Part shown: piece by piece, positions 1 to 64,000 of the stretch | Position numbering within the stretch: position 1 is the stretch's first letter | Layout of the letters: each line of letters opens with the position of its first letter | Assembly (NCBI RefSeq): GCF_029784135.1 | Contig: NC_073744.1 | Location: 109,101,766 to 109,165,765 of the forward strand | Direction of reading: 5' to 3' | DNA: 64,000 bases | From: Toxorhynchites rutilus septentrionalis | Taxonomy: Eukaryota; Arthropoda; Insecta; Diptera; Culicidae | Translations under genes and position numbers: made by a program | The notes under the pieces: model-generated | The model's database searches: none | Seen by the model: the letters and a program-made list of their open reading frames with translations, nothing else | What the model was told of the DNA's origin: nothing

Positions 1-341
1 CAGACAAACAGAACTCCATTTTTATATATTTATATAGAATAAATGTCAACGATTGTTACATACATTTTTACAACGACAGGAGCATCGTAATAGTATTGGT
101 TTGTAATTTCGAGAATTACTGATTCAAGGATATAATAGCCATAGCTAAAAGTATGTTTTTGAAATATCATCTTTTTTTTTTTGAAATTATCCTCAGTGTG
201 ACACAATATAATATTCATTTTTCTGATGATATACGAGTGTTCAGAACACATTGTCAAGATTTATAACATACTTCCATCCAATGCAATGCAAATTCATGAA
301 ACTTAAAAACCATTTAAATTGATATTCATAATGTTACTTAC

Positions 342-2465
342 AAAGGTGGAATTATTCATGAACACCTTAATATTTATGTTCTGTGCATCGTTGAGAAACA
401 GCGAAGATAACCCTCCATCAGTGTTGACGAACACGAATTCTTGCTCTGAAATGTTGAAAAAAAAACAATATCACCCGTTTTAACAGGAATCAATAAACTT
501 ACTATTCAACCAGGTTCCATTGTTCTCCCTCCATTGATATTGATCACTCTGGACATCGTATAAATGTATTCGTCTTCCATTGAGTCGATTAGATTCGATT
601 TCTGAAATTAACATACAATTTAATAATTACACTATATTTCAATCGTGCAAACATCATAATTGATCAAAATACTAACGCTTGAAAAGTATTCAGAATTGAA
701 ACCAGGAAATCTGGTTTTCGATCTACACGGACGGTTAACCCCTTTCCGTACGATTTAATTTTCAAAAGACCGGACCAAATGCAAACGATTCAATGGGTCA
801 CGCATCGATTGATTTCACTACTCTGCTGAGAGTCTTAGCGCCTTGTGATATGCAAGCGCACCACGAGAGAGACTCGATGTTGTACGTTTTGGCACAATCA
901 CATCACATCGAGTGAGACTCGATGTTGTACGTGAGAAGGTTAAAACCGTTAACTGTTGCCTTTTCAAGCGTTTGTTTATTTCTTTTTTTATATAAATGTT
1001 ATTAATAAACAGCTGAGTGCATAACATGGTTAAGTGAAATTAACGATTGTGTCACGTTTACCTGAAACCCACTCACCCGAACATCCACCCGAATTTCACT
1101 TACCCGATTGCGACAGTTACCCGAACACAGGATTTGCTTGCGAGAGGCCGCCGCTTCCAACGGCGGGTCGGCGGCCGACTCGGATTGCGTCACCTCGGCG
1201 GCTTGGTGCCACCTCATTTCCTTATCCTGGTTTAATGGGGATTTCGCCTCCATTACATTGATCTCAAAATAAATTTCATCAAGAAATAATAAATTCATGA
1301 TAAAAACTGCACTGCGATGGTAAAACGTAAGTACCATTTTTTTCTTATCTATTCATTTAATTTTTTCATTTATTTTTGACATAGAAATACTCTTTCGTTA
1401 AGGGTGCCAAATCGGGAAACAGATCACGTTTTCATGAAATAAAATTTTGGCGATTTACATACCAAACGAATCGGAAATTCCCTAAGATTTGTTTGATATG
1501 CTATATATTATAATCCCATAGTATGTATATGGTTTCAATTATTGAAAATTGGAAGCATACCCATTTCCTCATACATTTGTTCTGTCCATTTGTGTGCTTT
1601 CCCGAACAGAGCTGTCAATAACGAGCAACTTATCGACGAGCAACGAAGGGGAAATCGTGATATGTAAAGTCTCTGTGAACAAAGGAAAAGAAGAAGAACG
1701 AAGGGGAATATTTGCCTAGAGTATAAATAGTGGATCTCGCTGAGGCAAATTTTCATTCTTCGTGAGGAAATCGACTGAACAATATCGTTGCTGGGCGAGT
1801 TGGGCGGCGAGGAATCGAATGACTTTCTCAAGGCAATGGGGGTGGAGGAGTGATATTATGGATAAAGTAAAGTTTTCCTAGGCTCTTTTCGAAGGTTACA
1901 GATGAATGTACTGAAGAAGTTTGAAGTATCAAGTAAGGAAGGAAGGCAAACTTTCAGTATCGTTCTGTATTCAAAGCAATGAATATCGCTTGTTCTTCCT
2001 TGTTTTGCGTCATCACATGTCTTCGTTTCGGATTGAGCTGTGAACGCGACCAAATTACTCGCTCGCTGATGAAATTGCATTAAAGTTCTGAGAAATTGTG
2101 CTCATTTCTGAATGATCTCTTGGCCTTGGCCTTAAAGATAAATACGGAAAGGAAAGAAGACGGCATGTCAATTGTGCCTACTCTAATTTCCGAAAATGAC
2201 ACAGCGAAGTCTTCAACATCTTTTTCGGATTTACTCATTACAATTTCTCATTTTAATTCGTAACTTCGTAACATGAGATTCGACCAAACTCATAATCTGA
2301 TTTGTCGGAATTTTTCATTCTTCATTCCGGTAAACATATTATTCGGGTATATGTTGCATTCGGGTATTTGTTACACTTGGGTGAATGTCATTTGGGTATG
2401 TATTGCATTCGGGTAAATGTGCTCCGGGTAAACGTGTTTCGGGTGAATGACTTTGATGATACAAT

Positions 2466-2537
<72 letters not shown>

Positions 2538-3500
2538 ATTGTATCATCAAAGTTGATGAAAGCATTACGCCAAAAATGTTTGGGTTGACGGGCATGAATT
2601 GCATTAACAGGTCCGACACTGCTTCATTCTTCTCTAGTCCCTATGAATGGGGATAACTCTCATGACATTGACATTGAAATAGTTTTGTTTTTGGGGGTAA
2701 GAACAATATAGTCCAACCGTAAATTTTAAGTTACCGAAACACACAATTATTTTTACATTTTCCGAAACCGTACAATAGTTTTTGTTATTTATAGATCTCC
2801 ATGTTTCCAATATCTCTATATTCTGAACTATGTGATTCCTTCAACAATATACGACATTATGAGAAAAATAGTGCTGTTGACTCTAATTATCATCAAATCA
2901 ATCTTTGCGACACACAAAGTGGTGGGATATGAAAAGGAATAAGAATGATTAACCTAGGATAACAATTCATTGAACATTGAACATTATCACATTGAACAAT
3001 TATATTTGTGTAGAGGTTAACAGTATGCAATAAAATGTTTATAAAGTGTCACTAATTTTTATCTCTCACATTTCTGCACTCAGCTGGAATGAATATTATG
3101 TACACATTGAGAAAAAAAGATTTTGAAAATTAGAAGGAAAAAGCAAACATTCACATTTATAGTATACATACGAAGAAATTAGAATAAAAATGCACCTGGT
3201 GAAAGAAGCAGAATAGAAAATACAATAAGACCCAAAACTGCGGCTATTACTAAAAGAGCTATAAAAATTCCTCTCCAATTTCTTTTTTCGGAAGAAGAAA
3301 CAGTTAGCTCCTATATGAAAAAAAGACATGAAAGTAGATTTTCGTTATATCACTTGTCTCATGTATGTTTATAGAATATGTAGAAATGCATCTGGTGTAT
3401 TGTCAATAGAAGATAGAATCTTTCAAGACGGGTTTACCTCAAACTGTGAGTCCTTTTTATTTCTAACACTTGCATGTCCTGTGCTTTGAACAGTATTCAT
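342..3500 (-). CDS. Dipeptidyl peptidase IV family (DPP6/DPP10-like) membrane protein, first four coding exons
   Basis: Four exons were read by hand: 3500-3438 (ATG, 21 codons), 3310-3196, 601-503 and 445-342. Each intron begins GT and ends AG, and the codon phases match across all three joins, giving 126 residues. Residues 22-59 hold a short cytosolic tail followed by RNWRGIFIALLVI and a hydrophobic run ending LLLSP. This is the tail plus single signal-anchor arrangement of DPP6/DPP10 and insect DPP4-like proteins. The next exons (RIHLYDVQ, NNGTWLNKQEFVFVN, KVFMNNSTF) resemble the first strands of the family beta-propeller. Family knowledge: these are type II plasma-membrane proteins; some are serine dipeptidases and some are inactive potassium-channel partners. 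The catalytic domain lies outside the window, so activity cannot be judged. The second intron is about 2.6 kb and full of repeats. No obvious next exon was found in 1-341. Confidence 0.82.
731..950. repeat. Putative MITE with imperfect terminal inverted repeats, in the host gene intron
   Basis: The left end reads ACGGTTAACCCCTTTCCGTAC, and the reverse complement of the right end reads AACGGTTTTAACCTTCTCACGTAC, so the ends form an imperfect inverted repeat of about 22 bp. The motif AGACTCGATGTTGTACGT occurs twice near the right end. No coding potential is seen. No clear target duplication was found, so this is only a candidate. Confidence 0.4.
1063..1130. repeat. ACCCGAA-type degenerate minisatellite
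   Basis: Several spaced repeats of CACCCGAA or TACCCGAA occur here. They are the reverse complement of the TTCGGGT repeats at 2325-2448. A GC-rich stretch (about 1140-1215) follows. No gene is supported. Confidence 0.5.
1721..1935 (+). repeat. Older relative of the short retroposon at 26184, here with a TATA box upstream
   Basis: From about 1751 the sequence tracks the insertion at 26184-26391 (ATCGTTGCTGG, GGCGGCGAGG, TTTCTCAAGGCAA, then GATGAATG...GAAGTTTGAAGT). A TATAAAT box at 1722-1728 lies about 29 bp before the point where similarity starts, the spacing of a Pol II promoter to its start site. The 26184 copy starts without that box. A hairpin-like GGCTCTTTTCGAAGG occurs at about 1882-1896 and recalls a histone 3' stem-loop, but identity as a histone gene is not supported. 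Confidence 0.4.
2325..2448. repeat. TTCGGGT-type degenerate minisatellite
   Basis: About seven repeats of the form TTCGGGTAAATGT occur at 15-18 bp spacing, directly left of the (TA)n hairpin. The same motif lies in reverse orientation at 1063-1130. Confidence 0.6.
2450..2553. repeat. (TA)n tract flanked by perfect 20-bp inverted arms
   Basis: The arm ACTTTGATGATACAATCTTA (2450-2469) is repeated exactly in reverse complement at 2534-2553, with about 64 bp of pure TA between. The whole unit could extrude as a cruciform. It lies within intron 2 of the host gene. Confidence 0.85.
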
Positions 3501-5522
3501 CACTACACGATTTCAATACAAGAACGATTATTCATCAATCTTTCTCACTGTGCTCGAATCAACTTTAGTTTTATCACACCACTGCCCTCGAAATTCTGAA
3601 TATCATATTCACTACTTTAATTCCCCTGCCATTTCATTGAGAAGTCAAATAATTAACCTTTTTCTTATTCTGAAGGTGTTTCATCACAAAGACCACTCAA
3701 CTATATTCAAAGAAAATGCACGGACACTTTCTCGATAACAGGTACCATTCTTCTACATTTCCGAGGAACATTGGTAGTAAACATTATTTCGAAATTGTTT
3801 CCTACAATAAGGAGAAATCATTTTCCATATTCGATTTATTTCGAACTCATTTTCTTTAATAAGAGAAAATACGAAATCTGTGTGAAACAAAACGCTGTGT
3901 GGTAGAGAGCGTGTAAATCTATGAAACATATAGAAACAACGACAGACTCACTGCGCTGCTATCACGGAAAAATTGTCATGCGTGATAAGGCGCCTCCAAC
4001 CACCCTTTTCTCTCGGGCAGGGTCGAATTTATCTTCACTCGAATGATATCGATATTGAACGTCACAACTATCGTGAAAAACGAATCTAACGAAAATAGCA
4101 TTAACTGAACCACCCTAGCTCCTCATTTTTGAGCCTCAGTTGAGCTGAAGGCTTTTTTTGTCTGTTTACTCGAAGATCTAATCATCAAGTTGCGATAAAT
4201 AAATACCATCTTGATTAATATTTGACAGCGTCCTTGATTATATCGATCATCCACCTAACATGTTTTGCAACATAAGAAGATGTAACATTTTGTTCAAAAA
4301 GGAAACGAGGGTTGTGCTCGTACCCCTGTGATTTAAATTATAACCAGTCGTTTTCTGAACATCTTTTTTGAAAAAAAGCTCTCACCAGATCGATGCTTGC
4401 CTGCGGACTAACTCAAGTGAATTTTTTTGATTTTACCTTCATCAGCGAACCAGACACTGTTAGCCTTTTTGAGCCTACATAATTGACCATCATCACGAAC
4501 CGTTCATCATGAAACTGGATGCTCAATGCAACTCAATGGTCACGTTCGATTGCGAATCTTCTCCTGAATTTCTGGCTTTGTGGCTACGTCGCAGTGAACA
4601 ACTACTTGTCGATCATCGACTGGCCACAAATTTTGGCCGGAGACTTTGTAGACGCATTTCTATGCCAAGTGCGTTTCTATGACTAATTATATGATATTGT
4701 GTTACTTTTAAAAGGTATTCAACTGTAATAAAAGTACCTAGAGTTTTGATGGCGATCGCTGTTCCTTTGTCTTACTTTTTGATGTTCTTCGTTCTTCTCC
4801 AAAAAATTTGGCGAATGGTAATTCAATGGGACGAAAAAATCACTGGTCAATTATTCGAAGGATAGCGAATAGAATTAGCGATCGCAATTGTAAGTTTTAA
4901 GTCGAGAACGTTGGAATGCGAAAGAGTTTAAGAGCTCAAACCAATATAACACTCCAATACTCGCGCATAGGTCTGTGAGACCGAGAAATCAATAATTCGT
5001 TCATTTCTCAGAAAACATCAACACTACGACTTTGCGAGTCGTAGGGGATTTCTATCACTTTTTTACCATTTTCAGTTCGAGACACCGACGCGAGTATAGG
5101 AATAATTTTTATTTTTTTGTCACCGGATTGAACACATCCATATATTATTCGTCGTTAGATTCATACGTGCAAAAGTAAAATATAAATGTTCGACTTAGTT
5201 GTTCACTAAATACAATGGTCACAAATATACACACTTGTGAAAGAATTGCACTTGCGGGAGACTTGTAAACTGTAAACTATAAACTAATCGGTGGCTTATG
5301 GTTATTTTTTATAGTTACAGTTTCGGGGATGGTTATTTTACAGCTGAAAAATATCGACGTGAAAACAAGTCGCAGGAAGTTCCTAGAAATCCTTTTATAT
5401 CATCTTTTATGTCCATCAAAAAACAGGCATTAAGTTTTTGTTAACCAAGAACACAGAAACATAAAATATTAGAAATATGAAAACTTGAAATTCCAGAACC
5501 TTTATCATCTGGTGACTATCTA
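3501..5522. other. 5' flank of the host gene; no gene recognised
   Basis: Mostly AT-rich sequence without a convincing ORF. It should contain the 5' UTR and promoter of the minus-strand gene that starts at 3500, but no core promoter could be fixed. A possible transposase scar is listed separately at 4384-4460. Confidence 0.5.
4384..4460 (-). pseudogene. Possible scar of a Tc1/mariner-type transposase
   Basis: One reverse frame reads VWFADEGKI, similar to the catalytic-Asp block (FxDE) of IS630/Tc1/mariner transposases. The frame stops shortly after, and the flanks are not clearly transposase-like. This is a weak call based on one motif. Confidence 0.28.
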
Positions 5523-6017
5523 ACAGTTCTGCTGAAAAATTTATAACGTTACACAGTAAAACAATTTTTTTTTGCAACATTTAATTTTATCATTCAACAT
5601 AATTTCCTTCGAGGGCGATACAGCGATTATAGCTATCTTGCAACTTGATACCATTTTTATAGTACTCTTTCGGGTTTTCCTCAAAATAGGCCCCAGATTC
5701 GGTAATCACTTCATCATCGGTCTTAAATTTCTTGCCAGCGAGTATTCTCTTCAGGTCTACAAACAGAAAATAGTCGCTGGGGGCCAGATCTAGAGAATAC
5801 GGTGGATGCGGAAGCAATTCGAAGCCCAATTCATGCAGTTTTGCCATTTCATTGATTTGTGATTTTTCCATTTTTTCACAATAACAAAAGTTGCTTCACT
5901 CTCAACTCATGAACCAATCAACCGATTGCTGAAAGATGGTATTTTGTGATACTCAAGTAGATTTTTGAAGGAGGTGCCATCTAGACGTCAACGTTATGAT
6001 CTTTTCAGCCGAACTGT
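5523..6017 (-). mobile_element. Internally deleted mariner-family element
   Basis: The ends form a terminal inverted repeat of about 28 bp: the left begins ACAGTTCTGCTGAAAA and the right, reversed, ACAGTTCGGCTGAAAA, each followed by a conserved ATAACGTT. TA dinucleotides flank both sides (5521-5522 and 6018-6019), the mariner target duplication. At 495 bp it is far below the usual 1.3 kb and keeps only the two ends of the transposase gene. Confidence 0.8.
5590..5871 (-). pseudogene. Mariner transposase remnant (C-terminal, fused to a short N-terminus)
   Basis: The 93-residue reading frame begins MEKSQ and then jumps to the C-terminal block LLPHPPYSLDLAPSDYFLF, which contains the third catalytic Asp region of mariner transposases. 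It ends with the typical C-terminal IALEGNYVE block. About 250 residues, including the helix-turn-helix and the first two catalytic Asp residues, are missing. It therefore cannot be an active transposase, although the frame through the deletion is open. It lies inside the inverted repeats of the 5523-6017 element. Confidence 0.8.
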
Positions 6018-6061
6018 TACATACATACACACTGCTACATACTTCACTTAATTTTGGCTAA

Positions 6062-6890
6062 ATGGCTGCTTGGTTGGTTGAAGAATTGAAAAAATATCCC
6101 ATAACTCACGGTAAAAATGTCAACAATTCGTTTGAGTTGGTAGACCATTTGAAAGGATTCGAGGTTAGGCGAGGGGAAATTCTGGTGTCGTTCAATGTTA
6201 CAGCTCTTTTTCCGAACGTGCCAGTAACAGAGGCGGTAGAAAGTTTGCGCAAACATATGGAACGGAAACGCGTACCACCCAATCAGATCGGAGCATATCT
6301 TTTGGTAACGAAAACCTGTATGAATCAGAACTTCTTTTCGTTCAGGGGAAAATTCTACAAGCAAACGTTTGGTCTCAGTATGGGTAGCAAGCTACCGCCA
6401 CTCCTGGCGGAGGTTTTCATGAAAGATTTTGAAACAGAGTTGGCGAAAGAAAAATTCTTCCCTCGAATGTGGAGACGCTATGTAGATGACATCTTCGCAG
6501 TTGTGAAAGAACGCTACTTGAAGCAGACGTTGGAGTTGTTGAATTCCCGACATAGGACGATTAAGTTTACCGTCGAAAAAGAAAAAGACGGTACACTTCC
6601 TTTTCTGGACCTGTACATCACCCGGAAGGAAGATAATCGACTAAAGTTTGGGATATACCGTAAACCAACGTCTACGGATAGATATATAACTTCCGACTCT
6701 AATCACTTCGGCGCACAAAAACAAGCAGCCTTCCACTCCATGGTGTATCGTCTCCTCAACATACCAATGGAGAGAGATGATTACATAGCGGAAAAAATAG
6801 AATCTACCATGCTGCAGAGCTGAATGGGTACGAGAGATGTTTTGTGGAGAAAATCCTTCGGAAACACGAGAGGAAGAAATGGAGAAAAAA
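6062..6890 (+). pseudogene. Penelope-like retroelement reverse transcriptase fragment
   Basis: The 253-residue frame (6062-6823) matches the Penelope-type RT layout: SFNVTALFPNVPV (motif A), FRGKFYKQTFGLSMGS with LLAEVFMKDFE (motif B), RRYVDDIFAVV (motif C with the YVDD catalytic pair) and LPFLDLYI. After the stop the next frame continues the protein (AAELNGYERCFVEK), so there is a +1 frameshift near 6815. A second shift is likely at the start, where LAKW is read in another frame. No GIY-YIG endonuclease is present. The fragment ends where HistE copy X begins at 6891, so X landed in this element. Confidence 0.82.
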
Positions 6891-7067
6891 GACAGGTGGG
6901 TAATGTCGGGGACATAACCGGAGTGACGTAGGACTATACAAGGGGGACAGCTTTTGTTAAATATATATTTTAAATATATTGTTTTATTTTGTTCTCCTAC
7001 GTGAATATCTACCTATCTACCTGAAATATGGATTAGTTTACTGTTTACTCTTTATGAGCATGTTGGG

Positions 7068-7083
7068 AGTTCTGAAAAGAACC
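7068..7083 (-). other. Histone-type 3' stem-loop
   Basis: The minus strand reads GGTTCTTTTCAGAACT, close to the metazoan histone mRNA consensus GGYYYTTYTNARRRCC, in the same HistE position as 28232 and 61230. Confidence 0.6.
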
Positions 7084-7876
7084 TTTGATGTTGTGTTTTT
7101 GGGTTTTTTTACAAACTTTCTCATTTTTTTTCTCAAGTTGATTCTTGATTTTTTTCTGAAGGTTTTGTACTTATTAAATGTTCAACGCCGGACATCTTTC
7201 GGCGTATGCACATATCGTACAATCAAAATGATGGCTGTGATAGGGAATGCATAGGTGGTCATCAGCTCATTTCCTATCATATAATTCACTATTGAGCACA
7301 TTACCGTCCCTTAAACTGTGGTTTCGGAGACGAATGAATTGTAAGATTTGAATCTCCGCAAACAAAGTAAATAAAAATGAAAAAGAACTGAGGTTTTGGA
7401 GACGAACCGTACGATCTGTCGAGAAATAGACGAGCTATAAGCGTTCTGAAAAAACCAACAGTAAATACAGGGACGGATGACCTTCGGATTAAAGTCCTTT
7501 AAAATAAGAACAAAGCAGCAGGAAATGCATAGCTCATCATATTGCTTCTTAGTTATGTTTCTATACAATGCAGATGTAACGTCAGTCAATTTTCAACATC
7601 AGTTATCAACATCACTTATCAACCAAAGAAAGCAGTTCTTGCTACCGATAAAATTCGTTAATGCCATCATGCATACAATGTGTTGTAATTTGAAGCCACT
7701 TTCAATTCGGAAACCATGCATAGGTTTGTGAAAACTGAATGATCAATTTAAAAGTCCCCAGCCACCAATAAGTTCGAAAACAGGCATAAACAAAATAATT
7801 CAGTTCATATTATGTCACTTTAGAATGCATTGATATTGTGAATAACTTTTAATAACTCTTCTTTGAATGGTTTAAT

Positions 7877-7892
7877 GGCCCTGAAAAGCGCC
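7877..7892 (-). other. Histone-type 3' stem-loop of the H2A remnant
   Basis: The minus strand reads GGCGCTTTTCAGGGCC, a histone 3' hairpin with one stem mismatch. It lies about 140 bp downstream of the H2A-like segment and recurs at the equivalent point of every copy. Confidence 0.65.
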
Positions 7893-8029
7893 GTGTTTTA
7901 CGGTGGCTGATTTTGCCACCAAAGCAGTATGTATAAACAAACTTTTTCCTTCTTCTACCTGCTGCCGTTTTGCGATTGCGTTTGCCACTCGCTGAAACTA
8001 GTTGTTGCCACCGAACCGAATGTGGTATG

Positions 8030-8250
8030 TTCTTATTGTCGTGAACAGCTTTGCAAGCCAACTCGAGCACTCCGGCGGCCGAAACTCTATAACCGCTGTT
8101 AGGTATACTGGTGCTTCGGCACCAATCCGTTCGGCCTAGTTACCCTTGCGGAGCAATCAGTGAATGCGACCAACAGGGAACTGCAAACCTGCATGGTTCG
8201 AGTGGGACTTTGCCTTTCACTTAACTTGTCCTCCTTTGCCGCGTCCACAC
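8030..8250 (-). pseudogene. Histone H2A pseudogene (second H2A of HistE copy X)
   Basis: Read on the minus strand, the segments GKGGQVK, KAKSHSNHAGLQFPVG, LLRKGN, PVYLTAVIEF and LELACKAVHDNKN follow histone H2A residues 2 to about 75 in order. They are broken by in-frame stops and small indels, and the start codon is lost. The C-terminal third is replaced by unrelated sequence that also recurs in other copies. Upstream (8250-8480) is a promoter-like block whose TATA is degraded, adjoining the point where A1 inserted. It is not a functional histone gene. Confidence 0.8.
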
Positions 8251-9026
8251 GTCCACGTTGCTGCTTGTGTTGCTTTGTTGATTTGATGCGATGCGATGTG
8301 AAACGATGTCATACAACCACACTGATTTACGGTTTGAAATAGAATGATATATTTTTCAGCGGGTCTGCGCGTTTTGTACTTTAGCGGTACACGCTCACAG
8401 GATAGAGACAAATCGGCAGACTCAGCCAAAGGGGCGAGTCTAACGAGACGAACGAATGAGCGTTAAAAGGCAGCGATGGCAAAAAAAAAAAATATCATAC
8501 TGATTTTAACCTCCGACCGAGAAGGTCGCTTTTATTTTCAGCTTAGCAGTTGGACGTTTTGGACAAGCGGACTAGGACGTCCCCCCCCGGCGTTTTCGAA
8601 AGGAGCGATTTCATCGGTTTTAGTGTGGCAGCAGAAAAAGAAGCAGGAAACAACAGTTCGTTTCGACCGTGAGGAACGGGCGCCTACCGGTGAACCGGAA
8701 AAGCGCGCGCTTTTGCGGCGTCACTGACGCCACGCCCCCTTTTTCTTTTCTGGCAGTGTTGCCAATTTTAAAAGTAGTGCTTAGTGTTTACAAAATAAAA
8801 TAAAATTTAAAAAGAAGACGCACGCGTACGGACTGTGAAGTGACAAGAGGGAATAATTCCAAAAGTTTACCCGCGATATTGGTGGTTTTTCAAGTGCTCT
8901 TGTATAAAAAGTAGTATCTTCTGGGAACATATCCCCAAGTGTCAAGCCCTCACAAGAATAACTCAGTGCTTTAGTGCAAAGTGAAACCCACTTGTCGGCT
9001 ATACCTAGGGTGTAGCCGACAACAAA

Positions 9027-10460
9027 ATGGCTTCCAGTAGCTCCGGGCCTCCTCAAGGCCGGGCTACAAACCTGTACGAAGGGAAACCTACCCAACGTAC
9101 CTCCCCAAAGTGGGCCGACCCACTCAACGGCAATTTGCAGATTCTGCTCCTTCGTGCAACAGGAGAGAACGTGATCCCTTCCAATCCGTTCATAGTTAGT
9201 AAAACTATCTCCAACGTTGCGGGGGATAAATTTAACAGCGCGAGACCACAACGAGACGAAAAAAAGAGGACGCAGTATATTCTTACAACCAAGGACAAGG
9301 ATATTATTGGTAAGCTCCTTTCAATAACTAAATTGATAGATGAAACCCCTGTTGAAGTTATCTTTCACCCAACATTAAATCAACGCAAATGCGTTGTCAC
9401 TTGCCGTGATGTCATTGACATCAAAGAATCCGTACTGGTTACTGAGCTTTCCGATCAAGGTGTGATCGATGTCAAGCGTATTACCAGGAAGGATAACAAC
9501 ATTGTTGTCCCAACGGCAACCTTAATTTTGACCATTCGTGGAACGGTTGTTCCCGATTTCATTTATTTCGGGTTCATCCGAGTCGGGACTAGAAACTTCT
9601 ACCCTAATCCCATGCAGTGCTACAAATGCTATAAATTTGGGCATACGACCAAGCGATGCAAGCGCGAAAATCCGCTTTGCAGAAACTGCGGCCAAGAACA
9701 TCTGGAACAAAAAACAGAAGCAAACATAGTTTGCAATGCTTCAGCTTTTTGTGTCAACTGCCAAGGAAACCACTCCTCTTCCAGTAGGAATTGTCCCGTA
9801 TGGCAAAATGAAAATAAAATTACCAGAATCCGAATCGATAATGGAATTTCACACAAAGAGGCAAAGGAACAGTTTCAACTACAAAACAATGGCTCTTCAT
9901 TCGCAAGTGTTCTGCAAAACAGACTCACCAACTTGCAAAAGCCAGCACCCACATGTAACTGCAAATGTAACTGCGCCTCGGCCGTTTCGGCCACTTCTAG
10001 TCGCGAAAGCACCCCCCCAAATGACACTACATTCGATACAACCATGACAGATTCAACAACTGGTAGTTCATCAACTGAATCCGAAAGCGAATCAGTCATT
10101 TCTATGGATACGTCTGATGTTCCAAACAAAAACAAAAACAAAAGAAAAATAACTAAAGGATCATCCTCAGAGTCAGATCAAAAATCTGAAGATGAGACCC
10201 AAACAAACAAGGACAAGAAAAGAACTAAGAATGAACAAAGACAGACACCAACAACAAATAACAATACAACCCCAACAGAAAACAACAACAACAACAACAC
10301 ATATCAAACAAAAAACAACAATAACAACAACAGAAACGCACATTCAACAAAAAACAACACAAACACAACAAACACTCCAAAGACTTCTACACCAAACAAA
10401 AACAACACCAATACCTCAAAGAAAGCTTCTCTTTCCAAGGGTAAAGGACCATCGAACTAA
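9027..10460 (+). CDS. A1 ORF1: gag-like nucleic-acid-binding protein
   Basis: A 477-residue intact ORF. Family knowledge: ORF1 proteins of I-type elements bind the element RNA and form the RNP. Three zinc knuckles lie at about residues 198-260 (CYKCYKFGHTTKRC, CRNCGQEH, CVNCQGNHSSSSRNC). Upstream is a conserved alpha/beta region (TPVEVIFHPTLNQRKC, IDVKRI). Downstream comes a CxCxC segment (CNCKCNC), an acidic/Ser-rich stretch (SESESESV) and a long Asn/Thr/Lys tail of low complexity. The ATG follows a CAAC-rich leader, and A2 starts at the same MASSSSGPP. Stop TAA is at 10458-10460; ORF2 is in another frame about 36 bp on. Confidence 0.9.
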   Translation: MASSSSGPPQGRATNLYEGKPTQRTSPKWADPLNGNLQILLLRATGENVIPSNPFIVSKTISNVAGDKFNSARPQRDEKKRTQYILTTKDKDIIGKLLSITKLIDETPVEVIFHPTLNQRKCVVTCRDVIDIKESVLVTELSDQGVIDVKRITRKDNNIVVPTATLILTIRGTVVPDFIYFGFIRVGTRNFYPNPMQCYKCYKFGHTTKRCKRENPLCRNCGQEHLEQKTEANIVCNASAFCVNCQGNHSSSSRNCPVWQNENKITRIRIDNGISHKEAKEQFQLQNNGSSFASVLQNRLTNLQKPAPTCNCKCNCASAVSATSSRESTPPNDTTFDTTMTDSTTGSSSTESESESVISMDTSDVPNKNKNKRKITKGSSSESDQKSEDETQTNKDKKRTKNEQRQTPTTNNNTTPTENNNNNNTYQTKNNNNNNRNAHSTKNNTNTTNTPKTSTPNKNNTNTSKKASLSKGKGPSN

Positions 10461-10495
10461 TTCTCTTTGAATAGTTCAAACATACACACAATTAA

Positions 10496-13400
10496 GACTT
10501 AGGAATTAGAGTTAAAAACACCAACACATTCACTCCAACACAGAAATTCGGGATACAATGGAACATCAGAAGTATCCGACGAAATATTCTAGAACTGAAA
10601 ATGCTTATTTCAAACTCTAATCCCACAGTCATAGCCCTTCAAGAAACTATGACTCCAAACAACTTCGATAAACACTTCATCTCAAAATATATCACATACT
10701 TCAAAGAGGGTCCCAACCCCTCAAAAAACGGAGTTGCAATCGCAATCAAAGATGGCACTCCACATGATCTTCTTCCCATTACCACTGATCTTCAGGCAGT
10801 GGTAGTGCGCATTAAACACCCCTTTCCAATCACCGTCGTTAGCATCTACATCACTAATGATTCCGATCCGAACACTCTACGCGGCCAACTGGACCATCTG
10901 TTCGCCCAACTTCCCGCCCCAATCATGCTTATGGGTGATTTCAACGCCCACTCATACGCCTGGGGAGGTGCATACCTCGATCGAAAAGGATCCATCATTG
11001 AGGATTTCATATCCGACCATTCTCTTCTCCTTCTTAACAACGGCCAACACACCAGAATCCATTATTCTGGTACTACTTCAGCCATCGATCTCACTATAGT
11101 ATCAGACAAACTATCTTCAAAACTTTCTTGGAACATCCACGATGATACTTGCGGAAGCGATCATTTTCCAATCTTCACTTCCTTCGGCCAAACTTCTCCA
11201 GAGTTTTCAACAAGGCCAAGATGGAAATTTGAATACGCTGACTGGGCTGGCTATCAGTTTGACATTGAAAACCGCCTCTCCGCTAAACGAGATTGGACAG
11301 CCAAGGAATTCTCCAAAGTTGTCCTAGAAGTTGCAATGGTGCACATCCCCAGAACCAGTGGCATCCCTGGCAGGAAATGTGTCCCATGGTGGTCGCCTGA
11401 GCTGAAGGCAGCGATCAAAGGTCGACGTAAGGCCCTACGCAAATTAAGAAAGGCCCATCCGGACAGCCCACTGAGACCCACTCTGCTTGCAGAGTTCCAA
11501 AGGGCTCGCAAAGAAGCTAAGACTGCTATCAACACAGCCAAGCACAACAGTTGGGTTAAATTCGTCAGCGAAATTAATCCCAACGCGTCAACAAAGGAGT
11601 TATGGAGTAAGATTGGCAGGCTTCATGGAAAGAAAAGAAGCAAAGAATATAATCTTCTAATTAACGGTCAATACACCAATGACCGGAAAATCATCGCCGA
11701 GGCGTTTGGAGATTTCTTTGCTTCCGCCTCCTCCAATCAAAACTACGACCAAACCTTTCTAACCCACAAAACGGAATGCGAAAGAATTCCCATCGATTTT
11801 CATACCGATGTGGAATTTGACTTCAACAAAAACCTCTCCCTCAAAGAGCTCGATTGGGTACTGAACAAAGTCAAACAAGGATCCACAGGACCTGATGACA
11901 TTAGCTACCCTATGCTTAAGAATCTACCCCATCTCGGGAAAAAAGCACTTCTGAAGCTCCTCAACAAAGTCTGGGACAGTGGAACCCTCCCCAGTTGCTG
12001 GAAAGAGGGTCTAATGATCTGTATCCCGAAACCAGACATGAACAACCATCTTCTTGACAATTTCCGCCCCATCACTCTCCTAAGTTGTGTTGGGAAAGTC
12101 TTGGAAAAAATGGTCAATCGACGCTTAACGACTTTTCTAGAGTCAAATAAGCTGATTGATCCCAGACAATTCGCCTTCCGTGCGGGAAAAGGTACAGAAG
12201 ATTGCCTTGTAGCAATCGAAAAAATCCTAGACGACGCAACTGAAAAATTACACCACATTGATATTGTTTCCCTGGATTTATCCAAGGCCTTCGATCGGGC
12301 ATGGAGGTACCCAGTGCTGAAAAGCCTTTTCGACTGGGGGATTCGTGGGAGATTAGGTCTCTTCGTTAAAAGTTTTCTAGAAAACCGGTCTTTCAAAACC
12401 GTTATTAACAACCACCAATCTTCTCTAAAAATCCCAGAAAACGGCTTCCCACAAGGCTCAGCACTTTCACCAACCCTCTTCAACATTGCCATGCAATCTC
12501 TATTCGAGATTATCCCGGACCATATAAAGGTCATAGTCTATGCAGATGACATCACTCTTATCTCTACGAGCTGCTTCGGCTTAATTCAGAGAAAGAGGCT
12601 TCAAAAAACCTTAGACTCCATCCAAAACTGGGCTCTAAAAACAGGTTTTAAAATTTCCCCGGAGAAATCCAAACACATACATATCGGAAAAGCTCTCAGA
12701 AGGAGAACCTATCTTCAGCTCAACAAAATCCCGATCCCTACAATGAGGACATTGAAAATACTAGGGGTTACTTTCGACAAGAAACTCAACTTCCTATCAC
12801 ATTCCCAAAAGACCAAAATAGCCACCAGAAAGAAATTGAACATCATCAAGTCTATCGCAGGCAACCTAGCCTCTGGTCATAGAAAGACGTTGCTAAATGT
12901 TGTAAATGTTTGGTTGGTCCCACAAATCCTTTACGGAATAGGCACCTTCAGCCGTGGAGGGGACAGGGTGTTAAACACCATTCAACCAATTTACAATAAA
13001 GCAATTAGGCTCGCAATTGGCGCTTTTCCCACCAGTCCCACTCTTGCTGTAATGGCAGAAAGTGGGCAACTTCCCTTCACCCACCTGGTAACAAAAGCCA
13101 TCACCAATAAAGCCATCCGTCACTTGTCACTCCCCGAAAGCGACCACAATGTCCCATTAATACATAGAGCCAAAACATGGTTCAAAAATCTCACGAACAA
13201 AGATCTTCCCGATATATGTGAACGTTCATCTGCGACGGGAAGAAATTGGAACGTCAAACCGCCGAACATTAACCTTGAACTTCTCAAGACAGTTCGAGCG
13301 GGAGACCCTTCTCCAAAAGTCAAAGCCTGCTTCAATAACCTCGTTGCATCCAATTTTCAAATCAACCACCAGGTATACACAGATGGTTCAGTCAGTGCCG

Positions 13401-14149
13401 ATGGAGTTGGATGTGGAATCTTTGAGAGTAGATACACTGGTAGCTTTTCTCTTCCACCGCAATGCTCCATCTTCAGTGCGGAAGCTTTCGCCCTTTTAAT
13501 AGCTACCCAAGAATGCACCCATGAGTTTCTTCCTACCACAATATTCTCAGACTCAGCTAGCTGTCTCCACGATCTTCTGAGTGGAAACAGCAAACACCCA
13601 TGGATTAAGCAAACAGAAGAGGCTGCTTCAAATAAAAACATCTCCTTCTGCTGGGTTCCTGGTCACTCAGGAATCCGTGGAAACACAGCCGCCGACATAC
13701 TGGCCGGCAAGGGCAGCAAAATAGATCCCCCAGACATGCCCTGTCCTCCATCTGACATTGTCCGCTGGGTAAAACAGCAAGTCCGTGAAAGCTGGGACAT
13801 AGGCTGGATAAACAGCCGTCCCACTCATCTTCATAAAATTAAAAATTCCACTCTCCCTTGGGATGACCGCCTCAATAGTAGGGAAAGGCAAGTCCTTACC
13901 CGTCTTCGAATTGGGCACACTAACTTCACCCACTCACACTTGTTCTGCAGAGCCGAAAAACCCCAATGTGCTTGCAACGAAGCTCCGGTTTCCGTTAGCC
14001 ATCTTTTACTTGAATGTCAACATACCAAAGATGCTCGAGTCCGACACAACATAGGTCAGAGTCTCCGAGATATCCTCAGTAGAGACGAGACCCAAGAAAC
14101 CAATTTAATTGCGTTTCTGAAAGAAACCGACTTCTTTGGTAAAATCTAA
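10496..14149 (+). CDS. A1 ORF2: endonuclease / reverse transcriptase / RNase H polyprotein
   Basis: Open from 10496 after the stop at 10493; the first ATG is 10601 (1182 residues from there). The endonuclease motif IQWNIRS lies upstream of that Met, so translation must start earlier without an AUG, or the Met form would lack a key strand. Relative to the Met at 10601: APE endonuclease at 1 to about 225 (LQET, GDFNAHSYAWGG, SDHFP); RT at about 450-720 (DLSKAFDRAW, GFPQGSALSPTLF, VYADDITLI); RNase H at about 920-1045 (VYTDGS, SAEAFALL, FSDSAS, VPGHSGIRGN); and a C-terminal Cys/His knuckle (CACNEAPVSVSHLLLEC). All visible catalytic residues are present, so it may be competent. Confidence 0.9.
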   Translation, partial: DLGIRVKNTNTFTPTQKFGIQWNIRSIRRNILELKMLISNSNPTVIALQETMTPNNFDKHFISKYITYFKEGPNPSKNGVAIAIKDGTPHDLLPITTDLQAVVVRIKHPFPITVVSIYITNDSDPNTLRGQLDHLFAQLPAPIMLMGDFNAHSYAWGGAYLDRKGSIIEDFISDHSLLLLNNGQHTRIHYSGTTSAIDLTIVSDKLSSKLSWNIHDDTCGSDHFPIFTSFGQTSPEFSTRPRWKFEYADWAGYQFDIENRLSAKRDWTAKEFSKVVLEVAMVHIPRTSGIPGRKCVPWWSPELKAAIKGRRKALRKLRKAHPDSPLRPTLLAEFQRARKEAKTAINTAKHNSWVKFVSEINPNASTKELWSKIGRLHGKKRSKEYNLLINGQYTNDRKIIAEAFGDFFASASSNQNYDQTFLTHKTECERIPIDFHTDVEFDFNKNLSLKELDWVLNKVKQGSTGPDDISYPMLKNLPHLGKKALLKLLNKVWDSGTLPSCWKEGLMICIPKPDMNNHLLDNFRPITLLSCVGKVLEKMVNRRLTTFLESNKLIDPRQFAFRAGKGTEDCLVAIEKILDDATEKLHHIDIVSLDLSKAFDRAWRYPVLKSLFDWGIRGRLGLFVKSFLENRSFKTVINNHQSSLKIPENGFPQGSALSPTLFNIAMQSLFEIIPDHIKVIVYADDITLISTSCFGLIQRKRLQKTLDSIQNWALKTGFKISPEKSKHIHIGKALRRRTYLQLNKIPIPTMRTLKILGVTFDKKLNFLSHSQKTKIATRKKLNIIKSIAGNLASGHRKTLLNVVNVWLVPQILYGIGTFSRGGDRVLNTIQPIYNKAIRLAIGAFPTSPTLAVMAESGQLPFTHLVTKAITNKAIRHLSLPESDHNVPLIHRAKTWFKNLTNKDLPDICERSSATGRNWNVKPPNINLELLKTVRAGDPSPKVKACFNNLVASNFQINHQVYTDGSVSADGVGCGIFESRYTGSFSLPPQCSIFSAEAFALLIATQECTHEFLPTTIFSDSASCLHDLLSGNSKHPWIKQTEEAASNKNISFCWVPGHSGIRGNTAADILAGKGSKIDPPDMPCPPSDIVRWVKQQVRESWDIGWINSRPTHLHKIKNSTLPWDDRLNSRERQVLTRLRIGHTNFTHSHLFCRAEKPQCACNEAPVSVSHLLLECQHTKDARVRHNIGQSLRDILSRDETQETNLIAFLKETDFFGKI

Positions 14150-14208
14150 ACCGAAATACTAAATACCTTGGAAAGTGCTTATTAAAGTTCGCCACTTCAC
14201 AGTCATGT

Positions 14209-14282
14209 ATGCGTGTTTATGTGTGTATACACATGTATGTACGGGTCGGAAGGAAGGTATTCATACATGTATATACACGCAT
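14209..14282 (+). repeat. 3' UTR hairpin of family A
   Basis: ATGCGTGTTTATGTGTGTA (14209-14227) can pair with TACATGTATATACACGCAT (14264-14282). The same TG/CA-rich inverted repeat recurs in A2 near 37507 and in A3 near 50699, so it belongs to the element. Confidence 0.65.
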
Positions 14283-15480
14283 TCAATAATATTAAATAAC
14301 AAATAATATAATATATACTTTCATACCCACATCTATCTTCCATCCATTACATTATACTTTAATCAACTTCCTATTCCTACAGCCACACTCACCAAGGAGA
14401 ATAAATTCATTAAATAAACCTCTCCATTTTTCAGCTATACTGTATACCATTAAATTCAAAACCACTATATTTTATTATCTATTCAAACTGTATTTCATTT
14501 CATTTCACCCCACCCCACACCCACTCCTCCCCTCTTTCCTTCCCATACCACTCCCACCCCCTCCCACTCCACTAATCCCACCCAAATCCTTTCCACTCCT
14601 CTCCTTCCTATCCTCCTGAGAGGGGCCGTTTTGTTTTTTGGCTTTGGAACACGCCTTTCGCTAGGTCACTTGTGCTTCGTTACTGCTTTGGTCCTCGGAT
14701 CAGTAAATTTTTACTTTTCTTTACAGCATATATTAAATATCTTATGAAGCATAGGATCCCTTCCTACCTTCTTCTTTAACCGAGAGTCGAGCGGACAGGT
14801 CTGATGAGTGATTTTGTTGGTTTCCCTTTCGCCAGTCCCCTCTGGACTGGTTTTATTGTGGCTCTTCACTGGGCTGGAGGCGAATGAACTGCAAAGTTTA
14901 AAGCCTCTTAAAAACAAAGAAACGTGAAACGAAAAAAATATATCATACTGATTTTAACCTCCGACCGAGAAGGTCGCTTTTTTTTTAGCAGCTCGGAGTT
15001 TTGGCGTTTCTGGACAGCGGACTGGGACGTCCCCCCTGGCGATTTTAGAAGGAGATTTGTTGCAAATATTTGAACGTGACAGCAGAAGGAGAGCGGGAAA
15101 AGGCAATAGCTCGTTTCGACCGTGGAGAGCGGGCGCTTACCGGCAAACCGGAAAAGCGCGCGCTTTTTACGGCGTCACTGACGCCACGCCCCCTTTTTTT
15201 CGGGGAGTGTTGTCAATTTCATTGTAGGGGCAGTAGTGTAGTGAATCTTATTATTAAATAAAACCTAAAAAGAAGTGAAAAGTGAAGTGACTGAAGCAAT
15301 TATTGCCTTAAGTGTGATTTGCAATTTTCCGCACCCATTGGTGGCTTTTCAAAGTGCTTTATTAGAACAAAGTGTAATTTTCTGGGAAAATACCCCTTAG
15401 TGAAAATCACACAAATCCTCCAATAAGTGATTTTACATTCGTACCTGCTGACTATAACCTAGGTATAGTCAAGCAGAAGC

Positions 15481-15938
15481 ATGGCTTCAAGTAGCTCCGG
15501 GCCTCCGGGAGGCCGGGCTACAAATTTCTATGAGGACAGGCCCAACGAAGCCACCGCTCCACTATGGGCGGACCCCTCGAACGGTAATCTCCAGATACGG
15601 CTTCTGAGAGCTACAGGAGACAAGGTGCCTCCAACAAACCCCTTCACAGTTAGCAATACCATCAAGGCAGTTGTAAAAAAAATCAACAGCGCAAAACCAC
15701 AGTGAGATGATAAAAAGAAACTCCAGTATATCTTGACAACCAGGGACGAGGATACAGTGTGTAAGTTACTTTCTATTACCAAACTGATTGACAATACCCC
15801 TGTAGAAGTGATCTTCCACCCAACATTAAACCAACGCAAATGCGTTGTGACTTGCAGCGAAGTTATCGACCTTCCTGAATCCGAACTGGTGAAAGAACTC
15901 ACCGCTCAAGGTGTGATCGGCGTTAAACGCATCACCAG
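15481..15938 (+). pseudogene. A2 ORF1, N-terminal half
   Basis: Begins MASSSSGPPGGRATNF like A1 ORF1. A TGA at about 15703 replaces the Arg codon found in A1 (KPQ then stop), after which the frame continues through TPVEVIFHPTLNQRKC to GVKRIT, where the gypsy LTR cuts in. The protein resumes at 24585. The 5' UTR (14942-15480) contains the paired block ACCGGCAAACCGG / AAGCGCGCGCTT also seen in A1. Confidence 0.88.
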
Positions 15939-17192
15939 TGTAACTCTTAGGATTTGGGATAGGGTTCTCAGGGTCGCTTATTCATTAGCCGGTTGCTGGT
16001 AAATACTTTCACCTCTCACAAATAGGAGCTCTCCTCTATCGTCTCGCACTGCCAGACCACCTCACGCACCAAAGAAGCCACCTGCTAAGCCCACAAGCCG
16101 CTCTCGCTCAAAGGCTATGCAGTGTCAGCACACCTACTTCCAACTAAATGAGGACGAGGGCTGGCGACTCCTTTTGAGTCCGGAGGACGACAAGGTTCAC
16201 GGGATAGTCGTAGTGGAGGAAAACAATTATAGTTTTTTCTTAGACTATACAACCTTAAATTTATTTTAATCTTCCACCCCACTCTTTCTCTTCCTGTTTT
16301 TACTATTTCCTCATTATTTCCTATCTTTCTTTAATTTATTTTATACGTGACGTCACATTCGATCATGCATGATACTTGCGGTAACTGTGGTGTGGGCTCT
16401 CAGTGTATCCCTAGGGGTATGGGTTTAACGGTGCAGCTGTCTCATGAACAGACTACAGATGTTACACCATCTGCAGGTTTTCGCCAGCGTTTCCCCGCAA
16501 TGGCGGATACTGTAGACGAACAGGACAAAGATGGTGGGGTCCGCGTGTGCCTCTGGTAGCCGATGACTGCCGCAGCTAAACAGCTACGAAATAAACCGCA
16601 TAAAAAAAAGGCCCGCTGGACGGACCTGTCCAGCGTATTAAGATACGAGCTAGGTTTAAAGAGACACCAAACCACAAGTTACCTTTTTTTTGCTTCTTTT
16701 TTCCTTCTCTTTCTTTTTTCCTCTGATCTTTCTTTCTCTTGTATAATTTACTGTGAAACAAAACCAAATGTTACTAACTTTTTCCACTTTCATATTTCCA
16801 TTAACCTACTATTTCATCTATCAGTAATCCTTCACCACTTCTTATCACTAGCTTCAAAATTTAAAATTTGATTTGTGCCGGCGCGCACTTCTAACTTCCT
16901 CAAATGTTTTAAGTCGTTTGCCGGCACTGGTCATTTACCGAGCTTTTTCTTTTCCAGCTTTTTGTGTGGGGAAACAATCGATTTCTTTTTCTCTGCCCAG
17001 TTGGCAACCCCGTTTGATGACGGTAGGTCAACTGGACAGTTTAACGCGGTGGGTATTGCTTACCCAGGACTCAAACCATTTGTAAAAGGGTTGAATACTC
17101 ACAAGTAACCGGCAATTAGGACTCAATGTAAATTATTTCCTGTTTTCTGGATTTGGGTGGAGCTCAAATGGCGCTTGGAACCAACGGTTACA
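15939..17192 (-). repeat. 3' LTR of the gypsy element
   Basis: 1254 bp, starting TGTAACTCTTAGG and ending AACGGTTACA on the plus strand. It matches 23330-24584 with only a few substitutions and one A-run length change. Small ORFs within it are not genes. Confidence 0.95.
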
Positions 17193-17206
17193 TTACCCCT
17201 CCGCAT
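17193..17206 (-). other. Polypurine tract of the gypsy element
   Basis: The minus strand reads TATGCGGAGGGGTAA directly before the LTR TG, the expected plus-strand primer position. Confidence 0.65.
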
Positions 17207-17743
17207 AGGTAGAAAATAAACGAACATTATTTTCTCTAGCCGTAAGTGAGTTCAATTCTCTAACTTGAAAATATTTCAAATGGAACAGCAATCTCTAGAA
17301 ATGAAGTTCCAATTGCAAAATTTTTCCTCCATGACACATCAGCAGTGCCAACACTTGCCAAACGAAGTTACTAAAGTTGATAACTGTCAATATTTTAGCA
17401 TGGTTGTAGTGAAAAGGTTGATGACTAACTGGCTTAACCGGGTCGATACCTTCCAATGTTTTCATTATATGCTTTTTTTGTTGTTTTCTTAATCATTATT
17501 CGTTTTTTTTTTTGCTCTATTAGAACCAACTAGGGAAACATCGGAGGTATCAATCCTATTCGGAATAATCATGGTAAGTTAATTTTATTAATTGGGTAAC
17601 GGCATTTTCGTTTGTAACTCTAATTACTGTTTCTTCCTTTCTCAGTGGTCCATTCTCTCTCTTAACTTCGGCGGAATATGAGCAAAACGGCCAATATAAC
17701 TAATAATATCCTGGATCATATATCACCTAAATGAACTTATTTT

Positions 17744-20700
17744 TCAGGTGTCTGCCGGCTTCAAATCTGTCGCAGAGAAAATACCTATGGGTTTACCCCA
17801 CTCATCTTTCAAATCATAACAATTTGTGCCAACCCGCGCGATTACTGTGCATGGAACGTAACAAGGACCTAATTTCGCATTGTAGTTACTTGGCGCTGAC
17901 GACTGTCTAAAATTTCTCTTGAGAACTTTCTGTCCCACTGAGTATGAAGGTGCGTTGGTATTATACCTTAAGTTATAATATTTTCTATTTTTTTCGTATC
18001 CCTTTTCTAGGTTTCTTCGAACCAGGTCGTAAATAAACTGATCGATGGCGTTTTTAGTTTTCATTCTTTCCTTTTCCGAAATATCCAGGTCATCGAGATC
18101 TAAGCGATGTTCATCACCCCTAGTCACGATTTCGTGACCGTATAGTATTCTGTATGGGCTGAAACCAGTTGTACTGTGAGGAGAATTATTTAATACATGT
18201 TCAACCTCCGATATGCGAGTATCCCACAATCTTTGGTCCGAACGCACGTACGTGCGTACACAAGCATTAATCGTGCGATTTAGTCTTTCTACTGGGTTAG
18301 ACTGACTATGGTGTCTCGCGTTAGTCCAGTGTTGAACCCGATACTTCAGTAACAGTTCCTTGAATCTTTTGGACAGAAACGTTGTAGCATTATCTGTCAC
18401 TATATATTCCGGTGCTGAAAATCGTCTGAACCAGCACTCTTCAACGATCCTACCGACCTTATCGGCTTCTATTTTCCGAAGCGGAATGAGCAAACAATAT
18501 TTGGAGAAAAAATCCATAATAACCATCAAATGTGAGTTGCCAGCTTTGCTTCTGGGGAGAGATTGTATGAAATCAATTGCAACAATTTGGAAGGGTTTGG
18601 TGGTTATCCGTTGTTTGCCTACTTCCGGATGTAAAGATCGGTTTGCCGGCTTACTTTGTTGACAGATCGAACATCTACGAATGTATGTTCTTACGTCATT
18701 TGAAAGCCCTGGCCAATAATATTTCTTCCGTAGTCGGGCTATGGTTTTTTCTACTCCCAAATGGAGAGAGTCATCATGCTCCTCCACCAATATCTTCTCT
18801 CGCATATTGGTTGGTACACACACTTTCCACTCAAAACGATAATCTAACAGATTCATTTTTGTGGATACGAACTTCTTTAAAATTCCCTTATCTATGCGGA
18901 AATCTTTATACTTCTCAGGTTCCTTTCTGACCCTTCCGAGTAGGCTGCAGTACCAGTCTCCGTTTCGACTATTCTCCTGGATATCCAGAACATCAATCGA
19001 TCGTGATAGGGTGTCCGGCACCACATTGTCAATTCCACGACGATGTTTGATAATCATATCATTTCTTTGAAGTTCTAGGCTCCATCGACACAATCTCGAT
19101 GAAGTTCTCCAGCTGCTCCGAAGAATGTAGGTCAATGCTGAGGCATCTGTATAACCGGTGAAAGAGGTTCCCTCAACGTAACATCGAAATTTCCTGATCG
19201 AGCTCAATACAGCGAGAGCTTCCTTTTCAGTTGCGAAGTATCTTTGCTGGGTGCCACTCAATTTCTGGGAAAAATAAGCAATTGGTTTATCAATTCCTTC
19301 GTGATTTTGTGTGAGCACTCCTGCAATGGCTGTGTCACTAGCATCACAGAGGATGTAGAACGGCTTACTAAAATCTGGATTCGTTAGAATAGGAGCGGTA
19401 ATCAATCTCTCTTTGATCCTCACGAAGGACTCATCAGCCCTTTCGTTCCATTTCACTATTCTTGGTTTGCCTTTGAGCAACTCAGTTAATGAATGCACTA
19501 CTTCGCTATAATTAGATATGAACTTCCGATAGTAATTACACATACCTAAAAACCGTCGTAATGCCCTTAGTGATCGTGGCTTTTCGATGTTAAGTATCGC
19601 ATCGACACGATCAGGATTGGGGTGTAAACCATTCTCGGTCAAAATATACCCAAGATATGGAACTTCTTTGACACAAAAGTGAGATTTTGATAAGTTAATC
19701 GATAAGTTGGCTGTCTAGAGCCGCCTTGCTACTTCTTGAAGTAAACTCAAATGTTCGTTGAAAGAATTGCTGATGACAATTATGTCGTCTAGGTAAACAA
19801 ATACCTGTGGTTCCAGTTCACCTGAACCCAGAACACGATCCATTAATCTGGACAAAGTAGCCGGGCTATTTGCTAGACCAAATGGCATCCGGGTGAACTG
19901 GAATAGCCCTCTACCTAACAGAGAAAATGCCGTGTATTTTTTTGATTTGGGGTGCAGGGGGACTAGAAACGCCTATGATAAATCAATCGTGGAAATATAT
20001 TTGCAAGGACCCAGCCTGCTCAAAATTCGATCAGCATGTGGCAATGGATACGAATCTCGGAGTGTTTTTTCGTTCAATTTGCGTGCATCTAAGCATAATC
20101 TAACAGTGCCATCAGACTTATCAACGGGAACGAGACGTAACGCCCAATCGCTATAGGACCGTTCGATTACCCCTGCCGCTAGCATTTTGTTTAGTGCTAC
20201 ATTGATTTGCTCCTGCCTTTTGGGCGAAGTAGGGAATGGGTTTATGCGTACTGGACCCTGTTTCCGCGCTTCTTCGTTTAATTCGATGCGATGACTTATC
20301 AGCTGTGTAGCATCTAATCGACCTTCAACTGCTGCTTTAAAGTTGGTTATTGTTTGTTCTAATGCTCCCATTTGAGATTCTGTCAAACTAGGACTTCTGA
20401 GACTGATTTCCATTTCTTCGACTGAGGCGGACACCACTGAAGGTACGATTCCAAAAGCCCTCCAGAAGTCTGACCCTAGTATGAGTTCTCGGTGCAGTTC
20501 TGGTACTACTAATACAGATAATATTTTTACTGTATTGTTGAACGATATTGGGACGTTTACGTATCCTTCTACTGCTAATATTTGACCACTGGCTGTAGTT
20601 AATTGTACATTCGAAGAAAACATTTTTAATTTGCACCTGTCGATTAGCTGAGAAGCACCTGTACCCAGAATAGTACGGTGAGCTCCACTATCCAATAGAC

Positions 20701-20983
20701 CAAGGATAACTATATCAAATATTCTGATTTGAACAAATGGTCGATCATCGTGATTCAAATACACGAAAAGTTCCTCCACCTCTGCGTCTGTGTGGTCGAT
20801 ATGATACTTGATTTTTAATTTTCGAAAACCTCTTCGAAATAATTTATTTTTAATGCTCTGATTCTGATGGGGATTTGAAGCTGAAAACGTGCGGACTTGC
20901 CCCTTCAAGCCGACTCTTCTGCGTTTTTTGCACAATATGGACAACTTTTTGTTTCTACCTGATGAAATCCACATTTCAAACAA
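17744..20983 (-). pseudogene. Gypsy pol: protease, RT, RNase H, integrase (inactivated)
   Basis: The minus strand reads an aspartic protease (GLLDSGAHRTILG), the RT N-terminus (SDWALRLVPVDKSDGT, CKYISTIDLS), a TAG at 19973-19975, RT palm (FQFTRMPFGLANSPAT, VFVYLDDIIVIS), a second TAG at 19715-19717 in the following helix, then RNase H (PFYILCDASDTAIAGVL, EKEALAVL), an HHCC integrase domain (HLGVEKTIARLRKKYYWP, CSICQQSK) and a DDE core (AIDFIQSLPRSKAG, IVTDNATTF, HSQSNPVERLNR). The order and motifs are standard Ty3/gypsy. Apart from the two nonsense codons the frame is maintained to the end, suggesting recent inactivation. Confidence 0.92.
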
Positions 20984-22740
20984 AATTTATGACGTGGGGT
21001 TCGCATTCGCTCATGTGATGCCCAGGTAACCTACAGTTATAACAAATTCCTGGTTTAGGGGGTTGGTAATTTTCCAGCAAAGTTTGCAATCCTTTGAAAT
21101 TCTCTTCGTGTCTGTTTTCTTTGGGCTGTGCATTATTTCTTGGATCAATATTTAGCTGTTTTCTGGTCTCTTTCTCAAATTCCTAGATTTGTAATTGAAT
21201 TTACCGTCATTTACAGAAAGGTTTTGGTTGTAATTCGATCTTAAATTCACCTCGTTGATTTGAGGCCGATTTCGCGAAGTGGGCGTCTCGTACGAACTTG
21301 ATGAGTATTTGTACCAAAATGTCGCGTCAAGTTTTCGACCAAATCTTTTGAGATCTGCTAAGTTGTCAATGTTGGATGCCACCGCAAGTCCCTTATAATC
21401 CGATCGTAAGTTTCGAAATACAATCTCGAATTTCTTGCTTTCTGAGATGGTTTCGTTAAAGCATTGAATATCTCTTGCATTTCGTTGAGATAATCCTGAA
21501 AGCGTTCTTTAGAACTTTGTTTTCGTGAAATGGCGCGTATTTCATTTACATGATTATGATCTGGACTAAGAAATTCTCGTTTCAATTCTCGCACGAGTTC
21601 CTTCCAGGACCTAAAATCTCCGTTTTCGTAACCGGTCATATACCATATTTTTGCTTGCCCTTTGAACAAATGAATAGCGGAGCGAAACAATTCTCTATCA
21701 GAAACCTTTTCTGATTTAGCATAAAAATCTATTTCATTTATAAATCTCATTAGCCCTTGTCCATCATCCCTTCCATCATATAGCAGATTCCATTCGGAAA
21801 TCGGCTTACGTTTTTGAGGATAACGTTGTTGAGTTCTTGAACGACCCCTGATATGCGAACGGTTGGGAGATTGACTAGAGTCACTGTTTTCCCTGTCAGA
21901 TCTGGAATCTGACGATTCGTGATGTGGCAGTTTTCCCTTATTTTTGGATTCTAGCGTGATTCTACGAACATACTTTTCTTTATTGATCGTCTCATTACTG
22001 ACCCGGTTTTTACTTTTGAACTGAGGTAATATATAACGAGAACCACCCGCAATTGATAAGTCTCTTGTTTCGCGTACTGATTCTAATTTTCTTCTTACTA
22101 AAGGTGGAGCAGATGTCCCCTGCATCTCAACTTCAGAATTTTCATCATTTGTTGGGTTTACTTTCTCGCGAGTATTTGCGAATTCTCGTCTATTATCTTC
22201 CGAATCGGTTTCAGTTAGATTCCGACGCACTGATAATTCCAGGTTCGATATCGATTGTATAATTTGCTGTGTTATTTCTTCGCGTATTTCTTGCAGAGCA
22301 GAAAATTGCGAAAAATACGTATTCATTAACCCTCTAATGGTACTGATGATTTCATCTAAGTCTGTGAGGACATTTTCTATATCGGAAAATTCCTGCACTC
22401 TTCTTGCTCGCGAGAAGTAATGGACTAATCTTGTTTTAAGACTGTCTTTCAATCCTTCAAACCTTACCACACCTTCTAAAAACTCTCTGATTATTTTAAT
22501 ATTTCTATCTATTATTCTTATTTCCTCATCTATAGAAATATCACATCGCGTGAAATCAATATCAAATTGATTCTTCTCTCTTTCGTCTTTCAATCGATCC
22601 CGCAACTTACGTTGTAATGCAGAACGACTATCTGATAATTCGAATTGAACTGCTCAAATTTTCAGTTCGTATTCAATTTCATGTCGCTCTAAATGGTGAA
22701 CCAAAAGGCTCTTGTACTGCATTTGAAATTCCATGTCCAT
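20984..22740 (-). pseudogene. Gypsy gag (inactivated)
   Basis: The ATG at 22740 begins MDMEFQMQYKS; a TGA at 22654-22656 breaks it early. The main body (about 22650-21450) is charged and coiled-coil-like, then shows a Retrotrans_gag capsid region (LFKGQAKIWYMTGYENGDF, LVRELKREFLSPDH). A frameshift near 21445 moves to the frame reading KKFEIVFRNLR, and a second near 21165 leads to a CCHC knuckle (CYNCRLPGHHMSEC) followed in another frame by a second Cys/His cluster (CLKCGFHQVETKSCPYC). The product would normally package genomic RNA; here it cannot be made intact. Confidence 0.85.
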
Positions 22741-23315
22741 TTTCCGACCTGAACCGATAACGATTTTTCTAAAAATCAGTGAAACAAATTTTAACCAATT
22801 ACAGTTAGATCAACGTCTGGCCTCTTCAGACTCACTCTGATTTCCAATCGTACTGACCGTTCTCAGTCAATGTTCCAAAAGAACTTAACTCCCGATTTTA
22901 AAACAACTGCTTGGTTCTCAGGCGTAAATCTGTTTCCAGAAACTTACAAAAATCGTATCGCAATCGCAATCGCCTTCCAGCGATCTTCTAATATTTTTCG
23001 AAAAAAATCACCTATGCGCAACACATTTTATTTCTGTGTGTGCATACCCTTATTTCATATTCCATCAAAGTAAGTATAATTGTAAATAATGAGAATTAAA
23101 CTCATATAATAAAGAATTATATAACCTCCTTATCACTAGAAAACCAACACAAGTCTTGTATATACAAACTATTTTGTTATTTTGTTTACCAATTATAATA
23201 AATTCTAATTCCATTCGTTTGGAGAACGAGTTTTTAAAGATATAAATATATGAATTTATTTTCCCCCCTCGAACAGGAGGTGGAAATTTAAGTAACCGAC
23301 TGTTTTCACAGTTTA

Positions 23316-23326
23316 GTTGGGCGCCA
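23316..23326 (-). other. Primer-binding site of the gypsy element
   Basis: The minus strand reads TGGCGCCCAAC four bases after the 5' LTR. This is the start of a tRNA-Lys-type primer site; the match beyond 11 nt is poor, so the tRNA identity is tentative. Confidence 0.55.
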
Positions 23327-23329
23327 ATT

Positions 23330-24584
23330 TGTAACTCTTAGGATTTGGGATAGGGTTCTCAGGGTCGCTTATTCATTAGCCGGTTGCTGGTAAATACTTT
23401 CACCTCTCACAAATAGGAGCTCTCCTCTATCGTCTCGCACTGCCAGACCACCTCACGCACCAAAGAAGCCACCTGCTAAGCCCACAAGCCGCTCTCGCTC
23501 AAAGGCTATGCAGTGTCAGCACACCTACTTCCAACTAAATGAGGACGAGGGCTGGCGACTCCTTTTGAGTCCGGAGGACGACAAGGTTCACGGGATAGTC
23601 GTAGTGGAGGAAAACAATTATAGTTTTTTCTTAGACTATACAACCTTAAATTTATTTTAATCTTCCACCCCACTCTTTCTCTTCCTGTTTTTACTATTTC
23701 CTCATTATTTCCTATCTTTCTTTAATTTATTTTATACGTGACGTCACATTCGATCATGCATGATACTTGCGGTAACTGTGGTGTGGGCTCTCAGTGTATC
23801 CCTAGGGGTATGGGTTTAACGGTGCAGCTGTCTCATGAACAGACTACAGATGTTACACCATCTGCAGGTTTTCGCCAGCGTTTCCCCGCAATGGCGGATA
23901 CTGTAGACGAACAGGACAAAGATGGTGGGGTCCGCGTGTGCCTCTGGTAGCCGATGACTGCCGCAGCTAAACAGCTACGAAATAAACCGCATAAAAAAAA
24001 AGGCCCGCTGGACGGACCTGTCCAGCGTATTAAGATACGAGCTAGGTTTAAAGAGACACCAAACCACAAGTTACCTTTTTTTTGCTTCTTTTTTCCTTCT
24101 CTTTCTTTTTTCCTCTGATCTTTCTTTCTCTTGTATAATTTACTGTGAAACAAAACCAAATGTTACTAACTTTTTCCACTTTCATATTTCCATTAACCTA
24201 CTATTTCATCTATCAGTAATCCTTCACCACTTCTTATCACTAGCTTCAAAATTTAAAATTTGATTTGTTCCGGCGCGCACTTCTAACTTCCTCAAATGTT
24301 TTAAGTCGTTTGCCGGCACTGGTCATTTACCGAGCTTTTTCTTTTCCAGCTTTTTATGTGGGGAAACAATCGATTTCTTTTTCTCTGCCCAGTTGGCAAC
24401 CCCGTTTGATGACGGTAGGTCAACTGGACAGTTTAACGCGGTGGGTATTGCTTACCCAGGACTCAAACCATTTGTAAAAGGGTTGAATACTCACAAGTAA
24501 CCGGCAATTAGGACTCAATGTAAATTATTTCCTGTTTTCTGGATTTGGGTGGAGCTCAAATGGCGCTTGGAACCAACGGTTACA
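23330..24584 (-). repeat. 5' LTR of the gypsy element
   Basis: 1255 bp, almost identical to 15939-17192. Visible differences include one extra A in an A-run near 24000, GTGCC versus GTTCC near 24268 and GTGTGG versus ATGTGG near 24357. Confidence 0.95.
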
Positions 24585-25413
24585 CCAGAAAGGACAACAA
24601 CATTGTTGTGCCAACTTTAATATTGACCATTCGCGGAACTGTTGTTCCCGATTTTATTTACTTTGGGTTCATTCGAGTCGGGACTAGAAATTTCTATCCC
24701 AATCCCATACAATGCTTCAAGTGCTACAAATTTGGGCATACGAACAAGCGATGCAAACGCGAAAATCCGCTTTGCAGAAACTGCGGCCAAGAACACCCGG
24801 AACAACAAACAGAAGCAAACAAAGTATGCAATGCTTCAGCTTTTTGTGTCAACTGCCAAGGGAACCACTCCTCTTCTGGTAGGAATTGCCCCGTATGGCA
24901 AACCGAAAGAATTAGAATCGACAATGGAATTTCATATAAAGAGGCAAAGGAACAGCTGCAACTTCAAAACAATGCTCCAACATTCGCAAATGTTCTGCAA
25001 GACAGACTCTCCAACTTGCAAAAGCCAGCACCCAGCTGCAATTGCAAATGTAACTGCGCCTCGGCCGCTTCGGCCACTTCTAGCCGCGAAAGCATCCCCC
25101 CAGTTGACACTACATTCGATACAACCATGACAGATTCCACAACTGGTAGTTCAACAACTGAATCCGAAAGCGAATCAGTCATTTCTATGGATACTTCTGA
25201 TGCTCCGAGCAAGAACAAAAATAAAAGAAAAATCGGTAAAGGTTCATCTTCAGATTCAGATCAAAAATCCGAAGATGAAATCCAAACCAACAAGGATAAG
25301 AAAAGAACAAGAAATGAACAAAGACAGACACCACAAACAAATAACAATACAACCCCAACAAAAAACAACAACAACAACGCACATCGAACAAAAAACAACA
25401 ATAACAACAACAG
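24585..25413 (+). pseudogene. A2 ORF1, C-terminal half
   Basis: Resumes at TRKDNNIVVP after the LTR. It keeps the three zinc knuckles (CFKCYKFGHTNKRC, CRNCGQEHPEQ, CVNCQGNHSSSGRNC), the CNCKCNC segment and the start of the Asn-rich tail, then is cut by B1 at an AACAACAG site. The remaining tail is at 33918-34046. Confidence 0.9.
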
Positions 25414-26183
25414 CTGGTTTTGTTCCGTTTTTTTTCCACATCGAATCAGACTGTGTTTTTTTTCATCGGTTGGGCTTGCGAGTAGAGCGAAGCTCAAAGT
25501 GGTGCGCGACCGAGACGCAGAGGATACAATTCAGACAGATTTATCACACACGCCACACAGCAGCGGCAAGTATAAGTTTATTTTTCTTTTGTCCTCCTAT
25601 CATTCCTTCTACCATCTGTGCTCGATTTACACCATTGTTCATCTGTGTGTTTACCAAATCGGCAAACGTTGGCATTAGGGGTGTCTATTTTTTCTTGGTT
25701 ACATTACCGTTGAAATTTTATTGGAACTTTTTTGACGTAGGACTACGTTTAACCGGAAGATATAGGGGGTGAAATGGAAATCTAGGCACTGAACAAGTAG
25801 GAAAAAATGCAAGATTTGGAACGCTTATAACTCGAGCATTTCTCAATAGATCGCAAAAGTTTTTGCATCAATTGATAGGAAATATATCTACGCATCTATC
25901 ATGACGAATAACATTTCATTTTTCTTGAGATAAATAATTGAATAATTGTGAAATATCAAGCATTGTCAAAATGCACTATGTGCCCATTTTTGATTGGTCC
26001 ATTTTGTGCTCCTCAAATCGTACCGACCAAAACGGGCAACCAGAGCAGCAGCGAAATAGAATGAAGCACGATTGGAAAGGAAAAAGAAAAAAATGAACGA
26101 AACATTGGTCGCAGTCTCACACATGCGTAATTCTCGAGCCAGCCAGTAAGCTTAAAAATCCCCGCTCCGCTGCCGTAACGATC

Positions 26184-26391
26184 TTTCTTTGTGTGGACAC
26201 CGACTGGACAACATCGTTGCTGGACGAGCTGGACGGCGAGGGATCGAGTGCCTTTCTCAAGGCAAGAGGGCGGAGGTGGTAGCGCTGGAGTAGAGTAATA
26301 GAGTAGAGTAGAGTTTTCAAAGGGCCATTCTCAAGGCTAGAGACGAATGAACTGCAAAAGTTTAAAGTCTCTATAATTCAAGACCTTCCTT
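26184..26391 (+). mobile_element. Short non-LTR-derived retroposon (SINE-like)
   Basis: Flanked by an exact 11-bp duplication CCGTAACGATC (26173-26183 and 26392-26402); copy D has a single uninterrupted site at about 60097. The 3' part (CTAGAGACGAATGAACTG...GTCTCT) resembles the terminal stem of family A. No tRNA-type A/B boxes were found at its 5' end. A relative is at 1751. Confidence 0.75.
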
Positions 26392-26470
26392 CCGTAACGA
26401 TCATTCTCATTCAAACTGTACACCACATCGGTTCGCATCACAACACATCAACAAACCAACCCAAGCAGCC

Positions 26471-26700
26471 ATGTCTGGACATGGCAAAGGAGGAAAAGTG
26501 AAGGGAAAGGCAAAATCCCGCTCGAACCGTATTGGTCTGGAGTTCCCCGCAAGGGTAGCTAGGCCGAGCGCGTTAGTACCAGTGCACCAGTCCACCTAGC
26601 CGGCGTTATATAGTTTCGGCCGCCGAAGTGATCGAGTTGGCTGGCAAAGCTGCTCGCGACGATAAGAAAACCCGCATTCGGAACAGAACACATTCGGTTC
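26471..26700 (+). pseudogene. Histone H2A pseudogene (first H2A of copy Z)
   Basis: The ATG is intact: [20 protein letters not shown] follows H2A residues 1-20 closely, then GLEFP. A deletion of about 23 bp removes the codons for the following residues, after which the frame stops. Further on, LELAGKAARDDKKTR-type sequence is readable in another frame (about 26624-26690), so H2A residues to about 75 can be traced. The remaining C-terminal region is not H2A. Upstream (26410-26470) the block CATCGGTTCGCATCACAACAC is shared by the other copies and is probably the H2A leader. Confidence 0.85.
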
Positions 26701-26905
26701 GGTGGACATCAAGACAACAGGCTGTTGCAGCGAGTGGCGAGTGGCAAACGCAATCGCAAAACGGCATCAGGTAGCAGAGGAAAAAAGTATACAAACTGCT
26801 TTGGTGGCAAATCCAGAACAAAGCGGCATCGAGGGCGTTCGAAATGTTTTTTTTTCAAAACCACGAGTACTAAGTTTTCTAAATTGGAACCATTCCATAA
26901 AACAA

Positions 26906-26921
26906 GGCGCTTTTCAGGGCC
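26906..26921 (+). other. Histone-type 3' stem-loop (first H2A)
   Basis: GGCGCTTTTCAGGGCC followed by ATTAAACC. It matches the histone mRNA hairpin apart from one stem pair. Confidence 0.65.
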
Positions 26922-27139
26922 ATTAAACCTTCCAAAAAAGAGTTTAGGAAATACAGTTCAATGCTTTCTAAAACATTATCCAAAATAATAATAAAACACA
27001 AATTGATTTTTTCATAATTTGTTTGCCAGGATCTGATGAGTATGTGAATTTGGCAGTTGTTCTGAGCTTATTGATAGTTGGGGACTTTCCTGATTATTCA
27101 ATTTTCACCAATTCTTAAATTGTTTCCAGATTTCCAGTA

Positions 27140-27359
27140 CAGTAATTTACAATTAGTTCGACATTTAGCTAATTGGACGGACATGTAATGCGACTTATTT
27201 AGTTGGACATTTTTGTAAACAAAGAGATCCAAATTATGACCCCACATTGAAAGTCGACACTGTACCACTGTCATCGCAAATGTTCAATTACAGGTTAAAA
27301 TCGCCTCCAATGCGACACTGATTGGCGCTTCGGCACGTCGCATTGAATGTAATTTACTG
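27140..27359 (+). mobile_element. Pogo-like MITE
   Basis: 220 bp, beginning CAGTAATTTACA and ending TGTAATTTACTG, which are inverted repeats of each other, flanked by TA on both sides (27138-27139 and 27360-27361). The CAGT end and TA target are typical of pogo-type elements. It is present at the same place in each HistE copy, so it was there before the copies spread. Confidence 0.75.
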
Positions 27360-27510
27360 TACAACATGTCACAAAGCTGGATGGGAAGAAATTTTCCAAC
27401 TGTGAAAGCTGTGGCGAGTGGCAACAAATCGCTAAACAGGAAGGTTTAGCCGAACAAGATGGGGATATCGACGGAAAACAAAACAATAAACTCTTTAGAT
27501 TGAATTTTGT

Positions 27511-27526
27511 GATCCTGAAAAGGACC
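27511..27526 (-). other. H2B-type 3' stem-loop left by a deleted H2B
   Basis: The minus strand reads GGTCCTTTTCAGGATC. In copies X and C the same hairpin follows an H2B pseudogene; here the next bases jump straight to the H2B promoter side (GCATGTGAATCCAACGAGCG). Confidence 0.65.
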
Positions 27527-27686
27527 CTTTTTAGCCTGCATGTGAATCCAACGAGCGAACAAATCGTAATGAATGTATTTTTTTACCATCGCTCCCTTTT
27601 AACGCTCATTCGTTCGTCTCGTTGGACTCGCCCCTCTGGCTGAGTCTGCCGATTTGTCTCTATCCTGTGAGTGTGTACCGCTAGAG

Positions 27687-28040
27687 TATAAAACACGCGG
27701 ACCCCAAAAAAATATCTTATTTTCTTTCAAACCGTAAACCCGTGTGGTTGTACGGCATCGGCATCGTGGACGTAACAAAGGAGGACAAGTTAAGGGAAAG
27801 GCAAAGTCCCACTCGAATCGTGCAGGTGTGCAGTTCCCCGTAGGTGTATCCGCCAATTGCTCCGCAAGGGTAACTAGGCCGAACGGATTGGTGCCGGAGC
27901 ACCAATATACCTAACAGCGATTATAGAGTTTCGGCCGTCGGAGTGCTCGAGTTGGCTTGCAAAGCTGCTCACGACAATCAGGAAACCCGCATCAAGAACA
28001 GAGCAGCTTCGGTTCGGCGCTCATCAAGGCAACAATTAGT
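27687..28040 (+). pseudogene. Histone H2A pseudogene with promoter (second H2A of copy Z)
   Basis: TATAAAA at 27687-27693 precedes the coding-like part, which begins near 27753. The ATG is mutated, and in broken frames GLQFPV, RQLLRKGN, ERIGAGAPIYLTAIIEF and LELACKAAHDNQ can be read. These follow H2A residues about 22-75. From about 28000 H2A similarity ends. H2B and this H2A would face away from one another across a shared promoter, the arrangement known for insect H2A-H2B pairs. Confidence 0.78.
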
Positions 28041-28231
28041 TTCAGTGAGTGGCAAAGTGTTTCTCCGGCACGTCGCATTCAATGTAATTTACTGAACAAC
28101 ATGTTCAAGCTGGATGGGAAGAAATTTTCCAACTGTGAGAGCTGTGGCGAGTGGCAAACGCAATAGCTAAACAGGAAGGTTTAACCGAACAAGATGGGAA
28201 TATCGAGTGATAACAAAAACACAACACCAAA

Positions 28232-28247
28232 GGTTCTTCTCAGAACC
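28232..28247 (+). other. Histone-type 3' stem-loop near the HistE right end
   Basis: GGTTCTTCTCAGAACC, a perfect 6-bp stem with a histone-like loop, preceded by ACAACACCAAA. Confidence 0.7.
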
Positions 28248-28571
28248 ATCAACATATTCATAAAGAGTAAACAGTAAACTAATCCATTTTTCAGGTAGAC
28301 AGGTAGGTATTCACGTAGGAGAAGAAAATAAAACAATATATTTAAAATATATATTTAACAAAAGCTGTCCCCATTGTATAGTCCTACGTCAGTACGGTTA
28401 TGTCCCCGACATTACCCACCCGTCTTTTTTTTCATTTTAGAATTTTATATAAATAAAATAAATTAATATAAATATTATCCGCAGCATAACCTTATAATAT
28501 TTTTTTTTACTTATTCATTTTGATAATTATTATATTCTGTTCATATTGAACAGTTGGCCGATTTTTCTAAT

Positions 28572-29721
28572 ATGGCTGAGGGCGGAAAGGACCCCCCGTT
28601 GACGCAATTGAATATTTCTGATACCGAACCTCCTCCTGAAGAGCAGGAGGATGAAGCAGAAATTGAGGTAGAAAATTCTGTTTACGAAGTTGATAGTTCC
28701 GAAGACGAGGAAATCGACGAGAAACAGGATTTTCGTCCTAAAGAATACCCTGAAGGCTCCAAAGGCCCATTCATTGTGTACTTTAGACGAAAATCCAAAC
28801 CTCTCAATGTCATTCGTATCTCGAAGGAACTAACTCAACATTTTTCTGACGTTACCGAAATTACACGGATGGGGCCAGACAAACTACGAGTTGTCGTCTC
28901 AAGCAGGACCCAAGCGAACAAAATAACGCGCTGCGACCTCTTTGCGATTGAGTATCGTGTATACGTACCCTGTTGCAACGTCGAAATAGACGGTACCCCG
29001 GGTAATGAAATGCAACAAATGTATGCAACTCGGTCACACGGCCGCCTATTGTTGCAATAAAAAACGTTGCGCAGATTGTGGAGAGAGCCATGATGAGAAT
29101 CCTTGCGCGAAAGAGCACAAGTGTCTTCATTGCGGCGGGACTCCTCATGATCTTATTCAATGCCCGGTGTACAAACAACGAGGGGAAAAACTCAAGCGTT
29201 CCTTAAAGGAACGTTCCAAGCGGACTTTTGCAAAAATGCTTAAGAGTTCCGTGCCAACGACACCCTACTCCATTCTGCAGAACGACGAGCCTGTTGCTGA
29301 CGCTCCCAATGCCGGATGTTCCGGTACATCGCAGGTTGCCATCAGGAAAAGAAAAATTACTTCTTTTCCATCACTCCCCAGAAAGAATACCGAAACTTCC
29401 CAAGTTGGAATGAAGCCTCGAACTGAACGTGCTGAGAATAGGCCGAAGCAAGTACCTCCCGGTTTACGTGGTCATGCTACCAACCAGGGGTCCTCAGCAC
29501 TTCCCGGAACAACAACGAACACGTCTGTTCCATTTTCGCGGTCGAAGCAACAGCCACTACCTGGCCTGCTTGCGCTTTCAGACCTTGTGGATAACATTTT
29601 AAATGCTTTAAATATAAATGATCCTCTTAAAAGCATAGTATTATGTTTGCTTCCGGTTGTGAGAACCTTTTTGAAAGAAAAATGTGGCTTTTTAGCAGCG
29701 TTCATTTCCCTCGATGCCTAA
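28572..29721 (+). pseudogene. B1 ORF1: gag-like protein, with internal deletion
   Basis: The ATG at 28572 gives MAEGGKDPPL and an acidic N-terminus, then GPFIVYFRRKSKPLNVIRI and NKITRCDLFAIEYRVYVPC, which match B3 ORF1. After VEIDGT a stretch present in B3 (roughly 75-80 residues) is missing and the frame shifts. From 29005 the other frame reads the knuckles CNKCMQLGHTAAYC, CADCGESHDENPC and CLHCGGTPHDLIQC and a basic tail to 29721. The protein would therefore be truncated before its nucleic-acid-binding part. ORF2 overlaps the end by 8 bp, as in B3. Confidence 0.85.
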
Positions 29722-32700
29722 TTCAGCGCAAGAGGTCAAGGATTTGACCACTGTCATACAGTGGAATTGCAGAAGCATCATCCCTAAACTAGACCAATTT
29801 AAATTTTTAGTTCACAGTTCTAACTGTGATGTATTTTCTCTCTGTGAACCATGGCTTTGTTCAGCCGACGAGCTGAATTTTCACGATTTCAACATTATTC
29901 GCCTAGATCGTAACGACTCGTTTGGTGGCGTACTATTGGGGATCAAAAAACGTCACTCCTTCTATAGAGTCACTATCCCATCGACTACAGGCATTGAAGT
30001 TGTCGCTTGCCAGATACAAATCAATGGCAAAGAACTCTGCATTGCTTCGATATATATTCCTCCCAGGACTACGGTAGGCCGCCATCAGTTCTTTGATATT
30101 ATCGAGGCATTGCCGGAGCCGCGGTTAATCTTAGGTGACTTCAACTCCCATGGAACAGCATGGGGGTCACTCTACGATGACAACCGTGCCACGTTGATTT
30201 ATGATCTGTGCGACAACTTCAACATGACAGTTTTAAATACTGGGGAAGCAACTAGGATAGCCAACCCTCCTGCACGGGCAAGCATGCTAGACATATCTCT
30301 CTGCTCTTCTTCATTATTCCTGGATTGCACATGGAAGGTAATCCAAGATCCCCACGATAGTGATCACCTACCAATAATTTTATCGATCGCCAATGAATCA
30401 AAATCTAGTGAGTCAGTCGATATTGCGTATGACCTCACGAAGAATATTGACTGGAGAAAATTTGCAGAATTAATATCTGAAGCAATCATTTCGATGCATG
30501 AACTTCCTCCCCTTGAAGAGTATAATTTTATATCATGTTTGATTTACGATAGCGCACTTCAAGCTCAAAAGAAACGTGTACCGGCTACAACTTTCCGACG
30601 TCGTCCTCCATCACTTTGGTGGGACAGGGAGTGTTCAAAGGTCTACCTTGAAAAATCATCCGCTTTCAAAAAATTCAGGAAAACTGGATTAGTGGAATGG
30701 TTTCGTACCAAGTACCAAGCTCTAGAAGCCAAACTAAAAGGTCTGATTAAAGCAAAAAAGCGTGGATATTGGCGGAAATTCGTCAATGGTTTGTCAAGGC
30801 AGACCGCTATGAGTACTCTTTGGAATACGGCTAGGAGAATGCGTGGCTGGAACCATACAAATGAAATATTCCTCACTTTATTTTTTTTTTTTTTTTCCTC
30901 TGACCGTTGGATTTTCAAATTTGCAAGGAAGGTTTGTCCCGATTCTGTTCCTGCACAAAGCGTCGTACGCGACATTCCGCTCCAATGCGACTATGAGAAT
31001 TTTTCGATGGTGGAATTCTCAATTGCCCTCTTCTCATGTAACAATTCAGCTCCGGAGTCGGACAAGATTAAATTCAACTTGTTGAAGAATCTTCCCGACT
31101 TGGCAAAACAGCGTTTGCTGAACTTGTTCAACAAGTTTCTGGAGCTGAATATTGTCCCGCATGACTAGAGACAAGTGAGAGTGAGAGCCATACGAAAACC
31201 CAGCAAGCCGGCTTGCAATCACAACTCGTATAGGCCGATTGCAATGTTATCCTGTATTCGCAAATTGTTAGAGAAAATGATTCTACTTCGTTTGGACAAG
31301 TGGGTCGAAACGAACAATTTGCTGTCAAATACGCAGTTTGGCTTCCGCCGAGGTAAAAGGACGAATGATTGTCTCGCGCTGCTATCTTCTGAAATCCAAA
31401 TCGCATTTGCTCGCAAAGAACAAGTGGCTTCCGTTTTTCTCGATATCAAAGGGGCATTTGATTCAGTTTCCATGGAAATTCTCTCAGAGAAGCTTCATAA
31501 TCGTGGACTTTCACCAATTCTGAATAATTTCCTGTACAATTTACTGTCAGAAAAGCACATGAATTTCTCTCATGGCAACTCAAAATCTTCTCGTTTTAGT
31601 TTTATGGGCCTACCGCAAGGCTCCTGCCTAAGCCCCCTCTTGTACAGTTTTTACGTCAATGATATGAATGATTGTCTAACTAGAGACTGCACGCTGAGAC
31701 AACTTGCAGACGATGGAGTTATTTCCATCACGGGTACTAATCCCGTCGCTCTGCAAAAGTCGTTGCAAGATACCATGAACAATCTGTTCACGTGGGCCCT
31801 CAAGCTGGGTATCGAATTCTGTACGGAGAAAACTGAAATGGTCGTTTTTTCTAGGAAGCACGAACCCGCCCAATTCCAGCTTTACCTATCCGGCAAAACG
31901 ATCCAACACTCTATGTTTTTCAAATACCTGGGTGTATATTTTGATTCGAAATGTACCTGGGGGAGACACATTGCGTATTTGAAACAGAAATGCCAGCAAA
32001 GAATCAATTTTCTCCAAACAATAACCGGAACATGGTGGGGTGCCCATCCAGGAGACCTCATTCAGTTGTACAAAACAACGATATTGTCAGTGTTAGAATA
32101 TGGCAGTTTTTGCTTCCGATCAGCTGCCAGGATTCATATTCTCAAGCTGGAGAGAATACAATATCGTTGCTTGCGTATAGCCATGGGGTGTTTGCATTCG
32201 ACACATACGATGAGTCTCGAAGTTTTGGCAGGAGTACCCCCGCTTACTCTTCGGTTCACAGAATTATCCTACAGATTTCTCATCCGTTGCAAGATCATGA
32301 ATCCATTGGTGATTGATAACTTCGAAAATCTACTCCAACTGACTCCTCAGTCAAGTTTTATGTCTTTATACCATGAGTACCTTACCCACGACGTGCACCC
32401 TTCACCAGGCATCACCAACCAAGTTTGCTTCCCATACTTTTGCAATTCCTCTGTCATTTTTGATCTGTCCATGCGACAAAAAATCCATGGAATACCAGAT
32501 CACATACGCTCCAATGTTATTCCGTCGATATTTTCGGAAAAATATGGGAAAGTTGGATCTGATAAAATGTTCTTTACTGACGGTTCATACATAAACGGGT
32601 CCACTGGCTTCGGCATCTTCAATGAAAATTCCAGTGCCTCTTTCAAACTCAAAGATCCTTGTTCCGTGTATGTCGCAGAAATGGGTGCGATATACTATGC

Positions 32701-33418
32701 TCTAGGGATCATTGAAACACTGCCCATCGACCATTATTTTATTTTTTCAGACAGTCTCAGCTCAATAGAGGCAATCCGCTCAATGAAAGTTGATAAACGC
32801 ACATCTTATTTCCTAACAAGAATAAGACAACTATTGAGTGTTTTGGTCGAAAAATTATTCAAGATTACCTTAGCATGGGTTCCCTCTCATTGCTCGATTC
32901 CGGGGAATGAGAAAGCGGACTCGCTAGCTAAGGTGGGCGCTTCAGAAGGCACACTTTTTGAAAGGCAAATTGCCTATAATGAATTTTTTCACATTCCTCG
33001 TCAGGACACACTCGTTAGTTGGCAGCGCATGTGGAGTGAAGATGAGTTCGGTCGTTGGTTACACACGATTATCCCTAAGGTCTCGACGAGTGCATGGTTC
33101 AAGGGATTGAATGTAGGTCGTGATTTCATTCGCGTGATATCTCGGCTTATGTCCAATCACTACAACCTAAACGCGCATCTCTATCGCATTGGGCTCGCAG
33201 CAAACAATCTTTGTGATTGTGGCGATGGCTACCACGACATCGAGCATGTTGTCTGGTCGTGTATCCGGTTCCATGCTGCTCGCTCTCAGCTCTCTAGAGC
33301 ACTGAGAGCAAAAGGCAGACAATCGGATATCCCCGTCCGGGATATCTTAGGTAGCCGGGATCCTGATCTTCTGCTTCATCTATACCTGTTCCTCAGAAAC
33401 GCCGATGTCAACGTTTAA
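29714..33418 (+). pseudogene. B1 ORF2: endonuclease / RT / RNase H, one nonsense codon
   Basis: Endonuclease: IQWNCRSIIPKLDQFK, LCEPWL, GDFNSHGTAWGS, SDHLP. A T-run at about 30880 expands the linker (FFFFFSSDR). TAG at 31166-31168 stands where B3 has Trp (VPDDW). RT continues: SYRPIAMLSC, FLDIKGAFDSV, GLPQGSCLSPLLYS and RQLADDGV, with Leu at the first place of the usual YxDD box. RNase H: MFFTDGSYING, VAEMGAIYYAL, FSDSLSS, VPSHCSIPGNEKADSLA. A C-terminal Cys/His knuckle follows (CDCGDGYHDIEHVVWSC). Apart from the stop the 1230-codon frame is open, so inactivation looks fairly recent. Confidence 0.9.
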
Positions 33419-33917
33419 TGATGTTTCCTTCGTTGTGTCCCCGTTTCATATCCCTCCTATCCGATCGATAAACTTTTACTTAGTCGCGGCAATACATACA
33501 CACACTCTTTACAGATGCACGGGCCGAAGGTTGTGCAGTCCACTGATCATTCAACAAGAGCCAAAGGTTGTACCGCTCATGACAACTCTACACGGCTGAT
33601 GATTGCGCCGGCTAGTGACCATTCTATCCTGGATTCCTCGAGTCGAGAAAGACGCACCACGCTATATATGAGGTACAGACTAGGGAGCGTTGCTGATTAA
33701 TGGTCATCTGCATCCCAATAGGAAGTATCCCGTGTCGGGCACACGTACAGAGCATCGAAGACTGCAACATACCAATTATGAGAACACTTGTAATACTAAC
33801 CTCGGTTACATATTACTAACATAGTTGTAAGACAAAAATTGTCAAAATATTGGACTCCCGGCCCCGTCAGGCTAACGCCACATGTGCCTTAATAAAAAAT
33901 ATAATTTGGGAAAAAAA

Positions 33918-36900
33918 AACAACAGCAACGCACATTCAACAAAAAACACTCCAAGAAACACTCCAAACTCTTCTACACCAAACAAAAACGACACCAACAC
34001 CTTAAAGAAAGCTTCTCTTTCCAAGGGTAAAGGACCATCGAACTAATTCTCTTTGAATAGTTCAAACATACACGCAATTAAGACTTAGGTATTAGAGTTA
34101 AAAAACACCAACACATTCCAACACAGAATTTCGGGATACAATGGAACATCAGAAGTATCCGACAAAATATTCTAGAATTGAAAATACTTATTTCGAACAC
34201 TAATCCCACAGTCATAGCCCTTCAAGAAACTATGACACCAAACAATTTCAATAAACACTTCATCTCAAAATATATCACATATTTCAAAGAGGGTCCCAAC
34301 CCCTCAAAAAACGGAGTTGCAATCGCAATCAAGAATGGCACTCCAGATGATCTTCTTCCCATTACCACCGACCTTCAGGCAGTGGTAGTGCGCATTAAAC
34401 ACCCCTTTCCAATCACCGTCGTTAGCATCTACATCACTAATAATTCCGATCCGAACACTCTACGCGGCCAACTGGACCATCTGTTCGCCCAACTTCCCGC
34501 CCCAATCATGCTTATGGGTGATTTCAACGCCCACTCATACGCCTGGGGAGGTGCATACCTCGATCGAAAAGGATTCATCATTGAGGATTTCATATCCGAC
34601 CATTCTCTTCTCCTTCTTAACAACGGCCAGAATCCATTATTCTGGTACTACGTCAGCCATCGATCTCACTATAGTATCAGACAAAATCTCTTCAAAACTT
34701 TCTTGGAACATCCACGATGATACTTGCGGAAGCGATCATTTTCCAATCTTCACTTCCTTCGGCCAAACTTCTCCAGAGTGGCATCCCTGGCAGGAAGTGC
34801 GTACCATGGTGGTCGCCTGATGTGAAGGCAGCGGTCAAAGGTCGACGTAAGGCCTTACGCAAACTCAGAAAGGCCCATCCGGATAACCCCCATAAGCCAA
34901 TTCTGCTCACAGAGTTCCAAAGGGCTCGCAAAGAAGCTAAGACTGTTATCAACACAGCCAAACACAACAGTTGGGTTAAATTCTTCAGTGAAATTAATCC
35001 CAACGCGTCAACAAAGGAGTTATGGAGTAAGATTGGCTGGCTTCATGGCAAGAAAAGGAGCAAAGAATATAATCTTCTAATTAACGGTCAATACACCAAT
35101 GACCGGAAAATCATCGCCGAGGCGTTTGGAGATTTCTTTGCATCCGCCTCTTCCAATCAAAACTACTACCAAACCTTTCTAACCCACAAAACGGAATGCG
35201 AAAGAATTCCCATCGATTTTCATACCGATGTGGGATTTGACTTCAACAAAAACCTCTCCCTCAAAGAGCTCGATTGGGTACTGAACAAAGTCAAACAAGG
35301 ATCCACAGGACCTGATGACATCAGCTACCCTATGCTTAAGAATCTACCCCATCTCGGGAAAAAAGCACTTCTGAAGCTCATCAACAAAGTCTGGGACAGT
35401 GGAACCCTCCCCAGTTGCTGGAAAGAGTGTTTAATGATCTGTATCCCGAAACCAGACATGAACAACCATCTTCTCGACAATTTCCGCCCCATCACTCTCC
35501 TAAGTTGTGTTGCGAAAGTCATGGAAAAAATGATCAATCGACGCTTAACGACTTTTCTAGAGTCAAATAAGTTGATTGATCCCAGACAATTCGCCTTCCG
35601 TGCGGGAAAAGGTACAGGAGATTGCCTTGTGCAATCGAAAAAATCCTAGACGACGCAACTGAAAAATTACAGAACATTAATATTATTTCTCTGGATTTAT
35701 CCAAGGCCTTCGATCGGGCATGGAGGTACCCAGTGCTGAAAAGCCTTTTCGACTGGGGGATTCTTGGGAGGTTAGGTTTCTTCATTAAAAGTTTTCTAGA
35801 AAACCGGTCTTTCAAAACTGTTATTAACAACCACCAATCTTCTCTAAAAATCTCAGAAAACGGCTTCCCCCAAGGCTCAGCACTTTCACCAACCCTCTTC
35901 AACATTGCCATGCAATCTCTATTCGAGGTTATCCCGGACCATATAAAAATCATAGTCTATGCAGATGACATCACTCTTACCTCTACGAGCTGCTTCGGCT
36001 TAATTCAGAGAAAGAGGCTTCAAAAAACCTTAGACTCCATCCAAAACTGGGCTCTAAAAACTGGTTTCAAAATTTCCCCGGAGAAATCCAAACACATACA
36101 TATCGGAAAAGCTCTCAGAAGGAGAACCTATCATCAGCTCAACAAAATCCCGATCCCTACAATGAGGACATTGAAAATACTCGACAAGAAACTCAACTTC
36201 CTATCACATTCCCAAATAACCAAAATAGCAAGAAAGAAACTGAACATCATCAAGGCTATCGCGGGCAACCTAGCCTCTGTCATAGAAAGACGCTGCTAAA
36301 TGTTGTAAATGTTTGGTTGGTCCCACAAATCCTTTACGTAATAGGCACCTTCAGCCGTGGAGGGGACAGGGTGTTAAACACCATTCAACCAATTTACAAT
36401 AAAGCAATTAGGCTCGCAATTGGCGCTTTTCCCTCCAGTCCTACTCTTGCTGTAATGGCAGAAAGTGGGCAACTTCCCTTCACCCACCTGGTAACAAAAG
36501 CCATCACTAATAAAGCCATCCGTCACTTGTCACTCCCCGAAAGCGACCACAATGTCCCATTAATACATAGGGCTAAAACATGGTTCAAAAATCTCACGAA
36601 CAAAGATCTTCCCGATATATGTGAACGTTCATCTGCGACGGGAAGAAATTGGAACATCAAACCGCCGAACATTAACCTTCAACTTCTCAAGGCAGTTCGG
36701 GCGGGAGACCCTTCTCCAAAAATCAAAGCCTGCTTCAATAACCTCGTTGCATCCAATTTTCAAATCAATCACCAGGTATACACAGATGGTTTAGTCAGTG
36801 CCGATGGAGTTGAATGTGAAAATTTTGAGAGTAGATACACTGGTAGCTTTTCTCTTCCACCGCAATGCTCCATCTTCAGTGCGGAAGCTTTCGCCCTTTT

Positions 36901-38245
36901 AATAGCTACCCAAGAATGCACCCATGATTTTCTTCCTACCACAATATTCTCCGACTCAGCTATCTGTCTCCACGATCTTCTGAGTGGAAACAGCAAACAC
37001 CCATGGATTAAGCAAACGGAAGAGGCTGCTTCAGACATGCCCTGTCCTCCATCTGACATTGTCCGCTGGGTAAAACAACAAGTCCGTGAAAGCTGGGACT
37101 TAGGTTGGATAAACAGCCGTCCCACTCATCTTCATAAAATTAAAAATTCCACTCTCCCTTGGGAGGACCGCCTCAATAGTAGGGAAAGGCAAGTCCTTAC
37201 CCGTCTTCGAATTGGGCACACTAACTTCACCCACTCACACTTGTTCTACAAAGCCGAGAAACCCCAATGTTCTTGCAACGAAGCTCCGGTTTCCGTTAGC
37301 CATCTTCTACTTGAATGTCAACATACCAAAGATGCTCGAGTCCGACACAACATAGGTCAGAGTCTCCGAGATATCCTCAGTAGAGACGAGACCCATGAAA
37401 CCAATTTAATTGCGTTTCTGAAAGAAACCGACTTCTTTGGTAAAATCTAAATCGAAATACTAAATACCTTGGAAATTGCTTATTAAGGTTCGCCACTTCA
37501 CAGTCATGTATGCTTGTTTATGTGTGTATACACATGTATGTACGGGTCGGAAGGAAGGAAATCATACATGTGTATACACACATTTAATAATAATAAATAA
37601 CAAATAATATAATATAATATATACTCACATACTTACATCTATCTTCTATCCATTACATTATACTTTAATCAACTTCCTATTCCTACAGCCACATTCTCCA
37701 AGGAGGATAAATTCATTAAATAAACCTCTCCATTTTTCAGCTCTACTATATACCATTAAATTCAAAACCACTATATTTTATTCAAACTATATTTCATTTC
37801 ATTTCACCTCACCCCACACTCCACTCCTCCCCTCTTTCCTTCCGATACCACTCCCACCCCCTTCCACTCCTCTTATCCCACCCAAATCCTTTCCACTCCT
37901 TTCCTTCCTATCCTCCTGAGAAGGGCCTTTTTGTTTTTTTTTGTTTTCGGAGCACGCCTTTCGCTTGAGATCTGGGTCACTTGTGCTTCGTTACCGCTTT
38001 GGTCCTCGGATCATTAAATATTTACTTCCCTTTACAGCTTATATTAAATATCTTATGAAGCATAGGATCCCTTCCTACCTCCTTCTTTAACCGAAAGTCG
38101 AGCGGACAGATTTAATGAGTGATTTTTTTTTGGTTTCCCTTTCGCCAGTCCCCTCTGGGCTGGTTTTATTGTGGCTCTTCACTGAGCTAGAGGCGAATGA
38201 ACTTCAAAGTTTAAAGCCTCTTAAAAACAAAGAAAGAAGAAGAAG
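33918..38245 (+). pseudogene. A2 ORF1 tail, ORF2 and 3' UTR (third segment, ORF2 inactivated)
   Basis: ORF1 ends at 34044-34046. ORF2 (about 34140-37450) is collinear with A1 but damaged: an 8-bp loss near 34627 shifts the frame in the endonuclease; about 170 bp is missing at 34779; single-base losses occur near 35630 and 36281; 12 bp is missing at 36182; and about 96 bp at 37035 removes the RNase H VPGHSG block. RT motifs VYADDITLT and GFPQGSALSPTLF remain. The 3' UTR (37451-38240) is as in A1, with its C-rich tract, hairpin and terminal stem. Most losses are small and specific to this copy. Confidence 0.88.
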
Positions 38246-38310
38246 AAAAATATATTCATTACGATTTTTTCGCTCGTTGGATTCACATGCAGTTGTTTCT
38301 AACAAACACG

Positions 38311-38659
38311 AAGGCACCGAAGACTAGTGGAAAAGACGCCGAAAAGTTCGGCACGGCTTCTTCTTGTCGGAAACCGACAAGAGGAAGAAGAAGGAATCAT
38401 ATGCTATCTACATCAAAAGGTGCTGAATCAGGATCATTCCGACACCGGTTTCTCATCGAAGGCGATGAGCGTCATGAGCTTCGTCAATGCATCTTTGAGC
38501 GTATCGTAGCGGAAGCCTCGCGTCTGACCCACTACAATCAGCGGTCAACCATTACGGCGTGGAAAATTCAGATCCCAATCAGTCTGTTGCTGCCCGGTGA
38601 ACTTGCATGCGCTTTCCGAAAGTACCAAAGCGGTGAAGAAATATACCAGCTCCAAATAA
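38311..38659 (+). pseudogene. Histone H2B pseudogene (HistE copy X)
   Basis: Starts [11 protein letters not shown] with the ATG changed to AAG at 38311. In alternating frames it reads [53 protein letters not shown] and finally [11 protein letters not shown] followed by TAA at 38657-38659, which is the H2B C-terminus. The length (349 bp) is close to the 370 bp of a normal H2B gene. Several indels and missense changes rule out function. The 5' side (38254-38310) is the H2B half of the divergent H2A-H2B promoter, cut by the A1/A2 insertion. Confidence 0.9.
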
Positions 38660-38701
38660 AGAACGTTTTCTGACTGCTGATTCGGAAGCAAACCCTAAAA
38701 A

Positions 38702-38718
38702 GGATCCTTTTCAGGACC
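38702..38718 (+). other. Histone-type 3' stem-loop of H2B
   Basis: GGATCCTTTTCAGGACC lies 43 bp after the H2B stop, with one extra base in the stem, followed by ACAAAATCA. Confidence 0.7.
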
Positions 38719-38879
38719 ACAAAATCATCTTTAATCTAAAGAGTTTATTGTTTTGTTATCACTCGATATCCCCATCTTGTTCAGCTAAACCTTCCTGTTT
38801 AGCGATTGCGTTTGCCACTCGGATTCAAAGTTGGACAATTTCTCCCCATCCAGCTTGGAACATGTTGTACTGCAAACTA

Positions 38880-39112
38880 CATTTAATGCGACATGCCGAA
38901 GCACAACTCAGTGTCGCATTGGAGGCGATTTTAACCTGTAATTGAACATTTGCGATGACAGTGGTACAGCTTTCACAGTTGGAAAATTTCTTTCCATCCA
39001 GCTTGGGACATGTTGAGTCATAATTTAGACCCCGAACAAAAATGTCCAACTAAATATGTCGCATTACAGTTCCGTCCAATTAGCTAAATGTCGAACTAAA
39101 TGTAAATTACTG
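38880..39112 (-). mobile_element. Pogo-like MITE in copy X
   Basis: Reverse orientation, ending TGTAAATTACTG then TA. It includes a short duplicated piece (TTTCACAGTTGGAAAATTTC at about 38973) not present in copy Z. Confidence 0.65.
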
Positions 39113-39196
39113 TACTTTCAATCTGGAAGCAATTTAAGAATTGGTGAAAATTGAATAATCCCCAACCATCAATAAGCTCAGAACAACTGCCAAATT

Positions 39197-39692
39197 GGGG
39201 GGTCTTCGTAGCCACTTGGTTACGCGTTCGCTTACTAAGCGATCGATCGTGAGTTCAAACTCAGGGCCCTCAATTGACCATCTTTGTGTTGTTATAGAAT
39301 AATTACGTCCACGCAACCATCATCAGCTATGGAGATCGATCCACGGTGGAACAAAAGATCGATGCATCCATACAACTGCTCTGCTCTGCAAGAAACATCG
39401 GGCTGCTGTTCTATAAATAACCCAACAATGATCAATATCAACTGTCTCCGCTGTCCGGTCTGCTGAACAATGAAAGAACAGATAGAATACCCTTACGCCG
39501 AAATGGCTACTAGAGTGTAATTTACCATAATGTAATGGAACAGAAAACCTAACGCCTAAATGGCTACTACTTCTACTGTGTAACTTACAATTTATAGAAA
39601 CATAAACATATGTACATGTACACGATAAAAACCCGGCTCTGTTACAGATAAAATGCTAATGAGCCTGATAAATAAATAAATGGGATAAAAAA
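39197..39692 (+). mobile_element. tRNA-related SINE
   Basis: The 496-bp insertion is flanked by an exact 12-bp duplication AACTGCCAAATT (39185-39196 and 39693-39704). The first 85 bp resemble a Pol III promoter: an A-box-like TAGCCACTTGG at about 39210 and a B-box-like GAGTTCAAACTC at about 39251. The body contains two CTAAATGGCTACTA-type repeats and ends TAAATAAATAAATGGG. It was copied passively into the tandem duplication at 40515-41010. Confidence 0.78.
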
Positions 39693-39799
39693 AACTGCCA
39701 AATTTTCATACTCATCATATCCTGGCAAATTATTGTTTTGGATAATATTTTAGGATGCATCGAACTGTATTTCGTAAACTCTTTTTTTAAAGGTTTAAT

Positions 39800-39815
39800 G
39801 GCCCTGAAAAGCGCC
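39800..39815 (-). other. Histone-type 3' stem-loop (first H2A, copy X); repeated at 41118-41133
   Basis: The minus strand reads GGCGCTTTTCAGGGCC. The second instance comes from the tandem duplication. Confidence 0.65.
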
Positions 39816-40059
39816 TTGTTTTATGGAATGGTTCCAATTTAGAAAACTTTGTACTCGTGGTTTTGAAAAAAACTATTTCGAACGCCCTCGATGCCGCCTT
39901 GTTCTGAATTTGCCACCAAAGCAGTTTGTATAAAGAACAAACTATTTTCTTCTGCTACCTGCTGCCGTTTTGCGATTGCGTTTGCCACTCGCCACTCGCT
40001 GAAACTGCCTGTTGTTGTCTTGATGTCCACCGAACCGAATGTGGTCTGTTCTGAATGCG

Positions 40060-40262
40060 GGTTTTCTTATCGTCGCGAGCAGCTTTGCCAGCCAACTCGA
40101 TCACTTCGGCGGCCGAAACTATATAACGCCGGCTAGGTGGACCGGTGCACTGGTACTAACGCGCTCCCCCTAGCTACCCTTGCGGAGCAATTGGCAGACC
40201 AACACGGTTCGAGCGGAATTTTGCCTTTCCCTTCACTTTTCCTTCTTGCCATGTCCAGACAT
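40060..40262 (-). pseudogene. Histone H2A pseudogene (first H2A of copy X)
   Basis: The ATG at 40262 gives MSGHGKKEK, an H2A start with a small deletion, then KAKFRSNRVGL. Indels break the frame before LLRKG, and VIELAGKAARDDKKT-like sequence is readable at the far end. The upstream block (40263-40340) carries the conserved leader. The duplicated copy at 41349 has lost this coding part entirely. Confidence 0.82.
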
Positions 40263-41904
40263 GGCTGCTTGTGTTGGTTTGTTGATGTGATGTGACGCGA
40301 AACGATGTGGTGTACGGTTTGGATGAGAATGATCGTTACGGCAGCAGAGCGGGGATTTTTAGGCTGACTGGTTGGCTCGAGAATTACCCATGTGTGAGAC
40401 TGCGACCAATGTTTCGTTCATATTTTTTCTTTTTCCTTTCCAATCGTGCTTCATTGTATGTCGCTGCTGCTATGGTTGCCCGTTTTGGTCGGTACGATTT
40501 GAGGAGCAAAAAATGGGGGATCTTCGTAGCCACTTGGTTACGCGTTCGCTTACTAAGCGATCGATCGTGAGTTCAAACTCAGGGCCCTCAATTGACCATC
40601 TTTGTGTTGTTATAGAATAATTACGTCCACGCAACCATCATCAGCTATGGAGATCGATCCACGGTGGAACAAAAGATCGATGCATCCATACAACTGCTCT
40701 GCTCTGCAAGAAACATCGGGCTGCTGTTCTATAAATAACCCAACAATGATCAATATCAACTGTCTCCGCTGTCCGGTCTGCTGAACAATGAAAGAACAGA
40801 TAGAATACCCTTACGCCGAAATGGCTACTAGAGTGTAATTTACCATAATGTAATGGAACAGAAAACCTAACGCCTAAATGGCTACTACTTCTACTGTGTA
40901 ACTTACAATTTATAGAAACATAAACATATGTACATGTACACGATAAAAACCCGGCTCTGTTACAGATAAAATGCTAATGAGCCTGATAAATAAATAAATG
41001 GGATAAAAAAAACTGCCAAATTCTCATACTCATCATATCCTGGCAAATTATTGTTTTGGATAATATTTTAGGATGCATCGAACTGTATTTCGTAAACTCT
41101 TTTTTTAAAGGTTTAATGGCCCTGAAAAGCGCCTTGTTTTATGGAATGGTTCCAATTTAGAAAACTTTGTACTCGTGGTTTTGAAAAAAACTATTTCGAA
41201 CGCCCTCGATGCCGCCTTGTTCTGAATTTGCCACCAAAGCAGTTTGTATAAAGAACAAACTATTTTCTTCTGCTACCTGCTGCCGTTTTGCGATTGCGTT
41301 TGCCACTCGCCACTCGCTGAAACTGCCTGTTGTTGTCTTGATGTCCACTTTCCCTTCACTTTTCCTTCTTGCCATGTCCAGACATGGCTGCTTGTGTTGG
41401 TTTGTTGATGTGATGTGACGCGAAACGATGTGGTGTACGGTTTGGATGAGAATGATCGTTACGGCAGCAGAGCGGGGATTTTTAGGCTGACTGGTTGGCT
41501 CGAGAATTACCCATGTGTGAGACTGCGACCAATGTTTCGTTCATATTTTTTCTTTTTCCTTTCCAATCGTGCTTCATTGTATGTCGCTGCTGCTATGGTT
41601 GCCCGTTTTGGTCGGTACGATTTGAGGAGCAAAAAATGGACCAATCAAAAATGGGCACATAGTGCATTTTGACAATGCTTGATATTTCACAATTATTCAA
41701 TTATTTATCTCAAGAAAAATGAAATGTTATTCGTTATGATAGATGCGTAGATATATTTCCTATCAATTGATGCAAAAACCTTTGCGATCTATTGAGAAAT
41801 GCTCGAGTTATAAGCGTTCCAAATCTTGCATTTTTTCCTACTTGTTCAGTGCCTAGATTTTCATTTCACCTCCTATATCTTCCGGTTAGACGTAGTCCTA
41901 CGTC

Positions 41905-41975
41905 AAAAACTAACTTTTGTTTCTAGCAGCCTTTCTGAAGGCTAAGTTAGTCCTCAATATAGTTTAAGTTTACAG
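41905..41975. other. Short unassigned spacer
   Basis: About 70 bp between the HistE left end and the first recognisable A3 sequence. It contains the self-complementary AGCCTTTCTGAAGGCT. No family assigned. Confidence 0.5.
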
Positions 41976-42351
41976 ATTTGCTGCAGCAGACGACATCCGT
42001 TTACTTCGACCGCGGTGAGCGGTGCTTACCGGCGTGCCGGAAAAGCGCGCGCTTTTCGGCGTCACCAACGCCACACCCTCTTTTTCTTTTGGACAGTGTT
42101 GGCAGTTTATTTGTAGCGATTAGTGATTTTAAATATAAAATATAATTTAAAAAGAAGACGTGCGCTTACGGACAGTGAAGTGACTGGTGAAAACAATTTC
42201 AAAAGCTTATTCGCGATATTAGTGGTTTTACAAGTGCTCTCGTTAAAAAAGTGCGAATTTCTGGGCACATATCCCTAAGTGTAAAGCCCCCATAAATATC
42301 ATATAGTGTTTTAACCCGAAGAAAACCCCACTCATCGGCTATACCGGCCTA

Positions 42352-42966
42352 GACGACAAGAAGAGGACACAATATATCCTTACGGCCAAGGACGAGGATA
42401 TCATTGGTAAGCTCCTTCTAATTAATCAACTGATTGACGAAACCCCTATTGAAGTGATTTACCACCCAACCCTAAACCAACGTAAATGTGTTGTTACTTG
42501 CCGTGATGTCATGGGCATCAAAGAATCCGAACTGGTTACAGAGCTTTCCGATCAAGGTGTGATCGATGTCAAGCGCATCACCAGGAAGGAGGATAATATT
42601 GTTGTGCCAACTGCCACTCTTATTCTGACTATTCGTGGAACTGTTGTTCCAGACTTTATTAATGTCGGATTTATTCAGGCTGGGACTAGAAATTTCTATC
42701 CCAACCCAATGCAATGCTTTAAATGCTACAAATTTGGGCATACAAGCAAACGATGCAAACGCGATAACCCGCTTTGCAGGAATTGCGGTCAAGAACATCT
42801 AGAACAAAAGGATGGAACTGAAACGTGCAACGCTTCAGCATTTTGCGTGAATTGCCAAGGGGACCATTCCTCTTCGAACAGGAAATGCCCTGTATGGCAA
42901 TCCGAAAATAATATTACCAAAATCCGAGTCGACTATGGTATCTCCTATAAAGAGGCAAAGGACAAA
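42352..42966 (+). pseudogene. A3 ORF1, N-terminal part with deleted start
   Basis: About 240 bp including the ATG and first 75 or so codons is missing: the leader GGCTATACCGGCCTAG runs directly into DDKKRTQYIL. The frame continues through IYHPTLNQRKC and knuckles CFKCYKFGHTSKRC, CRNCGQEHLEQ and CVNCQGDHSSSNRKC until B2 interrupts. Confidence 0.85.
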
Positions 42967-42977
42967 TACTATGGGCC

Positions 42978-45900
42978 CAACGGTAGTGATCACTTGACAA
43001 TCAAAATTTCCATCACCATTGGGTCGAATTCTTCATGGCATATGACCTCACAAGACACATTGACTGGAAAAAATATGCGGACGCGATTGCTCCAGCCATC
43101 AATTCCAGAGATGGTTTACCTCCATTGGAGGAGTATAACTTCCTTTCTCGTTTGATCTATGACAGCGCGGTTCGCGCTCAAACGAAACCCATCCCAGGCT
43201 CCACTATTTGTCGAAGGCCTCCCAATCCATGGTGGGATAGCCAATGTTCCAAGCTTTATCACGATAAATCGAACGCATTCAAAGCTTTTTGGAAACGTGG
43301 AACCATTGAAAATTTTCAATCGTATTTGGACCTTGAAAATCAATTTAAAAACATGATCAAAGGGAAAAAACGTGCTTATTGGCGAAATTTCGTGGGAGGT
43401 TTGTCACGAGAAACGTCAATGAAAAAATTATGGAAAGTGGCTCGAAACATGAGCAATCGCTCTTCAACAAATGAAAGCGAAGAATATTCACATCGATGGA
43501 TTTTCAATTTTGCACGGAAGGTTTGTCCTGATTCCGCTCCTGTGCAAAAAATTGTTCGAGATATACCTCAAGATAGGTGCGATCTTGATTCCGAGTTTTC
43601 GATGGTAGAATTCTCTCTTGCTCTCCTTTCATGTAACAATTCTGCTCCGGGATCGGATAGAATTAAGTTCAACTTGCTGAAAAACCTCCCTGATGTGGCG
43701 AAACATCGCTTGTTGAATTTATTCAATCGGTTTCTGGAGCATAATATTGTTCCAGATGATTGATGAGACAAGTACGAGTTATAGCTATTCAAAAACCCGG
43801 AAAACCCGCGTCCGACTTCAATTCGTACCGCCCAATAGCAATGCTGTCTTGTATACGGAAATTGTTGGAGAAAATGATCTTGTTTCGCCTCGATCGATGG
43901 GTTGAAACGAATGGCCTACTCTCAGATACACAATATGGGTTCCGCAGGGGCAAGGGGACGAATGATTGTCTTGCGTTGCTTTCTTCAGAAATTCAAATGG
44001 CTTACGCCGGAAAAAAAACAAATGGCTTCAGTATTCTTGGACATAAAGGGGGCCTTTGATTCTGTTTCAATAGAGGTTTTGACAGACAAATTACATTCTC
44101 GGGGTCTGCCGCCTCTATTGAATAATATGTTATATAACTTGCTTTGTGAGAAGCATTTGAACTTTTCTCACGGAGATTCGGCAGTAAGTCGGGTCTCTTA
44201 CATGGGCCTCCCCCAGGGCTCATGTTTAAGCCCCCTTTTGTACAACTTCTATGTAAGCGACATCGACAATTGCCTTACACAAAATTGCAGCCTAAGACAA
44301 CTTGCAGATGATGGAGTGGTCTCTGTCGTAGGATCAACAGAATCCGACCTACAAGAACCCTTACAAGATACTTTGAACAATTTTTCAACCTGGGCCATTG
44401 GGCTAGGGATCGAATTCTCCACGGAGAAAACAGAGATGGTGGTTTTTTCTAGGAAGCATAGACCAGCAAAACCAAAGCTTCAACTTTTGGGTAAACCGAT
44501 CACTCATGCTATGTCATTCAAGTATCTTGGGGTCTGGTTCGACTCCAAATGTACTTGGGGGGCCCATATTAGGTATCTGAGTAAAAAATGTCAACAAAGA
44601 ATAAACTTTCTCCGTACAATTACCGGCACCTGGTGGGGAGCCCATCCCGAAGATCTTATAATGTTGTATCGAACAACTATTCTCTCAGTGATGGAGTATG
44701 GCAGTTTCTGTTTTCAATCAGCTGCCAAAACACACCTCATTAAACTCGAGCGAATTCAGTATCTTTGTCTCCGTATTGCGTTGGGATGTATGCCCTCAAC
44801 GCATACCATGAGTCTCGAGGTTTTGGCAGGCCTACTCCCACTAAAAGATCGCTTCAATTTATTATCTCTTCGGTTCCTCATCCGGTGTAAGGTTATGAAC
44901 CCATTGGTGATCGGAAATTTTGAGCAGCTGATCGAGCTAAATTCTCACTCTGGATTCATGAGCCCATATCATGAATTCATCTCCATGCAGGTTGATCCTT
45001 CTTCGTATATTCCCAACCGTGTTTGTTTTCCTGACTACATCAATTCCTCTGTTCATTTTGATCTGTCCATGAAGCAAGATATCCATGAATATTCAGATTA
45101 TCAACGATCGAGGATCGCTCCAACGATCTTCGATGCAAAGTATGGGGGTATCAATTGTGATAATATGTACTTTACTGATGGGTCCACTATAAACGAGTTC
45201 ACAGGATTTGGAGTGTTCAACAAAATTTTCAGCACCTCCCACAGTCTTCAGTTTCCTTGCTCAGTGTATATTGCTGAATTGGCAGCGATACACTGGGCGC
45301 TGGACAGCGTCGCCTCACGACCTGTTGAACAATATTACATTGTAACGGATAGTCTTAGCTCCGTCGAAGCTATCCGTTCAGTGAGGCCGGAAAAGCACTC
45401 GCCGTACTTCCTTGAGAGAATACGAGAAAATTTGAGTGCTTTATCCAGACGCTGTTATGTCATTACCTTTGTGTGGGTCCCTTCTCATTGCTCAATTCCG
45501 GGTAATGAGAGGGCTGACTCATTAGCAAAGGTAGGTGCGATTGAAGGCGATATTTATCAGCGTCAAATCGCCTTCAATGAATTTTACTCTTTAGTCCGTA
45601 AAAATACCATCGCTAACTGGCAACGCAAATGGAACGAAGGTGAATTGGGCCGGTGGCTCCACTCGATTATCCCTAAGGTTAGCCTCAAACCATGGTTCAA
45701 AAGTCTGGACTTGAGTCGGGACTTTATTCGCACCTTCTCCCGACTCATGTCCAATCACTGTTCGTTAGACGCGCTACTCTTTCGTTTCAATCTGGCCGGC
45801 AGCAATATCTGCATTTGTGGCCGAGGTTACCACGACATCGAACACGTTGTTTGGTCGTGTGAGGTGTATCTTGTTGCCAGATCGAATTTAGAGAACTCCC

Positions 45901-46368
45901 TTCGGGCTAGAGGAAGGCAGCCCAATGTGCCGGTGAGAGATGTGTTGGCTCGGTTAGACCTTGATTACATGTCCCATATATATGTTTTCCTTAAATCTAT
46001 CGATGTTCGTGTGTGATTATCCTTATATCCTTATACCCTCCATTTCTTCCTTTATGAGTAATTGGTCCGCTTGCTATAAACAGGAGAATGAAATGTGAAT
46101 TCACAATAGATGTACGAATAGATTTAAGAATTGAGTGTGTGTGATTATCAACATTGTAATAATTTCCTTATACCCCATCCTTTTCCTGAGAAAAATATGT
46201 CACCCTTCTAATCTCGAGTTCACCGCGAGTAATCGGTTTCCCACATTACTAACCATAGATTTAAGAAAATTGTTCATATATATAGTTTTTAAAATATATT
46301 TAAGATTTCGGCTCCTTTAAACTTATGCAACTGAGCCTGTAAAAATAAACGAATTTATAAAAAAAAAA
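42978..46368 (+). mobile_element. Non-LTR retrotransposon B2, 5'-truncated
   Basis: Starts inside the endonuclease coding region (NGSDHLTIKISI) and ends in a poly(A) after AATAAACGAATTTAT. Target duplication TACTATGGGCC / TACAATGGGCC (42967-42977 and 46369-46379, one mismatch). It is very close to B3 in sequence, so the same subfamily. 5' truncation is typical of target-primed reverse transcription. Confidence 0.88.
42985..46016 (+). pseudogene. B2 ORF2 (truncated, frameshifted)
   Basis: Endonuclease tail, then RT in three frames: 43035-43763 ends at TGATGA where B3 reads VPDDWRQ (2-bp insertion); the next frame reads VRVIAIQKPGKPASDF and SYRPIAMLSC to about 44035; then a shift in an A-run near 44010 leads to the last frame (to 46016) with FLDIKGAFDSV, GLPQGSCLSPLL, RQLADDGVV, RNase H (MYFTDGSTIN, VTDSLSS, VPSHCSIPGNERADS) and the C-terminal knuckle CICGRGYHDIEHVVWSC. 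The first EN half and all of ORF1 are absent, so it was dead on arrival. Confidence 0.88.
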
Positions 46369-46379
46369 TACAATGGGCC

Positions 46380-46962
46380 AATTAATGGACCAACATATGC
46401 AAGTGTCCTGCAAGACAGACACTCCAACTTGCAAAAATCAGTAACCAGCTGCAACTGTAAATGCAACTGCGCTGCAACTGCCTCGGCGGTTTCGGCCTCT
46501 TCCAGCCGCGAAAGCACCCCTTCAATTGATACTACACTAGACACTACCATGACAGATTCGACAACTGATAGCTCAACAGCTGAATCTGAGAGCGAATCAG
46601 TCATCTCCATGGATACTTCCGATGTTCCAAACAAAAATGAAAATAAATGAAAGATTGCGAAAGGTTCATCTTCAGATTCAGATAAAAAATCCGAAGATGA
46701 AACCCTAACTAACAAAGACAAGAAAAGAACAAGAAATGAACAAAAACAGACACCAACAACAAATAACAATACAACCCCAACAAAAAACAACAACAACAAC
46801 ACACATCAAACAAAAAACAACAATAACAACAACAGCAACGCACATTCAACAAAAAACAACACAAACACAACGAACACTCCAAAGACTTCTACACCAAACA
46901 AAAACAACACCAATACCTCAAAGAAAGCTTCTCTTTCCAAGGGTAAAGGACCATCGAACTAA
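46380..46962 (+). pseudogene. A3 ORF1, C-terminal part
   Basis: Resumes at the CNCKCNC region, keeps the Ser/acidic stretch (SESESESV), has a TGA at about 46648 (K to stop context NENK), then the Asn/Thr-rich tail to TAA at 46960-46962. Confidence 0.82.
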
Positions 46963-47059
46963 TTCTCTTTGAATAGTTCAAACATACACACAATCAAGAC
47001 TTAGGAATTAGAGTTAAAAACACCAACACATTCACTCCAATACAGAAATTCGGGATACA

Positions 47060-50000
47060 ATGGAACATCAGAAGTATCCGACAAAATATTTTAGAACTAA
47101 AAATTCTTATTTCGAGCTCAAATCCCACAGTCATAGCCCTTCAAGAAACTATGACACCAAACAATTTCAACAAACACTTCATTCCAAAGTACATCACATA
47201 CTTCAAAGAGGGTCCCAACCCCTCAAAGCACGGAGTTGCAATCGCAATCAAGGATGGCACTCCACATGATCTTCTTCCCATTACCACCGACCTTCAGGTA
47301 GTGGTAGTGCGCATTAAACACCCCTTTCCAATCACTGTCGTCAGCATCTACATTACTAATAATTCCTATCCGGCCACTCTACGAGGCCAACTGGACCATC
47401 TGTTCTCCCAACTTCCCGCCCCAATCATGCTTATGGGTGATTTCAACGCCCACTCATACGCCTGGGGAGGCGCATACCTCGATCAAAAATGATCTATAAT
47501 CGAAGATTTTATCTCCGACCATTCCCTACTCCTTCTAAACAACGGCCAACACACCAGAATTCATCATACTGGTACTACTTCGGCCATTGATCTTACTATG
47601 GTATCACACGAACTCTCTTCAAAACTTCCTTGGAACATTCACGATGATACCTGCGGCAGCGATCATTTTCCAATTCTCATCTCCTTCGGCCAATCTTCTC
47701 CAGAGTTTCCGACAAGGCCAAGATGGAAATTTGAATACGCTGACTGGGCTGGCTATCAATTTGATATTGTAAACCGCCTTTCCGCTAAACATGACTGGAC
47801 AGCCGAGGATTTCTCCAAAGTTGTCCTTGAGGTTGCAATGTTGCACATCCCTAGAACCAGTGGCATCCCTGGCAGGAAGTGCGTCCCATGGTGGTCGCCT
47901 GAAGTGAAGGCAGCGATCAAAGGTCGACGTGAGGCCTTACGCAAACTAAAAAAGGCCCATCCGGATAACCCCCATAAGCCCACTCTGCTCACAGAGTTCC
48001 AAAGGGCTCGCAACGAAGCTCCAACTGCCATTAATTCAGCCAAACACAATAGTTGGGCTAAAATCGTCAGCGAAATTAACCCTAACACGTCGACAAAGGA
48101 GTTATGGAGTAAGATTGGTAGGCTTCATGGCAAGAAAAGAAGCAAAGAATATAATCTCCTTATTAACAGTCAATACACCAATGACCGGAAAATCATCGCC
48201 GAGGCGTTCGGAGAATTCTTTGCATCTGCCTCTTCCAATCAAAATTACGACCAAACCTTTCAAACCCACAAAAAGGAATCCGAAAAAATTCCCATCGATT
48301 TTCATACCGATGTGGAATTTGACTTCAACAAAAACCTCTCCCTCAAAGAGCTCGATTGGGTACTGAACAAAGTCAAACAAGGATCCACCGGACCCGATGA
48401 CATCAGCTACCCGATGCTAAAGAAACTACCCCATCTCGGGAAGAAAGCACTTCTGAAGCTCCTCAACCAAGTCTGGGACAGTGGAACCCTCCCCAGTGGC
48501 TGGAAAGAGGGTTTAATGATCTGTATCCCGAAACCAGACATGAACAACCATCTTCTCGACAATTTTCGCCCCATCACTCTTCTAAGTTGTGTTGGGAAAG
48601 TCATGGAAAAAATAATAAATCGACGCTCAACGACCTTTCTAGAGTCAAACAAGCTGATTGATTCCAGACAATTCGCATTCCGCCCGGGAAAAGGTACAGA
48701 AGATTGCCTCGTAGCAATCGAAAAATACTAGACGACGCAACTGAAAAATTACAGAACATAGATATCGTTTCACTTGACCTATCCAAGGCCTTCGATCGGG
48801 CATGGAGGTACCCAGTGCTGAAAAGCCTTTTCAACTGGGGGATTCGTGGGAGGTTAGGCCTCTTCATAAAAAGTTTCCTCGAAAACCGGTCTTTCAAAAC
48901 CATTATCAACAACCATAGGTCTTCTTTAAAAATCCCTGAAAACGGCTTCCCCCAAGGCTCAGCACTTTCACCTACCCTTTTCAACATTGCTATGCAATCC
49001 ATCTTCGAACTCATTCCCGATCACATAAAGATCATAGTCTATGCAGATGACATAACTCTTATCTCTACGAGCTGCTTCGGCTTAAATCAGAGAAAGAGGC
49101 TTCAAAAAACCTGAGACTCCATCCAAAACTGGGCTCTAAAAACAGGTTTTAAAATTTCCCCGGAGAAATCCAAGCACATGTACATTGGAAAACATCTCAG
49201 TAGGAGAACCTATCTTCAACTTAACAAAATCCCGATCCCCACAACGAGGACATTGAAAATACTAGGAGTTACTTTTGATAAGAAACTCAACTTCTTACCA
49301 CATTCCCAAAAGATCAAAATAGTCACCAGAATGAAACTGAACATCATCAAGGCTATTGCAGGCAACCTAGCCTCTGGTCACAGAAAGACACTGCTGAATA
49401 TTGTAAACGTTTGGTTGGTCCCAAAAACCCTATACGGAATAGGCACCTTCAGCCGCGGAGGGACAGGGTGTTAAACACCATTCAACCAGTTTAGAATAAA
49501 GTAATCAGGATTGCAATCGGAGCTTTTCCCACTAGCCCCACTCTTGCCATAATGGCTGAAAGTGGTCAACTTCCCCTCAAACACCTGGCGACAAAAGCCA
49601 TCACAAATAAAGCCATCCGTCACCTGTCACTTCCCGACAGTGACCACAATGTTCCACTAATACGCAGGGCCAAAACATTATTCAACAACCTCACAAACAA
49701 AGACCTCCCCAATATTTGTGAACGGCCATCTGCTTCGGGAAGAAATTTGAACGTCAAACCGCCGAACATTAACCTTGATTTTCTTAAGGCTGTCCGAGCG
49801 GGAGACCCTTCTCCAAAAATCAAAGCCTGCTTCAATAACCTCATTGCATCCAATTTTCAAATCAATCACCAGGTATATACAGATGGTTCAGTCAATGCCG
49901 ATGGAGTTGGATGTGGAATTTTTGAGAGTAGATACATAGGTAGCTTTCCTCTTCCACCGCAATGCTCCATCTTCAGTGCGGAAGCTTTCGCTCTTTTAAT

Positions 50001-50637
50001 AGCTACCCATGATTTCCTTCCTACCACAATATTTTCCGACTCAGCTAGCTGTCTCCATGACCTTCTAAGTGGAAACAGCAAACACCCATGGATAATACAA
50101 ACAGAAGAGGCTGCTTCAGATAAAAAATTCTCCTTCTGCTGGGTTCCCGGTCACTCAGGAATCCGCGGAAACACAGCCATCGACATATTGGCCGGCAAGG
50201 GCAGCAAAATGGAACCCCCAGACATGCCCTGTCCTCCATCTGACATTGTCCGCTGGGTAAAACAGCAAGTCCGTGGAAGTCGAGACATAGGGTGGATAAA
50301 CAGCCGTCCCACTCATCTTCATAAAATCAAAAATTTCACTCTCCCTTGGGAGGACCGTCTCAATAGTAGGGAAAGGCGAGTCCTTACCCGTCTTCGAATT
50401 GGGCACACTAACTTCACCCACTCACACTTGTTCTACAGAGCCGAAAAACCCCAATGTGCTTGCAACGAAGCACCCGTTTCCGTTAGCCATCTTCTATTAG
50501 AATGCCAACATACCAAAGATGCTCGAGCCCGACACAATATAGGTCAGAGTCTCCGAGATATCCTCAGTAGAGACGAGACCCAAGAAACCAATCTAATTGC
50601 GTTTCTGAAAGAAACCGACTTCTTTGGTAAAATCTAA
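47060..50637 (+). pseudogene. A3 ORF2 (inactivated)
   Basis: Collinear with A1 ORF2. Defects: TGA at about 47490 (Gly to stop after YLDQK), a base loss near 48722, TGA at about 49111, a base loss near 49463, and a stop-bearing patch at 49490. Catalytic motifs are still legible: GDFNAHSYAWGG, DLSKAFDRAW, GFPQGSALSPTLF, VYADDITLI, VYTDGSVN, VPGHSGIRGN. The RNase H region lacks 4 codons relative to A1 (ATHDFL). The 3' UTR (50638-51328) keeps the TG/CA hairpin. Confidence 0.88.
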
Positions 50638-51328
50638 ATCGAAACATTAAATACTTTTGAAATTGTTTATTTATTACAGTTCGCCACTTCACGGTCATGT
50701 ATGCGTGTTTATGTGTGTATATACATGTATGTACCTACATACATATATATACACGCATCAATTAATACATATTCTCACATCTATATTCCATTTATTACAT
50801 TACTTAACTGATTTCCTAGCTTTACAGCCACACTCACCAATAAGGACAAATACATTAAATAAACCTATCCATTTTTCAGCTCTACTATATACCATTAAAT
50901 TCAAAACCACTATATTTTATTATCTATTCAAACTGAATTTCATTTCATTTCACCCCACCACACACCCCACTCCTCCCCTCTTTCCGTTCCCATACCACTC
51001 CCACCCCCTTCCACTCCTCTAATCCCACCCAAATCCTTTCCATTCCTTTCCTTCCTATCCTCCTGAGAAGGGCCTTTTTTGTTTTTTTTTGTTTTCGGAA
51101 CACGCCTTTCGCTTGAAATCTAGGTCACTTGTACTTCGTTACCGCTTTGGTCCTCGGATCAGTAAATATTTACTTCCTTTTACAGCTTATATTAAATATC
51201 TTATGAAGCATAGGATCCCTTCCTACCGTCTTCTTTAATCGAAAGTCGAGCGGACAGATTTGATGAGTGATTTTTTGGTTTCCGTTTCGCCAGTCCCCTC
51301 TGGGCTAGTTTCATTGTGGCTCTTCACT

Positions 51329-51699
51329 TCACATATTGTACAGTAAATTACATTCAATGGCACGTCGCATTACCACCACTCAGTATCGGATTGGAGGTAA
51401 TTTTAACCTGTATTTGAACATTTGCGATGACAGTAGTACAGTGTCGACTTTCAATGTGGGGTCATAATTTGGACCCTGCACTCTATGTTTACAAAAATGT
51501 CCAACTAAATATGTCGCATTACATGTCCGTCTAATTAGCTAAATGTCGAAATAAATGTAAATTGCTGTACTTTCAATCTGGAAGCAATTTAAGAATTGGT
51601 GAAAATAGAATAATCGGGAAAGTCAATAAACTCAGAACAACTGACAAATTCACATACTCATCATATCCTGGCAAACAAATTATGAAAAAATCAATTTGT
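51329..51699 (-). mobile_element. HistE copy C, right-hand fragment before B3
   Basis: Joined to truncated A3 at about 51329. Contains the second pogo-like MITE (51341-51567, complete here but truncated in copy Z) and the spacer CATCATATCCTGGCAAACAAATTATG that leads into the H2A 3' region. B3 interrupts it at AAAAATCAATTTGT. Confidence 0.75.
51341..51567 (-). mobile_element. Pogo-like MITE (second of copy C)
   Basis: CAGTAAATTACATTCAATGG at the left and TGTAAATTGCTG then TA at the right; 227 bp. Confidence 0.7.
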
Positions 51700-52066
51700 T
51701 TTTTTTATAATTCGTTTATTTGTACAGGCTCAGTAGAAGCCAAACTCTCAACTATACTTTTACTATTAACATGTTTTCTTTATTCTACGGTTAATGAAAT
51801 AGGAAACCGATTACTCGCGGTCGACTCGAGTTTAGAAGGGTGACACATTTTCCTTAGGAAAATGATGGGATGTAAGGAGATTGTAACCATGTTCACACTC
51901 ACACTCACACTCACTTTCACATTCATACTCACACATCACACTGAATTCTTAAACTATACTCACATCTAATATGTATTAACAATTTAACTTATTCTAATGT
52001 TAGGGAACCGATAGCTCGCGAAGGACGAAAAGGAGGGGAAAATGGGGGGAAAGGAAGTAAGAACAA

Positions 52067-55000
52067 TCACACTCGAAGATCGATATCTTTAAGGAAAACA
52101 TATATTTGGGACATGTAATCAAGGTTTAACCGAGCCAACACATCTCTCACCGGCACTTGGGATGCCTTCCTCGGGCCCGAAGGGAGTTTTCTAAATTCGA
52201 TCTGGCGACAAGATATAGCTCGCACGACCAAACAACGTGTTCGATGTCGTGGTAACCATGGCCACAAACGCAGAGATTGATGTCGGCAAGCTTGAAACGA
52301 AAAAGCAGCGCATCTAAAGAACAGTGATTGGACATGAGTCGGGAGAAGGTCCGAATAAAGTCCCGACTCAAGTCCAGACTTTTGAACCATGGTTTGAGGC
52401 TAACCTTAGGGATAATCGAGTGGAACCACCGGCCCAATTCATCTTCGTTCCACTTGCGTTGCCAGTTAGCGATGGTATTTTTACGAACTAAAGAATAAAA
52501 TTCATTGAAGGCGATTTGACGCTGATAAATATCGCCTTCAATTGCACCTACCTTTGCTAATGAGTCAGCCCTCTCATTACCCGAAATGGAGCAATGTGAA
52601 GGGACCCAGACAAAGGTAATGACATAACAGCGTCTGGATAAAGCACTCAAAATTTCTCGTATTCTCTCAAGGAAGTACGGCGAGTGCTTTTCCGGCCTCA
52701 CTGAACGGATAGCTTCGACAGAGCTAAGACGATCCGTTACAATGTAATAGTGTTCAACAGGTCGTGAGGCGACGCTGTCCAGCGCCCAGTGAATTGCTGC
52801 CAACTCAGCAATATACACTGAGCAAGGATTATGAAGACTGTGGGAGGTGCTGAAAATTTTGTTGAACACTCCAAATCCTGTGAACTCGTTTATAGAGGAC
52901 CCATCTGTATAGTACATATTATCACAATTGATACGCCCATACTTTGCATTGAAGATCGTAGGAGCGATCCTCGATCGAAGATAATCTGGAATTTCATGGA
53001 TTTTATCCTTCATGAACAGATCAAAATGTACAGAGGAATTGATGTAGTCAGGAAAACAAACACGGTTGGGAATATACGAAGAAGGATCAACCTGCATGGT
53101 GATGAATTCATGATATGAGCTCATGAATCCAGAATGAAAATTTAGCTCGATAAGCTGCTCAAAATTTCCGATCACCAATGGGTTCATAACCTTACACCGG
53201 ATGAGGAACCGAGATAATAAATTGAAGCGATCTTTTAGTGGGAGTACGCCTGCCAAAACCTCGAGACTCATGGTATGCGTTGAGGGCATACATCCCAACG
53301 CAATACGGAGACAAAGATACTGAATTCGCTCGAGTTTAATGAGGTGTGTTTTGGCAGCTGATTGAAAACAGAAACTGCCATACTCCATCACTGAGAGAAT
53401 AGTTGTTCGATACAACATAATGAGATCTTCGGGATGGGCTCCCCACCAGGTGCCGGTAATTGTACGGAGAAAGTTTATTCTTTGTTGACATTTTTTACTC
53501 AGATACCTAATATGGGCCCCCCAAGTACATTTGGAGTCGAACCAGAGCCCGAGATACTTGAATGACATAGCATGAGTGATCGGTTTACCCAAAAGTTGAA
53601 GCTTTGGTTTTGCTGGTCTATGCTTCCTAGAAAAAACCACCATCTCTGTTTTCTCCGTGGAGAATTCGATCCCTAGCCCAATGGCCCAGGTGGAAAAATT
53701 GTTCAAAGTATCTTGTAAGGGTTCTTGCAGGTCGGATTCATTTGAACCTACGACAGACACCACTCCATCATCTGCAAGTTGTCTTAGGCTGCAATTTTGT
53801 GTAAGGCAATTGTCGATGTCGCTTACATAGAAGTTGTACAAAAGGGGGCTTAAACATGAGCACTGAGGGAGGCCCATATAAGAGATCCGACTCACTGCAG
53901 AATCTCCATGAGAAAAATTCAAATGTTTCTCACAAAGCAAGTTATATAACATATTATTCAATAGAGGCGGCAGACCCCGAGAGTGTAATTTGTCTGACAG
54001 GACCTCTATTGAAACTTAATCAAACGCCCCCTTTATGTCCAAGAATACTGAAGCCATTTGTTTTTCTTTTCGGCGTAAGCCATTTGAATTTCTGAAGAAA
54101 GCAACGCAAGACAATCATTCGTCCCCTTGCCCCTGCAGAACCCATATTGTGTATCTGAGAGTAGGCCATTCGTTTCAACCCATCGATCAAGGCGAAACAA
54201 GATCATTTTCTCCAACAATTTCCGTAAACAAGACAGCATTGCTATTGGGCGGTACGAATTGAAGTCGGACGCGGGTTTTCCGGGTTTTTGAATAGCTATA
54301 ACTCGTACTTGTCTCCAATCATCTGGAACAATATTATGCTCCAAAAACCGATTGAATAAAATCAACAAGCGTTGTTTCGCCACATCAGGGAGGTTTTTCA
54401 GCAAGTTGAACTTAATTCGATACGATCCCGGAGCAGAATTGTTACATGAAAGGAGAGCAAGAGAGAATTCTACCATCGAAAACTCCGAATCAAGATCGCA
54501 CTTATCTTGTGGTATATCTCGAACAATTTTTTGCACAGGAGCGGAATCAGGACAAACCTTCCGTGCAAAATTCATAATCCATCGATGTGAATATTCTTCG
54601 CTTTCATTCGTTGAAGAGCGATTTCTCATGTTTCGAGCCACTTTCCATAATTTTTTCATTGACGTTTCTCGTGACAAACCTCCCACGAAATTTCGCCAAT
54701 AAGCACGTTTTATCCCTTTGATCAAATTTTCGAACTGATTCTCAAGGGCTAAATACATTTGAAAATTTTCAGGGGTTCCACGTTTCCGAAAAGCTTTAAA
54801 TGCATTCGATTTTTCTACATAAGGCTTGGAACATTGGCTATCCCACCATGGATTGGGAGGCCTTCGGCGAATGGTGGAACCTGGGATGGATTTCGTTTGA
54901 GCGCGAACCGCGCTGTCATATATCAAACGAGAAAGGAAGTTATACTCCTCCAATGGAGGTAAACCATCTCTGGAATTGATGGCTGGAGCAATCGCGTCCG

Positions 55001-55751
55001 CATATTTTTTCCAGTCAATGTGTCTTGTGAGGTCATATGCCATGTTTATAGATTCAGAAGAATTCGACCCAATGGTGATGGAAATTTTGATTGGCAAGTG
55101 ATCACTACCGTTGGGGTTCTGGATTACATTCCACTTGCAATCTAACGATAGTGAATTCGAGCAAAGCGAGAGGTCAAGAGCACTTAGGTTAGCAGGAGGT
55201 TTAGGTACACGTGTTGTTTCTCCAGTGTTCGAAACGGTCATATTAAAGCTGTTACAAAGGTCATATATCAACAATGAACGATTGTCGTCGTACTGTTCCC
55301 CCCAGGCAGTTCCGTGAGAGTTGAAGTCTCCCAAGATCAATCGTGGCTCCGGAAGGAGTGAGCACATGTCATCAAGTTGTTTGCGGCTAACCGCAGCTCT
55401 CGGAGGCCAATACAAGCTGACAATACAGAGGTCTTTGCCTCTGATGTTTGCATGACAAGCAACAGCTTCGATCCCTCCAATAGTTGGAAGGACAATTCGA
55501 AAAAATGAGTGGCACTTATTGATCCCCAAAAGCACCCCTCCGTATCTATCATCACGGTCCAAGCGTATAATATTAAAATCGTGGAAAGAGATATCATCTC
55601 GCGAAGAAAGCCAAGTTTCGGACAGAGCAAAAACATCACAATTGAAGTTATGAATTAAAAATTTGAATGTATCCAATTTAAGGATAAGACTACGACAATT
55701 CCACTGTAAAACAGTGATATCTCCGACCTCTCTATTTGAATTAGACATCAA
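52067..55751 (-). pseudogene. B3 ORF2: endonuclease / RT / RNase H (frameshifted)
   Basis: The ATG at 55751 (MMSNSNREVGDITVL) precedes the endonuclease: LQWNCRSLILKLDTFK, LSETWL, GDFNSHGTAWGE, SDHLPI. The 572-residue first frame runs into RT (VRVIAIQKPGK) and shifts near 54040 in an A-rich run. From 53961 it continues with GLPQCSCLSPLL, where the usual Gly of PQGS is Cys, RQLADDGVV, then RNase H (MYYTDGSSIN, VTDRLSS, VPSHCSISGNERADS) and a knuckle (CVCGHGYHDIEHVVWSC). A final shift near 52150 moves to the frame ending at 52067. ORF1 and ORF2 overlap by about 11 bp, so reinitiation is likely in this family. Confidence 0.9.
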
Positions 55752-57347
55752 GAGAGATAATCATTGCAAGGAGGGGCCATGTTTGCATCAATTGTTGCAA
55801 AATTGTCTTAAATACTGGAAGCATTGAGATGACAATGGTTCTGATGGAGTCGGAAACATTAAAAAACTTGAAGATTTGATCCAAAAGGTCAGACAACTTT
55901 ATAAATCCCGATTGGGAAGTTGAACTGGACGGAAAAATAGGGACATTTGGGGTTTTTGATGTCCCCTCGAGTGCTGGGTCGTTCGAAGATGAAATATTCC
56001 CAAGGAAGCCAGGAGGAACTTGATTTTGCTTGTCCGCTGCACTCGATTTTTTAGGCAAGCTAACAGAGGATATAACCGTGGGGACTTGTTCTTGAACTTT
56101 GGGAGTGGTCACATTTTTGCGCCGGGGATTCCCTTTGAAAATAAACGGTGTGCCCCCGCTAGCTGTGTTCGCTTCCATTTCATCAACTGGCAACGCGGAA
56201 AAGGTATTGTGTGTTGAGATTGGTTGTTGTTGTTGAGCCAGTGGAGAAGCGCCCTTTAAAATTTCCGCAAAAGTCCGTTTCGAGCGTTCCTTTAAAGAGC
56301 GCTTCTGCTTCTCCCAGCGACCCTTGTAAGTTTCACAAGCTGAGAGCACGTGTGGGGATCCTCCGCAATATGGACACTTATGCTCAGTCGCACTGCAGGA
56401 TTTCCCCACATGTTGCTCTCCGCAAGTGGCACAGCGCTCCTTGTTGGCACAATAATCTGCTGTGTGACCAACTGACTTGCATTTGTTGCAAGTCATGGGC
56501 TTTGGCACGAAGAGTCGCAGTGGTAGCCTCAATTTGTCTACCATAACGTAGTCAGGGAGGGCGGAACCAGCAAAAGTTACTCGAAACGAGTCGGACGGCG
56601 TGAATTTTGTTTTTCCCTCTTCCTGGGACACTTTTCCTAATTGTTGGCAGTCCAAAATTTTAACTATCGACAGAGGAAGCTTTTTAAATCTGCCATCTCC
56701 CTTTTTTATAAATTCGCTCGTCGGACCCGTTTCTGTAATCACCCCCGAAATTTCTACGTTATGGCAGGGCACATAGGCGCGATATTCTAGGATGAATCTA
56801 TTGTCGACAACAATCTCGTTAGCTTGCTTCCGATCAGCCACGACAACACGCAGTTTGTTCGGTCTAACCTTTCTCATTTCGACCACGGAGGAATAATTTT
56901 TTGTCAGATCTTTCATAATCTGAATGACGTTCAGCGATTTCCCGTTGGGTTTGGGCCGGAAGAAAACAACCCAGGGACCAGTTCCAGGTGCATCCTCTGG
57001 ATAAACCTTGACACGGGGAGAGGACACAACAGAAGAAGAAGACGAGGACGAGGTTTGGGCGGGAACGGAGACGGTAGAGGGGGGAGATGAGGTGGATGGT
57101 TGAGAGGGATCAGGAGCAACAGATGAGGAATGCGAGGTCGATGGTTGAGTTAAAACGGGTGGGGGGGGGTTTCGGGGGATGAGTGGCGAGGTTTGTGGAT
57201 TTCTTAGAGGGGGGCTTTTTAATCGACGACTCTTCTGTATCACACGGAACGCACTTAAGCGACTTTCCGGCACCTTTTTTTTGCAACGGAAAGGGAGTCA
57301 TCGAAGGAGATCTCCATATTAAAAGACCCCCCACCTTCATCCATCAT
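55741..57347 (-). pseudogene. B3 ORF1: gag-like protein with one frameshift
   Basis: The likely start is the ATG at 57347 (MMDEGGGSFNME). The frame breaks after about 25 codons at an A8 run (57274-57281), and the body continues in another frame from 57273 for 510 codons. This body has a Pro/Ser-rich stretch (residues 20-85), a domain GPWVVFFRPKPNGKSLNVI...RVVVADRKQANEIVV shared with B1, three knuckles (CNKCKSVGHTADYC, CATCGEQHVGKSC, CPYCGGSPHVLSAC) and a basic segment KRSLKERSKRTFAEIL. It is the most complete B ORF1 here. Confidence 0.85.
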
Positions 57348-58118
57348 TTATGTGGCTGATAATTGCAATAGTTTGAATGATTCCTATAACCTAATAAAAA
57401 AAACAAAAAAAAAATAAAATAATAAAACTACTTGCTAACGCACACCAGTGCGATGATTGCGGTAACGGCTGCTGCTCGATCGGATGATTGCAGACGCCGC
57501 TGCGATTGTGCACTTTTCAGTCCGGTGCTCGTTCTCACGTTCTCACTCACAGCGATTCACACGAGATGCACCAGTACAATTGAACTTAGCGATCGGCTGA
57601 TCGCGTGTTGGGCGCTCGGCACAAATGAAATGGTGTATCACACTTCTAAGCGCGTTCTTCCACACTGATATTGTGTGCGTGCGACTGACCACCGTGTCCG
57701 ACTCCAATTTGCGATGGCGATGAATTGGCGAGAAATGAAAGCCAGCCACTTTGGAGGGCCTTGTTGCGGCTTCTCCACTCGCTGATTGCGAGGTTGAACA
57801 CAATGTCCACAAGACCACGGTAAACGCGTGATAATAAAAACACCAGGGCGAGTAAGGTTAATAACAGCTTACGGCACTCGATCACGATTACGGGAACGCA
57901 AAAGTAAACGACTGATTGCTTGCGCTGTCCAGACTTGAATGAAAAATCAATTTGTGTTTTATTATTATTTTGGAAATTATTTTAGAATGCATTGAACTGT
58001 ATTTCGTAAACTCTTTTTTGAAAGGTTTAAAGGCCCTGAAAAGCGCCGTGGTTTATGGTGGCTGCTTTTGCCACCAAAGCAGTCTGTATAAACAAACACG
58101 GCACGGCGCAGATGAATA

Positions 58119-58401
58119 TTTCGGAAACCGACAAGAAGAAGGAGAAGGAATCATATGCTATCTACATCATAAGGTGCTGAATCAGGATCATTCCGACACC
58201 GGTTTCTCATCAAAGGCGATGAGCGTCAATGCATCTTTGAGCGTATCGTAGCGGAAGCTCCGCGTCTGATCCACTACAATCAGCGGTCAACCATTACGGC
58301 GTGGGAAATTCAGATCGCAATCAGTCTGTTGCTGCCCGGTGAACTTGCATGCGGTTTCCGAAGGTACCAAAGCGGTGACGAAGTATACCTGCTCCAAGTA
58401 A
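58119..58401 (+). pseudogene. Histone H2B pseudogene (HistE copy C)
   Basis: The N-terminus and promoter are deleted. From [11 protein letters not shown] onward it reads, in alternating frames, [42 protein letters not shown] and [17 protein letters not shown] ending TAA at 58399-58401. Relative to X it lacks 3-8 bp around the SVMSFVN segment. A histone stem-loop (GGTTCTTTTCAGGACC) follows at 58445-58460. Confidence 0.9.
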
Positions 58402-58444
58402 AGAGCGTTTTCCGACTGCTGATCCGGAAGCAAACCCTAAAAAG

Positions 58445-58460
58445 GGTTCTTTTCAGGACC
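58445..58460 (+). other. Histone-type 3' stem-loop of H2B (copy C)
   Basis: GGTTCTTTTCAGGACC with one G-T pair in the stem, 44 bp after the H2B stop, then ACAAAATCA as in copy X. Confidence 0.72.
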
Positions 58461-58617
58461 ACAAAATCATCTTTAATCTAAAGAGTTTATTGTTTTGTTA
58501 TCACTCGATATCCCCATCTTGTTCGACTAAACCTTCCTGTTTAGCGATTGCGTTTGCCACTCGCCACAGCTTTCACAGTTAGAAAATTTCTTCCCATCCA
58601 GATTGTGACATGTTGTA

Positions 58618-58843
58618 CAGTAAATTACACTTAATGCGACATGCCGAAGCACCACTCAGTGTCGCATTGGAGGCGATTTTAACCTGTAATTGAGCATCTG
58701 CGATGACAGTGGTACAATGTCGACTTTCAATGTGGGGTCATAATTTGGACCCCGATTTCTATGTTTACAAAAATGTCTAACCAAATATGTTGCATTACAT
58801 GTCCGTCCAATTAGCTAAATGTCGAAATAAATGTAAATTACTG
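58618..58843 (-). mobile_element. Pogo-like MITE (first of copy C)
   Basis: CAGTAAATTACACTTAATGC to AATGTAAATTACTG, flanked by TA; 226 bp. Confidence 0.72.
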
Positions 58844-59299
58844 TACTTTCAATCTGGAGGCAATTTAAGAATTGGTGAAAATTGAATAATTGAGAAAGTC
58901 CACAACCATCAATAAGCTCAGAACAACTGACAAATTTACATACTCATCATATCCTGACAAACAAATTATGAAAAAATCAATTTGTGTTTTATTATTATTT
59001 TGGATATTATTTTAGAATGCATGTTATACAACTGTATTTCGTAAACTCTTTTTTGAAAGGTTTAATGGCCCTGATAAGCGCCGTGTTTTATGGAATGGTT
59101 CCAATTTAGAAAACTTAGTACTCCTGGTTTTGAAAAAAAACCATTTCGAACGCCCTCGATGCCGCCTTGTTCTGGATTTGCCACCAAAGCAGTTTGTATA
59201 AAGAACAAACTTTTTTTTCTGCTACATGCTGCCGTTCTGCGATTGCGTTTGCCACTCGCCACTCGCTGCAACTGCCTGTTGTTGTCTTGGTGTCCACGG

Positions 59300-59382
59300 A
59301 ACCGATTGTGGTCTGTTCTGAATGCGGGTTTTCTTATCGTCGCGATCCTCCTTTACTCCTTTGCCATGTCCAGACATGGCTG
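59300..59382 (-). pseudogene. Histone H2A remnant (HistE copy C)
   Basis: Only the H2A start (MSGHGK on the minus strand near 59375) and a few later codons survive around an internal deletion. A stem-loop relic (GGCGCTTATCAGGGCC) is at 59067-59082. Confidence 0.6.
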
Positions 59383-59457
59383 CTTGTGTTGGTTTGTTGA
59401 TGTGATGTGATGCGAAACGATGTGGTGTATGGTTTGGATGAGAATGATCATTACGGC

Positions 59458-59558
59458 TTTTTTTTTCACTTAAATTCTTTTTGTTTCCTAATTTGGTTTA
59501 CATTATAATATAATACTACATTTCAAGTGATCAACCTAGGGTTCTACATCTTTAAGTT
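59458..59558 (-). mobile_element. Small 5'-truncated retroposon
   Basis: A 101-bp insertion in the H2A leader, with a T-run at its left (poly(A) on the minus strand) and a 12-bp duplication GATCATTACGGC / GATCGTTACGGC at 59446-59457 and 59559-59570. Source family unknown. Confidence 0.65.
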
Positions 59559-60173
59559 GATCGTTACGGCAGCGGAGCGGGGATTTTTAAGCTGACTGGC
59601 TGACTCGAGAATTACGCATGTGTGAGACTGCGACCAATGTTCCGTTCATTTTTTTTACGTAGGACTACGTCTAACCGGAAGATATAGGGGGTGAAATGGA
59701 AATCTAGGCACTGAACAAATAGGAAAAAATGCAAGATTTGGAACGCTTATAACTCGAGCATTTCTCAATAGATCGCAAAGGTTTTTGCATCAATTGATAG
59801 GAAATATATCTACGCATCTATCATAACGAATAACATTTCATTTTTCTTGAGATAAATAATTGAATAATTGTGAAATATCAAGCATTGTCCAAATACACTA
59901 TGTGCCCATTTTTGATTGGTCCATTTTGTGCTCCTCAAATCGTACCGACCAAAACGGGCAACCAGAGCAGCAGCGAAATAGAATGAAGCACGATTGGAAA
60001 GGAAAAAGAAAAAAATGAGGGAAACATTGGTCGCAGTCTCACACATGCGTAATTCTCGAGCCAGCCAGTCAGCTTAAAAATCCCCTCTCCGCTGCCGTAA
60101 CGATCATTCTCATCCGAACCGTACACCACATCGTTTCGCATCACCTCACATCAACAAACCAACACAAGCAGCC

Positions 60174-60395
60174 ATGGTTGGATATGGCAAAGGAGGAAAA
60201 GAGAAGGGAAAGGCAAAATCTCGCTCGAACCGTGGTGGTCTGCAATTTCCCGTAGGTGTATCCGCCAATTGCACCGGAAAAGGTAGCTAGGTCGAGCGCG
60301 TTAGTACCTGTGTACCAGTCCACCTAGCCGGCGTTATATAGTTTCGGCCGCCGGAGTGATCGAGTTAGCTGGCAAAGCTGCTCGCGACGATAAGA
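60174..60395 (+). pseudogene. Histone H2A pseudogene (HistE copy D)
   Basis: The ATG at 60174 reads [20 protein letters not shown] then [10 protein letters not shown], matching H2A residues 1 to about 28. A one-base shift changes the RIHRLLRKGN region, and a stop follows (TAG at about 60286). In another frame VIELAGKAARDDKKT shows that H2A residues 60-75 remain. This is the best-preserved H2A start in the window. Confidence 0.87.
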
Positions 60396-60638
60396 AAACC
60401 TGCGTTCGGAACATAACACATTCGGTTCGGCGGACATCAAGACAACAGGCAGTTGCAGCGAATGGCGAGTGGCAAACGCAATCGCAAAACGGCATCAGGT
60501 AGCAGAAGAAACAAGTTTGTTTATACAAACTGCTTTGGTGGCAAATCCAGAACAAGGCGGCATCGAGGGCGTTCGAAATGGTTTTTTTCAAAACCACGAG
60601 TACTAAGTTTTCTAAATTGGAACCATTCCATAAAACAA

Positions 60639-60654
60639 GGCGCTTTTCAGGGCC
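60639..60654 (+). other. Histone-type 3' stem-loop (H2A, copy D)
   Basis: GGCGCTTTTCAGGGCC then ATTAAACC, identical to copy Z. Confidence 0.65.
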
Positions 60655-60872
60655 ATTAAACCTTCCACAAAAGAGTTTAGGAAATAAAGTTCAATGCTTT
60701 CTAAAACATTATCCAAAATAATAATAAAACACAAATTGATGTTTTCATAATTTGTTTGCCAGGATTTGATGAGTATGTGAATTTGGCAGTTGTTCTGAGC
60801 TTATTGATAGTTGGGGACTTTCCTGATTATTCAATTTTCACCAATTCTTAAATTGTTTCCAGATTGAAAGTA

Positions 60873-61093
60873 CAGTAATCTACAATTAGTTCGACATTTA
60901 GCTAATTGGACGGACATGTAATGTGACTTATTTAATTGGACATTCTTGTAAACATAGAGATCCAAATTATGATCCCACATTGAAAGTCGACACTGTACCA
61001 CTGTCATCGCAAATGTTCAATTACAGGTTAAAATTACCTCCAATCCGGCACTGAGTGGTGGTAATGCGACGTGCCATTGAATGTAATTTACTG
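60873..61093 (+). mobile_element. Pogo-like MITE in copy D
   Basis: CAGTAATCTACAATTAG to GAATGTAATTTACTG, flanked by TA; 221 bp. Confidence 0.72.
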
Positions 61094-61229
61094 TAAAATA
61101 TGTCACAAGCTGGATGGGAAGAAATTTTCCAACTGTGAAAGCTGTGGCGAGTGACAACAAATCGCTAAACAGGAAGGTTTAGCCGAACAAGATGGGAATA
61201 TCGAGTGATAACAAAAACACAACACCAAA

Positions 61230-61245
61230 GGTTCTTTTCAGAACC
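61230..61245 (+). other. Histone-type 3' stem-loop near the right end of copy D
   Basis: GGTTCTTTTCAGAACC: a perfect 6-bp stem and TTTC loop, fully matching the histone consensus. Confidence 0.75.
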
Positions 61246-61422
61246 ATTAACATATTCATAAAGAGTAAACAGTAAACTAATCCATTTTTCAGGTAGATAG
61301 GTAGGTATTCACGTAGGTGAAGAAAATAAAACAATATATTTAAAATATATATTTAACAAAAGCTGTCCCCTTTGCATAGTCCTACGTCACTCCGGTTATG
61401 TCCCCGACATTACCCACCCGTC

Positions 61423-61731
61423 TTTTCTTTTTCCTTTCCAATCGTGTTTCATTGTATTTCGCTGCTGCTCTGGTTGCCCGTCTTGGTCGGCACGATTTGA
61501 GGAGCACAAAATGGACCAATCAAGAATGGGCACATAGTGTATTTGGACAATGCTTGATATTTCACAATTATTCAATTGTTTATCTCAAGAAAAATGAAAT
61601 GTTATTCGTTATGATAGATGCGTAGATATATTTCCTATCAATTGATGCAAACACCTTTGCGATCTATTGAGAAATGCCCGAGTTATAAGCGTTCCAAATC
61701 TTGCATTTTTTCCTATTTGTTCAGTGCCTAG
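61423..61731 (-). mobile_element. HistE copy C, rest of the left arm
   Basis: Continues the left arm after D (CTTTTTCCTTTCCAATCG to CAGTGCCTAG) and is cut about 45 bp before the HistE left end by the BEL/Pao LTR. Confidence 0.8.
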
Positions 61732-62070
61732 TGTTGGGACAGGTGTACAATTTTCGGACCCCTTTTCAGCAAACCGTTTTAAGTGGTGTAGCTCAAAAGC
61801 TGTAATTTAAATTTATTTGAACAAATTACAGTAATGATATTTGTAACAAACTTAAATTTTGGTCTTCGAAATAATATTAAATCCTGAATATCCTCCAACA
61901 AATGTAATTTAATTTTCCTTCAGCTCTATCTTATTCGTGTCGTGCGAAAAATGATTTGAGTTGTTATGACAATATCTTGCGAGAAAGGGAAACGTCAATC
62001 GTAACGTGTGGCCTGTAGGAAAGTGCGTATTTTCGAAAATGAAAGTGCTGGCAGTGACGTAGTGCCCTCA
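61732..62070 (-). repeat. 3' LTR of a BEL/Pao retrotransposon
   Basis: Plus-strand TGTTGGGACAGG to AGTGCCCTCA. The inner boundary is set by the purine tract at 62071. No second LTR is in the window to confirm it; the outer boundary is where HistE sequence ends. Confidence 0.65.
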
Positions 62071-62085
62071 CATCCCCCGACCCGT
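62071..62085 (-). other. Polypurine tract of the BEL/Pao element
   Basis: The minus strand reads CGGGTCGGGGGATG just before the LTR. Confidence 0.55.
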
Positions 62086-62152
62086 AATACTGGTCAGCAG
62101 ATCCCGTCGTCCAGCGTTACTCACGATGCGTTATCCTGGATATTCAGCACGG

Positions 62153-64000
62153 CTATTTTCGTAGCAGGTCTTCGCAGTACTCCCTCTGAGTATTGACGAA
62201 CGCCTGGCGTACTCTTCCGTCACGCCCGTGTATCACGGATACTACACGTCCTCGCAGCCAACCATTTCGACAGGACTCATCCACGATTAACGCCAAATCT
62301 CCCTCCTTCAACTCCTTGGACTCATCCGTCCACTTCGGGCGGCAGGCAATGGTGGGGAGGTACTCCTTTACCCAACGGTGCCAAAATTCATCTACCATGC
62401 TCTTCATTAGCTTCCAGTTGCTTCTCATGGCTTCAGGGCGCTCCGTCAAAGGCTCGGGTGGTTGGGTTACGCCTCGGGAACTGAGTAAGAGGAAGTGGTT
62501 GGGAGTGAGTGCCTCCTGTGCCTCATTCTCCAGTGGAACGAATGTGAGCGGTCGCGAGTTGACAACTCCTTCGGCTTCAATCAGTAGCGTGAGTAGAGTT
62601 TCATCGTCTGGATTCCTCGTGGTCGACAGCCCGGCGAAAGCGGTTTTAATTGACCGAACCAGTCGCTCCCACGATCCACCCATATGTGGTGCAGCCGGTG
62701 GATTGAAGATCGACTTGGTGTTGGTGTTCGTAAACACTGTGGACAACTGCTGGTCAATCTGCTCCAAATGCTTCTTCAGTTCTCGGCTGGCTCCTTGAAA
62801 ATTTGTACCGTTATCACTCCAAATCTCCAACGGAGATCCAAGACGCACCAGAAACCGTCGTATCGCCATCTTGCAGGAGTTCGTCGACAATGAGTGCACT
62901 ATCTCCAGGTGCACGGCTCGGATGGTGAGGCACGTGAATAGCGCCACCCATCTTTTCACCAACGATCGTCCGACCTTAACCTGCAATGGTCCGAAGTAGT
63001 CCAGTCCGACGTAAGAGAATGGACGCACGAATGGACACAGCCTCGCATCTGGAAGCGGTGCCATAAGAGGAGCAGATGGTTTCGCCTTCTTCACCTTGCA
63101 GTACATACAGGAACCAGCCACCTTACGAAGCTGGATTCTGAGAGAAGGTACGTGGAAGCGTTGCCGTACTTCGTTCACCACCGTTTCGTTGTTCGCGTGA
63201 AGATAAGTTCGGTGATACCAATCTAGAAGGAGGTTCGTTAGCAAATGCTGCTGAACAGGACGCCAAAGAGCATTTTGCGCTTGATTCAGTTCGTCTGCTG
63301 TGAGATGCCCATTCTTTGACGGCTGTCCTCGTTGATTGAGACGAAAATTCTCTACAAAACGGTAGATGAATGCGATGGCGCGCCATACTCTCTCGAACTT
63401 AGAAACTCGACACCATTTAATCAGCCCATCTTGTCGCTTGGTGTTCTGTACCATGCACGGCAAAGGCTTCAGCTCTTCTGGAGTTTCCTCGGCTATGGGT
63501 TGGCGTGGCCAAGACACTTCAGGTCCTCTCAGGAACTGCGGTCCGACGAACCAGCGACTTTCAGGATCTAGGGATGGCCCTTTTCCCCATTTCGTAGCTT
63601 CGTCTGCCACGTTCTGTTTTGTGGGGATCCACATCCATTCATCAGTGTTTGATTTTGTGAGAATCTCGCCAATTCTACACGCAACGAACTGACGATAGCG
63701 GCGATGATCGGAATTGATCCACGCTAGAACCGTCTTCGAGTCGGTCCAGAAAACTCTACGTTTTATCGGCAAACTGTGGCTGGAGCAAAGGGTCTTCATT
63801 AATCTGCATCCGATGATGGCGGCTTGGAGCTCCAATCTTGGCACCGAAAGAGATTTCAGTGGCGAAACTTTCGGCTTCGCCCCTACCAGCGCAGTGCGAT
63901 ACTCGCCGTGGATCCAAGCGCGAAAGTAAGCAACGCAAGCGTATGCGGTCTCACTGGCGTCGACGAAAACGTGAACTTGCAGATCCTCAATTTCTTCCGA
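62153..64000 (-). CDS. BEL/Pao pol, C-terminal part (RNase H, integrase), open to the window edge
   Basis: The frame is open from the right edge: LQVHVFVDASETAYACVAYF (RNase H start), PRLELQAAIIG, FWTDSKTVLAWI, VADEATKWGKGP; then the integrase zinc-binding region (AGSCMYCKVKKAKP), a DDE core (VGLDYFGPLQVKVG, IWSDNGTNFQGA, WERLVRSIKTAF) and the BEL-type C-terminal domain (LTPNHFLLL, VDEFWHRWVKEYLP, LKEGDLALIVDE). Pol ends with a stop at 62153. Protease and most of the RT lie outside. No frameshift or stop is seen in this part, so the copy may be young. It inserted into the left arm of HistE copy C. Confidence 0.92.
   Translation of the reverse strand, partial: SEEIEDLQVHVFVDASETAYACVAYFRAWIHGEYRTALVGAKPKVSPLKSLSVPRLELQAAIIGCRLMKTLCSSHSLPIKRRVFWTDSKTVLAWINSDHRRYRQFVACRIGEILTKSNTDEWMWIPTKQNVADEATKWGKGPSLDPESRWFVGPQFLRGPEVSWPRQPIAEETPEELKPLPCMVQNTKRQDGLIKWCRVSKFERVWRAIAFIYRFVENFRLNQRGQPSKNGHLTADELNQAQNALWRPVQQHLLTNLLLDWYHRTYLHANNETVVNEVRQRFHVPSLRIQLRKVAGSCMYCKVKKAKPSAPLMAPLPDARLCPFVRPFSYVGLDYFGPLQVKVGRSLVKRWVALFTCLTIRAVHLEIVHSLSTNSCKMAIRRFLVRLGSPLEIWSDNGTNFQGASRELKKHLEQIDQQLSTVFTNTNTKSIFNPPAAPHMGGSWERLVRSIKTAFAGLSTTRNPDDETLLTLLIEAEGVVNSRPLTFVPLENEAQEALTPNHFLLLSSRGVTQPPEPLTERPEAMRSNWKLMKSMVDEFWHRWVKEYLPTIACRPKWTDESKELKEGDLALIVDESCRNGWLRGRVVSVIHGRDGRVRQAFVNTQREYCEDLLRK

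Follow-up and report, generated by a model that had tools for sequence, protein, structure and literature searches.

How does a remnant of a histone gene come to lie, with sharp ends, inside another copy of the very repeat to which it belongs? The question is raised by a window of 64,000 nucleotides from Toxorhynchites rutilus septentrionalis (C1:109101766-109165765 of a 902.6-Mb assembly with three large contigs, C1, C2 and C3), in which a stretch that we call element D carries part of an H2A gene and interrupts an inverted copy, C, of the same repeat. Either D is a histone array that decayed in place or it moved as a discrete element, which was the view of the initial annotation. The members of the family in the window are as follows (all feature positions are those of the window).

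59656..61422, plus strand: element D, a single-unit copy inside copy C (from self-comparison, copies elsewhere in the genome and empty sites).
61423..61731, minus strand: copy C, the part beyond D, which is its 5' side without its first ~48 bp (self-comparison).
57939..59655, minus strand: copy C, 3' side, decayed and without its right end (self-comparison).
25734..28424, plus strand: copy X, complete, with H2A remnants at 26471-26678 and 27768-28002 and a stem-loop at 28227-28271.
38201..41904, minus strand: copy Z and joined remnants, with a left end at 41904, an H2A remnant at 39964-40262 and a broken H2B at 38317-38656, without a right end.
6891..8497, minus strand: copy Y, with a right end at 6891 and an H2A remnant at 8067-8249, interrupted at its spacer by a retrotransposon from 8498.

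The nested insertion of D in C is real. As first annotated, the insertion is precise: the flanks at 59655 and 61423 rejoin as the inverted copy C, and in the self-comparison of the window they match the same repeat over 98 bp at 94.9% on the left and over 309 bp at 97.4% on the right. The further claim, that deleting D restores the left arm of C at a T-run, is borne out by uninterrupted paralogous copies that display the empty site, except that four T are left in excess of the two window copies that read T7 there (five if the first T of D is counted as flank). The TTTT at 61423-61426 is likely the 3' T run of D itself. The two copies of this site in Z read CATAT6, and a six-unit copy (L021, C1:84.1 Mb) occupies the same site in another family member. 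D was also said to begin and end exactly as X and Z do. Its right end, GACATTACCCACCCGTC (61406-61422), is indeed identical to that of X (28408-28424), but D starts with T, whereas X, Z and 30 two-ended genome copies start with G, and Z (left end 41904) has no right end in the window. Exact right-end motifs occur in the window at 28408 and 61406 only, with a one-mismatch end at 6891, and the complete copies are X and D alone, C lacking both its right end and its first ~48 bp.

The termini of the element are GACGTAGGACTACGTC on the left, which is the 5' terminus in 30/30 two-ended genome loci, and CCCGTCTTTT on the right. Three features were marked near them in D.

59656..59671, plus strand: 5' palindrome TACGTAGGACTACGTC (GACGTAG-GA-CTACGTC in other copies), by sequence.
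61377..61388, plus strand: 3' subterminal inverted copy of the 5' motif (TAGTCCTACGTC), by sequence.
61398..61410, plus strand: 3' hairpin ATGTC-CCC-GACAT, 12 nt from the right end, by sequence and by the fold of the equivalent end of X.

The ends are asymmetric, as had been described, in that the 5' motif is found again, in inverted orientation, 34 bp in from the right end (38 bp counting the TTTT). When the ends of X were folded as DNA, both of the short terminal hairpins were no more stable than shuffled sequences (z of -0.83 and -0.20), so that the marking of the hairpin depends on sequence and not on stability.

How widely are these ends distributed? With up to 2 mismatches permitted, the left end (23 bases) occurs 16,534 times genome-wide (8079+8455) and the right end (21 bases) 9,691 times (4764+4927); since the reversed patterns of both ends gave 0 matches in 902.6 Mb, these matches are not due to chance. 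The element itself is present on C1, C2 and C3, with at least 106 DNA matches to D when the best 35 of 4173 first-look candidates were scored. In the first 18.3 Mb of C1, a left end on the same strand lies within 15 kb of 79 of the 95 listed exact right ends (the right end at 16454875 is partnerless, and one left end is shared by two right ends), and the end-to-end length among the listed pairs has a median of 2461 bp, with many near 2.45 kb. A 297-bp H2A stretch of X gave 1826 first-look candidates, the best 40 of which, when scored, lie on C1, C2 and C3 at 98-100% identity. One copy on C3 (L009) is given as 100% identical to D, the cores being 99.6% alike, and near-identical copies on different contigs are read as the product of recent spread. 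Two complete array elements (L016 and L017, C3:87.68-87.69 Mb) stand in the same orientation with 384 bp between them, and at C3:278.46 Mb a diverged (77.6%) left end (L066, 3080-3351) has an intact H3 gene ~1.2 kb away.

Thirty-four loci, chosen by their similarity to D, were fetched with their flanks; 30 are two-ended and four (L039-L042) have the right end only. Among 32 distinct left flanks (the 30 loci, D and X), T stands at -4, -2 and -1 in every one, and position -3 is T in 27, A in 4 and G in 1; the right flank is TTTT in 36/36. Joining the two flanks into a query yielded a junction-spanning paralog for 11/32 among the sequences fetched. Five of these are clean empty sites (D, which was compared with the two T7 copies, L012, L017, L033 and L038), each filled site having four more T. 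L021 and L034 have 6-8 extra T relative to the empty copy, not 4, and in L011, L018, L024 and L026 the junction itself differs from the empty copy and is unreadable.

The gain of exactly four T at the five clean sites, together with the inverted motifs at both ends, is what would be expected of a DNA transposon or MITE that moves by cut-and-paste and duplicates a 4-bp TTTT target. If so, a non-T base at -3 ought to reappear on the right, yet in 5/5 loci of that kind the right flank is TTTT nonetheless; at L038 the empty site TATT/CCCC has become TATT/element/TTTTCCCC. The right TTTT thus behaves as part of the element, a target-site duplication is absent at the paralogous empty sites, and with inverted motifs that are asymmetric as well we consider a cut-and-paste origin unlikely. 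It is harder still to credit that native histone arrays decayed and were scattered by segmental duplication, their common ends being coincident breakpoints: intact native histone arrays are indeed present in the genome and some copies are close neighbours (L016 and L017, above), but identical ends recur in 30 two-ended loci whose flanks are different and always T-runs, and the empty sites contradict such a history. That the family began as retroposed histone copies (processed pseudogenes) and became SINE-like is equally remote, for all that the passenger is one small gene and insertion is beside homopolymer runs, given an element that reaches from ~500 bp before the H2A start to ~150 bp past the 3' stem-loop match with fixed ends, that has tandem units, related copies with H2B in the opposite orientation and no long duplications. 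The ends might have differed between copies, or the copies might all have been local segmental duplications without empty sites. What was found is shared ends at dispersed loci and independent empty sites, and the reading of D as a non-autonomous mobile element with histone-derived cargo, which moved as a discrete element and did not decay in place, has survived.

To which class does the element belong? Canonical Helitron1 elements have 5'-TC and CTRR-3' ends and insert between A and T. The ends here are GAC...GTC(TTTT), and the insertion sites fall between T and T or between T and C. Helentrons and Helitron2 elements are described as having palindromic subTIRs, a 3' palindrome and insertion at TT or after TTTT without a target-site duplication, the Ts being counted in the element, and published spacings of the 3' subterminal inverted copy are 20-30 or 38-60 bp (PMC4067079, PMC3627910). 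The present family has the 5'-terminal palindromic inverted-repeat motif; the same motif inverted, upstream of the hairpin and 34 bp from the 3' terminus (38 with the TTTT); a short palindrome near the 3' terminus, recognized by sequence; and T-rich sites with variable numbers of T and no target-site duplication. From these terminal features we regard D as very probably a non-autonomous transposon with Helentron/Helitron2 terminal structure and a T-run target, likely moved by rolling-circle copying with RepHel supplied in trans. The structural marks of a Helentron/Helitron2 HINE that were looked for are thus present and, as far as the published account of it goes, Helentron-Cq-32A of Culex already carries histone fragments (PMC4067079), so the earlier remark that no described family fits is not supported.

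The cargo was annotated as multi-histone, which overstates what D holds, namely one H2A remnant and histone stem-loops.

60174..60400, plus strand: H2A remnant in D, with the start codon kept, the frame broken and a stop at residue 39.
61225..61269, plus strand: histone 3' stem-loop in D (RF00032, 39.5 bits).
58094..58398, plus strand: broken H2B, either inside the decayed part of copy C or next to it.

Broken H2B occurs in other copies in the window only (38317-38656 and 58094-58398), and tblastn with Drosophila histones (the H2A and H2B sequences were checked) found H2A as the only histone in X, in L009, the twin of D, and in L014. When 20 right ends were sampled, about every fifth of 100 listed, sequence of the H2A-bearing unit lay within 700 bp of 17, and the other 3 have only the last 211 bp in common; similarity to H2A coding sequence was found in 10/20. 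Copy Y resembles these three, its H2A sitting further upstream. Nine ungapped H2A copies were compared, a tenth (L052) being gapped and left out of the stop count: a stop at residue 32 is found in 9/9 and one at residue 39 in 8/9. A functional histone cargo was considered and rejected, as in four array elements none of the ATG-to-stop frames of at least 70 aa is a complete H2A and the stops are common to copies; the H2A cargo is, by its reading frames, dead.

From where was the cargo taken? The nine ungapped copies are on average 97.5% alike and 70.6-72.9% identical to a native H2A (L077), from which they differ at 32-33/59 third positions, 11-14 first positions and 4-6 second positions. This excess of silent change suggests that the source H2A lineage was already separate from the C2 clusters. 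The H2B in the window (38228-38662) is 79.5% identical to the H2B of the cluster at C3:233.6 Mb over 464 nt, versus about 65% for one copy on C113 and two on C2, which makes capture from a C3-like histone cluster likely, not proven. The comparison with the C3 cluster as direct parent is confined to H2B, no H2A being present in the stretch fetched (L079).

The histone stem-loop begins ~195 bp from the right end and scores above the Rfam cut-off in 14/20 of the sampled right ends. Selection on it was considered and rejected: it varies by 9.7% per site, versus 6.1% in the rest of the last 211 bp, in an alignment that kept L051, L056 and L059 despite their poor alignment there. The last 60 bp vary by 0.5%, a figure lowered by sampling on an exact match to the last 17+4 bp. 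Variation across the 20 sampled right ends gave no evidence that the element makes use of the stem-loop. Histone matches whose profile limits are alike (21 or 22 to 109) are dispersed at C3:267432340, C2:136786053, C2:25643612 and elsewhere. Matches with limits of 21-109 were rejected as members of this family, the one that was read (L078) being an H3 pseudogene without a match to the element. That pseudogene adjoins a GAGTACAAAAGTACC-type repeated motif, and another histone-bearing repeat may exist.

D has a single copy of a unit that is arrayed in many of its relatives.

60188..61216, plus strand: unit repeated 1-6 times in other loci, with a period of ~1318 bp and a ~290-bp spacer.

Among 31 complete array-type loci (the 30 fetched and D), 3 have one unit, 10 have two, 7 three, 4 four, 6 five and 1 six. 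First units are on average 98.7% alike across loci and 95.7-95.9% alike to later units, those of their own locus included; middle and last units are near-uniform (99.4-99.8%). Because first units match across loci and later units are uniform, a founder array probably spread, its unit number then changing among the later units. H2A had likely died before the duplication inside the element, since the stop at residue 39 is also in the H2A type of D. Inside the region of Z, a repeat with tRNA-like, promoter-looking boxes, in which ARAGORN found no tRNA, is present at 39198-39690 and 40516-41007; its copies are 1318 bp apart, the period of the arrays, perhaps by coincidence.

A second mobile element enters the picture at the histone spacer.

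8498..14945, plus strand: non-LTR retrotransposon with endonuclease, RT and RNase H domains, lying within Y's histone spacer.
27561..27583, plus strand: uninterrupted target site of the retrotransposon in the spacer of X.

The retrotransposon is found at one position of the H2A-H2B spacer in 8 loci: at 8498 and ~38240 in the window, in L063, in L039-L042 and in a native cluster on C3 (C3:233598760, L079), where it adjoins, on the upstream side, an intact H2B. These form a biased sample, examined for holding histone sequence or the Helentron-type element. The second window copy spans ~34082-38240, and that of L063 spans 1730-8160. The 5' junction follows AGCGATGGC, with an A-run and then TATCA, TACATCA or TACATCACA, at 8498 in the window and in L063, L039, L041 and L042; in L040 the retrotransposon starts at a matching position (X 1836 vs 1828). 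In L063 the 3' junction precedes a TTACGATTTGTTCGCTCG-type sequence, as it does in slightly altered form at 38216 in the window and in the native C3 cluster. The two junctions of L063 overlap by 23 bp of X (1828-1850), likely a target-site duplication, and L039 has a 5'-truncated tail fragment (between 2853 and 3081) at the same place (X 1840-1849). Identity to the window copy ranges widely, from about 74-82% in L039, L041 and L042 to 98.4% in L040, so the inserted retrotransposons are not one insertion that was carried along by transposition.

Exact 5' ends of the retrotransposon number 302 genome-wide. In the first 18.3 Mb of C1 two are listed, one in L063 and the other at 1428419, which falls between listed ends of the Helentron-type element at 1422684 and 1429643. 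The 100 5' ends listed are all on C1, being the first places in the genome, and some three quarters of them lie in C1:94-110 Mb, the 15-Mb stretch that holds the window. At 14946 in the window a second retrotransposon copy starts head-to-tail right after the 3' tail of the first, as if the target had been reused; a spacer-type junction was not seen for the copy at 46977-51328. The shared position suggests that the retrotransposon may be histone-site-specific and that the Helentron may have scattered its landing sites. On balance we lean towards a coupling of two mobile elements through a histone gene, in which a non-LTR element would be specific for the spacer just upstream of H2B and the Helentron would have spread the captured spacer to thousands of places. 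A limited literature search surfaced no paper on a histone-specific non-LTR element.

Which enzyme could have moved the family? RepHel had at least 132 matches when 150 of 1313 candidates were scored, with open frames of up to 1674 aa, and the enzyme probably comes from one of these RepHel families of this genome. No RepHel element bearing the ends of this family was found in the stretches read, and two candidates for an autonomous partner were rejected. The only left end with a different continuation genome-wide (C2:155240776) is near none of the listed RepHel matches, and L063, whose paired ends lie further apart (8.9 kb) than any others listed, proved to be a copy of the X type enlarged by the ~6.3-kb non-LTR insertion. 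As to history, an ancestral Helentron would have taken up an H2A/H2B segment, its source a relative of the histone cluster at C3:233.6 Mb; the H2A would then have died, and internal duplication would have followed. The array-bearing and two-H2A forms would next have spread as passengers, likely by rolling-circle copying with RepHel supplied in trans by another element, and slippage or unequal exchange among later units would have altered their number.

What does this mean beyond the window? It appears that a rolling-circle-type element has multiplied a captured histone segment, with internal arrays that vary in length, far beyond the eight copies of the Culex case. For annotation there is a warning, as dispersed H2A matches of this Helentron-type family are transposon cargo and not orphan histone genes. 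Of these results, the coupling with a retrotransposon that may be histone-specific most deserves further work: if true, it would have turned the target of a histone-locus parasite into genome-wide landing pads. A pertinent question then is whether dispersal of its target by another transposon can free a site-specific retrotransposon from the gene cluster in which it lives.

Among known systems, canonical Helitron1 elements share with D a presumed rolling-circle class and a 3' hairpin, but D has neither their 5'-TC/CTRR-3' ends nor their insertion between A and T. Helitron2 elements are described with asymmetric terminal inverted repeats and hairpins at both the 5' and 3' ends, and members in Chlamydomonas insert just after TTTT without a target-site duplication, all as here; unlike them D encodes no RepHel, and some Chlamydomonas families have longer target-site duplications (PMC3627910). 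Cg_HINE of the Pacific oyster, a group of non-autonomous Helentrons, is likewise reported to spread internal tandem arrays through its genome, those being satellite-like repeats in contrast to the 1.3-kb unit with an H2A remnant, in 1-6 copies, of the present family (PMC7492417). The closest parallel is with Helentron-Cq-32A and HINE-Cq-32A of Culex quinquefasciatus, likened to D here from their published description and not from sequence, with no common descent implied: palindromic subTIRs, a 3' stem-loop, a T-rich target, no target-site duplication and broken histone fragments are common to both, and tandem repeats are found in HINE-Cq-32A, the non-autonomous partner (PMC4067079). The Culex element is described as carrying H4- and H15-superfamily fragments, both broken, in eight copies, whereas here the cargo is H2A, with H2B in some window copies, and there are ~10,000-16,500 ends (PMC4067079). 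By title and the start of the abstract, no further report of histone capture by a Helentron was found in the open-access literature beyond Culex. Histone capture by a Helentron is thus already in print (PMC4067079), and, measured against that published description, the novelty here lies in which histones are carried (H2A, and H2B in relatives), in the scale and in the 1.3-kb units.
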